Translations under genes and position numbers: made by a program
In this document: piece after piece, positions 1 through 64,000 of the stretch
How positions within the stretch are numbered: position 1 is the first letter of the stretch
How the letters are laid out: every line of letters begins with the position of its first letter
The notes under the pieces: model-generated
The model's database searches: none
What the model was told of the DNA's origin: nothing
The model's input: the letters and a program-made list of their open reading frames with translations, nothing else
Source of the DNA: Verrucomicrobiales bacterium
Lineage (GTDB): Bacteria; Verrucomicrobiota; Verrucomicrobiia; Verrucomicrobiales; DEV007
Assembly (NCBI GenBank): GCA_029213065.1
Contig: JARGPH010000010.1
Location: 1-64,000, forward strand
Length of the DNA: 64,000 nucleotides
Direction: 5' to 3'

Positions 1-1300
1 GACGGGCTACGCTATGCGCCCCCGGGAACTCATAATAGTGGTAATAAAAGGATTCCCGCCAGTCTTCCGGCTCCTCACCCTTGAAAATCGGAACAAGGCT
101 ACTGCCCTGCATGTCCTCAGGCACTTCGGCCCCTGCGGCATCGAGAAACGTCTCCGCAAAATCAAGATTTGAGACAATTGCGTCGCTTTTCGTGCCCGCT
201 TTAATCACTCCCGGCCATTTGGCGAGCAACGGTGTCTTCAATGACTCCTCATACATCCAGCGTTTATCAAACCATCCGTGCTCCCCGAGATACCAGCCCT
301 GATCGCTGGAATAGATCACCAGCGTGTTCTCTGCGAGCCCCTCCTCTTCCAGGTAATCAAGCACCTCGCCCACCGCATCGTCCACCGAGCGGACACAACG
401 CAGGTAATCCTTCACGTAACGCTGGTATTTCCACTGAATGATCTCTTTTTCCGTCATTGAATCCCGTTTGGCGAGAAAATCGGCGTTCTTCTTCGAATAG
501 GCCGCATCCCAGGCCTTGAGTTGATAGGGATCAAGATTCCGCGGGGCCACCAACTTAAGGTCCGACGGAGTCATGTGCTCCTTGATCGTCATCGTCTGAT
601 TGGCAGCCGGGCTGGCGCGACCGGAATAGTCATCAAAAAGCGTTTCCGGCTCCGGAATTGTCTCGTCATCGAGCCAATTCAGATATTTAGGCCCGGGCTG
701 CCAGTTGCGATGCGGCGCCTTATGCTGAAACATAAGCATAAACGGCTTATCCTTGTCCCGGGAGGACTTCAACCAGTCGAGAGCTTTGTCCTTGATGATG
801 TCCGTGGTATACCCCGTGTGGTCCCGCTGAGTCGCCTTCGCCTCGATCCCGCCGAATAACATCGGAGGATTGTAATAAGGCCCCTGGCCGACGAGAACGT
901 CAAAGTAATCAAAGCCCTGAGGAGTGGACTTCAGGTGCCACTTTCCGACCACTGCCGTTTCATACCCCTTTTTCCGCAAAAGCTTGGGAAAGGTCTGCTG
1001 CGAGCCGTCAAAGGTGTTCCCGTTGCGGACAAAACCGTTGAGATGGCTGTATTTTCCTGTCTGAATCACCGCCCGGCTCGGACCGCAAATGCCGTTAGTC
1101 ACGTAGCAACGGGTGAAAAGCATCCCCTCATTGGCGATGCGATCGAGATTCGGAGTCGTCATTCTCGCATCCCCGTAGGCGCTGAGAGCCTGCTCACAGT
1201 GATCATCCATGAAGATGAAAAGAATATTCGGCTGCTTTTCTTCAGCGCTGACAAGGGAACTCAGAAGAAGAGCCGCAAAAATCGTGTAACAAAGCCTCAT
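1..1300 (-). CDS. secreted sulfatase, S1 family (C-terminus cut by window edge)
   Basis: An alkaline-phosphatase-fold sulfatase that should hydrolyse sulfate esters, probably of sulfated polysaccharides, outside the cytoplasm. The start is the ATG whose complement lies at 1298-1300, followed by a signal peptide of about 19 residues ending Val-Ser-Ala. The metal-binding pair Asp32-Asp33 follows the N-terminal Asn-Ile-Leu-Phe strand. Cys72-Gly-Pro-Ser-Arg76 is the sulfatase signature whose Cys becomes formylglycine. About 433 codons are visible; the C-terminal end lies left of the window. It is divergent from the cytochrome-type gene at 1444. The natural substrate cannot be read from the sequence. 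Confidence 0.93.
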
Positions 1301-1443
1301 GTCCCACGATATACCCGAACGGAAGTAGTCTGCCAAGAGGGAAACCTCTAACCAAACGCCATGATCACGCGTATCATTGACGGGAGCGCCCCTTCGGATA
1401 AAGTGCCTCTCCCCAATCAAGACCGCATCGCCAACCTCAAGAC

Positions 1444-2055
1444 ATGAAACAAGAAGCCCTTTTGAAATCCTCACTCATCGCAGCTGCGATCAACTTCCTA
1501 CTGCACCCCGAAAGCGCTCTGGCGATCGATTTCAAAGAAGATATCCGTCCTATTCTCAGTGATAAATGCTTCAAATGCCACAGCGGTCCCCGCGCCAAAG
1601 GGAAGCTCCGCATGGATTCCGATGAAAATTTTGCGAAGCGCATCGGAGGAGACGATCCCGTCATCGTTCCGGGTGACGCCGTCAGCAGCCTCCTCGCAGT
1701 GAAAGCCGGCCTCCCCCGCTCAAACGGTGATGCGATGCCACCGCCTCCTGCCCGTGAACGAGGCGCCGAGGCCATGACAACCGCCGAACTGAATCTCGTA
1801 AAACAATGGATCGCCGACGGTGCCAAATTCGACGCGTCCGAAGAGGGCGAACCTGCCACCTCAGCAGAGGGAGCCATGGCCGAAACCGTTTACACGTGGG
1901 TTAACACGGAAAACAAGAAGCTTGAAGCCCAGTTCGTCTCCAGCGACGGAACCAATGTGACCCTGAAAATGGAAGGTGGAAAAGATATCAGCTACCCACT
2001 CGCCAAGCTGAACGCCGAGAGCCAGGCACTGGCTAAGAAGCTCGCCGCCGAGTAA
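1444..2055 (+). CDS. Planctomycete-type cytochrome c domain protein with SHD1-like C-terminus
   Basis: A 203-residue exported protein. After a hydrophobic N-terminus comes the motif Asp-Ile-Arg-Pro-Ile-Leu then Cys42-Phe-Lys-Cys45-His46, a haem c attachment site of the PSCyt1 type common in Planctomycetes and Verrucomicrobia. The C-terminal 55 residues (about 148-203) contain a Trp followed by Val-Thr-Leu-Lys and a Pro-Leu-Ala-Lys-Leu segment, resembling the SHD1 domain found on secreted proteins in the same phyla. Family members often sit beside sulfatases, as here. The redox partner and exact role are unknown. The stop codon directly abuts the stop of the convergent GNAT gene. Confidence 0.85.
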
Positions 2056-2982
2056 TCAGGCGGTTTCGGGCATAAAGGTCGGCATGACGATCCCGTTGAC
2101 CGGCTGGGAGATGCCGCGCACCTGAGTGAGGTGGAGCTCGCAGTTTCTCGCACCGATCTGGTAGGCTGCCGCAATCAGTCCACCGGCATCAGCAGGGAGC
2201 AGAAAGACAACCGTTTGCCCCGCGAAGTGATTCAGCTGGGCGCGCAGGAGAGCTTCCATCGTCTTTTCATTTCGCGCCACCCCGGGGCCGATCAATCGGC
2301 TCGCGGGATTGTCGATCGACACTAAAAATCCAGCAGCCTCCCCGTTCTCATCGATCGAAACCACGGTCCGCCAGTTTCCTGAAGTGTTCTCGAGAAAGTA
2401 GCAGTAATCTTTTTCACGGGAAATACCGCTGATCTCGAACTCAAGCTGCCCCATCGCAAGGAGATCGGACGGCTCCGCCTCGCGCACCGCCGGCAGCTCA
2501 TAGGACGGTTCGTCGCTCAATCCTTCCCTCGGCACGGAAATGATCATATCCTGATACAGATTCGCCGGGGAAAAACCGTGGCGATTGTAGAGCGAGTAGG
2601 AATCGAGATTGAGCGCGCTGGAAATCAGTCGAATCGGCAAATCTCTCGCCTCCGCGTACGAGATAATCTCCCGCAAAATCTTCCCGGCAATCCCGTGACC
2701 GAAGTAGTTGGGATGGACGTTCATAATCCCGAGCGAAACGTGGGTTTCCCTCGGGTGATAAAAACACGACCCGACAATCAATCCCGTCTCCTCGTGCGCC
2801 AGGACGAACCCACAGCCGGGATCGAGCTCCTCGTATACCTCACAGAAGAGACGGCAATCCTGCGGCTCACAGCTGAATATCGGATGCCCCAGCTTCTGCT
2901 GATACCAACTGTTCGTCGAAAGATAAATCAGTTCCGCAACTTCATTGAAGTCAGAAGGTAACATCGGGCGTATCGCAAGCAT
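2056..2982 (-). CDS. GNAT-family N-acetyltransferase
   Basis: A 308-residue protein with an N-terminal acetyl-CoA-dependent acyltransferase domain (about residues 1-140). This shows the GNAT pattern: Ile-Arg-Pro-Met-Leu-Pro-Ser-Asp at the start, strands ending near Met-Asn-Val-His-Pro, the acetyl-CoA loop Gly-His-Gly-Ile-Ala-Gly-Lys, and Tyr-Asn-Arg-His-Gly-Phe near the end. The second half (about 165-300) also looks GNAT-like but is weaker, so this may be a tandem GNAT protein. The acceptor is unknown. It is separated from the upstream fabG by a terminator-like hairpin and is therefore probably transcribed on its own. Confidence 0.8.
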   Translation of the reverse strand: MLAIRPMLPSDFNEVAELIYLSTNSWYQQKLGHPIFSCEPQDCRLFCEVYEELDPGCGFVLAHEETGLIVGSCFYHPRETHVSLGIMNVHPNYFGHGIAGKILREIISYAEARDLPIRLISSALNLDSYSLYNRHGFSPANLYQDMIISVPREGLSDEPSYELPAVREAEPSDLLAMGQLEFEISGISREKDYCYFLENTSGNWRTVVSIDENGEAAGFLVSIDNPASRLIGPGVARNEKTMEALLRAQLNHFAGQTVVFLLPADAGGLIAAAYQIGARNCELHLTQVRGISQPVNGIVMPTFMPETA

Positions 2983-3032
2983 ACGACACGTCTAACAAAT
3001 ACCCTCCACCTCTGGCAATTGAAATCGGAGAA

Positions 3033-3060
3033 GGAGAAAAGCGGCGAAGAATCCGCCGCT
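3033..3060 (-). terminator. rho-independent terminator after fabG
   Basis: On the minus strand the 7-bp stem AGCGGCG/CGCCGCT (3054-3060 and 3040-3046) with a 7-nt loop is followed by TTTTCTCC. It starts 5 nt after the fabG stop codon. Confidence 0.7.
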
Positions 3061-3065
3061 CCCAA

Positions 3066-3812
3066 TTACATCACCATGCCGCCATCAACCGTCAGAACCT
3101 GACCGGTGATGTAGCGGGCCGACGTTCCGGCGAGAAACATGACCGCATTGGCGATGTCATCGGTTTCCCCGAAGGAGCCGAGCGGGATGTCTTTCTTGAT
3201 CGTCTCCTGAATCTCTTCGGTCAACTCATCCGTCATATCAGTGACGATGAAACCGGGAGCGATCGCATTGACGCAGACCTTGCGGCTCGCGAACTCTTTG
3301 GCCAGTGACTTCGTAAAACCAATCAAGCCGGCCTTACTCGCCGCGTAGTTGGCCTGCCCTGCATTCCCCATCAAGCCGATCACCGAACTGATATTGATGA
3401 TACGTGCGTTCTCCGCCTTGAGAATGGATCGCTGAAATGCTTTAACCGCGTTGAAAGCGCCCTTCAAATTTGTATCGAGAACCGTGTCCCAATCCTCTTC
3501 GCTCATGCGGAGTGCAAGACCGTCGCGGGTCACCCCGGCGTTGTTCACGAGAATGCTGACCGGACCGAGATCAGCAGCGACCTGCTTCCCGAATGCGATT
3601 GTGGCCTCGTAATCTGAAATATCGACCGCGTACCCCTTCGCCTCACCGGCACCGAGCGCATTCAATTCAGCGGCAGCTGCATCGGAATTCGCCTGGGTTC
3701 GGCTCGCAACAGCCACCGTGGCACCCTGCTCAACGAAAGCTCTCGCAATCTCTTTCCCGATTCCCCGTCCGGAACCGGTTACGACAACAACACGATCTTG
3801 AAAATCACTCAT
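3066..3812 (-). CDS. fabG: 3-oxoacyl-ACP reductase (SDR family)
   Basis: A 248-residue classical short-chain dehydrogenase that should reduce 3-oxoacyl-ACP with NADPH in the fatty-acid elongation cycle in the cytoplasm. The cofactor motif Thr-Gly-Ser-Gly-Arg-Gly-Ile-Gly is at residues 12-19, Asn-Asn-Ala-Gly at 90-93, the catalytic Ser at 142/143, and Tyr156-x-x-x-Lys160. The Ile-Thr-Gly-Gln and Val-Asp-Gly-Gly-Met end is typical of FabG. Length matches the family. It stands alone, without other fab genes next to it, so another SDR function cannot be excluded. Paired 9-bp motifs lie just upstream of the start. Confidence 0.9.
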   Translation of the reverse strand: MSDFQDRVVVVTGSGRGIGKEIARAFVEQGATVAVASRTQANSDAAAAELNALGAGEAKGYAVDISDYEATIAFGKQVAADLGPVSILVNNAGVTRDGLALRMSEEDWDTVLDTNLKGAFNAVKAFQRSILKAENARIINISSVIGLMGNAGQANYAASKAGLIGFTKSLAKEFASRKVCVNAIAPGFIVTDMTDELTEEIQETIKKDIPLGSFGETDDIANAVMFLAGTSARYITGQVLTVDGGMVM

Positions 3813-3862
3813 GCCCGCTATCTCTCACGAAGCGTCCCTGTCTGCAACGAAAATCGAGCATT

Positions 3863-3892
3863 CAACAGGGTTTGATCACTGACCCAACAGGG
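3863..3892. promoter_or_regulatory. direct repeat of CAACAGGG upstream of fabG
   Basis: CAACAGGGTT occurs at 3863 and again at 3885, 22 bp apart (two helical turns), in the 253-bp gap upstream of fabG. The same word recurs as an inverted pair upstream of the gene at 11683. A regulator-binding site is possible but not shown. The rest of the gap (to 4065) is purine-rich with no supportable gene. Confidence 0.35.
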
Positions 3893-4065
3893 TTGAGTCA
3901 GCTCTTTATCTTTTTCTTACTCATCACCTTAATCTATTCAGAAGTCCTGATTTCGTCCGGAAGTCGTCGACTCCGGATTGATCAGAGAGAGAGAGACTAA
4001 GAAAAAGAGTATGAAAAAGAAAAAGGATCTCGAGAGGAAGCGCTGAATCGCCTTTCGGCTCCCAC

Positions 4066-4773
4066 TTATTCGTTCAGCTCTTTGAGAACCTCAGGATCGC
4101 GGACATCGGCCCAGTCTCCCTCGAGCTCCACAGCAGCAACGCGGAGGCCGTCTTTCACCTGTGCCTGAATCGCATCGGTGAGTTCGTATTCCCCGCGCGG
4201 CGAAAGCTCAAGTTTGGCGGTGTAGTCGAAAATCTGCGGTGAGAACGAATAAATCCCCGCGTTGTAATAAGGACTCGTAGGCTGGCCCTCTTTCGGCTTT
4301 TCGATAAGGTCTTTGACCATGCCGTCTTCGATGAAAACCGCTCCGCCTTTTCTGACGTCTTCGTCGATCTTCACCGTGAGCTTGCCTTCCACGTCGGTAA
4401 AATCGACGAGCGGCGCGTAGGATTCCGGCGAGACCAGAATATCACCATAGCTCAGGATAAAGGGATCCGAACCGGCAAAGTCTTTCGCCAATTCAACGAC
4501 GCGACCGGTTCCGTCCTGAACGACCTGCTCAACGTAACTGATCGCACATCCGAAGCCTTCGCCGGAACCGAAATGTTCCGTGATGACCTCTTTTCGCCAC
4601 CCCACGACGACGAGCACTTCGCTCACGCCGTTGGCAACGAGACCTCCGATGATGGACTCAAGAATCGGCTTCCCTTTCACCTCCACCATTGGCTTGGGGA
4701 GTTCGTCCGTGATGTCGCCCATTCGCGTTCCGCGACCGGCAGCGAGAATGACTGCTTTTTTAATCTGACTCAT
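4066..4773 (-). CDS. sugar-phosphate nucleotidyltransferase
   Basis: A 235-residue NTP-transferase of the glucose-1-phosphate thymidylyl/uridylyltransferase fold, making NDP-sugars for cell-envelope glycans. The signature Leu-Ala-Ala-Gly-Arg-Gly-Thr-Arg-Met-Gly is at residues 10-19, followed by Leu-Pro-Lys-Pro-Met. Tyr-Gly-Asp and Tyr-Tyr-Asn-Ala-Gly-Ile-Tyr later in the chain fit the family. I chose the ATG at 4773 because AGGAA precedes it at good spacing; a longer frame to 4902 overlaps the upstream aminotransferase. It lacks the left-handed helix domain of GlmU, so it may be MurU- or RfbA-like. Ten nt separate it from the aminotransferase. Confidence 0.82.
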   Translation of the reverse strand: MSQIKKAVILAAGRGTRMGDITDELPKPMVEVKGKPILESIIGGLVANGVSEVLVVVGWRKEVITEHFGSGEGFGCAISYVEQVVQDGTGRVVELAKDFAGSDPFILSYGDILVSPESYAPLVDFTDVEGKLTVKIDEDVRKGGAVFIEDGMVKDLIEKPKEGQPTSPYYNAGIYSFSPQIFDYTAKLELSPRGEYELTDAIQAQVKDGLRVAAVELEGDWADVRDPEVLKELNE

Positions 4774-4783
4774 AAAATATTCC

Positions 4784-5980
4784 TTAGTTAGCCTGCAATC
4801 TCCCCACAAACGCCTCGATGCGATCGAGCGCAATTTCGAGCTGGTCATATGCCGTCGCATAGCACGCCCTGACACAGCCTTCACCCGCTTCCCCGAACGC
4901 ATTTCCGGGAACGACTGCGACGTTTTCCTCTTCGAGAAGACGCAGCGAAAACTCCTGACTGGTCAGTCCGAATTTACGAATGTCAGGGAACATGTAGAAA
5001 GCTCCTCCCGGTGCGAAACAGGGAACGCCCATTTCGCCGAATCGCTTCAACATCAGGTTGCGGCGCTGCGCGTAGGCACGTCGCATTTTCTCCATCTCAT
5101 TCGCCCCGTTCTTCAACGCTTCAATCGCCGCCATTTGGCTCATGATAGGAGCACAAAGCATCGAATACTGGTGAATCTTCATCATCGCCTCGGTCAACAC
5201 CGAAGGCGCACAGGCATAGCCAAGACGAAAGCCCGTCATCGCGAACGCCTTTGAAAATCCGTGAAGGAGAACGGTGCGTTCACGCATCCCCGGAAGACTC
5301 GCAATCGAGACATGCTTGCCTCGCTCCATTCCGGAGTCCCCGGAATACATCAGCTCGCTGTAGATCTCATCCGTGACCACGATGAGATCGTGCTTCACCG
5401 CGAGCTCGGCGATTTTCTCGAGCTCGGAAAGCGGCTCAACTGCACCCGTCGGATTGGTCGGGAAATTGAGCAACAGGATCTTACTTTTCTCAGTAATAGC
5501 GGCTTCGACGTCTGCCGCCTTCAGCTCAAAATCATCCTCAACGCGGGTCTGAATCGAAACCGCAACACCATGCGCCATCGCGATACTGGGGTTGTAACTG
5601 ACGTAGCAGGGCTCGTGATAAATGACCTCATCCCCGGGATTGAGAAGGGCACGACAGACGAGATCAAGCGCTTCGGAGACCCCCACGGTCACAAGCACTT
5701 CAGTTCCCGCGTCGTAGGAAACAGCGAACTGATCCCTTACGTAATCAACGATGCACTCACGAAGAGACATGAGCCCGAGATTCGAGGTGTAACTCGTCTG
5801 GCCTTTCTCCAGTGAATAAATCGCCGCTTCACGAATGTGCCACGGCGCGGAAAAATCAGGTTCACCGACGCCTAACGAAATGACATCGTCACGGCCCTGA
5901 ACCAGTTCAAAGAAGTCGCGAATTCCCGAACGGGGAACATTCTTAACGACATCGGCAATACGATTCTGCAAAGGTTTCAT
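4784..5980 (-). CDS. PLP-dependent aminotransferase, class I/II
   Basis: A 398-residue fold-type I aminotransferase. Residues seen are Asn-Pro-Thr-Gly at 176-179, Asp204 and Tyr207 that hold the cofactor, Ser243-Lys244 with Lys244 as the Schiff-base lysine in Gly-Phe-Ser-Lys-Ala-Phe-Ala-Met-Thr-Gly, and a distal Arg in Val-Arg-Ala-Cys-Tyr-Ala. The family includes aspartate and aromatic aminotransferases of the PatA type; the substrate is not resolved. It sits 39 nt or less downstream of an Lrp/AsnC regulator, a pairing typical of amino-acid-responsive aminotransferase genes. Confidence 0.9.
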   Translation of the reverse strand: MKPLQNRIADVVKNVPRSGIRDFFELVQGRDDVISLGVGEPDFSAPWHIREAAIYSLEKGQTSYTSNLGLMSLRECIVDYVRDQFAVSYDAGTEVLVTVGVSEALDLVCRALLNPGDEVIYHEPCYVSYNPSIAMAHGVAVSIQTRVEDDFELKAADVEAAITEKSKILLLNFPTNPTGAVEPLSELEKIAELAVKHDLIVVTDEIYSELMYSGDSGMERGKHVSIASLPGMRERTVLLHGFSKAFAMTGFRLGYACAPSVLTEAMMKIHQYSMLCAPIMSQMAAIEALKNGANEMEKMRRAYAQRRNLMLKRFGEMGVPCFAPGGAFYMFPDIRKFGLTSQEFSLRLLEEENVAVVPGNAFGEAGEGCVRACYATAYDQLEIALDRIEAFVGRLQAN

Positions 5981-6019
5981 CTACAATAGAATTAGAAAAT
6001 TAGAGAAATGAAACTCACT

Positions 6020-6499
6020 TCACGGAGTCACCGGAAGGCGTTCGCTCGTAGAGCTGTCGGCGGCGATAAAACCACTCTGCTTGTAGACCTTTAACTGAAA
6101 ATGCGTTGCCGTGGAAACGACTCCATCAATCGTGCTCAACTTGTCGCTCACAAAACGGGCAACTTCGCGAAGGTCATCACCCTCAACAATCACGGTGAGG
6201 TCGTAACCACCGCTCATAAGGTAACAACTCGTCACTTGATCGAACTTGGCGATGCGTTGCGCAAAGCGGTCGAATCCCCCTTCGCGCTCCGGAGTCAACT
6301 TCACCTCGATAAGCGCCGAGACGCCGGTCTTCTCAACGCGATCAGGATCAACGACGGCGTGGAAGCCGAGAATGGTTCGGTCCGCGATCAGCGCGGCGAG
6401 AGCAGACTCAATCTCCGATTCCGTTTTTCCAAGTCGTTCCGACATCTCACGGGTAGAGAGACGTGCATTTTTTTGAAGAAGATCTATCAACGCTTCCAT
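6020..6499 (-). CDS. Lrp/AsnC-family transcriptional regulator
   Basis: A 159-residue DNA-binding protein with an N-terminal winged helix-turn-helix (Ser-Thr-Arg-Glu-Met-Ser near residue 20, then Ala-Ala-Leu-Ile-Ala-Asp-Arg) and a C-terminal RAM ligand-binding domain (Cys-Tyr-Leu-Met-Ser-Gly-Gly-Tyr-Asp-Leu, a typical AsnC turn). Such proteins sense amino acids and control linked metabolism genes. A TTG start at 6523 would add eight residues; I prefer the ATG at 6499. It is the first gene of a likely operon with the aminotransferase and nucleotidyltransferase. Confidence 0.85.
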   Translation of the reverse strand: MEALIDLLQKNARLSTREMSERLGKTESEIESALAALIADRTILGFHAVVDPDRVEKTGVSALIEVKLTPEREGGFDRFAQRIAKFDQVTSCYLMSGGYDLTVIVEGDDLREVARFVSDKLSTIDGVVSTATHFQLKVYKQSGFIAADSSTSERLPVTP

Positions 6500-6538
6500 T
6501 CTGTTTTTTCTTTTTGGGGGCAACGATCTACGCAGAAA

Positions 6539-7612
6539 CTAATCTCCGAAACAAACGCCAATCGATTTGGCCGCCTCTACGATTTCTCCTTCGGGGTCGA
6601 CCAAATTTAATTTTCGCACTGCCTCGCGGATCGTCACTGATCCGACGTGATATTGCTGATAGCTGACCATACGTCCATATCGTTTTTCTTCTATCAGTTT
6701 AACTGCCTTAACTCCAAATCGTGTCGCGAGAACGCGGTCCAGAGAAGTCGGGCTGCCGCCACGCTGAAGGTGCCCCAAAGTGGTGCATCGAGTCTCTTTG
6801 CCCGTCAACTCACTAAGTTCCGCTGCCACGCGCATTCCGATTCCGCCGAGACGAACTTCACCCTGCTCCGGCGCTGCCTCGATCGTGAGTTCACCACCGC
6901 GCGGCACGGCACCTTCCGCTACAACCACGAGGGCACTTCGAAAACCTCTTTTCCCTCTTTCGATGATGGAATCCGCGACTTTTTTAACGTCGAAAGGAAT
7001 CTCCGGAATGAGGATTGCACTGGCACCACCACCGATCCCTCCATAGAGAGCGATCCAGCCGGCATGGCGACCCATCACTTCCAAAACCATAACCCGCTGA
7101 TGGCTTTCCGCCGTCGTATGAAGCCGGTCCAGAGAATCGACTACCACTTGTGTCGCCGAATCAAAACCGAAAGTCATCGCGGTGGCCCCGAGATCATTAT
7201 CAATCGTCTTGGGGACCCCGACGACAGGGAAACCGGCCTCTTCAAATTCAAGAGCGGTCGTAAGAGTGCCGTCACCACCGACACAGACGAGCGCCTCGAC
7301 CCCCAGATCGCCAAGATTCTTGATCGCCTCATCCATGAGCTCTTTCGGGATCCTCCGAACTCCTCCCGCACCCACTTTCGAAGAGAAATGACCGCGATTC
7401 GTAGTCCCCAGAATCGTACCCCCCAGCTTGAGGATTCCTTCAGTCTTTTCCACTTTGAGCAGCTTGTAATTAACCGGCTCAAGAAGCCCCTCAAACCCCT
7501 CTTTAAACCCGATAACCTCCCAGCCGAGACGGGTCGCCGTACCGACCACACCATGTGTCACCGCATTCAGCCCCGGGCAATCGCCACCACCATTCAAAAG
7601 TCCGATTTTCAT
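6539..7612 (-). CDS. pfkA: 6-phosphofructokinase
   Basis: A 357-residue PFK-A enzyme phosphorylating fructose 6-phosphate in glycolysis. Seen: Asn-Gly-Gly-Gly-Asp-Cys-Pro-Gly-Leu-Asn-Ala at the start, Gly-Gly-Asp-Gly-Thr at the donor site, Pro-Lys-Thr-Ile-Asp-Asn-Asp at the catalytic loop, and Met-Gly-Arg-His-Ala-Gly-Trp. By E. coli numbering it has Gly104 with Lys124. Gly at 104 is associated with ATP use, and Lys at 124 is typical of the long PPi/group III clade, so it is probably an ATP-using member of that clade. The start ATG at 7612 was chosen because translation from it begins directly with the conserved strand. Confidence 0.92.
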   Translation of the reverse strand: MKIGLLNGGGDCPGLNAVTHGVVGTATRLGWEVIGFKEGFEGLLEPVNYKLLKVEKTEGILKLGGTILGTTNRGHFSSKVGAGGVRRIPKELMDEAIKNLGDLGVEALVCVGGDGTLTTALEFEEAGFPVVGVPKTIDNDLGATAMTFGFDSATQVVVDSLDRLHTTAESHQRVMVLEVMGRHAGWIALYGGIGGGASAILIPEIPFDVKKVADSIIERGKRGFRSALVVVAEGAVPRGGELTIEAAPEQGEVRLGGIGMRVAAELSELTGKETRCTTLGHLQRGGSPTSLDRVLATRFGVKAVKLIEEKRYGRMVSYQQYHVGSVTIREAVRKLNLVDPEGEIVEAAKSIGVCFGD

Positions 7613-7693
7613 AATAGTATTCCAAGTGACTGAGACGCAGGTGCGACGGCTGCGCAAGTGATGATTCCCTTGAAAAAGGAACCGCAGGAACAC

Positions 7694-7725
7694 AAAAAAA
7701 CCGCACTGGGATTTCCCCGGTGCGG
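7694..7725 (-). terminator. rho-independent terminator between the HTH gene and pfkA
   Basis: On the minus strand a 10-bp stem with one G-T wobble (arms within 7701-7725) and short AT loop is followed by seven T (7700-7694). It lies 26 nt after the stop of the gene ending at 7752. Confidence 0.85.
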
Positions 7726-7751
7726 TCTTATTCGGTAAATCCTTTGCAGGA

Positions 7752-8087
7752 CTACAGTTTTGATTTCAAAGAATCGTACTCCTTTTGCAGGGCACTGATT
7801 TCTTTCTGAATTACCATGAGACGGTTTAAAACGTCTTCGGCATTTTTCGCTGATCCGTTGGTCTTCAGAGAGTTCGAGGAAACGACTGCGCCGCCTCCAC
7901 GTTTCTTCTTTGCCGACTTACCCGGTGAGGCAACACCGGCTTTTTCAAGCCAGGCTTTCACCGTGATTGGATTCAACTTCCATTTCTTAGCTGCAGCGGA
8001 TTGCCCGCCTCGCCCATTTTCTTGATTGAACGCCTGAATGAAGCTAACTACTTCATCCTTCGTTTTCTGGTCATATCTCTTAGCCAT
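7752..8087 (-). CDS. small HTH-like / coiled-coil protein
   Basis: A 111-residue basic protein of unknown function. Residues 1-50 read like a transposase-type helix-turn-helix (Lys-Asp-Glu-Val-Val-Ser-Phe-Ile, then Ser-Ala-Ala-Ala-Lys-Lys-Trp-Lys-Leu-Asn-Pro-Ile-Thr-Val-Lys-Ala-Trp-Leu). A Lys/Gly-rich linker follows, and the last 35 residues form a predicted coiled coil (Leu-Met-Val-Ile-Gln-Lys-Glu-Ile-Ser-Ala-Leu-Gln). It may bind DNA as a regulator or nucleoid protein; it is too small to be a transposase. The longer frame to 8279 runs into the opposite gene and was rejected. No clear ribosome-binding site precedes the ATG. Confidence 0.72.
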   Translation of the reverse strand: MAKRYDQKTKDEVVSFIQAFNQENGRGGQSAAAKKWKLNPITVKAWLEKAGVASPGKSAKKKRGGGAVVSSNSLKTNGSAKNAEDVLNRLMVIQKEISALQKEYDSLKSKL

Positions 8088-8192
8088 TTTTAGGGGGGGA
8101 AGCGAAAATAAAGCATTTTTTTGTAACAAATGCAAAACTCTATTTTCTGTAGAAAACGTTACGTTTTCACTAGTATTATTACGTTTCAAACC
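8088..8192. promoter_or_regulatory. divergent intergenic region with nested inverted repeats
   Basis: The 105-bp AT-rich gap between the HTH gene and the membrane-protein gene holds GAAAACG-TTA-CGTTTTC (8152-8168), GCATTT...AAATGC (about 8113-8133) and TTTTC-TGTA-GAAAA (about 8143-8156). These are operator-like palindromes. Control by the adjacent HTH protein is an inference. Confidence 0.5.
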
Positions 8193-8753
8193 ATGAAAAC
8201 TTTGCTCTTTACTGTAGTTTCGCTCCTCGCCTTTACCTTTTGGGCCTTCGGAGCGTCCCTTTTCAATCACGAATGGCAACTTTACACAGCCTGTGCCGCC
8301 ACCTTTCTACTCGGCGGCGGACTTAGCTTACTTCCCGGTTCCGGCTATCAATCAAAACGGGAAGCGACCATCTTTATAGGTCGTTTCACCCTCGGGTTTC
8401 TCGCCTATGCGGTGATCTGGTCGGTAGCATGGTTCACCTTCCGCAACACCTTCGGGGAGATCACGGGTTCCTTTCTCGGGATCATCGCCATGGCGGCGAT
8501 ACTGGGAAATAGAAAAGGCTTTCCGGGCGGTTTCCTCTCCGGTGTCGCTATCATTTTCCTGTGGCACACCGTTGGCTACTATACCGGTGGCTTTCTATAC
8601 GAAATGCTGCAAAACCGTGGTACATTCGGCGTCGAACTAGGTACAACGCCGAAAACGGTGACACACATCGCGCGCCTTGCCTGGGGCCTCGGATACGGGG
8701 CCGGTCTCGGCTACGGGCTCAGCCGGTGGCTTCAGCTCTCCCGCCAGGCCTGA
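8193..8753 (+). CDS. integral membrane protein, unknown function
   Basis: A 186-residue polytopic membrane protein. Hydrophobic segments lie near residues 5-22, 28-48, 60-82, 90-105, 112-132 and 160-178, suggesting five or six helices. The short connections hold motifs such as Arg-Lys-Gly-Phe-Pro-Gly-Gly. I do not recognise the family. The ATG at 8193 begins the first hydrophobic segment; longer frames start in the regulatory gap. The last 22 nt overlap the end of the convergent Nudix-like gene. Confidence 0.75.
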   Translation: MKTLLFTVVSLLAFTFWAFGASLFNHEWQLYTACAATFLLGGGLSLLPGSGYQSKREATIFIGRFTLGFLAYAVIWSVAWFTFRNTFGEITGSFLGIIAMAAILGNRKGFPGGFLSGVAIIFLWHTVGYYTGGFLYEMLQNRGTFGVELGTTPKTVTHIARLAWGLGYGAGLGYGLSRWLQLSRQA

Positions 8754-9355
8754 CGCAATCCGCGAACGCAGATCTGAGACCATGTCTCGAGACTGTCATA
8801 GCGGGCCTCCAACTCTTCCAGGGTGAGAAATTCAAGCCCTTCAATGTTATCCTCCCCGGCAGTCACCTCGTCGCTTTCAAGTTCCACAAGGTGGACGACT
8901 CCGAGATGCACCTGACCGACTTCATTGGAATCATCGTTGATCAGGGCAATGATCTCTTGGCTGTGCCCTCCGACAATATTCAATTCCTCTTCAATCTCCC
9001 TTTCGATACCGATTGAGTAGGTATCTTTATCTAGAGAAGCCGCCGCAAAATCCGTATCATTGATATGCCCGCCAATCCCTATCGAACCTTTTGAAGCTAA
9101 ACGCTTTTCGCCGGATCCACCGCCGCGGACATAATGCAAATAACGGTCACCATGACGGAAAATGGCATAGGGAATAATCTGTTTGTGCCCCGGATCGTCT
9201 TCCGCTTTATCCCGCGCGAGAAAGTAATTGTTCTCAGGATCAAGGATCGACGGAAGGTATTTTTCAGGCTCCAGCGAAATCCCCTCAAAAGCGCCGAGGC
9301 GGTCAAACAGCTCTCTCTTGATTACCAGGACATTTTCATCGGCGTAACGGCTCAT
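8732..9355 (-). CDS. Nudix-like hydrolase
   Basis: A 207-residue protein with a Nudix-type core: Gly-Ile-Gly-Gly-His-Ile-Asn followed about 20 residues later by Glu-Arg-Glu-Ile-Glu-Glu-Glu-Leu-Asn-Ile, matching the Arg-Glu-x-x-Glu-Glu half of the Nudix box. The first half of the box is stretched by an insertion, so this is a divergent member. Nudix enzymes cleave nucleoside diphosphates linked to another group; the substrate here is unknown. It is 15 nt downstream of the SufR-like regulator gene and probably co-transcribed with it. Its end overlaps the convergent membrane-protein gene. Confidence 0.72.
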   Translation of the reverse strand: MSRYADENVLVIKRELFDRLGAFEGISLEPEKYLPSILDPENNYFLARDKAEDDPGHKQIIPYAIFRHGDRYLHYVRGGGSGEKRLASKGSIGIGGHINDTDFAAASLDKDTYSIGIEREIEEELNIVGGHSQEIIALINDDSNEVGQVHLGVVHLVELESDEVTAGEDNIEGLEFLTLEELEARYDSLETWSQICVRGLRQAWRES

Positions 9356-9370
9356 GGTCTTGAATCGACA

Positions 9371-10075
9371 CTAACGCGGAGATAAGTCAAACCGGTATCT
9401 GACAAGACCGGAGCTGACTTTAACCGTCCTTTCGACATGCGCTCCCAGAAGCCGCTCGAACATTTGAATCTCCATTCGCTCCAGCGTCTCGTATTTTTCG
9501 AAAAGCGGCTGAAGCGGATTGTGGTGTTCCACAATGTAGAGCCCCTCCTCCTCATTGTAATGACAGAACGAATAGTAACCGCGGCGCGTTCTCTCAGCGG
9601 CAAACTTTTCAGCACGCTCCTGGACAGACTCCCCTGTCACGACCTCGAGGAGTTCCTCAGCCTGAGAGCGAAAGAAATAAAAGAGTAGTTTCTCCGCTGC
9701 ATTGGGCTCCAGTTGTGCAGCCGCATCGAGAATCCCCATGCTCACCTCATTACTGATCTGAGGAAAAAGCGGATCCAGCTTCGAAGTGACGCGATAAATT
9801 TTTTCGGGACGCCCGACCTCCTTGGGTCGCCGCCAGGTATCGAGAAAACCCAGTTTTTGCATCGCGAGGCAGTGCTTTTTCACTCCCATGTAGCTCATCC
9901 CCATTTCTTCGGCGAGTTCCCCCACCGCCATTCCTTGAGAACATTTGATCAACTCGATAATCTCAAACCAATGAGGTTTAGAGAGGTTACGTAAAATTTT
10001 AAGATAATTAGTCACGCCAGCAGCTTGATACAGAGTTAGTTTCGTCTTTGAACCGTCATATTCTGACTGGCTCAT
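9371..10075 (-). CDS. SufR/ArsR-like winged-helix regulator
   Basis: A 234-residue transcription factor. Residues 15-95 form a winged helix (Leu-Arg-Asn-Leu-Ser-Lys-Pro-His-Trp-Phe-Glu-Ile, then Val-Gly-Glu-Leu-Ala-Glu-Glu-Met-Gly-Met-Ser). A C-terminal region has the layout of SufR-type repressors, ending in Val-Glu-Arg-Thr. The Cys residues that bind an Fe-S cluster in SufR appear replaced (His-Asn-Pro-Leu where His-Asn-Cys-Pro would be expected), so Fe-S sensing is doubtful. It is divergent from kamA and may control it; that is inference from position. Confidence 0.75.
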   Translation of the reverse strand: MSQSEYDGSKTKLTLYQAAGVTNYLKILRNLSKPHWFEIIELIKCSQGMAVGELAEEMGMSYMGVKKHCLAMQKLGFLDTWRRPKEVGRPEKIYRVTSKLDPLFPQISNEVSMGILDAAAQLEPNAAEKLLFYFFRSQAEELLEVVTGESVQERAEKFAAERTRRGYYSFCHYNEEEGLYIVEHHNPLQPLFEKYETLERMEIQMFERLLGAHVERTVKVSSGLVRYRFDLSPR

Positions 10076-10289
10076 TCAATTTTACCAGTGGAAAGATTCT
10101 CAATCTCCTGCCCGACCTACAATTTACGTTCCTTTTTGTAGCAGAGAACCCCGGGATTTGCCACTATTGTCACGGATAATGGCTTGAAGCCGATAGATTT
10201 GACATCGTTTTCACCCTCTTTACCCTGCTCAGAGTCGTAAGCTTTTGCTATAAACGACGTCTTCCGCTAAGAGCAACAATACAACTCCT
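10076..10289. promoter_or_regulatory. divergent promoter region, regulator/kamA
   Basis: A 214-bp gap between oppositely oriented genes. TTGACA occurs at about 10198 and TATAAA at about 10249 on the plus strand. They are too far apart to be one -35/-10 pair, so each would belong to a separate weak promoter. No clear palindrome was seen. Confidence 0.35.
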
Positions 10290-11468
10290 ATGCATCACGA
10301 TCCCAAACTCGATCTTGAGAAAAAATTCCGTTCACACGCTCCCGGATACTGGGCCGACGCGGATATCTCAGAAGCCGACTGGAACAGCGCCAAATGGCAG
10401 CTGAAAAACCGGATCACCTCTCTCAGCCAACTCGAGGAACACCTTAACCTGAGCGAAGAGGAGAGAAACGGCGTTATCCTCTCAGGCACGAAGCTGGCAA
10501 TGGCGATAACGCCTCATTTTTTCAACCTGATCGACAAGGACGATCCCAACTGCCCGATTCGGAGACAGATCATTCCCCGCGTCGAGGAAACCTGGGTATC
10601 CCCCTACGAGATGTCGGACCCCTGTGGCGAGGATTCCCACATGCCGGTTCCCGGACTCGTGCATCGCTATCCCGATCGCGTCCTCTTCCTCGTCACGGAT
10701 CGCTGCGCCTCGTATTGCCGCTATTGCACTCGAAGCCGTGTCGTCAGTGGCGCCGGGGAGCAGGAGCTTGAAACCGATTACGAAGCCGCTTTCAAGTACC
10801 TCGAAGAACACACCGAGATTCGTGATGTCCTCCTTTCAGGTGGAGATCCGCTTCTCTTTTCCGATGCGAAACTGGAGAAAATCCTGAAGCGCCTCAGTGA
10901 AATCGAGCACATCGAATTCATTCGCATCGGCTCACGAATCCCCATCTTTCTGCCACAGCGAATCACGCCTGAACTCTGCGAGATGCTGCAGAAGTATCAC
11001 CCTCTCTTCATGAGCGTCCACGTAAACCATCCCCGCGAAATCACGACCGAAGTGAAAGAGGGATTCGAACGACTCGCCAACCACGGAATCCCCCTCGGCA
11101 ACCAGAGCGTCCTCTTGAAAGACGTGAACGACAATGTCGAGATCATGAAGACACTCGTTCATAAACTTCTCATGAGCCGGGTGCGCCCCTATTATCTGTA
11201 TCAACTGGACTTGATCGAGGGCTCATCCCATCTTCAGGCAGCTGTGGAGAAAGGCATCGAAATCATCGAAGGTCTTCGCGGGCACACCACCGGTTACGCG
11301 ATTCCCCAGTTCGTGATCGACGCCCCCGGCGGAGGTGGGAAAGTTCCGGTCAATCCCGATTACGTGCTGCAACGAAACAGCGAACGCGTCGTGATCCGGA
11401 ATTTTGAAGGAAATACCTTCGAGTATCCCGAGCCTGCGGTTAATCCGGACCCGGTCCTGGACTACTGA
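10290..11468 (+). CDS. kamA: KamA-family radical SAM lysine 2,3-aminomutase
   Basis: A 392-residue radical-SAM/PLP enzyme of the lysine 2,3-aminomutase family, moving the alpha-amino group of lysine to carbon 3. Cys139-x-x-x-Cys143-x-x-Cys146 binds the 4Fe-4S cluster. Asp344-Ala-Pro-Gly-Gly-Gly-Gly-Lys351 carries the PLP lysine, and Gln-Leu-Asp-Leu-Ile-Glu-Gly supplies the other Asp that contacts the substrate amino group in true aminomutases. EpmB proteins that act with EF-P lack this arrangement. Free beta-lysine is a known osmolyte, so an osmoadaptive role is possible. No ablB-type acetyltransferase lies beside it in the window. Confidence 0.88.
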   Translation: MHHDPKLDLEKKFRSHAPGYWADADISEADWNSAKWQLKNRITSLSQLEEHLNLSEEERNGVILSGTKLAMAITPHFFNLIDKDDPNCPIRRQIIPRVEETWVSPYEMSDPCGEDSHMPVPGLVHRYPDRVLFLVTDRCASYCRYCTRSRVVSGAGEQELETDYEAAFKYLEEHTEIRDVLLSGGDPLLFSDAKLEKILKRLSEIEHIEFIRIGSRIPIFLPQRITPELCEMLQKYHPLFMSVHVNHPREITTEVKEGFERLANHGIPLGNQSVLLKDVNDNVEIMKTLVHKLLMSRVRPYYLYQLDLIEGSSHLQAAVEKGIEIIEGLRGHTTGYAIPQFVIDAPGGGGKVPVNPDYVLQRNSERVVIRNFEGNTFEYPEPAVNPDPVLDY

Positions 11469-11562
11469 GATTCCCGGCCCGAAGACGGGGCAGCGGAGAA
11501 TCGACACCCGGTTACGGCTTTCTTCCCGAAGGCTGTAGCGAGGCGTTCTCATCTGTAGATTG

Positions 11563-11593
11563 AACAGGGTTTAACAGGTGACTCTACCCTGTT
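11563..11593. promoter_or_regulatory. inverted repeat AACAGGGT...ACCCTGTT upstream of protease unit
   Basis: Perfect 8-bp arms at 11563-11570 and 11586-11593 separated by 15 nt, 90 bp before the start of the papain-like protease gene. The arm matches the direct repeat upstream of fabG. It could be an operator or a kamA-distal hairpin; there is no T tract. Confidence 0.4.
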
Positions 11594-11682
11594 GAGTTTG
11601 CCTGACGGAGCGTCAATTTATCGCACCGTCTCCACTTCATTGAGCTTGTCTTGATGCATCGATAAGGCATTGTTAGGCGATC

Positions 11683-13233
11683 ATGAAATCTGTCCACGTA
11701 ATTGCGGCACTGGGATTACTCCTGTCTTCCACTTTATCTGCTCAGCAACCTCAAATGATGACCGGTGAGGTCTTCGATCCTGAGTTATACAATTCACTTC
11801 CGCTGAAGGCGAAGGTCAGCACTAGGGCGATACTTCCACCAAAAGTGAATCTTGAAAAGTATTGCCCGACACCGGGTAACCAGGGCGAATATATGACCTG
11901 TGCAGCGTGGAGCTCAGCCTACCACTTCCGCACTATTATCGAGGCGAAGCAACGCGAACTGACGAATCGTGAAGAGATCGACAAGATCGCCTACAGCCCA
12001 ACCTGGGTTTACGAAATTCTCAAGCAGGACGGTGACGATAATTGCTACAATGGTCTCGCCACGGCCCAGTCACTGATCGTTTTCCAGCAACTCGGTGTGC
12101 CCAGTATTTCTTCGCTGCCCTTCGGTTGTTTACCGGGACCGAAAGAAGAGCGATTCAAGCTGCTCGATCCCATGATGCAGGAAGCGTCATCCGCGAAGAT
12201 TCGCGACCTGCAGATTCTCTTCAAACACGGAGACACGATCGATCCGAATGAAAAAATTCGTTCGATCAAAAAAGTCCTGGCCGAGGGCTATCCGGTCCTG
12301 ATCTCGCACACTCTCTACAACAGCTTTGGCCGGAGCAAAGAAGTCTGGCACCCCGAACCCGGTGAGGAGTTGGCTGATGAACACGGCTCTCACGCGATGG
12401 TGATTGTCGGCTACGACGACCACCTGCACGGCGGCGCCTTTCGCTATCTGAATTCCTGGGGTCCTGACTGGGGCGACGGCGGCTACCTCTGGGTTCCTTA
12501 CTCCGTGACCGGCGATTTGTGTTACGGCGCCTATCAGGCCTACCCTTTTTCAAAGAACGCAAAGCCGACTCCCCTCCCCGCGCCGCCTGTCAATGTGAAC
12601 CCTGAACCGGTAGCGCCTCACATTGCACCGAGTCCGGCCCCTCCCGCACCGGTCGCTCCCAACACACCTGCCGGAAGTCTCGACTTCGTAACCCGCACCG
12701 GAGCCGAAATGCCGGTGAGCCGAATCTCCACCCGCGGGCTCGTGGTTGAGGACGCCAGCCCCACCGGAGAAAAACAAATGTCCGCCTACCGAATGGTGGA
12801 AACCTACCCGGCCGGGACACGCTTTCGCTTCTATATGACGACCGAAACCGAAGGCTATGTCTACGCCTTTGCTACTGACCTAACCAAAAAAGTCACCCAG
12901 ATTTTTCCCTATGAGCCCGGTATCTCCCCCCTCGTGGGATCCAACTCGGTGATTGCCTTTCCGGCTGATGACAAAGTGATCCGTATGGACGAGCAGCCCG
13001 GCACTGATTACCTTTTAGTTCTTTTCAGCCAGCAGGCTCTGGATCTGGAAAATGTCACCGCAACGATGAACGGGGCCGAAGGAGGCCTCACCCGCAAGAT
13101 AGAATCAGCACTCGGCGCGGCCCTCATCAAGCAGGAGGAAATTGACTTTCAACCCGGAAAAGTTTCCTTCGTGGTCCGCCCCGAAGCGGAAGGAATGGTG
13201 GTGCCCGTGATGATCGAAATCAACCGCCAGTAG
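11683..13233 (+). CDS. secreted papain-like (C1) cysteine protease with DUF4384-like C-terminus
   Basis: A 516-residue exported protein with a signal peptide ending near Ser-Ala-Gln-Gln. The protease domain (about 50-290) shows the papain layout: oxyanion Gln and nucleophile Cys in Gly-Asn-Gln-Gly-Glu-Tyr-Met-Thr-Cys-Ala-Ala-Trp, catalytic His in Gly-Ser-His-Ala-Met-Val-Ile-Val-Gly-Tyr, and Asn in Leu-Asn-Ser-Trp-Gly. A Pro/Ala-rich linker (about 300-335) leads to a beta-rich domain resembling DUF4384, often seen with caspase-like proteins. At 350-357 lies Thr-Arg-Gly-Leu-Val-Val-Glu-Asp, a motif found twice in the next protein. The downstream WD40-caspase gene starts 12 nt later, so the two form a unit. 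Confidence 0.85.
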   Translation: MKSVHVIAALGLLLSSTLSAQQPQMMTGEVFDPELYNSLPLKAKVSTRAILPPKVNLEKYCPTPGNQGEYMTCAAWSSAYHFRTIIEAKQRELTNREEIDKIAYSPTWVYEILKQDGDDNCYNGLATAQSLIVFQQLGVPSISSLPFGCLPGPKEERFKLLDPMMQEASSAKIRDLQILFKHGDTIDPNEKIRSIKKVLAEGYPVLISHTLYNSFGRSKEVWHPEPGEELADEHGSHAMVIVGYDDHLHGGAFRYLNSWGPDWGDGGYLWVPYSVTGDLCYGAYQAYPFSKNAKPTPLPAPPVNVNPEPVAPHIAPSPAPPAPVAPNTPAGSLDFVTRTGAEMPVSRISTRGLVVEDASPTGEKQMSAYRMVETYPAGTRFRFYMTTETEGYVYAFATDLTKKVTQIFPYEPGISPLVGSNSVIAFPADDKVIRMDEQPGTDYLLVLFSQQALDLENVTATMNGAEGGLTRKIESALGAALIKQEEIDFQPGKVSFVVRPEAEGMVVPVMIEINRQ

Positions 13234-13245
13234 GCTCAGTGACTG

Positions 13246-16200
13246 ATGATTCCCCGTTCCCTCGCCCTTCTCTGCGGGTTCCTCCTCTCCGGAGGCCTCG
13301 TCGCTCAGGAAGTTGAACTCGTTGTGCCTACCGGGCACACCAGAGAGATCATGCGGCTCGTGATCAGCCCCGGCGGCGGTCTCCTCGCCAGCTCAAGCAT
13401 CGACGAAACGGTTAAGATTTTCGAAACCGGGAGCGGCCGTGAGCTACACACTTTTCGTCCCGGGGACATGGCTCGCGACATGGCCTTCAGTCACGACGGG
13501 CGTTACCTTGCCGTAGCAGCCTTCAATACCATTCACATCCTCGACCTCAGCAACTTCACAACCGTCAGGGAGATCAAAGGCTGGAATACCAACGGAGTGC
13601 GGTTTCATTCTGAAAAGAACGACCTCTACTTCATTACCCAGAAGCTCAACAGCACGGGGGACGATCCTCAGCAGCTTCGCAAAACCACGATACCCACTGG
13701 TGAGGAGCAAACCATTGCCACCTTTGAACCGGGGAAAGAGCGCGGCATTGCATCGCTCGACTATTTTCCAGGGCGACAGGAATTACTCATCGTCCTCCCC
13801 GGCGAAATTGCACACCGAGTCTCGATAGACGGAGAAAGCATCACCGGCGCAAACGGTGCGCGCGGGTACACCCCTGACGGGCGTCTTTTCTGCCTCCGGA
13901 AATCCGGAGGCAATGTGACCATGAGTGTCGAGAACCCGGATGGAACCCGGCAATGGGAGCTGCCGACAACCGCCGCCGAAGTCGAAAACTTCAACACCCC
14001 GGTTTCGGCAGGATTCCACGAAGGGGACCTGTTCTGGGTGAACCGGAAGGACCGAATCGCGAGCGGAGATTTTCGCACTGGAAAACTGGCGATGACAGAG
14101 ATGCCCGACGGCACCTCAAACTACGCGCTCGCCGTGGGCCCGGATGGCTCGCTTTACACCGGCACGAAGTCTTCGGAAATCCATCGTTACAAACTCCCCT
14201 CACTCACCAATCCCCAGGTGTTGGGAGAAAAAGTCCTCACCCCAGCCCTTCTCCTCGGCGCAGAGGAAGGTCAGCGGCTCACCTGGGGGTTAGGTGAAAT
14301 GAGTTCATTGAGAATTGATCGCCGCCATGTCCTACGAGACAACTATCAAGGCAGTTTCAATGCGATACGTGGCTCCATCTCCACGAACGGCCGCCTTCTC
14401 GCCTCGCGATCCGATTTGAAGGATCTTTTCACCTATCTCGTACCAACCCGCCACTCCGAAGTGAAACGGTTCAAGACAGGGATGAATCATGTCAAGAGTG
14501 TTTCCACGAGCAGGGATGGCGACCGCCTCCTTGTCGTCGCGCAGGGCGGCTTTCTCGTTCTCGACACAGAGACTGACAAAGCAGTCAAAAAAACAGTGCG
14601 TCCCGGAGGAATCGAGCGATTTGAAGAACATTCAACAATCAGCCCCGACGGGACTAAAGTCCTCATCTCGGTGGTGCGGAAAATCGACGCCACCTCGAAC
14701 CACACCCAAACCGGCAACCAGCTTATCGAGCTGTCTTCAGGCGCCGTTCTCTGGGAAAAAGATATACAACTCGAATTCCCCGCGTTCACTCCGGAAGGCG
14801 ATCGCATCATCGGGGAAATCTTCGAAAACTTTGTGACCGTTGATGCAACGACAGGAGAAACGTTGGAGAAGCATCCCCTCCCCGATGGCAGGTTTCCCTC
14901 CGAAAGCATCTCGAATGCAGCAGGAAGCTTCTACGCCTACACCCATGATTTCCGGGCCTATCTTTACAACCTCAAAGAGAAGAAAGAAGATCGCCTCATC
15001 GTCCCGGGCCACCCTGATCTGCGATTCGATAGCTCAGCATTTTTCGGGGACGATTTCGTCGCCTTCGCCGGACGTGAAGCCGAGGTTCGCATCTTCGACC
15101 TGAGAACCCTTACCTACGTTGCCTCTCTCGTCCAATACGCCCAAAGCGAGGACTGGGCCATCATCGCCCCGGATGGTCGATTTGACGCCACCCCCGGCGC
15201 GATGAAAAAGATGTACTATCGCGTCGGCCAGCAGCTCGTCGCCCTCGAACAGCTCTTCGAGGGTTTCTACACTCCCGGTCTCGCCGGCGCCATTTTCGGA
15301 CGCGTGCCGCTGGGCGTCGCTCCTCCTCCGTATAATATCAGCGACCTCAGCCCACCTCCAAAGGTGGAAGTCGAGTTCAAGGAAGGTGGTCAGCGCGGAC
15401 TCGTCGTCGAAGACGATGTGCCGGAACAAACATTCACAACCACGAAAAGTGTCACCGCTACCGTGATCCTCAAAGGCGAAGCGCCAGGTGGAAAAATCAC
15501 CGAACTGAGACTCTATCAAAACGGCAAATTGCTCGGCGATGCAACCCGCGGCCTCGTCGTGGAGGATGATCCCGAACCGGTCGGGAACACCCGCTCACTT
15601 CCGGTGCGTCTTCAACCCGGACTCAATGAATTCAAAGCAGTCGCTCTCAACCATCAACGCACCGAAAGTCCCCCGGTCCGCCTTCTCGTCAAATACGAAG
15701 GCGCTGCAGATCAACCCGCGGCTCCCGGCGACGAACCTGACACTCCCATCGTCAACACGGGGGCCGGGGAGGTAAGCCTCCATATCGTCACCATCGGGAT
15801 CAACGAGTATGCCAACCAGACTTACAACCTGAACTACGCCACCGCGGATGCCAACGGGGTCGAGCAAGGACTCCGGATCGCGACGGAAACGCTTGTCGGT
15901 AAGAACGATCTTATCCGGATCCGCAATGATGAGGCACGACGCGAGACAATCCTCGCGAAACTCAGCGATGTCGTCAAAATCGCAGGAGCGGAAGATTTGT
16001 TCGTCTTTTACTACGCCGGACACGGAGTCGTCCCCGGCGGAGAGGACCGGAATTTTTATCTCGTCCCATATGACGTCACCGACATCTACGGCGAGGAAGG
16101 CAGTGTCAGTGCACGCGGTATTTCCGCCGCAGAGATTCAGAGGACCGCCGCCGCAATTCCCGCAGAGAGACAGCTCTACATTCTCGATGCCTGCCAGAGC

Positions 16201-16539
16201 GCGGGAGCCCTCGACTCGCTTCATCTGCGCGGAGCGGCTGAGGACAAAGCAATCGCCCAGATTGCCCGCACCACGGGAACACATTGGCTCACCGCTTCCG
16301 CATCAGATCAGTTCGCGAGCGAATTTGACGAACTCGGTCACGGGGCATTCACCTACGTGCTTCTCGAAGCGATGAAAGGAAAAGCCGCCTTCGGCGATGG
16401 CTTCGTCACCGTCGAAGAACTCAAACGCTACCTCGCCACCGAAGTCCCCAGGATGACGGAAGAGCACACCGGCCAGGCGCAGTATCCCGCAAATTTCGGA
16501 TTCGGAAGGGATTTCAATATCTCGCGGTTGAGGGAGTAG
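13246..16539 (+). CDS. WD40 beta-propeller protein with C-terminal caspase-like (C14) domain
   Basis: A 1097-residue exported protein. After the signal sequence, WD40-type beta strands fill about residues 20-640 (for example Gly-His-Thr-Arg-Glu-Ile near 28, Ser-His-Asp-Gly-Arg-Tyr-Leu-Ala). A linker region of about 700-790 holds two copies of Arg-Gly-Leu-Val-Val-Glu-Asp-Asp. The caspase fold begins near Val843-Ser-Leu-His846. Tyr-Tyr-Ala-Gly-His926-Gly supplies the catalytic His, and Leu-Asp-Ala-Cys983-Gln-Ser-Ala-Gly the nucleophile, preceded by the Asp seen in metacaspase-type proteins that prefer basic P1 residues. Catalytically intact by sequence. It is translated right after the secreted C1 protease, suggesting a joint role in the envelope; the target is unknown. 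Confidence 0.88.
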   Translation: MIPRSLALLCGFLLSGGLVAQEVELVVPTGHTREIMRLVISPGGGLLASSSIDETVKIFETGSGRELHTFRPGDMARDMAFSHDGRYLAVAAFNTIHILDLSNFTTVREIKGWNTNGVRFHSEKNDLYFITQKLNSTGDDPQQLRKTTIPTGEEQTIATFEPGKERGIASLDYFPGRQELLIVLPGEIAHRVSIDGESITGANGARGYTPDGRLFCLRKSGGNVTMSVENPDGTRQWELPTTAAEVENFNTPVSAGFHEGDLFWVNRKDRIASGDFRTGKLAMTEMPDGTSNYALAVGPDGSLYTGTKSSEIHRYKLPSLTNPQVLGEKVLTPALLLGAEEGQRLTWGLGEMSSLRIDRRHVLRDNYQGSFNAIRGSISTNGRLLASRSDLKDLFTYLVPTRHSEVKRFKTGMNHVKSVSTSRDGDRLLVVAQGGFLVLDTETDKAVKKTVRPGGIERFEEHSTISPDGTKVLISVVRKIDATSNHTQTGNQLIELSSGAVLWEKDIQLEFPAFTPEGDRIIGEIFENFVTVDATTGETLEKHPLPDGRFPSESISNAAGSFYAYTHDFRAYLYNLKEKKEDRLIVPGHPDLRFDSSAFFGDDFVAFAGREAEVRIFDLRTLTYVASLVQYAQSEDWAIIAPDGRFDATPGAMKKMYYRVGQQLVALEQLFEGFYTPGLAGAIFGRVPLGVAPPPYNISDLSPPPKVEVEFKEGGQRGLVVEDDVPEQTFTTTKSVTATVILKGEAPGGKITELRLYQNGKLLGDATRGLVVEDDPEPVGNTRSLPVRLQPGLNEFKAVALNHQRTESPPVRLLVKYEGAADQPAAPGDEPDTPIVNTGAGEVSLHIVTIGINEYANQTYNLNYATADANGVEQGLRIATETLVGKNDLIRIRNDEARRETILAKLSDVVKIAGAEDLFVFYYAGHGVVPGGEDRNFYLVPYDVTDIYGEEGSVSARGISAAEIQRTAAAIPAERQLYILDACQSAGALDSLHLRGAAEDKAIAQIARTTGTHWLTASASDQFASEFDELGHGAFTYVLLEAMKGKAAFGDGFVTVEELKRYLATEVPRMTEEHTGQAQYPANFGFGRDFNISRLRE
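15394..15570 (+). repeat. two RGLVVEDD motifs before the caspase domain
   Basis: Arg717-Gly-Leu-Val-Val-Glu-Asp-Asp and Arg768-Gly-Leu-Val-Val-Glu-Asp-Asp lie 51 residues apart in the WD40-caspase protein. A third copy is at 12733-12753 in the upstream protease gene. Codons differ among the copies, so the peptide rather than the DNA is conserved. Confidence 0.75.
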
Positions 16540-16572
16540 TGCCTTGATCCGTTTTCCCCGGAGAAAGGCACT
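16538..16572 (+). terminator. stem-loop at the end of the caspase gene
   Basis: AGTGCCTT and AAGGCACT (8 bp) enclose an inner TCCG/CGGA stem. The hairpin overlaps the stop codon. No T tract follows, so termination is uncertain. Confidence 0.4.
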
Positions 16573-16621
16573 GCAAGGGCACTTTCGCTGGAGCAAAATC
16601 TGCAATTTACCCTCTTTCGTA

Positions 16622-16652
16622 TTGTTACCCGCCTTGATCCACAGGGTAACAA
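16622..16652. promoter_or_regulatory. inverted repeat TTGTTACCC...GGGTAACAA before M3 peptidase
   Basis: Perfect 9-bp arms (16622-16630 and 16644-16652) with a 13-nt spacer end 15 nt before the start codon at 16668. This fits an operator or a translation-controlling hairpin. Confidence 0.45.
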
Positions 16653-16667
16653 GCCTCACAGTACCCC

Positions 16668-18350
16668 ATGCCCACCTACTTCCCTGAATACGCGGTCGCC
16701 GAGCCTGATCTGGCGCTCACTGAAAAGCTCTACGCGGACTTCCATCAGCGCCTCGCCGAAGCCGAAAGTGCGGAGGATTGTCTCGTGCTTATACGGGACT
16801 GGGATGCGGTGCTCTGCGAATTCAAAGAGTGGGCAAACCTGACCGGAATCCGTTTTTATCAGGATACGACCAACGAAGAATACGAAGCGGCCAAGGAGCG
16901 AATGGATGAGGTCGCTCCGAAATTTACCGACCTCGAGACCCGGTTGAAACAGGCCTTCCTCGACTCTCCTTTTCGGGCCGAAATCGAAGCGTCGACGGGA
17001 TCGCAGTTGTTCAACAAGTGGCAGTGCAACACGCGAAGTTTCTCACCTGCGATCGAAGGAGATCTGATTGCGGAGTCGTCCCTCCAGTCTCAGTTCACCT
17101 CCTTGACCGCCGGAGCGAAGATCCCGTTTCAAGACGGCGAATATTCGATCGCGGAGATGAATCAGTTTTTCGATGATGCCGACCGCGGAGTCAGGAAAGC
17201 GTCCTACCTCGCCCGTTCGAAGTGGTATGCGGACAACGCCCCGGAATTGGACCGGATTTATGATGAGCTGGTTAAGGTTCGGCAATCCATGGCCGAAAAA
17301 CTCGGCTATGAAAAATTCACGGAGCTGGGTTACCAGAGAATGACCCGGATCGGATATGGCCCGGAGGAGGTCACCACCTTTCGGAACGAAGTCCGTGACA
17401 AGGTTGTGCCGCTCGCAGCGGAAATCGCCGCGCAGCAAGCGAAGAACATCGGAGTCGACGAACTCATGTATTGGGACACCAGCGTTTACTCGCTCACGGG
17501 AAACCCGGCGCCGCTCGGAGATCACGACTGGATGGTTGAACAGGCCACGGAGATGTTTGCCGAAATGGGCAACGGGCTCGACACCTTTTTCGAAGAGATG
17601 AAGGCGCGGGGCGCGATGGATTTGAAATCCCGAAATGGGAAAGCGGGAGGCGGCTTTTGCGAGTATCTCCCGAAATTCGGCTTCCCCTTCATTTTCGCGA
17701 ACTTCAACGGAACCCGGGGCGATGTTGATGTCTTCTCTCACGAAATGGGACATGCCTTCCAAAGCTACAGCAGCCGGAACCAGATCATGAGTGATTTGAT
17801 CTGGCCAACCACGGAAGCCTGTGAAATTCATTCGATGGCGCTCGAATTTCTGACCTGGCCTCACATGGACAAGTTCTACGGAGGAGACGCTGCAGAAGAG
17901 CTTCGCCGTATCCACCTGACCACCTTCATCCACTTCCTGCCCTACGGGGTCGCGATCGATCATTTTCAGCACCTCGTTTATGAAGCTCCTGATGCCACTC
18001 CCGAAGAACGAAACAAAATGTGGCAGGAGGTTGAGGCGACCTACCTCCCGTGGCATTGCTATGGCGACCTGCCGCACGAATCGAGCGGACGTCGCTGGCA
18101 GCAGAAGCAACACGTTTACAACAGTCCCTTCTACTACATCGACTATTGCCTCGCACTCACCGGAGCCCTTCAGTTCTGGTCCAAATCGCGAAAGGATTTC
18201 GACGGAACAATGAGCGCCTACACGGAGCTCTGCCACTTAGGTGGCAGCCTCGACTACACCGGGCTGTTGAAGTCCGCGGGGCTCAATTCGCCGTTCAGCA
18301 AAGGCTGTCTCGACGACGTCATCGCGGATGCCAAGGCCTACCTTGCTTAA
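16668..18350 (+). CDS. M3-family oligoendopeptidase
   Basis: A 560-residue zinc metallopeptidase of the M3 (oligoendopeptidase F/thimet) family, cleaving short peptides in the cytoplasm. The zinc motif His358-Glu-Met-Gly-His is followed by Thr-Thr-Glu-Ala-Cys-Glu-Ile-His-Ser-Met-Ala, where a Glu serves as third ligand, and by the usual Tyr-Tyr-Ile-Asp-Tyr near the C-terminus. No signal peptide is seen. Length agrees with the shorter bacterial M3B members. It appears to be its own transcription unit, with an inverted repeat directly before the start codon. Confidence 0.9.
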   Translation: MPTYFPEYAVAEPDLALTEKLYADFHQRLAEAESAEDCLVLIRDWDAVLCEFKEWANLTGIRFYQDTTNEEYEAAKERMDEVAPKFTDLETRLKQAFLDSPFRAEIEASTGSQLFNKWQCNTRSFSPAIEGDLIAESSLQSQFTSLTAGAKIPFQDGEYSIAEMNQFFDDADRGVRKASYLARSKWYADNAPELDRIYDELVKVRQSMAEKLGYEKFTELGYQRMTRIGYGPEEVTTFRNEVRDKVVPLAAEIAAQQAKNIGVDELMYWDTSVYSLTGNPAPLGDHDWMVEQATEMFAEMGNGLDTFFEEMKARGAMDLKSRNGKAGGGFCEYLPKFGFPFIFANFNGTRGDVDVFSHEMGHAFQSYSSRNQIMSDLIWPTTEACEIHSMALEFLTWPHMDKFYGGDAAEELRRIHLTTFIHFLPYGVAIDHFQHLVYEAPDATPEERNKMWQEVEATYLPWHCYGDLPHESSGRRWQQKQHVYNSPFYYIDYCLALTGALQFWSKSRKDFDGTMSAYTELCHLGGSLDYTGLLKSAGLNSPFSKGCLDDVIADAKAYLA

Positions 18351-18465
18351 AATCTTTCTCGAGAGGCATCCCCTGCCGGACCGGCCCTGACGCTCAATGG
18401 TCGAAACATTTCCGCTTAGAGGCTATTGCCGGCGGGCTCTGATTCGTAATAGAATGGAAGGATAA

Positions 18466-18927
18466 ATGAATATGAAATTTTCAGCGTTCGCGGCCTGCCT
18501 CGTTGCAGCGGCCCTCGTTTCAGGGTGTGCAAGCCTGCAGGAACAGAGGATCAATAAGAATCCGGATAAATTTGCCAAGCTCAGCTCAAGTCATCGCGCC
18601 GCGGTCACTCAGGGGAAAGTCGTCGAAGGGATGAGCCGGGACGCAGTCTATCTCGCCTGGGGGCGCCCTGACATTGTCCGAACGGGCTCGCGGAACGGAA
18701 AGTCGACGGAGACCTGGGCCTACACCCTCACGCAACCGGCTTCATTCTACGGCCCGAGTTTACGATACTCCGGTTACTCCGGATTTTACTCGCGTTACGG
18801 CGTTCACCCCTCTCTCGGATACTGCCGCGGGGCCGGCTGGGGTTTCGGAGCAGGCTATCAATTCACCGAAACAATCTCCAAAACGGTTGAGTTCTCGAAC
18901 GAACGAGTCGTTGCGTGGGAACGTTGA
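18466..18927 (+). CDS. lipoprotein with SmpA/OmlA-like domain
   Basis: A 153-residue lipoprotein. The lipobox Leu-Val-Ser-Gly-Cys lies near residue 21. The segment Gly-Lys-Val-Val-Glu-Gly-Met-Ser-Arg-Asp-Ala-Val-Tyr-Leu-Ala-Trp-Gly-Arg-Pro-Asp is the helix-turn of small outer-membrane assembly lipoproteins of the SmpA/BamE type. The C-terminal half is rich in Tyr, Gly and Ser. A ribosome-binding site (GGAAGGAT) precedes the ATG. A role in BAM is not implied; the fold occurs widely in lipoproteins. Confidence 0.8.
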   Translation: MNMKFSAFAACLVAAALVSGCASLQEQRINKNPDKFAKLSSSHRAAVTQGKVVEGMSRDAVYLAWGRPDIVRTGSRNGKSTETWAYTLTQPASFYGPSLRYSGYSGFYSRYGVHPSLGYCRGAGWGFGAGYQFTETISKTVEFSNERVVAWER

Positions 18928-19005
18928 GAAGAGGCAACCGGCTGCAGGCGGAGAACGGCAGTGATCACCGCACCCTTCCGGCGCCGAAGCTACATACTAC
19001 CGGCA

Positions 19006-19042
19006 CCGGGCCTTGGGCTTTCCGATATCAGGTAAGGCCCGG
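19006..19042. terminator. stem-loop between convergent genes
   Basis: CCGGGCCTT (19006-19014) and AAGGCCCGG (19034-19042) form a 9-bp stem between the lipoprotein gene and the convergent LRR gene. No T tract is present on either side, so a bidirectional terminator is only a suggestion. Confidence 0.35.
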
Positions 19043-19082
19043 CTCTGCTAACGGGGATTGCTTCAACTCGATTACCGAGTCG

Positions 19083-20294
19083 CTACTGCACCGAAAAATC
19101 GAGGATAATCTCCTCGTTGGCAGGTTTCAGCTCTTCAGTCGAGGCGGGAACGACGCCTGATCCTCCGAGCATGACCACACTAAGCCCGGCGAGGGTCTCA
19201 ACGAATCCGACAGCCCTGACACTGCGACATTTTACGAGATTCAGCTGAGTGAGATTCTTCAGGGAAGCAATCGCGGAAACGTCTTCGAGATTTTCACATC
19301 CGGTGAAATCGAGCTGCTCGATCCCGGCCCCCGCCTCGATCCCGCTGAGACTTTTCAGTTTGGGACAATAGGTGAATCCCGCATACTGCGAAATCCCCGG
19401 GGGGAATCCTTTCAAGGATTCAAAATTGGGACAGGCTTCGAGGTGGATCTCTCTCAATGAAGTCATCCCCGAAAACGGTTCGAGCGAGGTCACGACCGAT
19501 TGCCCGCCCATTCTCAGGACCCGCAACGCCGGCAGTTGTCCGATTTCGGTCAGATCATCGAGTTCAACATTCCGAATGTCGAGGACGATCAATGATTGCA
19601 GTGCTGAAATCCCCTCGAGCTTCTCCAGGCTCGTCGCATTCCCCACATCGAGATCGGTTAAGCCGACCAGCGATGCGAGCCCCTCCAAGGTTGAGAGTGC
19701 GTTGCAGCCATCCGCATAAAGCTGCTTCAATTCGGTGAGAGAAGACACATCGAGCTTCGTCAACTTCCGGCAGCGGCTCAGGAAAAGATCCTTCAATTTG
19801 AGCAGAGACGAAACCTCTACCTCCTCGAGCGAGACGCAGCCACTGAAATCGAGAATCTCCAGAGCAGGCATCCCCTGAATCGCCGAGGCATCGGAGAATG
19901 ATGCGCTGTCGACAAGAACGATCTCATAGAGCGAAGGGTGGCGGGCGACGCCCTCGGCCGATACGAGAGCAGGGCAGTCAATCGCGATGAGCGACTTAAG
20001 CGAAGTGAGCTGTTCAATCCCTTTGAACGACTTTAAATTCGGCGCGCCGGTAAGATCGAGAATCGTCGCCTCGCCGGCCCGTTTCAGGACTCGGGAAAAA
20101 GCGACGAGATCAACAAGTCTGTCACTGTCGCAGCCCACATAAAAATCGCCCTCAGAGACACTAACCTCTGCACCAAACCGTGAAGCCAGCGCCTCAAGAG
20201 CTTCAGCACGGTCACGCTTCTTCCAAACCACAAGAACGGCAACAATCGCAACAAGCGAAAACAAAAATACTACGAGGCGGGCCTTACTTTTCAT
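19083..20294 (-). CDS. membrane-anchored leucine-rich repeat protein
   Basis: A 403-residue protein with an N-terminal hydrophobic anchor (about 7-24, then Lys-Lys-Arg). From about residue 85 to 390 it carries leucine-rich repeats of 22-25 residues of the form Leu-x-x-Leu-x-x-Leu-x-(Leu/Ile)-x-x-Cys, similar to the internalin or cysteine-containing LRR type. It should sit on the periplasmic face of the inner membrane or in the envelope and bind proteins. Its start is three nt after the MoxR stop, so the two are translated from one message. The partner is unknown. Confidence 0.82.
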   Translation of the reverse strand: MKSKARLVVFLFSLVAIVAVLVVWKKRDRAEALEALASRFGAEVSVSEGDFYVGCDSDRLVDLVAFSRVLKRAGEATILDLTGAPNLKSFKGIEQLTSLKSLIAIDCPALVSAEGVARHPSLYEIVLVDSASFSDASAIQGMPALEILDFSGCVSLEEVEVSSLLKLKDLFLSRCRKLTKLDVSSLTELKQLYADGCNALSTLEGLASLVGLTDLDVGNATSLEKLEGISALQSLIVLDIRNVELDDLTEIGQLPALRVLRMGGQSVVTSLEPFSGMTSLREIHLEACPNFESLKGFPPGISQYAGFTYCPKLKSLSGIEAGAGIEQLDFTGCENLEDVSAIASLKNLTQLNLVKCRSVRAVGFVETLAGLSVVMLGGSGVVPASTEELKPANEEIILDFSVQ

Positions 20295-20297
20295 CCC

Positions 20298-21290
20298 TTA
20301 TGGAACGGGAATACGATCAAGAATCGTAGCAATAATTTGCTCACTCGTGATTTCTTCAGCCTCGGCTTCATAACTCAGAAGAATCCGGTGACGCAAAACA
20401 TCGTAAACGAGATCTTTAACATCCTGTGGAACGACATAGCCACGCCCCTGAAGGAAAGCGTTCGCCTTCGCCGCTAGAGTGAGGTTAATCGTTCCCCGTG
20501 GAGAAGCTCCGGCGCGAATCAGCGGGGTGAGAGCAGGTTCGATCTCGCCGGGGAAGCGGGTCGCATGAATCAGGCTCACGATATAATCTTTCACCCCGTC
20601 ATCGACATAGACGTAGTTGACGAGCTTTCGACTCTCAATGACCCGCGCGGTCTCGACAACAGGAGCGGTTCGTGTCTTCGGAGCAGACGTTGCCATGCGG
20701 TCGAGAATCGCGCGCTCTTCTGAAATCGTCGGGTAGTCGACAACCACCTTCACGAGAAAGCGGTCAAGCTGAGCCTCAGGCAACTGGTAGGTTCCCTCCT
20801 GATCAATGGGGTTCTGCGTCGCGAGAACCAGAAACGGATCGGGAAGCTGGTAGGTGGTATCCCCAATCGTGACCTGACGTTCCTGCATCGCTTCCAGGAG
20901 GGCACTCTGCACCTTGGCCGGAGCCCGGTTGATCTCATCAGCAAGGATCAAATTCGAAAAGACAGGTCCCAGTTTAGGAGAAAATTCGTTCGATTGAGGA
21001 TTGAAAATCAGCGTTCCAATCAAGTCAGCCGGGAGGAGATCCGGAGTGAACTGGATTCGCTGGAAGTCAGCCGAGAGCGCTCCCGCCAGAGAATTAACAG
21101 TCAGCGTCTTAGCCAGACCGGGAACCCCCTCAAGGAGGACGTGCCCGTTGGTTAACAATCCAATCAAAAGGCGGTCCACAAGCGCGTCCTGTCCGACCAC
21201 GACGCTTGCCATTTCCTGTCTCACGGCACTGACCCAAACAGATTGCCGCTGAATTTCCTCTGCCAGTTTAGTTGTGTCGACGTTGCTCAT
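20298..21290 (-). CDS. MoxR-family AAA+ ATPase
   Basis: A 330-residue chaperone-like ATPase. Walker A is Gly-Val-Pro-Gly-Leu-Ala-Lys-Thr, and Walker B is Leu-Ile-Leu-Ala-Asp-Glu-Ile-Asn-Arg-Ala-Pro-Ala-Lys. Sensor 1 reads Ala-Thr-Gln-Asn-Pro, and the Gly-Ala-Ser-Pro-Arg sensor 2 follows. MoxR proteins usually work with a DUF58 and von Willebrand factor A proteins encoded next to them. Here the next gene in the operon encodes an LRR protein and no DUF58/vWA gene is seen downstream, which is unusual. Confidence 0.92.
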   Translation of the reverse strand: MSNVDTTKLAEEIQRQSVWVSAVRQEMASVVVGQDALVDRLLIGLLTNGHVLLEGVPGLAKTLTVNSLAGALSADFQRIQFTPDLLPADLIGTLIFNPQSNEFSPKLGPVFSNLILADEINRAPAKVQSALLEAMQERQVTIGDTTYQLPDPFLVLATQNPIDQEGTYQLPEAQLDRFLVKVVVDYPTISEERAILDRMATSAPKTRTAPVVETARVIESRKLVNYVYVDDGVKDYIVSLIHATRFPGEIEPALTPLIRAGASPRGTINLTLAAKANAFLQGRGYVVPQDVKDLVYDVLRHRILLSYEAEAEEITSEQIIATILDRIPVP

Positions 21291-21348
21291 CTCTCGGCGG
21301 GTAAATTCGACGGATTTTCACTCCGTGCAAGCTTTGACCGAAAAGGAA

Positions 21349-22770
21349 TCACGCGGGCTCCGGCTCGACATCGGATTCATCCGCGGAAACGCTCCCGTCC
21401 GGATCACCATCGTCTCCCGAGGAAAAACGAGCCTCCACCGCCGCGCCAAGGCTCCGCTCCCAGATGTAACGGCGGAACAAAACCTTAATTGAGGCTGTCA
21501 GCGGAACCGCCAGTAATGCCCCCAGCAACCCACCGAGGAGCAACGACCAGAAGAGCACTGAAAAAATAACCGTAAGCGGATGCAGCCCTACCGAATCCCC
21601 CACGATCTTCGGCGCGGTGACGAGCCCGTTGATTTGCTGCAAGATCACAAAAATGAGTAACACAATGAGCGGGTATGCCCATACATTGGGGAGCCAGGTC
21701 CACGCATTGACCTGAACCTTCGCTTTCTTCCCGTCTTCGATGACTTCGACAACGATTTTCTCATCGGTCCAGCTCACCTCTTTTTTTCCCACGATTTCCG
21801 TGACCGTCACCTTGGCAACCTCTCCGACGACAGCAGGATCGCTGCCCTGAATCGTGCCCACCGCCGTGGCGCCGAAATGCACAATCGCGATGATCAAAGC
21901 AGGGATCATGACCATCAGATTTCCGATGTAGGGAATCAGGCCGAGAATCGCGAGAAACACGCCGATCAAGAGCGCATAAGGCAGTCCCAGGAGTGAAAGT
22001 GCTATCGCAACGAGAGCGCCGTCGATGAGGCTCACGACCATCTGGCCGCGGAAAAAAGAGATCACATAACCATTCACCTCGGTGAGGGTGCCCACCACTT
22101 CATCTTTAAACTTCGAGGCCCTCAATGGGAGGTAGTCGGCCCAGGTTTGAGAAATTTTGTGCCCTTCCCGCAGGAAATAATACAGATAAATCGGAACCAT
22201 AAGCAGTCCGAGGACATAACCGAAAAATCCGAAAGCGCCGCGCAACCGGGCCCAGATCCGCTTCCCGATGTCAGCAGCAATCGCAGGCCCTTCTTCTGAG
22301 ATCCATTTTACGCCCCGCTCCGAATACTCTTTGGCGATGCCGGTATCAAACTGATCCTGAAGAGAATTCAACCCTTTGCTGACCAGATCCGTGGCCTGTT
22401 CCTGATAAGTGTCCCATTTCTGATAGGCCTCCTGAGCCTGCCCGAATGACGGCACGAAAACAGCAACCGCCAGCACTATGATTACGACAAGAAAGCCTAT
22501 AAAAACGCCCAGCATCGCCGCTCCGTGAGAAAGCCCCCGCTTTTCGAGCCATCGAATCACCGGTTCGAGCAGGTAGGCGATAATTCCCGCGACCGCGAGG
22601 GGAACCAGAACGACCTGAAGATAGCTCAGAACCGTGCCCGTCAGCATCACGGCGCCGACCGCAATCGCTCCTATCACGACAATGGACACGGCAGTGATCG
22701 CGCTCCAAAGCGTTCTACGCTGAAAAACGGACGGAATCGATTTGGGAGAGGCTTTAGCGTCTGGGTCCAT
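21349..22770 (-). CDS. AI-2E family transporter (UPF0118/PerM)
   Basis: A 473-residue inner-membrane protein with about eight hydrophobic segments, a large soluble stretch after the third segment (about 95-185), and the family motif Gly-Leu-Ile-Pro-Tyr-Ile-Gly-Asn. An extra soluble loop of about 60 residues (Gly-Lys-Lys-Glu-Val-Ser-Trp, rich in Val and Lys) sits between the later helices and is not usual. Members have been linked to autoinducer-2 export or Na+/H+ exchange; which applies here is open. The C-terminus is acidic. Confidence 0.83.
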   Translation of the reverse strand: MDPDAKASPKSIPSVFQRRTLWSAITAVSIVVIGAIAVGAVMLTGTVLSYLQVVLVPLAVAGIIAYLLEPVIRWLEKRGLSHGAAMLGVFIGFLVVIIVLAVAVFVPSFGQAQEAYQKWDTYQEQATDLVSKGLNSLQDQFDTGIAKEYSERGVKWISEEGPAIAADIGKRIWARLRGAFGFFGYVLGLLMVPIYLYYFLREGHKISQTWADYLPLRASKFKDEVVGTLTEVNGYVISFFRGQMVVSLIDGALVAIALSLLGLPYALLIGVFLAILGLIPYIGNLMVMIPALIIAIVHFGATAVGTIQGSDPAVVGEVAKVTVTEIVGKKEVSWTDEKIVVEVIEDGKKAKVQVNAWTWLPNVWAYPLIVLLIFVILQQINGLVTAPKIVGDSVGLHPLTVIFSVLFWSLLLGGLLGALLAVPLTASIKVLFRRYIWERSLGAAVEARFSSGDDGDPDGSVSADESDVEPEPA

Positions 22771-22884
22771 GTGCGAAATCGAAAAATGATTGCCGGAAGG
22801 TTAGAGAAAGCGCCACGCGATACCAGTGAAAACTTAGTCGCTTTTTATACTGGCTCTCCGCCGGAAAACGACAAGCGGTGGCCC

Positions 22885-25467
22885 CTACTCAGTCTCAGGC
22901 TTTTGAAACAGCTTTCGGAATGGCTTCAAAGGACGCAACGGCTGCGATTCGCCTCCGACCTCCTCATCTTCTTTCTGGCTCCCGAAAAGCCCCTGCCCCA
23001 GCTTTTTAAGCCCCTCAACCGGGGCATTGGTCATCTCGGTGATGAGCTGGGCCGGCACCCTCCCCAGGTTCGAAATATGTTTGGGCTTCCAGACAGGATC
23101 TTTCCACGTACCTGTGCACGAGTAGGTCAGCAATTCGCTCACCGGCGTCAAAATCGCACTGCTGAGCTGATCCCGGGTATTCACGACGGCTTCAAAATCC
23201 ACCCCTTTATCGACGAGCGAGAGTTCGCCGACTGATTTGACCCGAAACGAATCCGTTAGCGCTTCGAGATCGGACGTTTTGACGATTCCATTCACAATTT
23301 CGAAAGTGGCACTGGCTTCCTTCGCAACGTTATTGCCGTCCCTGTCGCGCCCGCCGCTGGAGACCACTTTGGAAAGCGGCCCGAGCAATGGAATCGCAAA
23401 AAGGTTCCCGTTCACAATTTTCGCAGCGCCTCTCCCCTGTAAATTGGCAACCGAACCGCCGCCACCGGCAAACTCGAGGCGGGCGTCGAGGGTCCCTTTC
23501 GCCGAATCGATATCGCCATAAAGTTTCGTGATTGCCTCCAGCGGAACCCCCGTCACCCTGGCGTCCCCCGCAAATGGCTTCTCCTCGGATCTGACGTCGA
23601 GCGCGTCAAATCTCAAGTCAAGATTCCCCCCGAAAACCCCGGCTCCGAAGCGGGTTAAATTGACCCGACTCTTCTCGATTTTGATCTCGCCGGAGGGATT
23701 GCTTAAATCGAGAGTCTTACCGAGGAAGTCATACTTTAAAGCACCGCCTCCGGAGAAAGACATTTCGAGAAAGTTGTTTCGCGCCTCGGAACCCACTTCC
23801 TCCGGCAGGCGCGCATCAAGAAGGCCGCTCAGACGGATCGTGGGAGATTCCGCAAATCGATAGCGAGTGAGATGGCGGGCAAGTTTCGGGCTGAAAGCCT
23901 GCGCCCCCTCGATCGGATTCACCGTCGAAACGACACCTTTCACCGTCCACTGTTTCGTGGGCACATCACACTGCGCAAGCTCTGCGACAATTCTTCCCTC
24001 TTCCCGGGTTAAAACGATTTCACGGAACCAGTGCGTCGCCCCGTCCGATTCGACATCGGCCTCCATCTCCACAAAATCGACGCCATTGAGCCTGAACTGA
24101 CGCAAATCGATCTCGCCCTTGTGCTGCCAGGTGGCAGGGGACCAACTGGAACCCTTTCCGGCAGCGGTGATATAAACGTTCGATCGATCTCCGAAATTCC
24201 ACGCATCGATAAACTTCCGTCCTTTCTCACTGAAAAACGGGCGGAAAACGAGCGGATCCAGAGTGATCTCGGTTTCATAGAGCAGGGTCTCAAGGTCTTT
24301 CCCCGGCTCATACTTCAAGTTGAGAAAGGCAACTCCGGTTTTGTGATCCAGCCGAAGATTCCGCAGATAAATGCGCTCGCCGGAAAGGCTGAACCCGAAA
24401 TCCAGACCGGAGAACACGGTCCCCCGGGTAACGAGACGTCCCGCGCGAAAGTCACCGGTTACCTTTCCGGGGAAGGAGAGATCGCCCTTCCCTATTGCGT
24501 TCAAGTCGAGTTCACCCGAGGCTTTAATTCCAGCGGGTTGAAAGAAAACGACTTCCCGCAAAAGCTTGTTGGTCGAAAACCACGAGGCAAGCCCGATCAA
24601 GTCCGCCGAGGAATCGACATCAAACTGAAACAAGTTTGTCTCCTCAGACCACTGCCCGGTTAGTTCAAATTCCCCGAAACGATCCCTGATCCTGAGCCGC
24701 TCAATCACCGCCGTATTCTCCATCCCGTTGAACCGGGCGATAAGATCAAGCGACTCAAGCGTATGAACCGCCCCCTGCTTCCTGATTCCCCCGGTATGGA
24801 GCGTCGCTTTCGCCGTCGTCGACATGAGGTCTCCAATCGCGCTGCTGAATTCAAGATCGAGAACCGGCTTTTCCTCCTCAAATTCAAAGGCACGAAGCCA
24901 CTCCACTATCGCCATCAACTGCTTGCGCCGTTGCAGCATGTCCTCCGGATCTCTTTCTTTCGGTTCCGCAGTGCCTCTCAAAAGAGTCCCTTTTACCGAA
25001 ACAACAATGCCTTCAAACTCCGCCTCGGCTTTGAGGATTTCGATGACACTTTCTGTAATCACAATCCTTCCCGACAGCCCATCCAGCTTCAATCGACTCC
25101 CCGAAGGCTCTCCCGGATCGATCGGCAGCGACAAGCTCGCATCCTGAACGTCGAGCGTCTTCACGAGGATTTTCTTGTTCAGAATATTACTGAGATCCAC
25201 GTCCAGATAGACATCGTCGAGAAAGGCCACTTCCTGCTCACGCGCCTCGTCTTCGTAAAGTTTCACATCCTCGGCCACGAGTCCCCGAAAGGCTCCGAGC
25301 GTCAACTTCCCGATCTCCACGTAATAGCCACGCTTTTCAAACTCCACCTCAATCGCATCCCGCCAGCTCCGCGTGAATCCCTGTTTCCGCGCATAGACAG
25401 CACCCCAGACAATCAGGCAGGCAGCCAGAATACAAAGGGTCACAAAGAGTCTACGGATAATACGCAT
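22885..25467 (-). CDS. AsmA-like envelope protein
   Basis: An 860-residue protein with one N-terminal membrane anchor (about 7-24) and a long beta-rich periplasmic part. The C-terminal third has the AsmA pattern: Gly-Ala-Ala-Lys-Ile-Val-Asn-Gly-Asn-Leu-Phe-Ala-Ile-Pro-Leu-Leu-Gly, then a domain ending near Asp-Pro-Val-Trp-Lys-Pro. AsmA/TamB/YhdP proteins form hydrophobic bridges for lipid transport between inner and outer membranes. It is divergent from rsmD. The assignment is by domain style; exact subfamily is uncertain. Confidence 0.75.
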   Translation of the reverse strand: MRIIRRLFVTLCILAACLIVWGAVYARKQGFTRSWRDAIEVEFEKRGYYVEIGKLTLGAFRGLVAEDVKLYEDEAREQEVAFLDDVYLDVDLSNILNKKILVKTLDVQDASLSLPIDPGEPSGSRLKLDGLSGRIVITESVIEILKAEAEFEGIVVSVKGTLLRGTAEPKERDPEDMLQRRKQLMAIVEWLRAFEFEEEKPVLDLEFSSAIGDLMSTTAKATLHTGGIRKQGAVHTLESLDLIARFNGMENTAVIERLRIRDRFGEFELTGQWSEETNLFQFDVDSSADLIGLASWFSTNKLLREVVFFQPAGIKASGELDLNAIGKGDLSFPGKVTGDFRAGRLVTRGTVFSGLDFGFSLSGERIYLRNLRLDHKTGVAFLNLKYEPGKDLETLLYETEITLDPLVFRPFFSEKGRKFIDAWNFGDRSNVYITAAGKGSSWSPATWQHKGEIDLRQFRLNGVDFVEMEADVESDGATHWFREIVLTREEGRIVAELAQCDVPTKQWTVKGVVSTVNPIEGAQAFSPKLARHLTRYRFAESPTIRLSGLLDARLPEEVGSEARNNFLEMSFSGGGALKYDFLGKTLDLSNPSGEIKIEKSRVNLTRFGAGVFGGNLDLRFDALDVRSEEKPFAGDARVTGVPLEAITKLYGDIDSAKGTLDARLEFAGGGGSVANLQGRGAAKIVNGNLFAIPLLGPLSKVVSSGGRDRDGNNVAKEASATFEIVNGIVKTSDLEALTDSFRVKSVGELSLVDKGVDFEAVVNTRDQLSSAILTPVSELLTYSCTGTWKDPVWKPKHISNLGRVPAQLITEMTNAPVEGLKKLGQGLFGSQKEDEEVGGESQPLRPLKPFRKLFQKPETE

Positions 25468-25630
25468 GGTGGTCTAAAGAGAGAAGCTAACGCTTCGGAG
25501 CCGATGATCAAGCATATCAGAAACGCGGTCCGAATCGGGAAAACTCGTGAGCTTTCTCAGATTAAACGTTTGGAGAGGTCCCAACCTTGGAATAATCTCA
25601 GGCCTTGTCGATAAGACCGTTGAATTTTCT

Positions 25631-26185
25631 ATGCGAATCATTGCAGGCAAAGCCGGAAGCATCCCGCTTCAAGTTCCCAAAACCCTGACCCGTCCAACCA
25701 CGGACCGGGTCAGAGAGTCCATTTTCTCGTCGCTCGGCGAACGTGTCGTCGACGCAACCGTTCTCGATCTCTTCGCCGGCTCGGGTTCACTGGGAATCGA
25801 AGCTCTCAGCCGCGGAGCCAAATCCGCCGTCTTCGTCGACACAAGTCGGCATGCCTGCGACAGCATCAATCATAACCTCGAGAAGGCCAAACTCAGTGGA
25901 GGAACGACGCGCAGCAGCGACGTTCGCTCGTTCATCTCGAGCCGGTCGAGCGGCGAATTCGACCTCATCTTCGCCGACCCTCCCTATGCGAGGGATGAAG
26001 ACTCAGCAGCGATGGTCGAAGCGATAGTCACCTCCGAGTCTCTGCGAGGGAGCCTCTCCGGAGGAGGCCTCATGATTCTCGAAACCCTGGCATCTGCGGA
26101 TCGCCCCGATCTGGCTCTCTGGGAAGTCGTGCGGGAGAAGCGCTACGGCAAAACAAAAGTCTTCTTTCTCAGCGCCGCCACCTGA
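25631..26185 (+). CDS. rsmD: 16S rRNA (guanine-966-N2) methyltransferase
   Basis: A 184-residue SAM-dependent methyltransferase. It begins with Met-Arg-Ile-Ile-Ala-Gly, the usual RsmD start, then Thr-Thr-Asp-Arg-Val-Arg-Glu-Ser-Ile-Phe. The SAM loop is Leu-Asp-Leu-Phe-Ala-Gly-Ser-Gly-Ser-Leu-Gly, and the catalytic motif Phe-Ala-Asp-Pro-Pro-Tyr. The start ATG at 25631 was chosen on homology; a longer frame from 25547 is not supported. It is the first gene of a plus-strand run through waaA, plsY and gpsA with gaps of 9-36 nt. Confidence 0.9.
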   Translation: MRIIAGKAGSIPLQVPKTLTRPTTDRVRESIFSSLGERVVDATVLDLFAGSGSLGIEALSRGAKSAVFVDTSRHACDSINHNLEKAKLSGGTTRSSDVRSFISSRSSGEFDLIFADPPYARDEDSAAMVEAIVTSESLRGSLSGGGLMILETLASADRPDLALWEVVREKRYGKTKVFFLSAAT

Positions 26186-26197
26186 CCCCCCGCTACC

Positions 26198-27568
26198 ATG
26201 CCCCGCGCGCTCGTTTACCTGATCTACAATCTGCTTTTGCCTCTGGTGCTGCTCCTCGGCCTGCCCTCTTTCCTCATCAAAGGAATCCGAAGAGGCGGTC
26301 TCGCACGGAATTTCAAACAGCGTCTCGGCTTCTTCAGTGCCTCAACCCTGGAAAAGTGGAAGGACGCCCGCCCCATCTGGATTCACGCGGTCAGCGTCGG
26401 GGAGGCCTTCATCGCCTTCAAAGTCATCGAGGAATTACAGGCCCTCTCCCCGTCTCAACCCATCGTCCTCAGCACCACGACAACGACCGGCTTCGCCCTC
26501 GCCGTAAAAAAGGAGTCCCCCACCCTGACCGTGATCCACAATCCGGTCGATATTCCCTTCATCACCGCCCGGGTCATTCGAAAAATCAACCCGCTCAAGC
26601 TCGTTCTCGTCGAAGCTGAAATTTGGCCCAACCTCGTAAGGCAACTCCGCCGGAAGGCCGTGCCGGTCCTGCTCATCAACGCCCGCCTTTCCCCCCGGTC
26701 GGAAAAGCGCTACCTGAAGTTTCAAAAGGTGATCCAGCCGGTCTTCTCCCTCGTCAACGGGGCCACGGTTCCCTACCCGGCAGACGTGCCGAGGTGGGCA
26801 GCGCTCGGAATCCCCGAAAACAACCTAACCGTTACCGGTAGTATCAAGTTCGACGACCTCGATGTCTCGGGCACAAACGAGGCACAGAAATCGGAACTTG
26901 AGAAATGGCTCGCTGAAAAAGCCTTTCCAGAGAATGCGCGTGTCCTCCTCGCCGGGAGCACCCATCCCGGCGAGGAAAAGTATATCGCGGAGATCGCGAA
27001 AGAACTGGTCAGCCACGTCCCTCAGGTGGCCTTAATCATTGTGCCGCGACATGCCGAACGCGGAGAGGAAATAGCCGGAGAACTGGAGGCATCCGGGTTT
27101 TACCCTGTCCTTAAAAGTTCGACGAAACCTCACCTCACAAAGGCACCACCCGGCGCCGGAGATGCCATGCCCGTCTGGATCGCCAATACCACCGGCGAGC
27201 TGAGAAGCTGGTATCAACTTGCCGAAATCGTCGTTGTCGGAAAAAGCTTTCTGAGCCGGGGTGGTCAGAACCCCGTTGAACCGGTCCTTGCCGGCAAGGC
27301 CACCGTGGTCGGACCGAACATGGAAAACTTTACCGACGTTATCAATGACTTGCTGGCGATTAAAGGGATTCAACAAGTGCATGGAGCCGATGAACTGCAA
27401 TCAGTTCTCGCAGAATTGTTCTCCGATGCCGAAACCGGAAAGGCCATGGCTGATCGAGGAATCGAAGCGATGGAGCGCCACCGGGGCGCAACGGGGAAGA
27501 ACGCAACATTCATCCTCGAGTTTGAAGAATCTGCCACTGGACAGGACCGTGCAAACCCCTCAAGATAA
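26198..27568 (+). CDS. waaA: 3-deoxy-D-manno-octulosonic acid (Kdo) transferase
   Basis: A 456-residue GT30 glycosyltransferase that adds Kdo to lipid A on the cytoplasmic face of the inner membrane. A hydrophobic N-terminus (about 5-25) anchors it. Typical segments are Trp-Ile-His-Ala-Val-Ser-Val-Gly-Glu (the Glu being the family's catalytic base), Ser-Thr-Thr-Thr-Thr-Gly-Phe, Glu-Ala-Glu-Ile-Trp-Pro-Asn, and Gly-Gly-Gln-Asn-Pro-Val-Glu-Pro. It indicates an LPS-bearing outer membrane. The gap to rsmD is 12 nt. Confidence 0.92.
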   Translation: MPRALVYLIYNLLLPLVLLLGLPSFLIKGIRRGGLARNFKQRLGFFSASTLEKWKDARPIWIHAVSVGEAFIAFKVIEELQALSPSQPIVLSTTTTTGFALAVKKESPTLTVIHNPVDIPFITARVIRKINPLKLVLVEAEIWPNLVRQLRRKAVPVLLINARLSPRSEKRYLKFQKVIQPVFSLVNGATVPYPADVPRWAALGIPENNLTVTGSIKFDDLDVSGTNEAQKSELEKWLAEKAFPENARVLLAGSTHPGEEKYIAEIAKELVSHVPQVALIIVPRHAERGEEIAGELEASGFYPVLKSSTKPHLTKAPPGAGDAMPVWIANTTGELRSWYQLAEIVVVGKSFLSRGGQNPVEPVLAGKATVVGPNMENFTDVINDLLAIKGIQQVHGADELQSVLAELFSDAETGKAMADRGIEAMERHRGATGKNATFILEFEESATGQDRANPSR

Positions 27569-27604
27569 ACCACTCTCGTTTTACCCTATCACTGCACTCC
27601 GGTA

Positions 27605-28234
27605 ATGAATTTAATCTCCGACATATATCAATACTGGTGGCTGCTTCTGGGGGCGTATGTCATCGGGGCGACTCCTTTCGGTTTTCTTGCCGGAAAAATG
27701 AAAGGAATCGATATCCGGAAACACGGGAGCGGAAATATCGGTGCGACCAATGTGCTCAGGACTCTCGGGAAACCCATCGGTATCACCGTTCTCGTAATGG
27801 ACATTCTCAAGGGCCTTCTCCCGGTCGTGTTTGCGCAATCACTCTCTGACAATTCTCTCGTTCACGTCGCCACTGCCATTGCCACTATCCTCGGCCACAA
27901 CTATACATTCTGGCTCGGATTCAAAGGTGGAAAAGGCATCGCCACGACGGGTGGGGCCGTCCTCCCGATCATGCCCTTCGCTCTCGTCGCGGCGGTGATT
28001 GTCTGGATCATTACCGTGAAGACAACCCGATACGTCTCCGTCGCCTCAATCGCGGCGGCGATCACTATTCCTCTCATCATCACCATCAGGGGACTGATAC
28101 AAAGCAATCTCGATTTTATCGTTTTAGGCCTGGGACTCTTTGTATGCATCCTCGCTATTTGGAAGCACCGAAGCAATATCGGGCGCCTCCGCCGGGGAGA
28201 GGAACTTCAGTTCGGCCGAAAGAAAACTTCGTAA
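27605..28234 (+). CDS. plsY: acyl-phosphate:glycerol-3-phosphate acyltransferase
   Basis: A 209-residue five-helix membrane enzyme that acylates glycerol 3-phosphate from acyl phosphate, the first step of phospholipid synthesis. The three family motifs are visible: Gly-Ser-Gly-Asn-Ile-Gly-Ala-Thr-Asn (loop 1), Gly-His-Asn-Tyr near residue 97, and Lys-Gly-Gly-Lys-Gly-Ile-Ala-Thr. It is directly followed by gpsA, which makes its substrate, in the classical pairing. Confidence 0.94.
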   Translation: MNLISDIYQYWWLLLGAYVIGATPFGFLAGKMKGIDIRKHGSGNIGATNVLRTLGKPIGITVLVMDILKGLLPVVFAQSLSDNSLVHVATAIATILGHNYTFWLGFKGGKGIATTGGAVLPIMPFALVAAVIVWIITVKTTRYVSVASIAAAITIPLIITIRGLIQSNLDFIVLGLGLFVCILAIWKHRSNIGRLRRGEELQFGRKKTS

Positions 28235-28247
28235 ATTTAAGATAGAT

Positions 28248-29246
28248 ATGATTAAGGAAGCAGCTGTTCTCGGAGCAGGTAGTTGGGGAACCGGATTGTC
28301 GATCGCTCTCGCCGATCGCGGCATCGATGTAATCCTTTACGGAAACGAAGCGGCGGTGGCGGATGACATCAATCTGCAGCACCGGAACTCAAAGTATCTG
28401 CCTGAGATCGAACTGTCCGATCGGATCACCTGCTCCACCGAGATGAAGGAGGTTTCCGGAAAGCCGCTCATTCTCGTGGTGGTTCCTTCACAGGTCGCAG
28501 GAATCGTTCTTTCTCAACTCAAAGAAGCAGGCGTCCCCGAGTCGACGGTAATTCTGAACTGCACCAAAGGCATTGACCCGAAGGAAGGCAAATTAATGCA
28601 CGAATTGATCGCGGAGATGTTTCCCGACAATCCTATGGCGGTTCTGTCAGGCCCGAGCCACGCGGAAGAAGTCGCGAACAAAATGGCAACCCTCGCTACC
28701 ATCGGAACAAGCGATCCGGAAGTGGGAGCGATGGTGCAGGATGTATTCACCCTTCCCTGGTTCCGAACCTACACCACCGACGACGTCATCGGAATTGAGA
28801 TCGGCGGCGTCTTGAAAAACATCTTTGCGATCGCCGCCGGCGCCATCGACGGCCTCGGCCTCGGTGACAACGCCAAAGCGGCTATGGTGACGAGAGGGCT
28901 GGCCGAGATGACCCGCCTCGGGACCGCGATGGGAGCACGGGAGAGCACCTTTCGCGGCTTAAGCGGAGTCGGTGACCTCATCGTGACCTGCTACAGCGAG
29001 CACAGCCGCAACAACCGCGTCGGTCGAATGCTCGGTTCAGGCATGACTCTTGAAGCCGCAATTGCTGCGATGAACCAGGTGGCCGAAGGAGTCCCCAACG
29101 CTAAGAATGCCTATCACCTCGCAAAAAAACTGGGAGTTCGCACTCCTATCATCGATCAGGCTTATGCCGTTCTCTACGAAGAGAAACCCACATCGGAAGC
29201 GCTCCGCGAACTTCTGAATCGCGATCCCCGCTCCGAAATCGACTAA
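28248..29246 (+). CDS. gpsA: NAD(P)-dependent glycerol-3-phosphate dehydrogenase
   Basis: A 332-residue cytoplasmic enzyme reducing dihydroxyacetone phosphate to sn-glycerol 3-phosphate. Seen: Val-Leu-Gly-Ala-Gly-Ser-Trp-Gly-Thr at the start (dinucleotide site), Ser-Gly-Pro-Ser-His-Ala-Glu-Glu-Val in the middle, Lys-Asn-Ile-Phe-Ala-Ile-Ala-Ala-Gly, and Gly-Asp-Leu-Ile-Val-Thr-Cys-Tyr-Ser near the active site. The ATG at 28248 gives the normal start; a longer frame overlaps plsY. The gap to plsY is 13 nt. Confidence 0.95.
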   Translation: MIKEAAVLGAGSWGTGLSIALADRGIDVILYGNEAAVADDINLQHRNSKYLPEIELSDRITCSTEMKEVSGKPLILVVVPSQVAGIVLSQLKEAGVPESTVILNCTKGIDPKEGKLMHELIAEMFPDNPMAVLSGPSHAEEVANKMATLATIGTSDPEVGAMVQDVFTLPWFRTYTTDDVIGIEIGGVLKNIFAIAAGAIDGLGLGDNAKAAMVTRGLAEMTRLGTAMGARESTFRGLSGVGDLIVTCYSEHSRNNRVGRMLGSGMTLEAAIAAMNQVAEGVPNAKNAYHLAKKLGVRTPIIDQAYAVLYEEKPTSEALRELLNRDPRSEID

Positions 29247-29255
29247 TCTCCGGAG

Positions 29256-29987
29256 ATGAAGTTAGCGACGATTGCCATTCTCGTATTCACTTTCCTGCCT
29301 CTGAATGCGTTCGCAGCGAAGTGGGAACTCAGTTCCGGCACAGAACTGACAGGCGAACCCGTGCAATTTAACTTCAAGACCAAACTCGTAAGTTGGAAAG
29401 ATCCCATCACCGGCTCATTCAACGACGTTTCCGCTGAAAAACTTTCCTACAAGACCAGGCAAAGACTGATCCTCTCCCCTCTCATTCACAACAGCTACGC
29501 AGGGGAACAGCTATGGCCGAAAGAAAGACAGGCGATGCTTTTCAAGTTGTTTCTCCTTGCCGGCGTTTTCATGTGCGCCGGGTTCTGGGTCGCCGGTTGG
29601 CTCATCGCCGGGAAATGGAACCCTCTCAGCGCCAGCTTTGCCTTCATCGGCAGCTGGATCGTCGCGGGAATTTTCATCGTTATGTATCTTTTCCTGAACA
29701 GCCGGGTCGGTGAAGGAAACGGCGTCCTCATTCTCGGGATACTCTCCGCAGCAGGATTCGCCTCCCTCTTCACCTCGGCAATTTACGGCTGCACCTTTGT
29801 GAAAGGGTTGAAAATTTTCCTGTTCCAGGCGGTGACTTCTATTTGCCTGCTCTTTATTTCCGCCTTCATTTTTGAATTGGCGGTCCCCGAGAAAACGAAA
29901 GACAAAATCTGGACCAGGCACATCTTCATTCCGTCCGGTCTCCAGAAGGCAACGCTGCCGGATCGATCATTCCACGAGAGTTCGTAA
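29256..29987 (+). CDS. membrane protein with SHD1-like N-terminal segment
   Basis: A 243-residue protein of unknown function. A signal peptide of about 20 residues precedes a segment (about 22-65) with Trp-Glu-Leu-Ser-Ser-Gly, Val-Ser-Trp-Lys-Asp-Pro and Glu-Lys-Leu-Ser, loosely like the SHD1 module in the cytochrome protein at 1444. Four hydrophobic helices follow (about 90-115, 120-145, 155-175, 185-210). GGAG lies immediately before the ATG with almost no spacing, which is poor for initiation. It is the last gene of the rsmD-gpsA run and overlaps the convergent cupin gene by 21 nt. Confidence 0.65.
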   Translation: MKLATIAILVFTFLPLNAFAAKWELSSGTELTGEPVQFNFKTKLVSWKDPITGSFNDVSAEKLSYKTRQRLILSPLIHNSYAGEQLWPKERQAMLFKLFLLAGVFMCAGFWVAGWLIAGKWNPLSASFAFIGSWIVAGIFIVMYLFLNSRVGEGNGVLILGILSAAGFASLFTSAIYGCTFVKGLKIFLFQAVTSICLLFISAFIFELAVPEKTKDKIWTRHIFIPSGLQKATLPDRSFHESS

Positions 29988-30455
29988 ACTGCGGAGGTAT
30001 GCACCGGCGCCGTCTTCGCCCTCCGCCGGTGCCCAGTCGGCGAAAATCCGATCTGTCGCATCGAAGGGCCCCCGCTTGACTTCAAGAACCACAGTATCGG
30101 GCTCCAAAATGACAAGCCCGTGCCAAACCCCGGCTTCGATATCAATCAAATCCCCCGGCTCGAGGGTATGGCTTGCAGAGATAGCTCCATCGTCCCCGAA
30201 GATAAAAAAGGCGAGGCGGCCAGCCAGCATTTGAATCGTTTCCGATGCGCCCTCACGGGGATGCTGATGCGGCGGGATATAGGTATCGGATTGGAAAAAA
30301 TTCAACATGCGTTGCACCAACGCGTCCTCACTGCGGTGAATCGGCATCAAAATCCGCCGACGGGGACTTTCCCTCGAAGCGAGGACCCCCTCCTTCATTT
30401 GTTGCTTTGATAGGAGAAATACCTCCCCCGACGGGTTATCCAGTGCCAGTTTCAT
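29967..30455 (-). CDS. WbuC-family cupin
   Basis: A 162-residue cupin-fold protein. The N-terminal segment Ser-Arg-Glu-Ser-Pro-Arg-Arg-Arg and the metal-site motif Tyr-Ile-Pro-Pro-His-Gln-His-Pro, followed by Gly-Ala-Ser-Glu-Thr-Ile-Gln, then Val-Trp-His-Gly in the second strand, match WbuC-like proteins found in O-antigen gene clusters. The catalytic activity of the family is not well established. It lies alone and convergent to the membrane-protein gene. Confidence 0.82.
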   Translation of the reverse strand: MKLALDNPSGEVFLLSKQQMKEGVLASRESPRRRILMPIHRSEDALVQRMLNFFQSDTYIPPHQHPREGASETIQMLAGRLAFFIFGDDGAISASHTLEPGDLIDIEAGVWHGLVILEPDTVVLEVKRGPFDATDRIFADWAPAEGEDGAGAYLRSLRTLVE

Positions 30456-30561
30456 TGTAGCTGAAAAGTTTCTCTATTAAAATCCTCCGCCAACCTTTTT
30501 ATACGCTGATCCCTTTGAGGATTCATTGACGTATCATTGGATCGAAGCCTATTCTAGCGCA

Positions 30562-31143
30562 ATGGAATCTCAATCACCACCACCCATTCAAGGCGGAAAC
30601 GTTCAGGCCCCCGGCAGCAAGTGGCCCACCGCCCTCGGAGTCATCGCCATCATTTTCGGGATCGGGGGAATACTTCAGGCAGTCATAGCCCCCTTCTCAG
30701 CGGCCATGACCAAAAGCTCGATGCAGGTGTTCGTGGATCAGGGAGCGGATCAGGCCCAAGTCGACGATTTCCTCGTCAAGTTACAGTCCAACTCCTATCT
30801 CAGCGGTGGCATCTGCCTCGTCCTCGGGGTGATTCTCCTCGTCGGTGGGATCATGGTATTGAAGCGGAAACCGGTATCATCCGTCACCCTTCAGGCATGG
30901 GCTGTCTTGAAAATTCTGGGCGGCGGGTTCATGATCTTCAAATCCATGGCGATCCAGAAGACGCAGATGGAAATCATGTTCACCGCAACAGGCGGGAGCG
31001 AAGCGGAGATGATAGGAAACATCACCAAGTATGCGATGTGGTTCGGCCTCGGCTTCGGGTTTCTCTGGCTCATCGCTCTACCAGTCTTCATTCTCATCTG
31101 GTTTAACAGAGAGAAAATTAAAACACAAATGGGCGAGTGGTAA
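30562..31143 (+). CDS. small polytopic membrane protein, unknown
   Basis: A 193-residue protein with a Pro/Gln-rich cytoplasmic N-terminus and four hydrophobic segments (about 20-42, 77-98, 105-125, 155-180). No family recognised. The ATG at 30562 is preferred; an upstream TTG at 30526 would add twelve residues. Neither has a clear ribosome-binding site. It stands alone 96 bp before the caspase-fold pair, to which it may or may not be linked. Confidence 0.6.
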   Translation: MESQSPPPIQGGNVQAPGSKWPTALGVIAIIFGIGGILQAVIAPFSAAMTKSSMQVFVDQGADQAQVDDFLVKLQSNSYLSGGICLVLGVILLVGGIMVLKRKPVSSVTLQAWAVLKILGGGFMIFKSMAIQKTQMEIMFTATGGSEAEMIGNITKYAMWFGLGFGFLWLIALPVFILIWFNREKIKTQMGEW

Positions 31144-31239
31144 CCTCACAAGTCAGGGGCGAAACCGGCTGAGCTCAATAGACAAACGGTATAAGCCCAC
31201 CGGCAGAGCACCGCATCTCCGATAATCACATTAATCACG

Positions 31240-33171
31240 ATGACTAAAGATAGATATAAAACATCCGGGTTTCTGCTTTTCCTGATCCTCGGGTTTGCCT
31301 TTGCCACGTTCTCCCGGGCAGACGACACTCCTCGAATGGTATCATTTGTCGCTGCCGTCTCTGACTATCCGGGGAACGCGGCGATGTATGAATCGATCGA
31401 GAATGCCGAAAAACTCGCCGCCGAACTGGAGAAATTCGGCTTTCAAGTGACTTCTCTTTTCGATTTCACAAAGAAAGAGTTTAACGAGTCTTTTTCGAAA
31501 TGGTGTGAAGACACTTCCGGGGCAGAACTGGCCGTGGTCTATTTTTGCGGCCACGGAGGAAATTACGAACAGGAAAGTTATCTCATTCCACTGGGCGTGG
31601 ATATCGAATCCGGTGCCGATATGCAGACTCAGGCGATTGGATTTCAATTCGACGTTTTGAGTTCAATCGTGAAAAACAGAAAGAACCCGCAGCAACTGAG
31701 CCTGTTTCTCATCGATGGCTTTCCCAAGTTTCCATTCGGATTCAATACATTAGCCACTGACGGTGACACCTATGACCCGACCGGTTTCAAGGCACCCACC
31801 TACCCCGCGGACGGCACCGTGTTGATCATTCCCACCCGCTTCCCCGGGGAAGTAGTATCAAAAGAGGACAGCGGCCGACTCGTCAGTGCTTTCGCTACCA
31901 CTATTCTTAAAAACGGGACTAAGCTCAATGAAGGGATTGCCGCCCTGAACCAACAGTTCAAAACCGAAACCGGCGAACGCCGCCAGGGAATCTGGTGGGG
32001 TAAAAACTACGACGCGGAATATGTTTTTACGGACAACGAGGTCTACGAGCCCGCCGGGGAACCCATCCCGGCGCCGCCGGATCCCGCAGATGTCCCCACG
32101 GGTTACGAAGCGCTCAAGGAAGACGCGCATACGGCGTGGCGGACGAACCAACTCGAACTGGCGATCTCCCTTTTTCTCAAAATCTTCGACGAGCACAAAG
32201 AACACAAATACTACGCCGAAGATCAGTTGAAAACCCTACTCGCTTCAGGAGGAATTCTCAGCAACGTCTTTGTGGGTAAACAACTCGTGGAGTCAGAGAA
32301 ATTTGATTTCAAACGCCTCTACGGCCCCAAGCCCAACGGTCTGGAACTCGAAGAAGCCCGGAAGATTATCTGGGAAACCGGGAAAGTGTTCAACCCGGTC
32401 GAAGCGGCTGACCAGGCTCAGATCGCAGCTGAAGACGGAGACGCGAGGGCAATGCATGTCCTGGGCCTGCTCTATCTGAAGTTCAATGTCGATGAGAAAG
32501 CGATCCACTGGTTTACGAAAGCATCCGAGACTGCTGCTGATCCGTCAGAAAGCCTGTTATTTCTCGGCCAGATGCACCTCATTGGAAGAGGCTGTAAAAA
32601 ATCTATCGAGAAGGCGGAGGAATATTTGATGGAAGCCATCAAAATGGAAGACGGTCAAATGAGAGGAAACGCTGAAGCCGCTGTTTTCCTCGGGCACCTC
32701 GAAGTGGAAAAACAGTATGCGAAAGATCCCGGGGAGCGCAGTTTTGCGAAAGCCGTTGAATGGTATGAGCTCGCGCGAAATCACCGGAAGGCGCGTGCCA
32801 ACGCCAATCTTGGTCAGCTCTACGCAAGTGGCTACGATGATGTTGCCCCTGATCTCGTCAAGGGAATCGAAACGATTATGGACGGAGCTGACACAGGTCA
32901 CGACAGTCGCTGCATGTGGATTCTCGCCGACTGGTTCAATCGGGGCGTCTTCAGAAATGCAGAGATAGCCAACTACCTGGACAGCACGGCGGCGAAACGC
33001 TATGCCCTCATGGCCGCTGACTTTGGCTACCCTGATGCCATCGAATACTGCAACGCGAACGAGTTGAAATTTGAAAATGCAGGTAAGCCCCTTTTCAAAA
33101 CCAATGAAGCTTATCTAAATTGGAAATATCTGGAAAAGCAGGCAGCTTCTGCAGAGAAGATCAACCATTAG
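31240..33171 (+). CDS. secreted caspase-fold/Sel1-repeat protein, nucleophile lost
   Basis: A 643-residue protein with a signal peptide ending near Ala-Asp-Asp. Residues 33-230 have a caspase-like fold: Val-Ser-Phe-Val-Ala-Ala-Val-Ser-Asp-Tyr-Pro-Gly, a helix beginning Asn-Ala-Glu-Lys-Leu, and the His strand Tyr-Phe-Cys-Gly-His105-Gly. The Cys strand reads Leu-Phe-Leu-Ile-Asp159-Gly-Phe161, so the nucleophile position holds Phe and peptidase activity is unlikely. Residues 290-620 contain Sel1-like repeats (for example Ala-Met-His-Val-Leu-Gly-Leu-Leu-Tyr and Leu-Gly-Gln-Met-His-Leu-Ile-Gly-Arg-Gly), used for protein binding. A close paralogue follows after 33 nt. Confidence 0.8.
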   Translation: MTKDRYKTSGFLLFLILGFAFATFSRADDTPRMVSFVAAVSDYPGNAAMYESIENAEKLAAELEKFGFQVTSLFDFTKKEFNESFSKWCEDTSGAELAVVYFCGHGGNYEQESYLIPLGVDIESGADMQTQAIGFQFDVLSSIVKNRKNPQQLSLFLIDGFPKFPFGFNTLATDGDTYDPTGFKAPTYPADGTVLIIPTRFPGEVVSKEDSGRLVSAFATTILKNGTKLNEGIAALNQQFKTETGERRQGIWWGKNYDAEYVFTDNEVYEPAGEPIPAPPDPADVPTGYEALKEDAHTAWRTNQLELAISLFLKIFDEHKEHKYYAEDQLKTLLASGGILSNVFVGKQLVESEKFDFKRLYGPKPNGLELEEARKIIWETGKVFNPVEAADQAQIAAEDGDARAMHVLGLLYLKFNVDEKAIHWFTKASETAADPSESLLFLGQMHLIGRGCKKSIEKAEEYLMEAIKMEDGQMRGNAEAAVFLGHLEVEKQYAKDPGERSFAKAVEWYELARNHRKARANANLGQLYASGYDDVAPDLVKGIETIMDGADTGHDSRCMWILADWFNRGVFRNAEIANYLDSTAAKRYALMAADFGYPDAIEYCNANELKFENAGKPLFKTNEAYLNWKYLEKQAASAEKINH

Positions 33172-33204
33172 GCAGTCCCGAATCACTGCACTCTTTTCAT
33201 TTTC

Positions 33205-35106
33205 ATGAGACTCATAGCACTATTCGTTGTCGTATTTTCTCACGCGACATGGCATGCGCCCCCCTGCTCCGCCGATGACCGTTGCGTTGCCTTTGTCGCC
33301 GCCGTTTCCGAATACCCCGGAAACGCCGCTCTCTACGAATCAATGGACAATGCCGACAAGCTCGTCATTTCCCTGAACCAATTTGGATTCGAGGTGACAA
33401 CCTGCCTCGATTTTACCAGGAGCGAATTCGAGAGCGCTTTCGAAAATTTTTGTGCCGACGCCGAGGACGCGGCCGTAGCACTGGTCTACATCAACGGACA
33501 CGGAGGGAGTATTCAGAGAGAGAACTACCTTTTCCCTCTCGGTGCGGACGTATCCCGTGTCAGTGAAATGCCCTCCCGCTGTATCGGCCTGCGCGCCACA
33601 CTTGCAGAGCTCGCAGACAATCGCGGGCAGCAGGAACGCCTTAATGTTCTCATCGTCGACGGCTCAAGAAGCAATCCGTTCATGAGTCGTGCCCGGGAAT
33701 TTGAAGAGGGAAGCGCAGACCAATCAGCCTTCTATTCCCTGCCCTACCTGCCAAGGAATACCATTGTTATCAAACCGACAGGACCTGGAGAATTGCTCGA
33801 GACGAACGAGGGGACCCTGCTCGTAGATGCACTGTGCTCCGAACTGTTCGTGGAAAAGTCGAGCTTGAGGAAAGGCCTTGAATCGGTCGAAAAAGTGATC
33901 AAAAAGAAATCCAACGGTAAACTCGATCCGTCGATCAGTATCGAGTTCGGCGGAGAACTGACTTTCGCAAAGAAGAAAACCTCCGTTACATTTCCTAACA
34001 CTGATCAAAACGTTCCTGGCGGATTAACGGAACTTCGGAACGAAGCAAAGCAATTAGCCGACAAAGGAGAATTCGATTCTGCCATTGCTGCCCTTCTCGA
34101 AGTGTACGACCAAAGCCCTGAGGATGCCGAGAAGGTAAAGAAAGACATCCGGTCAATTCTTTCATCTTCCAGCATCGAAAACCCCTTCGTCGGGAAATCG
34201 CTAATTGAAAGCGGGAAATTCAAACTGGAGAGGCTTGCGTCAGACAGCCCTGTTGACGGCAACGAGGGCCTGGACCTCAGTGAAGCACGGAGAATCTACT
34301 GGTTTTCAGGGCAGTGGTTCGTTCAACACCGGGAGCAGGGTAAGCGTTGGGCGACTCTGGACGCGGAAAACGGGGATCCCGAGGCAATGGTCGTTCTCGC
34401 AAGGATACATCTGAAAAGTAATTCCCCGGAAGACGACAAAGCCGCCGCCGCCTGGATAGAGAAAGCATCGGAGAAAGAATATCAAAATGGAATCATCTGG
34501 ATGGGCACCCTGCACTTTCTTGGAAGAGGATTGGAGAAATCACTCGATGAGGCTGCGAAGCATTACCAGCAGGCATGGGACCTCGGCGACCCTCGCGGTG
34601 TTGAAGGTCTTGGACACGTTGAACTGAGAAAACAACTCGCTCTCCCTGAAAACGAACGAAACTTTTCAAAGGTCCTCAAGTACTACACCGAAGCGATCAA
34701 TAACGGAACTTATGCTCCGGCAGCCAATCTGGCGCAACTGCACCTCTCCGGCCTGCCCGGCACCGAGATCAATCCGCTCGAATGTTTTAAGATTCTGATG
34801 CAGGGTGCCGAAGAAGGTGCCGACAGCCGGAGTATGTGGGTGCTGTTTGACCAATTGAACCGCGGAAGAGAATCCACCTTCGTCGAAGAAAAAGAAGCCC
34901 TCGCCCTCGTGAGCGAAGAGAAACAGTTTGAGATGCTGAAAATCTCCGCTGATCTCGGCTTTCCAGCTGCAGTCAGTTACGCGCAGGCGAATGGAATCGA
35001 CTTTCTCAGCGCAGCGAAGCCGCTTTGCGAGGAATGGGGAGTCTCCTACGAATTCTGGAAGTTTCGGCAACGGGAAAAATATGCCAGTTTGAGAGAACAA
35101 AATTAA
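33205..35106 (+). CDS. secreted caspase-fold/Sel1-repeat protein, Ser at nucleophile position
   Basis: A 633-residue paralogue of the preceding gene with the same layout: signal peptide, caspase-like fold (about 26-225), Sel1-like repeats (about 290-600). The His strand is Val-Tyr-Ile-Asn-Gly-His99-Gly-Gly. The nucleophile strand is Leu-Ile-Val-Asp152-Gly-Ser154, so Ser stands where Cys is expected. Either it is inactive or it uses serine; the former is more likely, since caspase-fold enzymes with Ser are rare. The two genes arose by tandem duplication and are probably transcribed together. It converges on a third caspase-fold gene 31 nt away. Confidence 0.8.
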   Translation: MRLIALFVVVFSHATWHAPPCSADDRCVAFVAAVSEYPGNAALYESMDNADKLVISLNQFGFEVTTCLDFTRSEFESAFENFCADAEDAAVALVYINGHGGSIQRENYLFPLGADVSRVSEMPSRCIGLRATLAELADNRGQQERLNVLIVDGSRSNPFMSRAREFEEGSADQSAFYSLPYLPRNTIVIKPTGPGELLETNEGTLLVDALCSELFVEKSSLRKGLESVEKVIKKKSNGKLDPSISIEFGGELTFAKKKTSVTFPNTDQNVPGGLTELRNEAKQLADKGEFDSAIAALLEVYDQSPEDAEKVKKDIRSILSSSSIENPFVGKSLIESGKFKLERLASDSPVDGNEGLDLSEARRIYWFSGQWFVQHREQGKRWATLDAENGDPEAMVVLARIHLKSNSPEDDKAAAAWIEKASEKEYQNGIIWMGTLHFLGRGLEKSLDEAAKHYQQAWDLGDPRGVEGLGHVELRKQLALPENERNFSKVLKYYTEAINNGTYAPAANLAQLHLSGLPGTEINPLECFKILMQGAEEGADSRSMWVLFDQLNRGRESTFVEEKEALALVSEEKQFEMLKISADLGFPAAVSYAQANGIDFLSAAKPLCEEWGVSYEFWKFRQREKYASLREQN

Positions 35107-35137
35107 GCGATGAGGCGTCGCCTTTCAGCGAGGATGG

Positions 35138-35908
35138 CTACGGTCTCCAGATCAGTTCCGAAGTTCGACCTGACTTTAAAATCCGCTCATCATCCACTTC
35201 GAACTGCGTAATCGACCGAAAGAAGGGTAGAGGGTTTCCCTCAACCCGACTTTGACCTTCACGGTTCAATTGCAAGAGAAGCCTGAATCCGAAATAACTG
35301 ACCTTCCCGTTCCACGACGCCCCCATGAGGGTTTGCCCGAGCGAATGGACCTCAGGTAGATATTTTTTCACCCAGAGTGGCCGCTTCGTATTCATTTCGA
35401 TCTGCCAGGTTACCTCCTCACTCGAGCAAGTGTATAAATGAGGGCAGTTGAAGAGCCGATTCCAGAACGGCTGTCGTTCAAAACGCTCCCCGAAACAGCA
35501 GTCGATAATAACCAGATCAGGTGAGACCATCCCGGTTCCATCACCGACCGCGAGTTGCAGCAACTGATCCGCCTGCATCTGCTCACCGTTCGTAAAAAAG
35601 AGCCGCCCATCCGAATGCATGTGGGTTGCCAAGTAGAAAACTCTGATTTCCCCTGCAGCCTTGGGAATCTTTAACAGGGTTGCAAGTGACTCAGGAGACT
35701 CATTTATTAAAACACGACTCTGCGAAGGACTGATCGCCCTTTCGATCAATCGGGCACTCCCCTCCCAACCATCGAGGTCAGACTTCCATTTATGCTTTTC
35801 CTGCACAAAGGCATGAAAAACCACATCGGCACGGAGAGGGACCGGGGTTGCGAAAGCGAAAACGCCTGAAAGGACAATAAGGAAGGTGCGGGAAATTCTT
35901 TGTGACAT
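35138..35908 (-). CDS. secreted compact caspase-like protein
   Basis: A 256-residue protein with a signal peptide (cleavage near Leu-Arg-Ala-Asp). The strand Val-Phe-Tyr-Leu-Ala-Thr-His96-Met-His98 could provide the catalytic His. The strand Leu-Val-Ile-Ile-Asp136-Cys-Cys138-Phe-Gly-Glu resembles the Asp-x-Cys nucleophile strand of caspase-fold peptidases. Both elements are in the right order and spacing (about 42 residues). No additional domains. Assignment to the caspase fold is by motif and should be regarded as tentative. It is convergent to the Sel1 pair. Confidence 0.6.
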   Translation of the reverse strand: MSQRISRTFLIVLSGVFAFATPVPLRADVVFHAFVQEKHKWKSDLDGWEGSARLIERAISPSQSRVLINESPESLATLLKIPKAAGEIRVFYLATHMHSDGRLFFTNGEQMQADQLLQLAVGDGTGMVSPDLVIIDCCFGERFERQPFWNRLFNCPHLYTCSSEEVTWQIEMNTKRPLWVKKYLPEVHSLGQTLMGASWNGKVSYFGFRLLLQLNREGQSRVEGNPLPFFRSITQFEVDDERILKSGRTSELIWRP

Positions 35909-35970
35909 GCGGGGACTGACTACTCACCTAGTTCAACCTCAAGCGTTTTTCAATTCTCAAACTGAAACCG

Positions 35971-36001
35971 AAAAAGAGCACAACCCTCGCGGGTTGTGCT
36001 C
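35971..36001 (-). terminator. rho-independent terminator after the 36057-36716 gene
   Basis: A perfect 11-bp stem (GAGCACAACCC with a TCGC loop) at 35976-36001 is followed on the minus strand by five T (35975-35971). It lies 56 nt after the stop codon at 36057. Confidence 0.9.
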
Positions 36002-36056
36002 TCCAAATCCGCAAAGTCACTCATTTTGAGGACCTTGGAAAAAGCATCGTGAACGA

Positions 36057-36716
36057 TTATAGACTTGCGACGACAACATCGGTTCGAAGCCATTCGTTGG
36101 GATTCCCCTGAATGGTTCCGTCTTTAACCGCCGCTTTAACCTGATTGGAAACATTGGACCCGGCCCGAGGCGCTCTCGCCATCTCGACCACGTTACTGCT
36201 GACCAAACCACCCGTTCGCAAATCGACCGGGATAACGGCCGCTCTCGCACCTGATCCCGGCGAAGCCGGAACCGGAACCGCCTGGACCGGCGACACCTTC
36301 AAATCTTTAACCACAGTGGCCATGGACGGCGTGGCTTTCGCCGGAGACGTATTCCTGACCGAACGTGGCTCTTCTTTCTTTTTGAAAAAGCCACCTGAAC
36401 TACTCCCGCCACTCGATCCACCGGAAGCCTTTGCATACGACCTCCCGGCAGGCGAGGAAGCCCACTTCTTTTTCAACTTCTCCTGAGCCTTGCGGGCATT
36501 CGCCAAAGCTACCGCCCGTTGAGTGGCATTGGCTCGTTTGTAAGCGACTACAGAGTGTCGCTTCGCGATTCTCCCCCGCTCTCGACTTGCCACCCGGCTT
36601 GCCGGACCAAGCGCACTGGCAACACCGGGAATGGTACCGACAGCTAAGAGCATAAAGCCGTTCTTAACAATATTCCGTCTCGTTGAGACCGTCTGCAGTC
36701 TGTTGTTCTTTTTCAT
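36057..36716 (-). CDS. basic Ser/Gly/Ala-rich exported protein, unknown
   Basis: A 219-residue protein I do not recognise. The N-terminus has Thr-Arg-Arg-Asn-Ile-Val-Lys before a hydrophobic stretch ending Val-Ala-Ser-Ala, which resembles a twin-arginine signal but is also compatible with Sec. The mature part is rich in Lys, Arg, Ala and Ser, with a Gly-Ser tract in the middle (about 105-115) and Pro/Ala segments later, so it is probably largely disordered. GAGGAACC precedes the ATG. It is 217 bp downstream of the giant kinase gene and has its own terminator. Confidence 0.55.
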   Translation of the reverse strand: MKKNNRLQTVSTRRNIVKNGFMLLAVGTIPGVASALGPASRVASRERGRIAKRHSVVAYKRANATQRAVALANARKAQEKLKKKWASSPAGRSYAKASGGSSGGSSSGGFFKKKEEPRSVRNTSPAKATPSMATVVKDLKVSPVQAVPVPASPGSGARAAVIPVDLRTGGLVSSNVVEMARAPRAGSNVSNQVKAAVKDGTIQGNPNEWLRTDVVVASL

Positions 36717-36933
36717 TTTTTCAGGTTCCTCAAATGATAGCAGGATTTTTTCAGCTCAGTCGAGTTTGAAATTTCAAATCACTATTTATAAGCACTGTAT
36801 CAATATTCCGTCTCTTACCGAATCATCCCGTCAACAGGTATCCGGCAGATCCATTGATACTATAGACGAATCAGGCACGGAATGATTCACCCAATCATAA
36901 AACACTTCATGCTCCACACTGACTGTTGCCGTC

Positions 36934-39900
36934 TCACTGGCGCTCAGGAACCAAGGCAACGCGAAACCCGATAAAGTGACTTCCGACAATCGCCCGTTCC
37001 CCTCTCCTCACGGCGACCCGGCAGCGAAACGGCTGATCAAAATAGTTACCTCCTCTCACCACCCTGCGAACATCTGCAGAAGTGGAGGGAGGCCCGACAG
37101 GGTCGGTAACATCCCCTTCTTTGTAGGTATCCCGCGAATAGACATCGAAACACCACTCAGAGACATTCCCTATTACGTCATACAGTCCCCAATCATTGGC
37201 TTTCTTTCCGCCCACTTCCTGCGAGCCGGAAAAGTCGAATGTGATTTCTTTCTCAGCCCAGTCAGTGGCGATGACAGCAGTCTGAAATGCTTTCTGACTG
37301 TTTCCTGCATACCAGGCCTGCTTACTGACTTCATCCGAGTGATTGTATCCTTTAAAGCTGATAAAATCGCCGGGCAACGGAGTGGCACTGCCGGCCCGGG
37401 CAGCCCGTTCCCATTGCGCCTCGGTAGGAAGAGAAAACTCGTACCCGTCCGGAATCATTTCGCGGTTCGATTCAGTTAGCCATTTTGAATACTGCATAGC
37501 CCCCTCCCAGGTCACTTCTGTCATCGGCTGCTTGAGACTTCCCCAGGTCGCATTCTCCTTTTCCTTCATGACCCATTTTCCGTTTCGCTGCTCAATCGGG
37601 CAGGTCACGGCGCCTTCATCAATCCAGTCCCCCTTTTCGATTCCGACTGAATTCATGAAATCGAGAAAGTTCTCAATCGTCACCTCAGTTTCAGCAACCC
37701 AGTATCCCTCCGACAACTTGACTTGACGCAACGGTTCATCTTTAGGAGCTCTCGGAGAACTGACATTTGAGCTCACCGAAAGTTCATTGTAGATCGCCAC
37801 CAACTCGTCCTGAGCCGTGCCCATGCCGAATGTCCCCGGTTCGATCCAGACCAGTTCGGGTAATCCTTTCAACGTGAGGTTAGCCTCGAGCAGAGAGGTA
37901 TCATCCCCTTTCACATTCTCCTTCTCAACCACCTCCTCTTTACCCGACGCGACCGAAGAATCGGTTCCCTTCATTTTTTCAGAATCCAACGTGGTAGTTA
38001 CATTCCCTTTCTCCTTTCCCTTGGAGTCTGTCTCCGGGGTATTCATCACCTCAACCACTTTCTCACCAATGAGACTGTCCTTCTGCTTACCCAATGAAGC
38101 GATGGCGGAATCGGAGAGCGAAGGCAGCTTTGCCTTTGCCTCTTTCTCGATGCGTTTCACCTCTTCATCAATGGCCTCGACCGTAAACCCCTCAGCCGAC
38201 GATGACGAAATCTGGAGAAGCCGTTCACCCTCCGACAGAGATTTCATCGCGGCATCAGCAAGAATCTTGCTATCACCATAAGCGAAGGTTCTGATTTGCT
38301 TCTCAAGTTTCCGCACTTCGTCTGCGGGCATATCAGTCAGATTACCATCGATAAACTTATCAAAGTTATTGAAGGAGCTAACCGCGTATTTGCTCAAGTC
38401 ATCGCGCTTCTCCGGAAACATCTCGTGAGCCTTCGCGGCGAAAGCGAGCCGGTCTATTCCCGCGACATCTTCCGACTCGGCTTCCCATTTCGCCCACCTC
38501 TCAGCAGGGTCGGGTTTCAGGAACACGACTGCAAGAACGACAAGCAAAACAGCGCCTCCAATACCCAGCTTCAGGATCAGTGATCTTTTTGCTTTCTCTC
38601 CCGACTCCCAGGCCTGCAGCACTTCATCCTGTGAGAAAGGCAATCCATCCGGAAGCATCATTGTCCGTTGCGTCTTCGGGCACTTCACCGAAGCCCCTTC
38701 GACCCAGTCACTGATCGATTGAATGCGGAATGGCTTTGTCGAAGCATAGGGACTTTTGACAAACCCCGGACGATCGGTATCCAGCGCGGCACTGAGAAGT
38801 GGTAGCTTGTCAGGGAGTTTAAACTCATTTCCATCGGAGGACTTAATCGTCGATCCGGAGACCCACGATCTACCTTCAACTTCGATCTCTTTTCCGGAAA
38901 AAGGATCAACGATTATACCATGACTTGTCGGCAGTGCCTTACGCGCGTCAACCGTCAAACGCCCCTCCGGCAGCGGCAAATTGCCGGGAAGGACGAAATG
39001 TCCACCGGTAGCAGCACACGTCAACGATTCGCCGGCCTTCCAAACCGCAGGTTTAATTGATTTACTACCGGCAAACGGCGGCGTCACCTCGACCTTGGTG
39101 AGATCGAAATCGGTGGCTTCAGGTAGAGCAGGCAGTGCCCGCGGGAGTTGGATTTTCTTTCCGGCCGGATCTTCGAGAATTTCCTCTGGCTTCCACTGAT
39201 CGAGAGAAACCCTGAAGGACGATTCCGGATCATAGGGACTGAAAACAAGCCCGGTAATTTTCTCATCCGGCACAGCCTCGGGAAGCGGTAGATCTTCCGG
39301 CAACTTCAACGGCCTTCCCGTCGCAGGGCAGGAAATGATTTTACCGGGCTCCCAGTCTCCGATCACCACATCATACTCCTTCTCACCTTTTTCGTAGGGC
39401 GTCTTGATCTTCCGGCCTCCGGCAACAACTGCGACCAGCGGTGGGATATCCCGGGGAAGTTGAACGGTTACCGCTGGATCGCCTTCAAGAACAACAATCG
39501 ATCTTCGCTCCCAGAGCAGCCCTTCAATCGGAATACTAACACCCGTCTTCGGATGGAGGATCGCCCCCGGATTCTTCGAATCCAACTCAGCCTCATCAGC
39601 CCAGACAGGAAACCCGTCCGCCTTGGAAGGCAATTTCATCAAAAGACCGGAAGCGTCACATCGTATTTGCTTTTCCGCCCGCCAGTCTCCTACAGCAACT
39701 TTCTGCCGCTTGCCCGGTTCATAAGGGCTTTCGATCACCCCCGTAACGAAAGCACCTTCAACTTCCTCATCCTGAACGAGGAGCCCCGTTTTCGGAACCG
39801 GCAGTGCAGCCCCGGATGGCGTTATAATCTCACGCCCGGTATGAGGGCACTTTAAAGAATGATCAGGAAGCCAGTCCTCGCCGTCCACCTGAAACTCTTT

Positions 39901-42900
39901 CGCTCCGGAGTCGAACGGACTGACGAGGTAGCCCGGACGATCCTTTTTCGCAGAAGCCTCCAGAGCCGGCAAACGGGGAGGTAACTTGAAAACCCTGCCC
40001 TTGAATTTAGAACTCTCAATCTCGCGTCCCTCCACCCACTGGTCAGGGGGGATTATCTGATCCCGCTTCTTCGCATTCGAATAAGGACAGGCTACGACAC
40101 CATTTCTGCCATCGAGAATAGCAGCCTGCAACGGCGGCAGTTCAGGAAGTAGAAAGTTACGTTTTGATTTTCCACAGAGAATTTTGCTTCCCTCGACCCA
40201 GTCAGCACCGGCTATCTCAATGGACTCAGTTTCCGGAGAATAGGGACTGTAAACATAACCTTTCTCTCCGGTTCTCTCAAAATCCACTTTTGCCGTAAGA
40301 GTCCATTCCGGAAGCTGATCGGGCAGTTTGTAAAGATAGCCGCTCCCGGAAAGTCGAAGTATTTTTCCGGGCTCCCAGTCTTCCTCTTCGGAAATCTCTA
40401 TGATGTCATCTGAATACGGAGATCTTACTTCACCGAATTGATGATCAGAGATCACAGCCGCAGATTTAATTTCAGGAATCGAATCGGGTAACAACAACTC
40501 GATGTGATCATCTGAATCGACTTCAACAACAGCACCTGCATTCCAATTGTGAGACGCAACCTCAAGGCGCGCTCCTGTCTGCGGAACGATTATCACACCG
40601 GGGCCCTCCATGACCTCCGCTGTCATTCTTGGAAGCAGCTCATAGGAAGAGGGCAACTTGAAGAAACGGCCCGTGGTACGACATTTGATCTCTCTACCGG
40701 GAATCCAGTCCTCTGCGGAAACCTCCTGCTCTTCGTGATCGGAGTAGGGGGAAAAAGCCTTCAGCTTGCCGCCTTCTTCCAGTGTTTCCCCGACGAGAGG
40801 AGGCAACTCATCCGGAAGTCTGAAAAACTCACTCGAATCCCCGCATTGAACTAACGCTCCGGGGACCCACTTCTCCCCGGGAACCTCAACCCTTTTTCCG
40901 GCTGCATAGGGACTCTCAATCGTTCCTGTAAAACCGTTCTGAAGGGGAATATCACTGACGACCTCTGGAAGCCTCGGTAGCTTCTCAGGGAGTCTGCAAA
41001 GGCATTTTGATTCGGGGCATTTAAGGATTTCTCCGCGCTTCCACTGCGATGCTTCCACCGCAATCTCAATTCCGGAATATGGGGAAAGAACTCTGTCAAA
41101 GATACCATCCTGAACCGTGGCCTTTTTCAACTCCGGAAGCTTTTCGAGTAGCAGGAAACTCCGACCTTCACGCTCAACACTCAAGCCCAGCTCCCATTCA
41201 TCCGGAAATAAATCCGTCTTCGCTCCAGAATAGGGATCAACAATCCATCCCGGCTTATCGAGCAAATACTTACTGACTTTCAGCTCGGGAATCACCGAAG
41301 GAAGCAAAAACTCTTTACCATCTTCAGCGGTAATCTTCTGATTTCCCCGCCATTCTTTCCCGGGAATTTTCTGCTCCCGATTGGTAAATGGATTAATGAC
41401 AATCCCGTCGCTGCCATCTCCATGGATTCTCGCAACATGCTTTCGATCCGGCAAATCATCGGGCAATCGACAGAGCAAATCAGTAATCTGACAAACGAGA
41501 ACTTTTCCCTTCTGCCAATCACTGTCGGCGACCTTGAACTCTGCATCGACAAACGGACTTGTTACGACCCCGCGGTATTCATCGACTGACTTGATCAGTT
41601 TCGGAGCGGGAAGTTCATCTGGCAGAACGTACTCACGATTGCGCGTCGAAAGGATAGTTCCTCCGACCCACAAATCAGGATCGATTGCCTGGCAATCCTC
41701 TTCACTGGGAAAAAACGGACTCGATACCTTGCCGGGTTCGTTCTCGTAAATAATCGCTTTCAAACGCGGAAGAGAAGCAGGCAACTTGTACTGCAGACCT
41801 GAAACGGGACAGGTGCCACGCTCTCCCTCCTGCCACAGTTCAACCCCTTCCGTCTCCAGGAAATTAATGCGGGTATTCTGGTCCACAGGAATATACGGCG
41901 AATGAATAATCCCAGGTTCTTTCACGTCAGCGAGGCACACGAGAGCTTCAATTTGAGCCGAAAGCTGAAACATGTCTCCCGTCTCCTGACAGATAAACTG
42001 CTTGTATGGCCTGATCTCCGGCCCCTGCAGCGAAAAGCGCTTTCTCGTAATCGGGTTGCGAAATTCGCCCGGTCCGGTCGAGACCGCCTCAGGAAGATTG
42101 TAAGATTGATATTGCGGGCCCGCAGAGACTGATATCGACGCCTCTATATCCGATTTGGGAAGAGAAGGAGGGCCTGAACGCCGATGTCTGTGACTCGATT
42201 GAGTCCCCGCAGATCCGGCAGTTCGATCAGAACTCCCCCTCGAAGACGAAGAAGCGTAACCGCCAGTGCCCGTCCCCGGAGAAGCCGATGTTTTCCCGGA
42301 AACGGAAAAATCGATCTCGGAGAAATTGAAATTCTCTCCTTCCGCATCACAGATGCGGCGAAGGATATCAGAACACTTCGTTTCGCTCTCGGCTGCACCG
42401 CAAATGTGATCACACAGCAGATTATTGGATTCCTCAGTCAGTCCACTGATGCTGGAATACCCATACCGGGATTGGTAGGCGACAGAAGGCACCGGCTTAC
42501 CACCGATTAACCGGTAGAGTCTCGCGCAGAAGACAACTGACGCAGGGAAATCCGCACCTACCGAGCTTATAATCGCGTCATTGGAATCGAGGGTCTGCTC
42601 AACATCAAACTCTTCAGAACTGAACGAGATCGAAGCCGGCAACGAAAGCGGATTCACTTCCAACCGGTGCCGGGGCCATTTCGGAATCGTCTCGCTGAGA
42701 AATTGATCTTTGGAACTGCTATTCGAAGGGACAAGAAGAATCTCCGCTTCCCCGACAGTCGGGACAGGCACTCCCATCTCCGCAGTATAGTCGAGCAGGT
42801 CAGCGAGAGTGCTCAACAAGGGGAGCGCGTGGGAAAATTGAAACCGCCCGTGCCTTCTCACCACATCTCTCAAAAGAATCCCCTCGCGCGGCTCGAACTC

Positions 42901-44127
42901 AATCACTGCTTCCCCACTCGAGAACCAGTAAAAGGCGAGCGGTCGCAAAAACGCATCCGGATAGCCACGACCTGAACCCTGCAAAACAACGTGGGAATCA
43001 ACGAGCTGTTTCACTTCATCGAACGTTTTCTCATCGCCATCCGCAAAGAGCCGGGTATTCAAAATCGCGATGAGCGTGGAAGCCTGGTCCTGCTTTCTCC
43101 TTGCGAGCATGAACTTGCTCCAACTGCAGTCGAGAGGACTTCCTGTCAGATTATCAAATACGTCATCGAACCGGTCCGATCGCTTCTCAGCAATCGATCG
43201 GTTTTCATCGAGGACAGGCGGAGACCTACGCGCCTTGGACGATCCCTCATCATCGTCGACGAGATCGGAACAGCTCAAGGCTTTCTCAGGGAATCCCGCC
43301 TTCTTCTTCAAATAAAGATCCAGCGCGGAAAGGACCTCTGAAGCGGTCGAATAACGCTCGCCGCGTTTCTTCGCCATCATCTTTTCAAGAATGGCGGCAA
43401 GATCCTTATCACATTCAGTCACCTTGAAAGGGCGATCATAATTGACATGCTCGGCCTCAACTTCGTGCCTGTTATCAAGGTCCAGTGGCTTCGGCTTCTT
43501 CCCCTGAAGAAGATACCACATCGCAACACCCAGTGAGTATAGATCACTCCTGCTGTCGAGGTCTTCATCTCTGATCTGCTCAGGACTGGCAAACAACGGA
43601 GTGCCCTTCACTCCGGGCGCTGACTGCATCGTGTCGTCCAGAGTCTTCGCCAGACCGAAATCGATTAACTTAACGCCCAACTCGCCATTGCGGAGTCGTC
43701 CCAGCATCATGTTGGATGGCTTAATATCGCGATGAACGATTCCCTGTCCATGCGCCTCAGCGAGTCCAAGACAAGCCTGCCGACCTATCAATGCGACATG
43801 CTCTTCAGGCAGTCCTTTCTTCTCAACACAGAGTTCGTTCAGGTCGCCCCCCTCACAATACTCCATTGCACAGTAAAGATCTCCCTCTGGAGTCTCCCCG
43901 GCATAACTGAAAACGACAATATGTTCGCATTGAAACTGCAGGGCTAAAAGTGCTTCGATTTCACTGATGAAATCAAACTTCTTTCGTCCATCAATATTAT
44001 CGATCACCTTGATCGCGAATTGCTTCCCTTTGAAAAGAGGATGCTTTCCCCGATACGTCGAGCCAAACGAACCGGTTCTCGGCTCAAATGACTGATCGAT
44101 GATGTAATCGCCGATCTTTTCTTTCAT
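36934..44127 (-). CDS. giant Ser/Thr kinase with 21 WxxG/LP repeats, TM helix and FGE-like domain
   Basis: A 2397-residue protein. The kinase (about 7-275) has Gly19-x-Phe-Gly-Ser-Thr-Tyr, Lys40, Glu57, His132-Arg-Asp134-Ile-Lys-Pro-Ser-Asn, Asp156-Phe-Gly and Ser-Pro-Glu, so it should be active. Residues about 330-610 read like a second kinase without the His-Arg-Asp motif (pseudokinase). About 21 repeats of 55 residues (about 680-1835) follow. A single membrane helix (about 1845-1868) puts the C-terminal half outside. The last 310 residues form an FGE/SUMF1-like domain (Pro-Thr-Glu-Ala-Gln-Trp-Glu, Asn-Val-Ser-Glu-Trp, Gly-Phe-Arg-Val-Ala). Chlamydial Pkn1 has kinase plus FGE, without these repeats. 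It is the last gene of a six-gene operon. Confidence 0.92.
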   Translation of the reverse strand: MKEKIGDYIIDQSFEPRTGSFGSTYRGKHPLFKGKQFAIKVIDNIDGRKKFDFISEIEALLALQFQCEHIVVFSYAGETPEGDLYCAMEYCEGGDLNELCVEKKGLPEEHVALIGRQACLGLAEAHGQGIVHRDIKPSNMMLGRLRNGELGVKLIDFGLAKTLDDTMQSAPGVKGTPLFASPEQIRDEDLDSRSDLYSLGVAMWYLLQGKKPKPLDLDNRHEVEAEHVNYDRPFKVTECDKDLAAILEKMMAKKRGERYSTASEVLSALDLYLKKKAGFPEKALSCSDLVDDDEGSSKARRSPPVLDENRSIAEKRSDRFDDVFDNLTGSPLDCSWSKFMLARRKQDQASTLIAILNTRLFADGDEKTFDEVKQLVDSHVVLQGSGRGYPDAFLRPLAFYWFSSGEAVIEFEPREGILLRDVVRRHGRFQFSHALPLLSTLADLLDYTAEMGVPVPTVGEAEILLVPSNSSSKDQFLSETIPKWPRHRLEVNPLSLPASISFSSEEFDVEQTLDSNDAIISSVGADFPASVVFCARLYRLIGGKPVPSVAYQSRYGYSSISGLTEESNNLLCDHICGAAESETKCSDILRRICDAEGENFNFSEIDFSVSGKTSASPGTGTGGYASSSSRGSSDRTAGSAGTQSSHRHRRSGPPSLPKSDIEASISVSAGPQYQSYNLPEAVSTGPGEFRNPITRKRFSLQGPEIRPYKQFICQETGDMFQLSAQIEALVCLADVKEPGIIHSPYIPVDQNTRINFLETEGVELWQEGERGTCPVSGLQYKLPASLPRLKAIIYENEPGKVSSPFFPSEEDCQAIDPDLWVGGTILSTRNREYVLPDELPAPKLIKSVDEYRGVVTSPFVDAEFKVADSDWQKGKVLVCQITDLLCRLPDDLPDRKHVARIHGDGSDGIVINPFTNREQKIPGKEWRGNQKITAEDGKEFLLPSVIPELKVSKYLLDKPGWIVDPYSGAKTDLFPDEWELGLSVEREGRSFLLLEKLPELKKATVQDGIFDRVLSPYSGIEIAVEASQWKRGEILKCPESKCLCRLPEKLPRLPEVVSDIPLQNGFTGTIESPYAAGKRVEVPGEKWVPGALVQCGDSSEFFRLPDELPPLVGETLEEGGKLKAFSPYSDHEEQEVSAEDWIPGREIKCRTTGRFFKLPSSYELLPRMTAEVMEGPGVIIVPQTGARLEVASHNWNAGAVVEVDSDDHIELLLPDSIPEIKSAAVISDHQFGEVRSPYSDDIIEISEEEDWEPGKILRLSGSGYLYKLPDQLPEWTLTAKVDFERTGEKGYVYSPYSPETESIEIAGADWVEGSKILCGKSKRNFLLPELPPLQAAILDGRNGVVACPYSNAKKRDQIIPPDQWVEGREIESSKFKGRVFKLPPRLPALEASAKKDRPGYLVSPFDSGAKEFQVDGEDWLPDHSLKCPHTGREIITPSGAALPVPKTGLLVQDEEVEGAFVTGVIESPYEPGKRQKVAVGDWRAEKQIRCDASGLLMKLPSKADGFPVWADEAELDSKNPGAILHPKTGVSIPIEGLLWERRSIVVLEGDPAVTVQLPRDIPPLVAVVAGGRKIKTPYEKGEKEYDVVIGDWEPGKIISCPATGRPLKLPEDLPLPEAVPDEKITGLVFSPYDPESSFRVSLDQWKPEEILEDPAGKKIQLPRALPALPEATDFDLTKVEVTPPFAGSKSIKPAVWKAGESLTCAATGGHFVLPGNLPLPEGRLTVDARKALPTSHGIIVDPFSGKEIEVEGRSWVSGSTIKSSDGNEFKLPDKLPLLSAALDTDRPGFVKSPYASTKPFRIQSISDWVEGASVKCPKTQRTMMLPDGLPFSQDEVLQAWESGEKAKRSLILKLGIGGAVLLVVLAVVFLKPDPAERWAKWEAESEDVAGIDRLAFAAKAHEMFPEKRDDLSKYAVSSFNNFDKFIDGNLTDMPADEVRKLEKQIRTFAYGDSKILADAAMKSLSEGERLLQISSSSAEGFTVEAIDEEVKRIEKEAKAKLPSLSDSAIASLGKQKDSLIGEKVVEVMNTPETDSKGKEKGNVTTTLDSEKMKGTDSSVASGKEEVVEKENVKGDDTSLLEANLTLKGLPELVWIEPGTFGMGTAQDELVAIYNELSVSSNVSSPRAPKDEPLRQVKLSEGYWVAETEVTIENFLDFMNSVGIEKGDWIDEGAVTCPIEQRNGKWVMKEKENATWGSLKQPMTEVTWEGAMQYSKWLTESNREMIPDGYEFSLPTEAQWERAARAGSATPLPGDFISFKGYNHSDEVSKQAWYAGNSQKAFQTAVIATDWAEKEITFDFSGSQEVGGKKANDWGLYDVIGNVSEWCFDVYSRDTYKEGDVTDPVGPPSTSADVRRVVRGGNYFDQPFRCRVAVRRGERAIVGSHFIGFRVALVPERQ
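38622..42090 (-). repeat. protein-level array of about 21 repeats in the kinase
   Basis: Each unit of about 55 residues reads roughly Gly-x-Val-x-Ser-Pro-(Tyr/Phe), then about 10 residues, Trp-x-x-Gly-x-x-Ile-x-Cys-x-x-(Thr/Ser)-Gly-x-x-(Phe/Leu)-x-Leu-Pro-x-x-Leu-Pro. Trp is present in 20 units, Cys in about half. The DNA copies are strongly diverged, so the array is old. It resembles no domain I can name. Confidence 0.85.
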
Positions 44128-44134
44128 GAAATAG

Positions 44135-45649
44135 TCACTGTGTCGGCTGAACAGGCTGGTCTTCCTGTGTGTTTTTCCAAAGCTTACCTACCCGACGACT
44201 CTTGATCGTAAGTGTAGGTCTGACAACCGGCTTGCTATTTGCAGTCGGAACCCCGTCTCCGCCAGTTGATTCAGAGGCATCCGTATTCTCATTCGCCTTC
44301 GCCGGCGCCTGCACATCCACCTTGCGTGCCGGAACAGCGCGAAGAACAGGTCTCGCTTGCGTTTGGCCCGGGCTTACATACTGACGGGTCTCATACTGAG
44401 GTGGCGCGACGAGCCGCCGCCCGTCAGGTAGCATCGCACCGACTGGCAGGATCTCGGAAACCGGCCGGAATCGAGCAGGCTCATCAACCGGCTCGGCGGG
44501 CGCAGGTGCAGGATTTGCGGCCACCTTTTTTGCAGGCGGTTCAACCGGTTTAACCGGGGGCACATCACTTTCACCTTTCATTTCCGGAGCAGGATCGCTC
44601 TTCGAATCGGCGGGAGTCGTCTCAATCTTCGCGCTTTCCTGAGCTGAATTTTCTCCGGAAAGGCCTGTCGGTTGAGTAACGACCGCAACCGGCTTCGCGG
44701 TATCAACCTTTTCCATCTCCCTGCTTTTGTCCTCTTCTGATTCAGCTGGTGGCACCGTCTCGCTCGCTTTTACTTTCAACGCATCCGCTTTCCGCCCATT
44801 CGGTTTCACCGGCAACGCATCCACCCTTCCCACCGCAGCCTGAATCTCTCCCGTTCGCGATTTTTCAGCAATAGCGATACTCTTTCGGTCAGCCAGAGGA
44901 AGATAGACCCAGCCTTCCGGAACAGCGCCTTTGTCCGCACCTGAACTGTTCTGAGTCAAAAGCCAGCTAAACGATTCGTTTTGTTTTGAAGAGCCTTTCA
45001 GATAGTCAGCGAATTCCGTTGAAACCCAAACGCCTTTCTTCGGAGACCATTCGAATTCAAATCCTGTAGTGGGATCAACCAACTTGTCCTCATACCCCTC
45101 AGGCCGTTTGGTGTCACTGTCGGGAATTCCGGCAACCCCGCCTTCAGAGTCTGCGCTCTTTTTCAACTCGTCCTTTTCAGAAACTTCCCCGTCTTTGTCC
45201 CCGGGAACCTCAGCCGGCTTTTTCGCAAGCGGTTGAGCTTTCATCTCTCTGTTCACGGAAACTGGCTTTGCCTCCGGTTTCTCCATCTCCTGAGCAGATT
45301 CTTTCGCTGCCACTTTCTCCGGCAGCGGCTCAGGCTCGGCAGCAGGTTTGACAACGTCTCCGTCTGATGGTCGCAAAATCGAAAGCACCCTCTCGGCATC
45401 CTCTTTCGTCATCGTAATTGTCTCACGCTCTTCGGTATTCAAAAACGCCTCAAGCTCTTCGATGACACGTTGGGCCCCTTCTGTCGAAACGGCTTTACTA
45501 CCTTCCGGAGAAGCGCCCGCTTTGTCCGAATCGCATCCCACCAGCAAATTGCTACCCAGCAAGACGGCGAGGAAATTAACGATCAACTTCAGACTGACTC
45601 GCGGGAACTGCGCAGGCAGGAACTCTATTCGTCGTTCGTATTGATCCAT
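44135..45649 (-). CDS. Pro/Lys/Glu-rich lipoprotein
   Basis: A 504-residue protein with a long positively charged N-terminus and a hydrophobic segment ending Leu-Leu-Val-Gly-Cys (Cys near 39), consistent with a lipoprotein. Most of the chain is low-complexity, rich in Lys, Glu, Pro, Ala and Ser, and probably disordered. One more ordered patch (about 180-260) holds Asp-Pro-Thr-Thr-Gly-Phe-Glu-Phe, Gly-Val-Trp-Val, and Pro-Glu-Gly-Trp-Val-Tyr-Leu-Pro. The start has AGGGG at good spacing. It lies 7 nt before the kinase gene and is probably translationally coupled to it. It could span the periplasm as a tether; this is inference. Confidence 0.75.
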   Translation of the reverse strand: MDQYERRIEFLPAQFPRVSLKLIVNFLAVLLGSNLLVGCDSDKAGASPEGSKAVSTEGAQRVIEELEAFLNTEERETITMTKEDAERVLSILRPSDGDVVKPAAEPEPLPEKVAAKESAQEMEKPEAKPVSVNREMKAQPLAKKPAEVPGDKDGEVSEKDELKKSADSEGGVAGIPDSDTKRPEGYEDKLVDPTTGFEFEWSPKKGVWVSTEFADYLKGSSKQNESFSWLLTQNSSGADKGAVPEGWVYLPLADRKSIAIAEKSRTGEIQAAVGRVDALPVKPNGRKADALKVKASETVPPAESEEDKSREMEKVDTAKPVAVVTQPTGLSGENSAQESAKIETTPADSKSDPAPEMKGESDVPPVKPVEPPAKKVAANPAPAPAEPVDEPARFRPVSEILPVGAMLPDGRRLVAPPQYETRQYVSPGQTQARPVLRAVPARKVDVQAPAKANENTDASESTGGDGVPTANSKPVVRPTLTIKSRRVGKLWKNTQEDQPVQPTQ

Positions 45650-45670
45650 TTCCCCTACTCCTATTTCCGA

Positions 45671-46543
45671 TCAACGGACCGGCATTTTTGTTCCATTCAA
45701 AGCAGTAGCGGCAAGTCCGTTTGCCAGAATTTTCAACTGGCTCAACCGGTCTTTTGATATCTGGCCTTCCGGAATTTTCCAGTCCCTTGCCAGATCAACG
45801 ATTGATCGAACTTTAGGTAGAGACTCAAGCAGATACTGCATTTCATTCGATGATTTCAAGTCATCGCGGGTTATCGATTCCAACTCCGCAATCATCAATG
45901 AAACGTAATCCTGCGCCCTGAGATAATTCGTAATCTCTCCCGTGTAGTTATCCTCCATCACCTCGACAGCAATTGAAGCCCCGTGGAACCATCCGCCACA
46001 CACAATCATAATGGCTTTACTCCGGTCATTCCCTTCAGCCTCCTTAAGTGCCCTGACAATATCCTGACGGTACAGTCCCAACTGAAAGAAAGCATCAAAC
46101 CAATCTCCGCGGTTCACCGAATCTTTGATCTTATATCCTCTGCTCAGGCTTTCCTCAGGAACGTTGAGGTCTTTCGCCAGTTGCTCAATGTATTCGGCAC
46201 AGGCATTAAGTGTTTCAGCATCTTTGGCTTTCAGCGCCAGAACTCCGTCGGCGACTTTGACCCCCAGCAGGATGCACCTCCGGGAGTCTTCACTGATGCT
46301 GTCGATATCAAACTCGAGACCTTTGCCGCCCCGGTAGTATTCCTTCCACTGATCCGGAGTAATCCCGAGATCCTCCTCCAGAACAATCAACCGATCCACC
46401 GAAGATGAGGCACTCTGAAGAATATCATCCTTCCCCTTATAGTTCATCGGGTTGAAGCCTTCCTTAGCGTCCTGAGCAACGGCGGCGGTATGAAAAACAC
46501 ACCCGGTGAACAGCAGGAACAGAGAGTTTCTAAAAACGTTCAT
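45671..46543 (-). CDS. secreted helical protein, unknown
   Basis: A 290-residue protein with a signal peptide ending Ala-Val-Ala-Gln. The mature chain is mostly alpha-helical (for example Val-Asp-Arg-Leu-Ile-Val-Leu-Glu-Glu-Asp-Leu-Gly-Ile and Leu-Asn-Ala-Cys-Ala-Glu-Tyr-Ile-Glu-Gln-Leu-Ala) with no recognised domain. The start ATG at 46543 was chosen because the signal peptide begins there; a longer frame to 46654 runs into the upstream gene. Gaps on either side are 32 and 21 nt, within the same operon. A periplasmic partner of the transporter or kinase ectodomain is the obvious guess. Confidence 0.72.
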   Translation of the reverse strand: MNVFRNSLFLLFTGCVFHTAAVAQDAKEGFNPMNYKGKDDILQSASSSVDRLIVLEEDLGITPDQWKEYYRGGKGLEFDIDSISEDSRRCILLGVKVADGVLALKAKDAETLNACAEYIEQLAKDLNVPEESLSRGYKIKDSVNRGDWFDAFFQLGLYRQDIVRALKEAEGNDRSKAIMIVCGGWFHGASIAVEVMEDNYTGEITNYLRAQDYVSLMIAELESITRDDLKSSNEMQYLLESLPKVRSIVDLARDWKIPEGQISKDRLSQLKILANGLAATALNGTKMPVR

Positions 46544-46575
46544 TTTCTTAATAACCAATTTTCTCTTCTTAAAAT

Positions 46576-47022
46576 TTACAGATTTCTCCGCTTCAAAGTG
46601 ATCCCGTAAAAGGCTAACCAGATTACCCCTGAAATGAAAGCACTCATTAGGCATATCCCCCCTTTTTGGAGGACTCGTGAGAGATCCATTCCTTCAGTTG
46701 AGAGCATCCTCAACTTTTCACTCAGATAAAGATACAAGCGAATCAAACAGGTCGCAAGAATCACGAGGGAGACGGCAACACTTACAAGCCCTGAAACTCT
46801 TTGCAGTCCAGCCCTCCCGAAAAGGGCCACCCCGCCCAGTGCGAAAGTTCCCATTACCAACCAGGAAGCCATTTTACTACCGCCATGAACTTCATGAAAA
46901 TGAACCAGTCCCATCACCGGAATGCGCATTAGCGGAAACAGAAATCCCAAAAGCAAGACGATCAGGGTAATAACCCACCAGACCGACAGAATGATGATTT
47001 GTTTTGAAATTCTACTTTCCAT
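46576..47022 (-). CDS. four-helix membrane protein, unknown
   Basis: A 148-residue integral membrane protein with hydrophobic segments near residues 10-33, 50-72, 80-98 and 118-140. It is Leu/Val-rich with no catalytic motif seen; His-x-His-Glu-x-His (about 41-46) after the first helix is a possible metal site. It sits 33 nt after the ABC transporter gene and 32 nt before the secreted helical protein gene, so it belongs to the same operon and may be a subunit of the same complex. Confidence 0.7.
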   Translation of the reverse strand: MESRISKQIIILSVWWVITLIVLLLGFLFPLMRIPVMGLVHFHEVHGGSKMASWLVMGTFALGGVALFGRAGLQRVSGLVSVAVSLVILATCLIRLYLYLSEKLRMLSTEGMDLSRVLQKGGICLMSAFISGVIWLAFYGITLKRRNL

Positions 47023-47055
47023 ATATTGGTCTCCCTCTCTCTACCTGGCCCGGAA

Positions 47056-50000
47056 TCACTGCCCGGTCTGTCTCCGAATCAGCGACGCCAGAATAATGGA
47101 ATAGCAAACAAGGATCCATAGAACCAGAATAAGCATTCCCATCTGCGCATCGCGAATTCTCACATAGCGAATCCCCTGATAGTAGAGGGCATGAATGTCT
47201 CTACGACTGTCCACGGTATCAGGCTCCTGTCTGATAGAGGTTTTGAACGAGCCGTCAGCATCGAAGACCGGCATAAAATCACCCTCTTTTTTGTGCTCCC
47301 CCATTCGGGACGGTATCACCAGAAGATTCTGCCAGGAGGCATTCTCCCTCACTTCTTTCTGAAACTTCTCCGATTTCTTCTCCTTCTCTCCCGAATCAAA
47401 ATCCATCTGCATCCACTCCACCTTTTCACCATCCCCCTCTGTAAAAACGGGCATCTTGGTTTTATTCGACATCTTTGGAACGATACGACCGAAGATATGG
47501 GAGACATCCATGACGCGCTGGGCCGCGTAACTGGGAAAAAACAGGCTCGCCATTCTAACCGAAGGGGTCATCTCGGGGATCTTTACGACAAACCCGCCAA
47601 ATAGAATCTGTGGAATGAGAACGAGAGGGACCCAGAGCACTGCCTGGGTCGAATTCTGAACCAGCGCTGAAATGGTCAAGCCAATCGCGACTCCCACCAC
47701 GGAGATCAACAGCAATGCGATCACTTTAAGCCCTAACACAGACATGACAACGCTTCCCAACTTGAGCTCTCCCGAAGCACCGGCACCGCGGCTCTCCCCA
47801 TTGGACCTGCTTGCGTTCTCTATCACATTGTTAGAATCGAGAAGCGCATCTTCGAGCATGAAGAAACGAAGAAACCGGTAGGTAAAATGATACCGAATCG
47901 TATCCGTCTGCCAGGAGGGAAGTGTGTCCGGGAGCGTAAACGGTTGTTGCGAAATACTGCAAATCACCGTCTCACCCGGTACCCAGAGCTGTTCCCGCTC
48001 CCTGTCGGAAAAGACTTTCCAACCGCCCACCTTGAGAAAAGGAGAGCGAGCCATGCCGGGAGCGACATCGACGGCTTCAAAACCATTCACAGGATAGTCC
48101 GGCAGCGAGTCGGGCAACTTCAGCGTTTCCCCCGTCATAAACTCAACAGTCTTCCCGGGCCGCCATAAAGCTTCGCTTTCAACCCCCAGTATCAACCCGG
48201 GCATGGAGACGGACTCAACGAGTCCGGGACCCGCAACAACCGCCGTTTTCGGAACTGCATTCCCGTCGCTGTCGCCCCCGGCCGTGATGAGCAGCCCCAT
48301 CGAAATTTCCTCGGCCAATTCTGTTCCGGCAGTCGGCACGGGATACAATCTTGAACGCAACAACTCCTGAAACTTCTCGTCTTTCCCGTCTGCCATCTCG
48401 GGAAACTTCATGAAAGCTCCGGGATCAGAATTATGAAAAGCGAAGGCAGAACAATAAATTGTCAGAAACAGAAGAACAGCCTGAATAATCGTGAGGAAAC
48501 TCAGGAAACCGAACTTACTGAATATGTAGGCATTGATACCCTGCCCGGAAACACGCTCACGCCTGAAAATCGACAACTCATTCACGATCTGCTGCGCTCC
48601 ATTCGAACATCCGAACCACATCGTAGCGACAACAGCGAGAAATCCTCGCAAAACGACTCCCTCTGCCACCCAACCGATCAAAAACCCAATCAAAAAGGCC
48701 TGGGCAAAAAGAAAGAGCAAATTAAGTCTGTCTGCGGATACTATTTTCCACTGCCTGCGATTCAACAGGGAAATCATCCTGCCAAACCCGACCTTACGCA
48801 CACGGTCACGTCTCGCCGGCTTGCCGGATTTGCGTTTTCTCGCGACGGGCTTGAATTCCCGCCGATATCTCGACTTTCGAAACGCATCCTCCCACTGCAG
48901 CCCCGTCTTTCCTGCACCCTTAATCTCCTTGAAGATTTTGGAGTAACTCGCAAGCTTTCCACTTCCCACACTTCCGCTGGAGGATGCTCTCGCGGTTGTC
49001 GATCCGGAGCTTTCGCCCCCACCTAAAAAGTAATCGCGAGCGGACCCCGGGGGACCATCGAAAATTACTCGTCCCTCCTGCACGATTACAAAACGATTAC
49101 AAATATGCGCGTTCTCGAGCATGTGAGTGGTGCAAACCACTGTAGTCCCCGCCTCGGCAAGCTTTTGAAGAGCCGTCATCAGCTCCCACTCAGTCGCGGG
49201 ATCCAAACCTGAAGTAGGCTCATCAAGAAAGAGAACCGATGGACTCGACAGCATCTCCGTTGCGATACTGACACGCTTCCGCTGTCCGCCCGACAGCTTC
49301 CGGATTCGCTTCGTCTGATGCTCCGTAAGATCCAGCATCGCCAGAGTCCTGTCGACGAGCGATTCCACTTCCTGCGTCGGTAAATTAAGCTTGAGATTGG
49401 CACTGATCGTGATCGCATCACGTACCCTGAGTTCCCGATGAACGATATCATCCTGCGGGACAAAGCCGACTCCGGCGTTCATCACGGCAGAGCGGTCCGA
49501 TATCTCCAGTTCATTGATCCAGACCTTCCCTTTTGTCGGAGGAGCCACTCCGCAAAGCGCATTCATCAAGGTGGACTTTCCCTGACCACTTCCACCAATG
49601 ATCGCCACAAACTCCCCTGAATCGATGTCCAGATCTACATTGTCTAAAATGGCGATCTTCTTTTTCCTCCCGCTATCCTCTTCGACCTTCTCGACGATTC
49701 GTTTCAAACCACGAGCCTGGATACTGCCGAGATTCTGATGATCGAGTCGCTTCAGGTGATCCACAAAATAGGCAAACAAATAGGGCCCGATTCTGAAACG
49801 ATCACCGAAGACCAGCTTTGAACTGTCAAAAGACTGTCCGTTTAGTATCGTATCGTTAGATCCCCGATTCGTGAGATACCACATCGAATCCCGCTTCTCG
49901 AGGACCGCATGAACTGAAGAGATTTTCCTTATCTCTTTATCCAGAACCATACGCTTCCAGCCACTCTCAACCTCGCGGTCCCCCCTCCCGATTTCCAACT

Positions 50001-50364
50001 TCGTGAGACTCTTCAGTGGAATCTCTCCGGTAGGCCCCGCCTTTATCCCCGCGACAGTTGGCGCGTCAGGCGTTGCATCGAACAAATACCCCGCCGCTCC
50101 AATCTGGAGGTGGGTAGGAGAAAATACCGGTCGCGAATCGCCGGGGGAAACGGGAGCCTCCCCGACAGCGACATCGAGAGATCCTGCAATATAGTGAAGG
50201 AACCAGCTCGAATGCTTGGGATCCCAGAAAATTTTCAGCTCGAAGTCACCAGTGTTACCCGTGTCTACCGGGAAATCAGAACTCGCCCCGCTTCCAACAT
50301 GACACTCCCGATCGAAGAGCACTTCGCCCCCGACTTCTTCCACTGACCGGATTCGACCTTTCAT
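47056..50364 (-). CDS. FHA-ABC transporter with two inserted WxxG/LP repeats
   Basis: A 1102-residue protein of the ABCG-like half-transporter type. Residues 1-100 look like a degenerate FHA domain (Val-Gly-Ser-Gly-Ala-Ser-Ser-Asp). A good FHA domain follows (about 118-197: Ile-Gly126-Arg127, Ser149-Ser-x-His152, Asn-Asp-Thr) for phosphothreonine binding. ATPase: Walker A 257-264, Leu-Ser-Gly-Gly-Gln 357-361, Asp381-Glu382. The ABC-2 membrane part has about six helices. Between the third and fourth, residues 708-818 hold two copies of the kinase repeat. In ABCG topology this loop would face outward. The second large loop (about 960-1060) is Lys/Glu-rich. Confidence 0.88.
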   Translation of the reverse strand: MKGRIRSVEEVGGEVLFDRECHVGSGASSDFPVDTGNTGDFELKIFWDPKHSSWFLHYIAGSLDVAVGEAPVSPGDSRPVFSPTHLQIGAAGYLFDATPDAPTVAGIKAGPTGEIPLKSLTKLEIGRGDREVESGWKRMVLDKEIRKISSVHAVLEKRDSMWYLTNRGSNDTILNGQSFDSSKLVFGDRFRIGPYLFAYFVDHLKRLDHQNLGSIQARGLKRIVEKVEEDSGRKKKIAILDNVDLDIDSGEFVAIIGGSGQGKSTLMNALCGVAPPTKGKVWINELEISDRSAVMNAGVGFVPQDDIVHRELRVRDAITISANLKLNLPTQEVESLVDRTLAMLDLTEHQTKRIRKLSGGQRKRVSIATEMLSSPSVLFLDEPTSGLDPATEWELMTALQKLAEAGTTVVCTTHMLENAHICNRFVIVQEGRVIFDGPPGSARDYFLGGGESSGSTTARASSSGSVGSGKLASYSKIFKEIKGAGKTGLQWEDAFRKSRYRREFKPVARKRKSGKPARRDRVRKVGFGRMISLLNRRQWKIVSADRLNLLFLFAQAFLIGFLIGWVAEGVVLRGFLAVVATMWFGCSNGAQQIVNELSIFRRERVSGQGINAYIFSKFGFLSFLTIIQAVLLFLTIYCSAFAFHNSDPGAFMKFPEMADGKDEKFQELLRSRLYPVPTAGTELAEEISMGLLITAGGDSDGNAVPKTAVVAGPGLVESVSMPGLILGVESEALWRPGKTVEFMTGETLKLPDSLPDYPVNGFEAVDVAPGMARSPFLKVGGWKVFSDREREQLWVPGETVICSISQQPFTLPDTLPSWQTDTIRYHFTYRFLRFFMLEDALLDSNNVIENASRSNGESRGAGASGELKLGSVVMSVLGLKVIALLLISVVGVAIGLTISALVQNSTQAVLWVPLVLIPQILFGGFVVKIPEMTPSVRMASLFFPSYAAQRVMDVSHIFGRIVPKMSNKTKMPVFTEGDGEKVEWMQMDFDSGEKEKKSEKFQKEVRENASWQNLLVIPSRMGEHKKEGDFMPVFDADGSFKTSIRQEPDTVDSRRDIHALYYQGIRYVRIRDAQMGMLILVLWILVCYSIILASLIRRQTGQ
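47908..48240 (-). repeat. two copies of the kinase repeat inside the ABC-2 domain
   Basis: Unit one ends Leu-Trp-Arg-Pro-Gly-Lys-Thr-Val, Thr-Gly-Glu-Thr-Leu-Lys-Leu-Pro-Asp-Ser-Leu-Pro. Unit two runs Pro-Gly-Met-Ala-Arg-Ser-Pro-Phe to Leu-Trp-Val-Pro-Gly-Glu-Thr-Val-Ile-Cys and Phe-Thr-Leu-Pro-Asp-Thr-Leu-Pro. Both match the consensus in the kinase protein. Confidence 0.8.
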
Positions 50365-50400
50365 TCCGGACTATATAGCACCGTGCGAGCCCTTATCAGC

Positions 50401-51285
50401 CTACCAATTCACTTTAATATCCTTGGAGATAGGCATTCCGGGTCCTCGAGGTGGAGGCCCCCCACCCTGACCGGGTTGCGGCTGTGGTTGTCCGCCCGGT
50501 TGGTGATTGGATGGCTGCTGCGGAGTGAAGGTCTGCCCCCCTCCCTGTCCGGGCAGGGTGACCGTATTGTTTGACGGATAAGTGACAATTGCCCCTGACG
50601 GATTCGAGGGGTTGAATGACGGCTGCCCCCCCTGATTCTGAACCCCGCCGCTTGGCTGCACTCCGCCATTCTGCTGAACACCACCGGCAGGTTGCTGCCC
50701 TGCATTGCCCTGCGAATTTGAAGCGACCGAGGTACGAGCCCCCTTCTTAATCTTGGTCGCGAACTCCGCAACAGGAGGAATCTCCCACTTGCCTGAGATC
50801 GCAGCTCGAACGTTCACATCGAGGTGATAGGGCTCGCCGGTGCTCTTCTCGAGAAGATCGTATTGAACGCCACAGCGATAAGGATGGGTCAGTTTCTCGG
50901 GCATTGAAAAATCAGTGAGAACAATGTTCTGCACATCGAACCGCTCGCGAATCGCCTTCCGGTGCTCTTCGGTTGCTCCCCGGAGTCGTATCAGCAACTC
51001 TTCCTCACTGAGAATCTCAGGCGCATAATCCTGCGCCTTCTTGACTTCAGCCTTGGCGATTTCGAGCTGACCTTTGAGATCATCAACCTGCTTTTGAAGC
51101 GCTGACGCATTTCCGGATGCGCTGGATCCGTTTGCCTGCAGCTTAGCGACGCTCTCCTCCAGTTTACCAACCTTTGCGAGAGCCGCGTCCCTCTCGTCCC
51201 GAAGTTGCTGAACCTGAGGGTCCTCTTGAAAACATCCCGACAAAAGGAGCGTAGTACAAACCAAAATGAAAAATTGAAGCTTCAT
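50401..51285 (-). CDS. coiled-coil lipoprotein with Gly/Gln/Pro-rich tail
   Basis: A 294-residue lipoprotein. Lipobox Leu-Leu-Ser-Gly-Cys near residue 18. A coiled coil follows (about 24-90: Gln-Gln-Leu-Arg-Asp-Glu-Arg, Leu-Glu-Glu-Ser-Val-Ala-Lys-Leu, Leu-Gln-Lys-Gln-Val-Asp-Asp-Leu). A compact domain covers about 95-185, and the rest is Gly/Gln/Pro-rich with approximate repeats such as Gly-Gly-Val-Gln. AGGAA lies before the start. It is the first gene of the operon that continues through the FHA-ABC transporter (36 nt) to the kinase. A promoter should lie in 51286-51430. Confidence 0.78.
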   Translation of the reverse strand: MKLQFFILVCTTLLLSGCFQEDPQVQQLRDERDAALAKVGKLEESVAKLQANGSSASGNASALQKQVDDLKGQLEIAKAEVKKAQDYAPEILSEEELLIRLRGATEEHRKAIRERFDVQNIVLTDFSMPEKLTHPYRCGVQYDLLEKSTGEPYHLDVNVRAAISGKWEIPPVAEFATKIKKGARTSVASNSQGNAGQQPAGGVQQNGGVQPSGGVQNQGGQPSFNPSNPSGAIVTYPSNNTVTLPGQGGGQTFTPQQPSNHQPGGQPQPQPGQGGGPPPRGPGMPISKDIKVNW

Positions 51286-51429
51286 ATTTCCTGGGGTTAC
51301 TGAGATTCCTGAATAGAGGTTACAGAGAAGATACTACAACGCCAAAAAACACTTACCAAGGTCTTTAAAGCATTTTTTCCGCCAAACGATTGCAACAACT
51401 TTCCAAGTCGATCAGCCCGACCGACTGAC

Positions 51430-51470
51430 AAAAAAAAGGGGCATGAATTATTATAACTCACGCCCCTTCT
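51430..51470 (-). terminator. rho-independent terminator upstream of the kinase operon
   Basis: On the minus strand the stem AAGGGGC/GCCCCTT (51462-51468 with 51436-51442), extended by TCA/TGA across one mismatch, precedes a T run (51437-51430). It ends the transcript of the small lipoprotein gene at 51487. Confidence 0.85.
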
Positions 51471-51486
51471 TTGAATCTTGACCTTA

Positions 51487-51723
51487 CTAGCGAGTGTATG
51501 TTGAAGGCGTTCTCACAGGCTCAACTGAGTCCGGGTTACGCTTCCCGGATCTCACAGGATCGCTGCTGTAAGAGGAAGGACGCGACTTGTAGGTTGAAGA
51601 ACTTTTCGTCTTCGAAGGCGCATAAACGGTACGTGTTGGATAGACGTTGGTAGTTGTGCTACCGCACGCGGAGAAGCTGATTGCAACAGCAACCAGAACA
51701 AGAGTATTGATAAGTTTTTTCAT
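51487..51723 (-). CDS. small lipoprotein, Ser/Thr/Tyr-rich
   Basis: A 78-residue lipoprotein with lipobox Ser-Phe-Ser-Ala-Cys near residue 20. The rest is a basic, Ser/Thr/Tyr/Pro-rich tail likely to be disordered. Function unknown. It is followed by a strong terminator and preceded, 53 nt upstream, by another secreted-protein gene. Many Ser/Thr residues could be phosphorylated only if it were cytoplasmic, which it should not be. Confidence 0.7.
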   Translation of the reverse strand: MKKLINTLVLVAVAISFSACGSTTTNVYPTRTVYAPSKTKSSSTYKSRPSSYSSDPVRSGKRNPDSVEPVRTPSTYTR

Positions 51724-51776
51724 AGTGACGTTAAGCAGTTAATGAGTTGAGTGAATTTCGAATTCTAAATCAAGGG

Positions 51777-52343
51777 TTAGTTTCCACCGGGAGTGACAGA
51801 GTCAGCAGCGCTTGGGCTGCCACCGGCATTGGGATTGGACGTCGCTGATTCGATTGGACCGGAAGGAGAACCTTTAACAGGGGACCTCGCTGTGCCGCGG
51901 CGTCCAACGAATGCCGCCCATGAAGGCAACCCGAGTGTCGGATCCGTGCGAGCCATGAAGACATAAGCATAAACAGATCCTGTGTACTGCGAGCGAAACT
52001 GAACAACTGCATCCGAAAGCGATCTGCGGTCATCAAGAATCAAAGTATCCACTTCACTGTAAACATAAATATCCACATCTCTGGCGGCCTGATCACCGGA
52101 AGCCATAATCACATAGTCCAGACCTCTCGTGACCGGAATCTGAACTCTCACCATTTGCCCGCGAAGGAGAATCCCTGCATCGATAGGTGTCACATAGAAA
52201 CCGCGATCCTTAAATTTTACCGCGACCTGATGCGCTCTCTCTTCAGCCATAGGCGGATCCGCCTTAGCTGTGTTTCCGGGCATCATCATGTAAGCCCCTG
52301 CAAAAACGAGCGCGATGGCTCTTCCCATTTTGATTGATTTCAT
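51777..52343 (-). CDS. secreted beta-rich protein, unknown
   Basis: A 188-residue protein with a signal peptide ending near Ala-Lys-Ala-Asp. A beta-rich domain (about 55-135) has Gly-Leu-Asp-Tyr-Val-Ile-Met-Ala-Ser-Gly-Asp and Asp-Val-Asp-Ile-Tyr-Val-Tyr, then Gly-Ser-Val-Tyr-Ala-Tyr-Val. This is reminiscent of the bacterial pre-peptidase C-terminal domain, but without a protease. A Ser/Pro/Gly-rich tail follows. It is likely co-transcribed with the small lipoprotein. Confidence 0.68.
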   Translation of the reverse strand: MKSIKMGRAIALVFAGAYMMMPGNTAKADPPMAEERAHQVAVKFKDRGFYVTPIDAGILLRGQMVRVQIPVTRGLDYVIMASGDQAARDVDIYVYSEVDTLILDDRRSLSDAVVQFRSQYTGSVYAYVFMARTDPTLGLPSWAAFVGRRGTARSPVKGSPSGPIESATSNPNAGGSPSAADSVTPGGN

Positions 52344-53194
52344 AGTCTATGTTTTTAGTTACCAGCAAGCAGTTCCCCTCACTGACATATACGACAGTTA
52401 GTAAAAAACGCCTTCAACGGCAAGAAAAAATAATGTTTCATTGGGCGATTAGTAACAACAACCCGACTACAACTAGCTAAATCCCTATCATTCACCTATT
52501 TAGAAACAGCACTACCACAGTAGTCCCGAAACTGTTGCCCCCCCCCACCTGCTCGAGGGAAGAAGCGTAAAAAGGCACCTCCTGGCACTTTTCCGGGTTT
52601 CCCTGCATTTCCCGGAAAATCTAAACCACACGAAAGCATCGGAAGCCGAATCACCAGTCCGAACCTGGAATGAAATGATGCAACATCGTTACACGGATTC
52701 CTGCCAAACGACTGCTAAGAAACGCCGCAGCGCAAGGCGAGGAAGCGGTGAGCAGGATCTGTTTCCACAGCCTCCACCGCGCCACTCCCATCCGTCCCCG
52801 TGTGACACCGGGCCCCGATGGAATCTCAAACAGCAAGAGTCAGGCTGCGGCATAAACGGTGTCTCATGATCAGAATCCTTGAGTTTCAGCGAAAAAACCG
52901 GACCTGAAACGGAAGGAATAATCTGCGAATACTTCGGGGTGCACTGCAATCGAACTCGAATCGAACTCTCTTTGAGCACTTCGCTCCCAACCCGTTCCTA
53001 TGAGGTCTCCATCACCGAAAACCAATTGATTCGGTCAATACCCGTCCACTCTTCCAAGGGAGCCTCCCCCCCCCTGGAACAATCTCGACCTTCCCGGCCT
53101 GCAAAAGCACGCCGAAACACAATTCCCCGACCACAGGCAACGCCCCCCCGGGATAACAGGGACGGGCCCTTTGAACTCTACCTGTCGGGTGAGG
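52344..53194. other. 851-bp region without a supportable gene
   Basis: No convincing coding frame: the open frames here are short, overlap one another on both strands and have no recognised product. The left part (52344-52520) is AT-rich and suits a promoter for the 52343 gene. Three C tracts of seven to nine bases occur (near 52541, 53068 and 53145). I saw no match to RNase P, tmRNA or SRP RNA motifs. An unrecognised RNA or a decayed gene is possible. Confidence 0.5.
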
Positions 53195-54235
53195 CTACTC
53201 TTTCTTCGCCTCGTCAGCCGGTGCATCCGCCTTCTCCTCAGGAGCGGGAGCGGCACCTTCCTCCGCAGCGGGAGCGGCCTCTGCTGCAGGGGCGAGCCTC
53301 ACCATAGGAGGACGCACTGCAAATTCCTGAAATTCTTCAGGCATGGTATCTTTTCCGAATCGCTTGGAATAGAGATACGCCAGCCCCTGCAACTGACTCA
53401 CCAGTCGCGCGTTGTCCGGAGAGAACCGGGGGTCCTTCTTGTGACTCACCATCGCTGCGCCCATCGCGAGCTTCGCCATGAGGTCATCGTTGCCTGAAGC
53501 AAGAGTGAATGCACGGTAATAGTCTTCCAATGCCTTAGCCGACTCATCAGCCGCATCGTAGACCTTCGCACGGAGGTAGGCCAGCTGAGCCAATTCGGCA
53601 GGCGGACGCTTCTTGAAATTGGGAGTCGAGAGCAACTTGGCATCTCCAACGACCGGCTCCTCATAAGTGGCGATTGCCGCTTTCAGCCCGTCCATGTCAT
53701 TGGCCCCCAGTTTCGCCCAGAGCTTCTGGAACTCATGAAGCTTTTGATAGCGCTCACCCAGATTGGTCTCCACAACCTTCGAGACCGGAGCCTCCATGAT
53801 TTGAGCCAATGCGGCGTAGTTTCCCGAGCGCTTCAGTGACTCCATCTGATAGAAGAGCGCCTCTGCTGCGAAGCTTTGGGGCACAGAAAGAATGATCGCG
53901 TAATTCCGCGCCACATCCCCGAAGGCAGTCGCGGCAGCCGCATAGTCACCGGCCGCAAAAAGGGCCCGGGGCTCACCCAGGGCTTCGACCCGCTCTTCAA
54001 AACGAATCAACTTATCGAGGCCCTCCCCTTTGATCTTCGCATAAGGAAGCAGCTGTCCCGGACGCCCTTGAGCTGAGGAAAAAATGATCCCCTGCGCATT
54101 GGCACCTTGAACATACCCCTGTGGATTCCCGCCCTCATTCAGAGAGAGAAAGGCAGCCGTTTCTTTGACCTGACCGAAAGCAGTGCTCGTGAGAGTTGCG
54201 AGGACCAGAGTAAAACTAGTAGTAAAACGTTTCAT
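53195..54235 (-). CDS. secreted TPR-like protein
   Basis: A 346-residue protein with a signal peptide ending Ala-Phe-Gly-Gln and helical TPR-like hairpins through about 90-290 (for example Ala-Ala-Gly-Asp-Tyr-Ala-Ala-Ala-Ala-Thr-Ala-Phe and Ala-Leu-Glu-Asp-Tyr-Tyr-Arg-Ala-Phe). The C-terminal 40 residues are Ala/Glu/Pro-rich. The ATG at 54235 is preferred to a TTG at 54262. It ends the ExbB-ExbD-TPR operon, 31 nt after the giant TPR gene. It is likely a periplasmic scaffold for the energised complex; the function is inferred from position. Confidence 0.78.
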   Translation of the reverse strand: MKRFTTSFTLVLATLTSTAFGQVKETAAFLSLNEGGNPQGYVQGANAQGIIFSSAQGRPGQLLPYAKIKGEGLDKLIRFEERVEALGEPRALFAAGDYAAAATAFGDVARNYAIILSVPQSFAAEALFYQMESLKRSGNYAALAQIMEAPVSKVVETNLGERYQKLHEFQKLWAKLGANDMDGLKAAIATYEEPVVGDAKLLSTPNFKKRPPAELAQLAYLRAKVYDAADESAKALEDYYRAFTLASGNDDLMAKLAMGAAMVSHKKDPRFSPDNARLVSQLQGLAYLYSKRFGKDTMPEEFQEFAVRPPMVRLAPAAEAAPAAEEGAAPAPEEKADAPADEAKKE

Positions 54236-54266
54236 GATTGTTTTGTGTCGTTTGGTTGCCAATTCC

Positions 54267-57200
54267 CTATTCCGCCGGAGCGATTCCCAATTCAGTGTCT
54301 ACCGCCAGCTCCTCTTCAGGCGTCACGCCCAATTGCGCCTTCATTTCCGTAATTCCACGCCGCAGTCGACGAAGCGCTCCCGAGGGAGAATCCTCGTCAG
54401 TGAGATTCTGCCACTGGAAGAGGAATTTTTTCGTCAACTTATACAAGGCGAGTTCACGCTTCCGCTTCGCCTCAATATCAAGGGGCGTATCCGTTGGCAT
54501 TTTCGCAAAGTCAGCCATGCTGTTGGGAATGTATTTCTCCCACGATTGAGTGACGTAGTCGTAATAGCGGGCATAGGTCGAGACGACGGAGAGATAAGCC
54601 TGATTCGCCTGAGCCGGCTCGCCCAGCTCATCAAAGACGGTCCCCATGAGGAAGCCAGCCTCTGCGCGGCGTTCTTTATCCTGCTTGAAGATATTCTTGT
54701 CCTTGTTGATCACATCGAGTGCAGCAAGCGCATCCTTCCACTCCTCATTCTTGATATGGAGATAAGCCAAGTTCATATAAGCAGGCCCGATGAGAGCTTT
54801 GTCATTCAGCTTGATGACCCGCTTGAAACGCTCTCTTGCTGAGGACACCTTGGCGGGATCGGCAGCACGCATTTCGATTTCACCCAGAGCCATCTCAGCG
54901 GGCGCTTTGAAGGCATCGGCGTCAGGATTGGTCCGCGCCAACAATTCTTCGAAATACGGGACCCCGAGGAAGGGGTTGTCCCCTTTCGCAAAGTGAAGTC
55001 CCACCTGCTGGAGCGCGAACTCGGAAAGCTTGCGCTTATCAAAGAGCCGAAGCTCCTCGAAAACTTCTCCAATCTGAGCCTCGACCGCCGCATACTCGGG
55101 CGAATCCTGCTTCATCTTTGAACGTGACTCCTGAAGGACAATCACCTTCTGAATCTTCAGCCAGGTAAGGAGCGCCTGGTTGGAAGGGTCCATCCCCGGG
55201 AAACTGTCCAATCTCGCAAGGGTCTCCTCGAGGCCACGCACCCTGACAGATGCCTCGGCGTAGGAGCCGATCGCCTGACGGAGCAGCGTAATATCCTGTT
55301 CCTCCGGCGGCATATTTCCGAGAAGCAAAATCATCTTCTCCACCTGAAGGAGTCCTTCTTCGCCCCGATCCGCAGCCTCAAGATGCTCCAGTGAGAAAAC
55401 CGAAATCTGAGCCTCCCAGTACCAGTTGGCACCGGCGTATTCGGGGAAGAAATGATCAAACTGAGCAATCCCCTTTTCCACTTCCTCGTTCTGATAATAC
55501 AAATCAGCAGATTTCCACAGGGCCTCTGCGACAGAACTCCTGTAAGCATCAGCTCGATCGGAATCACGGGCAATCGCAGCCTCGCCGGCTTCCACTGCCG
55601 CCACATAGGCGTCGAGAGCCTCCTTCTTCAAAGCCGGCTCTTTATCTTTTTCCTCTTTGACCAGCTTTCCGGCCTGAATCAGATAAGCATCGCCCTTAAT
55701 ATTCAAGGTTCGCCCGAGCTGATTGGAATCGGGCTTTTCAGCAATAATGCGATCCACTGCGGCGATCGAAGCAGGGTAATCCTCAAGATTGAATCGGGCC
55801 ACAGCGAGATCAGCGAGCCCCGCATCGAGGAATCGCTCAGATTCGGGGAACTCCTTCAAAAACTCTTCATACTGGTCTGCCGCCTCACGCATTTTACCTC
55901 GGACCAGCGAGTTACTGGCACGGTGATACATCACAATCTCGCGATTTCCACCATCGGGATAATGCTTCACATATTCAGCAAAAGGCTCAGTCGCCTCTTC
56001 ATGCATCGTTGTTGAATAGAGCGCGAGAGGGTAAAGAGAGTCGGCAAGCTCACGCTGTGCATCGCCGGGCTCGTAACGCTCCCGAACTCTTTCACTGATT
56101 GATTTCACCTGATCATACTGGCCCGATGTGAACAGGGACTGGAGCATGAAGGTGGATACATTGTTCCGAAGAGCGCTGTCTTCAGCGGCTGAAGCCATGA
56201 AAGCCTCGCCGAAATACTGAGCCGCCGGATAATCTCCCAGCATGGAGGACAAGCGCGAGGCTTCGTGAAGGATTTCGCTGTGCAAAGCGGGATCCACCTC
56301 TGGAAAATCCTCAGCAAGATGCCAGTAGATCGCGCGCGGGCCGATCAAGCTGCCCATTCGCTCGTAGCAGGTCGCGATGAGACGGAGGGTCTCCGCGTCC
56401 GGATGCAAAGGGGCCTTCTCACGCTCGTCGAGTTGAGTCAAAATATGCTGATACTGGGAAGGAATTCCCGCCCCGATGGGGAGACGACCGAGACTCAGAT
56501 CAATGTCATCACGAATATCCTGAATCGTCGGAACATAGGCAAAATAACGAAGTGCCAGAGGATAGAGACCGGCCTTGGTTGACTCAAATCCAAGCTTTCG
56601 AAGGCGATCTACGAAACCGAATCGATAACTGTCCAGCGGGGCGAGGTCGACGAGATTACCATTCTTGTCGAGAAACTCGTGGGCACGCTCAGCCACTTTC
56701 TCGAACTCGACATCATCGGTCCCCGCGGCATTGGCGCGCTCAACCCAGACCAGCCCCAGCTCAAGAACCCCCTGCATGAGAAACTGAGGAGTCACCTGCC
56801 ACTCTTCGCGGTTATCAAAAAGCTCCTGGATCGCAGCGATGCCTTCATCCATTCGGCCCAACTTCATGAGAGAGCCACCGTAGCGAAGCTTGAAGCTGTT
56901 ACGGACCTGTCCCAGTTCCTCGGGATCAGGTTTACCAGCCAAATACTCATCGTAAAGCTTGATCGCCTCTTCATGATTCCCCAGCTGCGCTTCACAAAAA
57001 CCCAACTGAAATTTAGCGAGGGACTCACGGGGATTTTTGCTCTTGATAGGAGATTCCACTCTCTCGGCCCACTCAGCAGCATTCACACTGATCGTGAACA
57101 CTTCCTTGGCATCTTCCCAGCGCGCTTGCGGAAGCAATGTCATCCCGTAGTCGAAAAGAAGACCACCGGCCTGAGCTCCAAAATCCTCAAACAACGTTTC

Positions 57201-57401
57201 ATAGCCGCCTGACAACTCGAACAACCGCTCAAAAGTCTTCGAGGCATCGGCACTCTGACCCGACATATTGAGTTCGACCGCTTTCTGATAGAGGGCCTCG
57301 ACCGATACGTCTTCCTCCTGAGCCGTGACGTTAACCGCGCTGAACGCGAGAATGCCCGCGACGGGAAGGAGAAGGAGAGATTGTTTCAACCAGTATTTCA
57401 T
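54267..57401 (-). CDS. large secreted TPR protein of the ExbB/ExbD operon
   Basis: A 1044-residue exported protein made mostly of tetratricopeptide-type helical hairpins (for example Ala-Leu-Tyr-Gln-Lys-Ala-Val-Glu-Leu-Asn near 37, Gly-Asn-His-Glu-Glu-Ala-Ile-Lys-Leu-Tyr-Asp, and Glu-Trp-Lys-Asp-Ala-Leu-Ala-Ala-Leu). The signal peptide ends near Val-Thr-Ala-Gln. The start ATG at 57401 is chosen over a TTG at 57410. TPR proteins in such operons are thought to replace or support TonB/TolA in linking the inner-membrane motor to an outer-membrane target. It lies 38 nt after the third ExbD gene. Confidence 0.85.
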   Translation of the reverse strand: MKYWLKQSLLLLPVAGILAFSAVNVTAQEEDVSVEALYQKAVELNMSGQSADASKTFERLFELSGGYETLFEDFGAQAGGLLFDYGMTLLPQARWEDAKEVFTISVNAAEWAERVESPIKSKNPRESLAKFQLGFCEAQLGNHEEAIKLYDEYLAGKPDPEELGQVRNSFKLRYGGSLMKLGRMDEGIAAIQELFDNREEWQVTPQFLMQGVLELGLVWVERANAAGTDDVEFEKVAERAHEFLDKNGNLVDLAPLDSYRFGFVDRLRKLGFESTKAGLYPLALRYFAYVPTIQDIRDDIDLSLGRLPIGAGIPSQYQHILTQLDEREKAPLHPDAETLRLIATCYERMGSLIGPRAIYWHLAEDFPEVDPALHSEILHEASRLSSMLGDYPAAQYFGEAFMASAAEDSALRNNVSTFMLQSLFTSGQYDQVKSISERVRERYEPGDAQRELADSLYPLALYSTTMHEEATEPFAEYVKHYPDGGNREIVMYHRASNSLVRGKMREAADQYEEFLKEFPESERFLDAGLADLAVARFNLEDYPASIAAVDRIIAEKPDSNQLGRTLNIKGDAYLIQAGKLVKEEKDKEPALKKEALDAYVAAVEAGEAAIARDSDRADAYRSSVAEALWKSADLYYQNEEVEKGIAQFDHFFPEYAGANWYWEAQISVFSLEHLEAADRGEEGLLQVEKMILLLGNMPPEEQDITLLRQAIGSYAEASVRVRGLEETLARLDSFPGMDPSNQALLTWLKIQKVIVLQESRSKMKQDSPEYAAVEAQIGEVFEELRLFDKRKLSEFALQQVGLHFAKGDNPFLGVPYFEELLARTNPDADAFKAPAEMALGEIEMRAADPAKVSSARERFKRVIKLNDKALIGPAYMNLAYLHIKNEEWKDALAALDVINKDKNIFKQDKERRAEAGFLMGTVFDELGEPAQANQAYLSVVSTYARYYDYVTQSWEKYIPNSMADFAKMPTDTPLDIEAKRKRELALYKLTKKFLFQWQNLTDEDSPSGALRRLRRGITEMKAQLGVTPEEELAVDTELGIAPAE

Positions 57402-57439
57402 TTTTAACAAAAGAGAGAAGTGGGGAGTAAGGGGTGGAG

Positions 57440-57910
57440 TTAGTCACCCGTTTTGGAAAAGCCTTCGAGAGAAACCCGATCAATCCCGAGGCCGGAAAGA
57501 CAATTAATGACATCGATAAAGCGCTGCCCGGAGACGCTGTCGTCAACCTTCAACTGAACTGAAGGTCCCTGTGCAAGGTCGTAAACACGATACGCTTCAA
57601 GGAAAGAAGTGAGACGATCTTCGAGCATCGCGAGATGACTTGAATTTACATCCGTATCCAAAACTTCCTGATCCATTATCACAGTCCCTGAAGCATCCAC
57701 TTCGATGGTGGGCGGATCAGGCAGGAAGCGCTCCACCGCCCGCCCCTTCCGGTCATCTGGCATTGTCAGGCCGAGGTCGGACTCACGTGGCTCCAGCGTT
57801 GAAGTGATCAAAAAATAAATCAGGAGGAGAAAACTCACATCAATGAGCGAGGAAATATCCAGTCCACCAAAGTCCTCGTCATTCAAATGTTTACGCTGGT
57901 TTCCTCTCAT
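57440..57910 (-). CDS. ExbD/TolR-family protein (third copy)
   Basis: A 156-residue biopolymer-transport protein. A short cytoplasmic N-terminus precedes one membrane helix starting Asp-Ile-Ser-Ser-Leu-Ile-Asp-Val-Ser-Phe-Leu-Leu-Leu-Ile-Tyr-Phe, where the Asp is the proton-coupling residue of the family, then a periplasmic domain ending in a TolR-type fold. The ATG at 57910 is preferred over a TTG at 57934. It is very similar in its helix to the next upstream copy (57982-58437), so these two are recent duplicates. Confidence 0.9.
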   Translation of the reverse strand: MRGNQRKHLNDEDFGGLDISSLIDVSFLLLIYFLITSTLEPRESDLGLTMPDDRKGRAVERFLPDPPTIEVDASGTVIMDQEVLDTDVNSSHLAMLEDRLTSFLEAYRVYDLAQGPSVQLKVDDSVSGQRFIDVINCLSGLGIDRVSLEGFSKTGD

Positions 57911-57981
57911 AGTCGGCACGCCGGTTTCCGGCAACTTACGTCCCCGTTTCCGGAGACAGGTTAAGCCACCCCGCCGGAACC

Positions 57982-58437
57982 CTATTCTTCGGTAAATCCA
58001 GTAATGGTGACGTTACTAATTCCGACATCCTTGTCCGCCAAAGCGTTCAAAACATCGATAAAGCGCTGCCCCTTGGCCGCATCATCAGCAGCGATAATCA
58101 CCATGGGCTTGGAATCGGTGAGGCGGGCACTCTCCGCATATGTCCGGAGACGATCCAGAAGCATTGGAACCTCACGTGTCGCGGGATCCGTATCGAGGAC
58201 CTCGTCATTTAAAACAATATGCCCCGAGCTGTTCACCTCGACCGTCATCTGGTCAATCTCGACCTCAGCTGAGCCCGAAGAGTTATTCGTCGGCATCGTC
58301 ATTCCGAGATCCGCCTCCTTGGGATCAAGCGTCGACGTCACCAGGAAATAAATAAGAAGAAGGAAACTGACGTCAATCAATGACGACATATCCAACTCGG
58401 GATCAGCTTCTTCTGTAACCTGTCTGCGGCCTGCCAT
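57982..58437 (-). CDS. ExbD/TolR-family protein (second copy)
   Basis: A 151-residue ExbD with the same layout: a cytoplasmic N-terminus, a helix with Leu-Asp-Met-Ser-Ser-Leu-Ile-Asp-Val-Ser-Phe-Leu-Leu-Leu-Ile-Tyr (Asp as proton relay), then a periplasmic alpha/beta domain. It shares the Thr-Ser-Thr-Leu and Glu-Val-Leu-Asp-Thr-Asp motifs with the third copy. It works with ExbB in using the proton gradient to move or pull on envelope partners. Confidence 0.92.
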   Translation of the reverse strand: MAGRRQVTEEADPELDMSSLIDVSFLLLIYFLVTSTLDPKEADLGMTMPTNNSSGSAEVEIDQMTVEVNSSGHIVLNDEVLDTDPATREVPMLLDRLRTYAESARLTDSKPMVIIAADDAAKGQRFIDVLNALADKDVGISNVTITGFTEE

Positions 58438-58472
58438 AACAATAAATCGTATCTCTTAAATTCGAACCAACT

Positions 58473-58925
58473 CTATTTCTCCACCACGTAACTTCCGAAA
58501 ATAACGTCACTCACGCCTGCCTCACCGGCGGCCTGGACCACCTTCTTAATGACACGCGTGTCGACATCCTCATCCGCACGGAGATTCAGTCGCGTCGGGA
58601 TCCCCGCATTCTCGTTTTTGAGCCTTGCCTGATCAACGTAGTCTGTAATCGCCTCCACGGTGGGAAGCTCCTCCTTACCCTGCGCCCAGATGGAACCATC
58701 TGAGAGTACATTCACAACAACGCGACCGGAAGCATTCTTCGCGACTTGCGCGTTGGTTGCTGTCGGGGGATTCACACGCTTATCGATCTCCACAATAATC
58801 AGGTGTGAGCTGACCATGAAGAAAATCAAAAGCAGGAACACAAGATCAATCATGGACGACATGTCCATGGCGAGCTCTTCGCCTTCAGCTGCTCTAACTG
58901 CCGCTTGTAATTTTGCTGATGCCAT
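58473..58925 (-). CDS. ExbD/TolR-family protein (first copy)
   Basis: A 150-residue ExbD, less similar to the other two. The helix begins Met-Asp-Met-Ser-Ser-Met-Ile-Asp-Leu-Val-Phe-Leu-Leu-Leu-Ile-Phe-Phe-Met-Val, with the conserved Asp. The periplasmic domain ends near Gly-Ser-Tyr-Val. It is 68 nt downstream of the ExbB gene and probably the most ancestral of the three, with the later pair having diverged after duplication. Confidence 0.92.
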   Translation of the reverse strand: MASAKLQAAVRAAEGEELAMDMSSMIDLVFLLLIFFMVSSHLIIVEIDKRVNPPTATNAQVAKNASGRVVVNVLSDGSIWAQGKEELPTVEAITDYVDQARLKNENAGIPTRLNLRADEDVDTRVIKKVVQAAGEAGVSDVIFGSYVVEK

Positions 58926-58993
58926 GTGGGGGAGGAGATTTAACGATGAGAGAACAAGCCACAGAATGAACTGCGGCCATAACTCCCGAAAGA

Positions 58994-59803
58994 TTACCCT
59001 TCGGAAATACCTTCAGGAACTTTAGCAAGCTGCTGATCAGCATTCACCGTTCCGATCGCAAGCTCGAGACCTTCGATGGCAGTTTCCTGCGCATTGGCAA
59101 CGAGCTGGTTGAACTTGTTCTTAAAAATGTAGAAACAGAAGATACTCGGAATCGCAACAACAAGACCACCGGCCGTCGTCATCAGTGCCAGTGAGATATC
59201 GCCGGCGAGCTTACTCGGGTCGGATCCACCGGCGAGGCCCATGGTATCGAACGCCATAATCATACCGGCAACGGTTCCGAAAAGTCCGATCATCGGTGCC
59301 GCCTGGGCAATCACCGAAAAGTAACCGATCCAGGACATGTAACGAGAATTCTCACGAATCGAGAAATCAGCGATCGCATCTTCCACTTTGGTCCTTCCCA
59401 AATTCTCAGGATCTGTGGCATCCACGAGCGGATAAGAGCTGGCAGCCATGCGCCCGAGGTAGGAAGGATCCTGAGCAGCTACGTCAATTGAACTGCGAAC
59501 GCGAACGTCTGCCATATTGGCAAGAATCGCATCGCGAAGCCCCGGTGGAACGAACTTCTTTTTTGAAAGCTGAAGCGCATTGAAAACCGCGAGTGTAATC
59601 ATCAGGACCGAGAGAATGCCGATGGGAGCCATGAAGACTCCGGCATCCATGATCTTGTCCATGAGGGTTTTCTTTTCGCCTTCGCCGGCTGCAGCAGCCG
59701 CGTCCTCTCCGAAAAGATCGGGAGCAATCAAAGTAACGAACAAAACTAGCGCAAGGGTTATGAGATGACGCTTTGATCGGAGGAAGGACAAATTAAATGA
59801 CAT
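58994..59803 (-). CDS. MotA/TolQ/ExbB-family proton channel protein
   Basis: A 269-residue membrane protein with a signal-like N-terminal helix (about 11-30) and three main helices. The family motif Ala-Gln-Ala-Ala-Pro-Met-Ile-Gly-Leu-Phe-Gly-Thr-Val-Ala-Gly-Met-Ile precedes the Thr-Thr-Ala-Gly-Gly-Leu-Val-Val-Ala-Ile-Pro segment that lines the proton path. It is the first gene of the operon: ExbB, three ExbD, two TPR proteins. The N-terminal helix before a periplasmic stretch is common in PVC-group ExbB proteins. Confidence 0.93.
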   Translation of the reverse strand: MSFNLSFLRSKRHLITLALVLFVTLIAPDLFGEDAAAAAGEGEKKTLMDKIMDAGVFMAPIGILSVLMITLAVFNALQLSKKKFVPPGLRDAILANMADVRVRSSIDVAAQDPSYLGRMAASSYPLVDATDPENLGRTKVEDAIADFSIRENSRYMSWIGYFSVIAQAAPMIGLFGTVAGMIMAFDTMGLAGGSDPSKLAGDISLALMTTAGGLVVAIPSIFCFYIFKNKFNQLVANAQETAIEGLELAIGTVNADQQLAKVPEGISEG

Positions 59804-59903
59804 CAGTAATCTGGTTTTTTTTTAGTTAATTGTGAGAGGCATTTCTTGAGGCATTTTGGAAAAAGAGTAAAGCAAAAAACCGCAATTATTTCTTATTCCC
59901 TCC

Positions 59904-60638
59904 TTAAGAAGCGGAATCTCCCGTAATCTCAAGAAAGAGTGCCTCCAAACTGAGGTCACCAGAACTGTCAAACTGGTTGGCGATCTCATCAACAGTTCCG
60001 AGTGCGAGAAGTTTCCCGTCATTAATGATCCCGACCCGGTCGGCGAGTTCATGGGCGACATTCAGCAGATGCGTTGATAGAAAAATGGTCACTCCGGCCT
60101 CGCTTCTTGCTTTCAGCTCCTCTTTCACGACCCGCGCATTGCGGGGATCGAGTCCGACCATCGGCTCATCGATGATGATCACTTCCGGCTCATGCAAGAG
60201 AGCGGATGCGATCGCAAGGCGCTGTCGCGTTCCATGACTCAGATTTTCAATCCGCTGCCGGCCGTATGGAATCAGTGAAAACTGATCCATCAGCTTTGAA
60301 GTGCGCACCCTTGCCTCTTCATGCTCAACCTCAAAGAGTTCCCCGATAAAAGCCATGAACTCAATCGAAGTGAGCTTGCCATAAAACTCAGCCACGTCCG
60401 GAATGTAGCCGATTCGTTTCTTAGCCTCCATTGGCTCTTTCTGAATATCAAAGCCGCAAATCTTCGCCTCCCCTTCCGTCGGAGCCATCAGACCCGTCAG
60501 CAACTTTATCGTCGTCGTCTTCCCCGCCGCATTCGGCCCGAGGAAGGCAAAAAACTCACCCTTCGCGATTTCGAGATTGAGATTGTCGAGCGCGAGCAAA
60601 TCACCGTAGCGCATCGAGAGATTGGAAATTTCGATCAT
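59904..60638 (-). CDS. ABC transporter ATP-binding protein
   Basis: A 244-residue ATPase subunit of a CcmA-like exporter. Walker A Gly34-Pro-Asn-Ala-Ala-Gly-Lys-Thr41. The signature motif is Leu-Ser-His-Gly-Thr-Arg-Gln-Arg rather than the usual Leu-Ser-Gly-Gly-Gln. Walker B is Val-Ile-Ile-Ile-Asp-Glu-Pro, followed by a His switch (Ser-Thr-His). The membrane partner is not in the window next to it; downstream lies the ExbB operon. It overlaps the upstream gene by ATGA, so the two are translationally coupled. Confidence 0.9.
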   Translation of the reverse strand: MIEISNLSMRYGDLLALDNLNLEIAKGEFFAFLGPNAAGKTTTIKLLTGLMAPTEGEAKICGFDIQKEPMEAKKRIGYIPDVAEFYGKLTSIEFMAFIGELFEVEHEEARVRTSKLMDQFSLIPYGRQRIENLSHGTRQRLAIASALLHEPEVIIIDEPMVGLDPRNARVVKEELKARSEAGVTIFLSTHLLNVAHELADRVGIINDGKLLALGTVDEIANQFDSSGDLSLEALFLEITGDSAS

Positions 60639-61435
60639 GATTGAATCGGTTTAACTTTACGGTAGGCATCGAGCGGCACGAGGATTTCAGAAACGGCTTC
60701 AAATCCCAGTGCTGATTCGATTCGCAGAGGTTCCCCCGCTTCGCTGATATAAATTTTCAGTTCCTGATCCTGCTCCGGCATTCGAATCACAAGCAGGTAG
60801 GCACGCAGATCCCGGCCTCCGAAGGAAAACTTACCCATCCTCGCCTCCGTCTCCCAGGTCATCTCAGCAGGGTTCAGCAACTGAGAGAATGGCCCCGCGC
60901 TCATCGCGAGCAACTGGGCTGGAATCACGGCGCTTGCTCCCGCCGCTTCGCTGTCATAGCTGAAGACCTCCTGCTTACCGAGAACAGCCTTCGCTTTGAC
61001 CGCTTTGGTAGCGCCATCCAGCTCCAGATGAGCGGTGATTTGCTTTGATGGAATCCGGACCGAGAGCGTTCCCTTCCCCGGCTCCATCGTCTCCGAAAAC
61101 TCCATCGTTCCCTTCCAGAACAATTGGAGATTGGGAACCGTATCGCTGGAGAGGTCATTCTCGATCGCCGAAGTGATCGAAATCACATTGGTGAACTCCC
61201 CCGAGACGGGATCCTCGCCGCTGCCGCCGGAAATCGTGACTATCCCGCGGCGCGCACCACTCTCGAGCAGGGTCATCGTCGTGGAGTCATTCCACCCGAA
61301 GAAGACATCATAGACCTCCCGGGTGTCGACCTGAGCCATCCGCGATTCAGGCGGTGCCCACACCACCATCCCGAGCCAGCCGAGACTGCCGACCCAAAAT
61401 AAAGTTACGATGACAGCGATGACCCGGAAGCGCAT
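60635..61435 (-). CDS. membrane-anchored protein, unknown, coupled to the ABC ATPase
   Basis: A 266-residue protein with an N-terminal hydrophobic segment (about 5-26) serving as signal or anchor. The rest is beta-strand-rich (for example Leu-Glu-Leu-Asp-Gly-Ala and Leu-Arg-Ala-Tyr-Leu-Leu-Val-Ile), loosely like lipocalin- or LolA-type folds. No family recognised. Its stop overlaps the start of the ATPase gene by 4 nt. A role as an accessory of the transporter is likely. Confidence 0.65.
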   Translation of the reverse strand: MRFRVIAVIVTLFWVGSLGWLGMVVWAPPESRMAQVDTREVYDVFFGWNDSTTMTLLESGARRGIVTISGGSGEDPVSGEFTNVISITSAIENDLSSDTVPNLQLFWKGTMEFSETMEPGKGTLSVRIPSKQITAHLELDGATKAVKAKAVLGKQEVFSYDSEAAGASAVIPAQLLAMSAGPFSQLLNPAEMTWETEARMGKFSFGGRDLRAYLLVIRMPEQDQELKIYISEAGEPLRIESALGFEAVSEILVPLDAYRKVKPIQS

Positions 61436-61550
61436 TCACGAGCCTAACATCACCGCGAAGAAAAGCTCAACTCTCTTTATCACTCACGGGACGAATAAGT
61501 GCGACCCTCCCCGGCAGAGGAGTCAGGTCACAGGTAGGCACTGTCCGTGC

Positions 61551-63071
61551 TTACTCCCACTCGATGCTCGCCGGCGGCTTTGTGGAAATGTCGTAAAGAA
61601 CGCGGTTCACGCCGGCAACTTCGTTGAGAATTCGATTCGAGATCTCTCCGAGAATTTCGTAGGGCAGATGCACCCACTCAGCCGTCATCGCATCCTCGCT
61701 CGTGACCGCCCGAACGCTGATTGCGTCTTCGTAGCTTCGCTCGTCGCCTTTCACCCCGACGGTTTTCGTGGGAATCAAAGTGACACCAGCCTGCCAGATT
61801 CGGTCATACCAGCCCCGCTCGCGGAGAATATCAATATAGATCGCGTCGGCATTTTGAATGATCTCCACCTTTTCAGCGGTGACCTCTCCGGGACAGCGGA
61901 CCGCGAGCCCCGGACCGGGGAAAGGGTGACGCCCTACAACCCGCTCGGGCAATCCGAGAACGCGACCGAGTTCACGCACCTCGTCTTTAAAGAGTTCATC
62001 GAGAGGCTCGATAACACGACCTTCCGCTTTCAGCTCCATGATCCGGTCGACACGATTGTGGTGTGTTTTGATGGTCGAAGCAATTGAACCACTTGTAGCA
62101 CTCTCAATCACATCCGGATAAAGCGTTCCCTGGGCCAGCAATTCGACATCATCACCAACAGCATCAAAGAAAACCTCAACGAAAAGGCGACCGATAATCT
62201 TCCGCTTCTGCTCGGGATCTGTCTCTCCGGCGAGGGCGGTGAGAAAACGCTCCGACGCGTCAATCGTTTCAATCTCAATTCCGACCTCGCCGAAAAGGGA
62301 AACAACTTCCTCACCCTCTCCTTTTCTGAGAAGACCGGTATCGACAAAAATGTTCCGCGTGTCGACCTTCGCTTCGTGAAGCAATGCCGCGAGAACCGAG
62401 GAATCCACCCCGCCGGAGACACCGCAAACCACTTTTCGCCCGCCCACTTCGGCGCGCACTTTCTCGACCAATTCATCTTTAAACGAGTCGATCTTGAATT
62501 TCGGAAGATCCTTCGCGAGATCGAGGAAATTCCTCAGAATATCTGCGCCCTCTTCAGTGTGAGAAACCTCAGGGTGAAACTGGATTCCGTAAAAAGTCTC
62601 ATTCCACTTCAGAGCGACCGGAATGCCGTCGAGATTCCGCCCTGTGACCGAGCACCCCTCCGGCAGTTTACTCACTGTATCGGAGTGACTCATCCAGATC
62701 TGTGAATGCCCCTTCAAACCGGAAAAGATACTCTCCACCTCCGGCTCAATCATCAGAGTCGCAGGACCGTATTCACGCGTATTACCCGGAGCGACTTCGC
62801 CACCGAACTTACGGTTAAGAAGCTGCATACCATAACAAACGCCCAAAACAGGAACGCCCATTCCCAACAGGTAATCAAAATCAATATCCGGTGCGCCCTC
62901 TTCAAGGGTCGAACGCGGCCCTCCTGAAAGAATCACAGCAGCAGGACTGCCTGTCTCTCTCAACTCGGACGGTTGATACAATTTTGAAAAATAACCGAGC
63001 TCGCGAATACGACGAACGATGAGCTGCGTGTACTGAGAGCCGAAATCAATAACGGCAATGGGATGTTCCAT
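61551..63071 (-). CDS. guaA: GMP synthase (glutamine-hydrolysing)
   Basis: A 506-residue enzyme amidating XMP to GMP. The glutaminase domain has Cys79 in Gly-Val-Cys-Tyr-Gly-Met-Gln, His166 and Glu168. The ATP pyrophosphatase domain begins Val-Ser-Gly219-Gly-Val-Asp-Ser-Ser-Val. The C-terminal dimerisation part ends in Pro-Pro-Ala-Ser-Ile-Glu-Trp-Glu, the usual GuaA terminus. It is 47 nt downstream of guaB, the preceding step of the pathway. Confidence 0.96.
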   Translation of the reverse strand: MEHPIAVIDFGSQYTQLIVRRIRELGYFSKLYQPSELRETGSPAAVILSGGPRSTLEEGAPDIDFDYLLGMGVPVLGVCYGMQLLNRKFGGEVAPGNTREYGPATLMIEPEVESIFSGLKGHSQIWMSHSDTVSKLPEGCSVTGRNLDGIPVALKWNETFYGIQFHPEVSHTEEGADILRNFLDLAKDLPKFKIDSFKDELVEKVRAEVGGRKVVCGVSGGVDSSVLAALLHEAKVDTRNIFVDTGLLRKGEGEEVVSLFGEVGIEIETIDASERFLTALAGETDPEQKRKIIGRLFVEVFFDAVGDDVELLAQGTLYPDVIESATSGSIASTIKTHHNRVDRIMELKAEGRVIEPLDELFKDEVRELGRVLGLPERVVGRHPFPGPGLAVRCPGEVTAEKVEIIQNADAIYIDILRERGWYDRIWQAGVTLIPTKTVGVKGDERSYEDAISVRAVTSEDAMTAEWVHLPYEILGEISNRILNEVAGVNRVLYDISTKPPASIEWE

Positions 63072-63118
63072 AGAAAAAAGAATTTACGTCTCGAAATATG
63101 AGAAAAAAGAATAGCCGA

Positions 63119-64000
63119 TTAGCCGGCCTGATAGTTGACCGGCTCTTCCGTGATCGTGATGTCGTGAGCGTGACTCTCTTTCAATCCACCGGAAGTGATC
63201 CGGACGAAAGTAGCACGCTCCCGAAGCTCGGCGAGATTACCGGCACCGACGTAGCCCATCCCGCTGCGAAGTCCCCCAAGCAGCTGAAAAACCGTATCAG
63301 CAAGGTGTCCGCGGTAGGGAACGCGTCCTTCGACGCCTTCTGCGACGAGCTTTCCTGAAGAATTCTGACCGTAGCGATCGCCGGAGCCTTTGCGCATCGC
63401 CTTGAGCGATCCCATGCCGCGATACTCTTTCCAGGTCCGTCCCTGGTAGTTCACCATCTCACCGGGACTTTCACGGCAACCGGCAAGCAACGACCCTAAC
63501 ATCACAATATCCGCACCCGCTGCCATTGCTTTAACGACATCGCCCGAATAGCGGATTCCGCCATCGGCGATCACCGGCACGCCGCGTTCGCGACAGACTT
63601 TGGCAACGTTTTGAATCGCACTGAACTGGGGAGATCCCACCCCGGCAATCACACGAGTGGTGCAAATCGATCCGGGACCGACCCCCACTTTCACCGCGGC
63701 AGCGCCCGCTGAGCAAAGATCAGCAGCGCCTTCTTCAGTGACGACGTTTCCAGCCACAACCGGAATTCCAAATTCACTCCGCAGTTTCTCGATCACGGAA
63801 AGAACTCTCTCGGTATGCCCTGTCGCCGCATCGATAAAGACCGCGTCAGCTCCCGCTTCCATCATTGCCTGAGCCCGCTCGTAATAATCTTCTCCCACAC
63901 CGATCGCAGCGCCGACGCGGAGTCTCCCCTGCTCGTCTTTGGCCGAATTCAGAAACATGTCTTTCTTCTCTATATCCTGCGCCGTAATCAGTCCGGACAG
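63119..64000 (-). CDS. guaB: IMP dehydrogenase (N-terminus cut by window edge)
   Basis: The C-terminal 293 residues or so of IMP dehydrogenase, which oxidises IMP to XMP. The frame stays open to the right edge (Leu-Ile-Thr-Ala-Gln-Asp-Ile-Glu-Lys, end of the CBS part) so no start is seen. Visible are the NAD-site Asp-Ala-Ala-Thr-Gly-His, the catalytic loop Gly-Pro-Gly-Ser-Ile-Cys-Thr-Thr-Arg (Cys codon at 63664-63662), Ala-Asp-Gly-Gly-Ile-Arg-Tyr-Ser-Gly, and Glu-Gly-Val-Glu-Gly-Arg-Val-Pro-Tyr. It lies just upstream of guaA. Confidence 0.95.

Follow-up and report, generated by a model that had tools for sequence, protein, structure and literature searches.

A probable zinc-ribbon-derived repeat in a giant kinase and the FHA-ABC exporter of its gene cluster

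The giant Ser/Thr kinase K carries a long array of units that are probably degenerate zinc ribbons (MJ0042/LysW/ZitP-like), with two beta-hairpins and most of the knuckle cysteines lost, as judged from their sequence and from structural models. With some reserve, we lean towards a reading in which this zinc-less, ribbon-derived unit builds a cytoplasmic stalk or scaffold array, and K is phospho-coupled through FHA domains to the exporter A. The units, where they occur and the orders of the domains are observed; fold and topology rest on prediction, while ancestry, stalk role and phospho-coupling are inferred. The genes for K and A belong to one cluster of the window (the whole stretch of 64,000 nucleotides that was analysed) and are separated by two or three genes. 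The features of the cluster were:

36934..44127, minus strand: giant membrane-anchored Ser/Thr kinase (K), 2397 aa; Pkinase E 7e-41, FGE-sulfatase E 2e-38
36955..37860, minus strand: FGE-sulfatase (SUMF1-like) domain of K, residues 2090-2391, Pfam match; predicted extracytoplasmic
38524..38580, minus strand: sole predicted TM helix of K, residues 1850-1868, from a hydropathy scan
38614..42069, minus strand: array of 21 units of K, residues 687-1838, probable zinc-less ribbons by profile–profile comparison and predicted fold
42415..43149, minus strand: second conserved region of K, putatively kinase-like in look, conserved in the order-level L086 kinase
43330..44073, minus strand: kinase domain of K, residues 19-266, Pfam match; HRDIKPSN and DFG present
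44135..45649, minus strand: gene for a lipoprotein-like protein of 504 aa, located 7 bases upstream of K
45671..46654, minus strand: P327, a 327-aa protein with homologues adjoining the transporter or kinase in relatives
47056..50364, minus strand: FHA-ABC exporter (A), 1102 aa; ABC_tran E 1e-30, ABC2_membrane E 6.5e-12
47905..48225, minus strand: two partial units of A, residues 714-820, in a long membrane-domain loop; predicted extracytoplasmic
49210..49647, minus strand: ATPase domain of A, residues 240-385, Pfam match
49771..49929, minus strand: FHA-like domain core of A, residues 146-198; Yop-YscD_cpl E 1.8e-5, below cut-off
50401..51285, minus strand: 294-aa coiled-coil lipoprotein-like gene, immediately upstream of A
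51777..52343, minus strand: P188, a 188-aa protein with homologues within the same cluster in relatives

Repeat units of the kinase and related arrays

The profile search recovered 21 units in K, spaced by 51–64 aa, in agreement with the original prediction of about 21. The whole protein scored 1050 bits, compared with 18.5 for the best of 500 repeat-region shuffles; the profile was built from the same K units, so this score shows regularity only. Of the predicted consensus, the proline of the unit start was present in 21/21 units and the tryptophan was invariant in alignment A1 (20 K units); Ser-Pro and the second-knuckle cysteine were each found in 12/21. The first Leu-Pro was present in at least 90% of A1. 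The first K unit, omitted from A1, lacked the tryptophan. The units are predicted to be cytoplasmic, since the lone TM helix lies C-terminal of them. The second conserved region of K had no Pfam match, and BLAST aligned residues 19–571 of K with residues 36–556 of the L086 kinase (E 1e-46).

The module was also found as the C-terminal tail of small lipoproteins across Verrucomicrobiota, and within the order, unit arrays were present in at least 5 of the 386 genomes sampled. The genome counts are lower bounds, as the large searches scored only part of the candidates, and the window's own genome is counted in the figures of 29 and 48 of 387. The units were covered by no Pfam or NCBIfam model, as expected from the original description of the repeat as unnamed. 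The opposite possibility, that the units belong to a known domain seen in many unrelated settings, applied to the settings (the lipoprotein tails) but not to the name, no named domain being found in the libraries scanned. A domain that neither Pfam nor NCBIfam models gains a probable identity and a distribution, from phylum-wide lipoproteins to kinases with up to 22 units. No description of the repeat was met in the literature searched, which does not prove that none exists.

Several weak matches were discarded as unreliable: SH3_VIII-1_N for the units (Pfam, E 0.06), and zf-Nse (0.11), SH3_VIII-1_N (0.16) and SepSecS (0.26) in one member each of 29. The lipoprotein profile matched no PDB sequence up to E 10. 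With the mixed profile A2, immunoglobulin constant domains in the PDB were matched (268 sequences up to E 10), at a best whole-sequence E of 2.3e-5 and single stretches of 5.8 and worse. Here only a W-x-x-G-x-x-x-x-C stretch was common and the score sums several Ig domains per chain, pointing to convergence rather than kinship.

The unit arrays differed in their position relative to the membrane helix. Kinases of ~1000 aa in G464 and G511 had the order kinase, TM, then 7 units. The giant kinases of G464 and G522 had 18 units before the TM and 4 behind it, and the highest count per kinase was 22; the unit counts of relatives rest on an iterated profile with domain E below 0.1. In G018 all units found precede the TM, as in K, on a contig that begins within the array, so that its kinase domain is unseen. 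All 17 of the 17 G018 units matched their collinear K partner best, with 38–69% identity between species, compared with a mean of 30% between units within the array. Unit-by-unit collinearity was absent between the window, G464 and G522 arrays (rho −0.32, −0.05 and −0.31), so that these arrays do not show a common ancestral array. The suspicion that the 504-aa protein of the cluster is linked to the C termini of the kinases in G464 and G511 found no support.

PASTA-repeat kinases (PknB/StkP type) combine a Hanks-type kinase, a TM and a repeat array. K has the same three components, and it is possible, though not probable, that its array works as a PASTA-like device for ligand sensing or docking, with units binding specific partners and so switching or targeting the kinase. 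The small G464 and G511 kinases, with the domain order of PASTA kinases, and the four units behind the TM in the G464 and G522 giant kinases point in this direction. The position-specific conservation of the units also does, but a stalk in which units make defined contacts with each other would account for it as well. In contrast to PASTA kinases, K had no PASTA match in Pfam and its array precedes the TM, with the FGE-type domain behind; the G018 array likewise has all found units before the TM. For K we keep to the stalk or docking scaffold as the inferred role: the 21 units would form a long cytoplasmic connection from the kinase head to the membrane anchor.

Probable relation of the unit to zinc ribbons

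Three concordant lines, each moderate alone, suggest a ribbon origin: profile–profile alignment, structural models and a three-cysteine unit. For the first, ribbons were taken from the phylum (14 of 96 genomes), because the window's own genome had no place above the TIGR02098 cut-off. Of 23 double-CxxC segments found, 18 MJ0042-type ribbons were used in hhalign, one of them the second segment of L209; the second segments of L207, L208, L210, L212 and L213 were left out. With this ribbon family, chosen after the motif had been inspected, the K-unit profile aligned over 36 columns, both knuckles in register, with a score of 16.7; among the controls, the top scores were 12.1 (100 column shuffles) and 11.6 (21 unrelated windows). 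The lipoprotein profile scored 23.8 against the ribbons (27 columns), compared with 17.3 and 15.0 for the controls, and K units against lipoprotein tails scored 45.3 (probability 97%).

An AlphaFold model of three adjacent units, a prediction proposed with the original description, had two hairpins per unit and ribbon-like best matches (K units 7–9, pLDDT 75). Among 985 chains aligned, the top four by VIA were LysW (5eio_C, 3wwn, 5k2m) and ZitP (2nb9). The top match, LysW 5eio_C, had Z 5.6 and 1.5 A over 39 residues; VIA Z values of 3–6 can reflect a common arrangement, and lower-ranking matches include unrelated folds. The lipoprotein tail was modelled with pLDDT 94 (two of five tail models were poor, pLDDT 55–60), and among 53 chains aligned, five entries had Z of at least 2, all LysW/ZitP (Z 2.6–3.6). 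With Foldseek, neither of the two models matched anything at E 0.001 or lower.

The third line comes from the G522 kinase, whose first unit keeps CPRC and CPTT, three of four zinc ligands. In the K units, cysteine was found at ligand 1 in 1/21, at ligand 3 in 12/21, and at ligands 2 and 4 in 0/21. Because the four ligand cysteines are not found together, with three in the best case, the unit is by its sequence classed as ribbon-derived and not as a zinc ribbon. It would descend from an MJ0042/LysW/ZitP ribbon, with the knuckle CPxC turned into SPY(S/A), the second knuckle CPxCG into CPxTG or less, and the zinc lost. The module, a tail domain on small lipoproteins of Verrucomicrobiota, would have been amplified in the kinases of a few lineages.

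That the unit is instead a small all-beta repeat fold without kinship to zinc ribbons, resembling them through convergence of the turn motif, appears doubtful. It would accommodate the direct search of the ribbon profile against the units, in which the best scores were inside the shuffled range, as well as the modest structural Z values and the Asp that replaces the one conserved Cys in many lipoprotein tails. But it would leave aside an in-register, full-length profile alignment that beats all controls, the ribbons as top structural matches of two models, and the three-cysteine unit in G522.

The units resemble the MJ0042 ribbon (TIGR02098), ZitP and LysW in the two predicted hairpins, the knuckle spacing, the G-x-x-V/I-x-C core and the F-x-V/L that follows the second knuckle. 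They differ in the missing Cys at ligands 2 and 4 of the K units, the lack of a curated model and the long tandem arrays. If the ribbon origin is true, this fold has lost its zinc in bacteria too, and in long arrays; to our knowledge, and in the literature searched, zinc-less ribbons in bacterial long arrays have not been described. Cren7/Sul7 are also ribbon-derived with the metal lost, according to PMC5906684, and profile searches in that work also retrieved 5K2M and 2NB9. Unlike the present units they are archaeal chromatin proteins, and the likeness is by description.

Units of the exporter and its proposed coupling with the kinase

With a profile made from K units only, A scored 39.4 bits (domains 15.3 and 22.4), while 1000 shuffles gave 8.0 at best. 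The module is thus common to two proteins of one gene cluster, as predicted, and the suggested objection that the exporter units might not be significantly similar to those of the kinase does not apply. The A units comprise residues 714–769 and 770 to about 820. The match is confined to the second half of each unit (profile 17–46 of 54), and the first has no Ser-Pro start. In a whole-genome search they were the best places outside K (E 1.6e-5 and 0.001; next 0.027), and BLAST with K also recovered the region (E 1.3e-4). A and K are the only clear places of the module in this genome.

In the match to the ABC2_membrane profile, the A units are inserted between profile positions 121 and 134. In an ABCG-like fold, a loop behind three membrane segments is expected outside. 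A looser hydropathy scan gave three hydrophobic segments before the units, the second weak, and also marked a doubtful segment (708–726) before the first unit; with a stricter threshold just two segments precede the units. In ten relatives of A the segments ran strong, weak (1.26–1.84), strong, with a weak first one in L087. The first three segments, searched against PDB sequences, gave no match. If the fold is ABCG-like, the A units are extracytoplasmic, a placement of moderate confidence given the uncertain topology. By prediction, and again with moderate confidence, the K units inside and the A units outside are on opposite membrane sides.

Units were found in none of ten related transporters (7 + 3 in two sets), three of them from the array-bearing genomes G464, G511 and G522, and at least three of the ten had no long loop at the unit site. 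An orthologous exporter was not found in G018 (77% complete). Kinase and transporter, or transporter and a P327-type gene, are adjacent in relatives without shared units. The expected co-occurrence of the repeats in both proteins across genomes thus failed. The claim that their sharing is a strong sign of interaction or of a common ligand was not supported, in view of the predicted opposite sides, the relatives, the unit-less neighbours and the lipoprotein tails. Chance alone is an insufficient explanation for the sole two unit-bearing proteins being so close together, and local exchange between neighbouring genes, or a shared partner, may be the origin. The two units in the A loop would be a later, lineage-specific acquisition. 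That the K and A units bind each other or a common ligand is improbable: they occur in the only two unit-bearing proteins of the genome, in the same cluster, and one hydropathy scan would permit the A loop inside, but the ABC-2 profile puts them on opposite sides, ten related transporters, three of them from array-bearing genomes, lack units, and the A units are only half conserved.

Returning to the phospho-coupling that we favour, K and A more likely communicate through FHA domains, by analogy with PknF-Rv1747. A carries FHA-like (match below cut-off), ABC ATPase and ABC-2 membrane domains on a single chain. FHA (PF00498) passes the cut-off in two of three A relatives scanned, as the first N-terminal domain in one and the second in the other. 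Phosphorylation by K would be read by the FHA domains, signalling to A. A wider proposal, which we hold to be unlikely, is that of a metal-free ex-ribbon module used on either membrane side (lipoprotein tail, outer sensor array, inner stalk, exporter insert), with units as docking sites; a kinase with ~20 units might then act as an addressable scaffold through which surface lipoproteins, the kinase and FHA-ABC export are coupled.

In M. tuberculosis, the Ser/Thr kinase PknF and the FHA-ABC exporter Rv1747 are encoded as an operon, as described in PMC3908365. The window cluster shares this pairing; unlike the mycobacterial one it is larger, with P327, P188 and lipoprotein-like genes, and its phospho-coupling is by analogy. 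The build of kinase-FHA-ABC systems outside mycobacteria becomes testable with such clusters. The kinase gene was clustered with an FHA-ABC exporter in the window, and also in L086 and G464.

Repeat units and their ribbon-like pattern

The features that frame the repeat are:

36934-44127, minus strand: kinase gene, 2397 residues
Residues 19-266 of its product: kinase domain
Residues 2090-2391 of its product: FGE-sulfatase domain

Between the two domains, at residues 687-1838, we found 21 units with a spacing of 51-64 and the consensus G-x-V-x-S-P-Y/F ... V ... W-x-x-G-x-x-x-x-C-P-x-T-G-x-x-F-x-L-P-x-x-L-P. A profile from these units alone gave the FHA-ABC transporter of the cluster 39.4 bits (best of 1000 shuffles 8.0), in two domains of 15.3 and 22.4, each match spanning the second half of a unit. 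Apart from the kinase, these two places ranked highest in the whole genome, with E 1.6e-5 and 0.001 against 0.027 for the next place. The original prediction of a repeat in the kinase with two further units in the transporter is therefore confirmed, and there is no model for the unit in Pfam or NCBIfam.

The unit profile also matched the tails of small lipoprotein-like proteins in relatives. Here the module, with the pattern G-F-V-x-S-P-Y/F/H ... V-D-V ... G-x-x-V-x-C/D-P-Y-T/S-G-K-x-F-x-V-P, usually formed the final residues, and profile-profile alignment with the kinase units gave 97% probability. The tails should lie outside, judging by lipobox-like signal peptides recognized by eye.

The unit pattern resembles MJ0042-type zinc ribbons minus most of the cysteines. 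Compared profile to profile with 18 such ribbons, the kinase units scored 16.7 over 36 columns, both knuckles in register (controls: maximum 12.1 in 100 column shuffles, 11.6 in 21 windows of an unrelated alignment), and the lipoprotein tails 23.8 over 27 columns (control maxima 17.3 and 15.0, respectively). A direct search with the ribbon profile did not find the units, the best scores being inside the shuffle range. Units 7-9 were modeled with six three-unit stretches of the kinase protein itself as the alignment, and each was predicted to form two hairpins (mean pLDDT 75). In VIA (985 chains aligned) the top four rows for this model were three LysW entries and the ZitP zinc finger, the best being LysW with Z 5.6 and 1.5 Å over 39 residues, although a Z below 8 can reflect a common arrangement; RING-like, DnaJ and unrelated folds followed at Z 2-3.2. 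The tail model had a mean pLDDT of 94 (among five models, three reached at least 89 and two 55-60), and its five structural matches at Z 2.6-3.6 (53 chains aligned) were all LysW or ZitP. Foldseek gave no significant match for either model.

Cysteine occupied ligand position 3 in 12 of the 21 window-kinase units, position 1 in one, and positions 2 and 4 in none, which is why we call the unit ribbon-derived and not a zinc ribbon. In the giant kinase from G522, a relative of another family, the first unit has three of the four ligands (CPRC at knuckle one, CPTT at knuckle two). The unit is probably a metal-free derivative of a known fold, and for its repeat arrangement we found neither a model nor a literature description. 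None of the closest known systems matched in all of its defining tests. Zinc loss among ribbons has a precedent in Cren7/Sul7; profile searches there also retrieved PDB entries 5K2M and 2NB9 (PMC5906684).

Distribution and age of the arrays

Among 387 sampled genomes of the phylum, the window's included, a mixed profile (E 0.001) matched in at least 29 and the lipoprotein profile in at least 48. From GTDB contigs, 305 stretches fitted one pattern and 299 of them encoded a relative; in the best 80 of these 299 (79 loci shown), all labels were Verrucomicrobiota except one Proteobacteria and one just "bacterium". On this basis the window probably comes from Verrucomicrobiota. Tail lipoproteins were retained in two genomes of just 0.9 Mb (G106 and G085; loci L097 and L099), which hints at an important role. 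In several Chthoniobacterales (L126, L160, L170, L172, L178) they stood near prephenate-dehydrogenase-like and aroA-like genes, identified by eye.

Arrays were scarcer than the module itself: within the genus, 2 of 33 genomes had one. Order-wide, at least 7 of 386 genomes had any match at E 1e-4, and many units were found in five: the window's genome, G018 (same genus), and G464, G511 and G522 (another family). The G018 contig begins within the array, the kinase domain being outside the sequence covered, and carries 17 units and the FGE-type end. All 17 units matched best their collinear partner in the window kinase, with 38-69% identity vs a mean of 30% among units inside the window kinase; by this sequence comparison the array is old, with every position conserved separately. 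The arrays of the other family had no collinearity with it. An in-frame TGA within the G018 array gene (L047:1229-1231) is perhaps an assembly error or a sign of a broken gene.

Membrane sides and the role of the units

In the window kinase and G018, every unit found precedes the single transmembrane segment (TM). The giant kinases of G464 and G522 (open frames of 2585 and 2665 aa) have 18 units ahead of the TM and 4 after it, and the small kinases of G464 and G511 (1033 and 986 aa) have the order kinase, TM, seven units. With units before and behind the TM and lipoprotein tails predicted outside, the module seems to be in use on both membrane sides. The array kinases of G464 and G511 and their small neighbors end in an apparent second shared module (L241 8007-15761 and 6260-7018; L242 7444-10542; L243; L244); a copy suspected in the window's 504-aa lipoprotein-like protein was not significant and was rejected.

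Most likely, the array would serve as a cytoplasmic stalk or scaffold that keeps kinase and membrane anchor apart, with the FGE-type domain facing the opposite side. Units are absent from the L086 order-level kinase; between its kinase part and the TM we read a long helical-looking stretch, so something else could fill the stalk position. The main rival is that single units dock or sense partners, for which the arrays behind the TM in small kinases and the separate conservation of each unit position argue.

The transporter has FHA-like, ABC ATPase and ABC-2 membrane domains. Among three relatives scanned, FHA exceeded the Pfam cut-off in two, as the first N-terminal domain in L258 (residues 53-110) and the second in L088 (residues 130-195). 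The units fall between positions 121 and 134 of the ABC2_membrane profile and split it; the hydrophobic segments in front of them are strong, weak and strong. In ABCG transporters such a loop lies outside, and on this template the unit-bearing loop should be extracytoplasmic; hydropathy alone is not decisive, because a stricter scan gives just two segments before the units. None of ten related transporters (L084-L090, L258-L260) carried units, three of them coming from genomes with arrays. At this site a long loop is missing from at least L087, L089 and L090. The two loop units are probably a local acquisition. The proposal that the shared units mean interaction or a common ligand is the weakest reading and an unlikely one, since the predicted topology puts the two sets on opposite membrane sides and co-occurrence in other genomes failed.

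The kinase-transporter partnership itself occurs without shared units. In G464 about 5 kb separates transporter and giant kinase, and two homologues of the cluster's 327-aa protein follow the transporter; in G522 homologues of the 327-aa and 188-aa proteins precede the kinase, the transporter sitting on another contig; and L086 has both proteins, the repeat-less kinase and the transporter all together. Export would most likely be regulated via phosphorylation of sites that FHA domains read. The obvious precedent is PknF-Rv1747, a two-gene operon whose kinase positively modulates the exporter (PMC3908365). Upstream of the transporter, L258 and L260 (G464 and G522) share the order large kinase-like/repeat protein, sigma-factor-like gene and small lipoprotein-like gene, identified by eye, with kinase matches for L260 and, from a separate search, for the G464 gene.

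Genes beside the cluster

A paralogous caspase-like pair sits beside the kinase cluster (assignments by eye):

31240-33171, plus strand: caspase-like (HG-motif) protein with Sel1-like repeats
33205-35106, plus strand: its paralogue, likewise
35138-35908, minus strand: third gene, in which a Cys pair is retained after a THMH motif

The first caspase-like protein looks inactive, because its usual Cys position reads LIDGFP. Homologues of the second caspase-like gene, the third gene and a 219-aa gene adjoin the G018 array gene.
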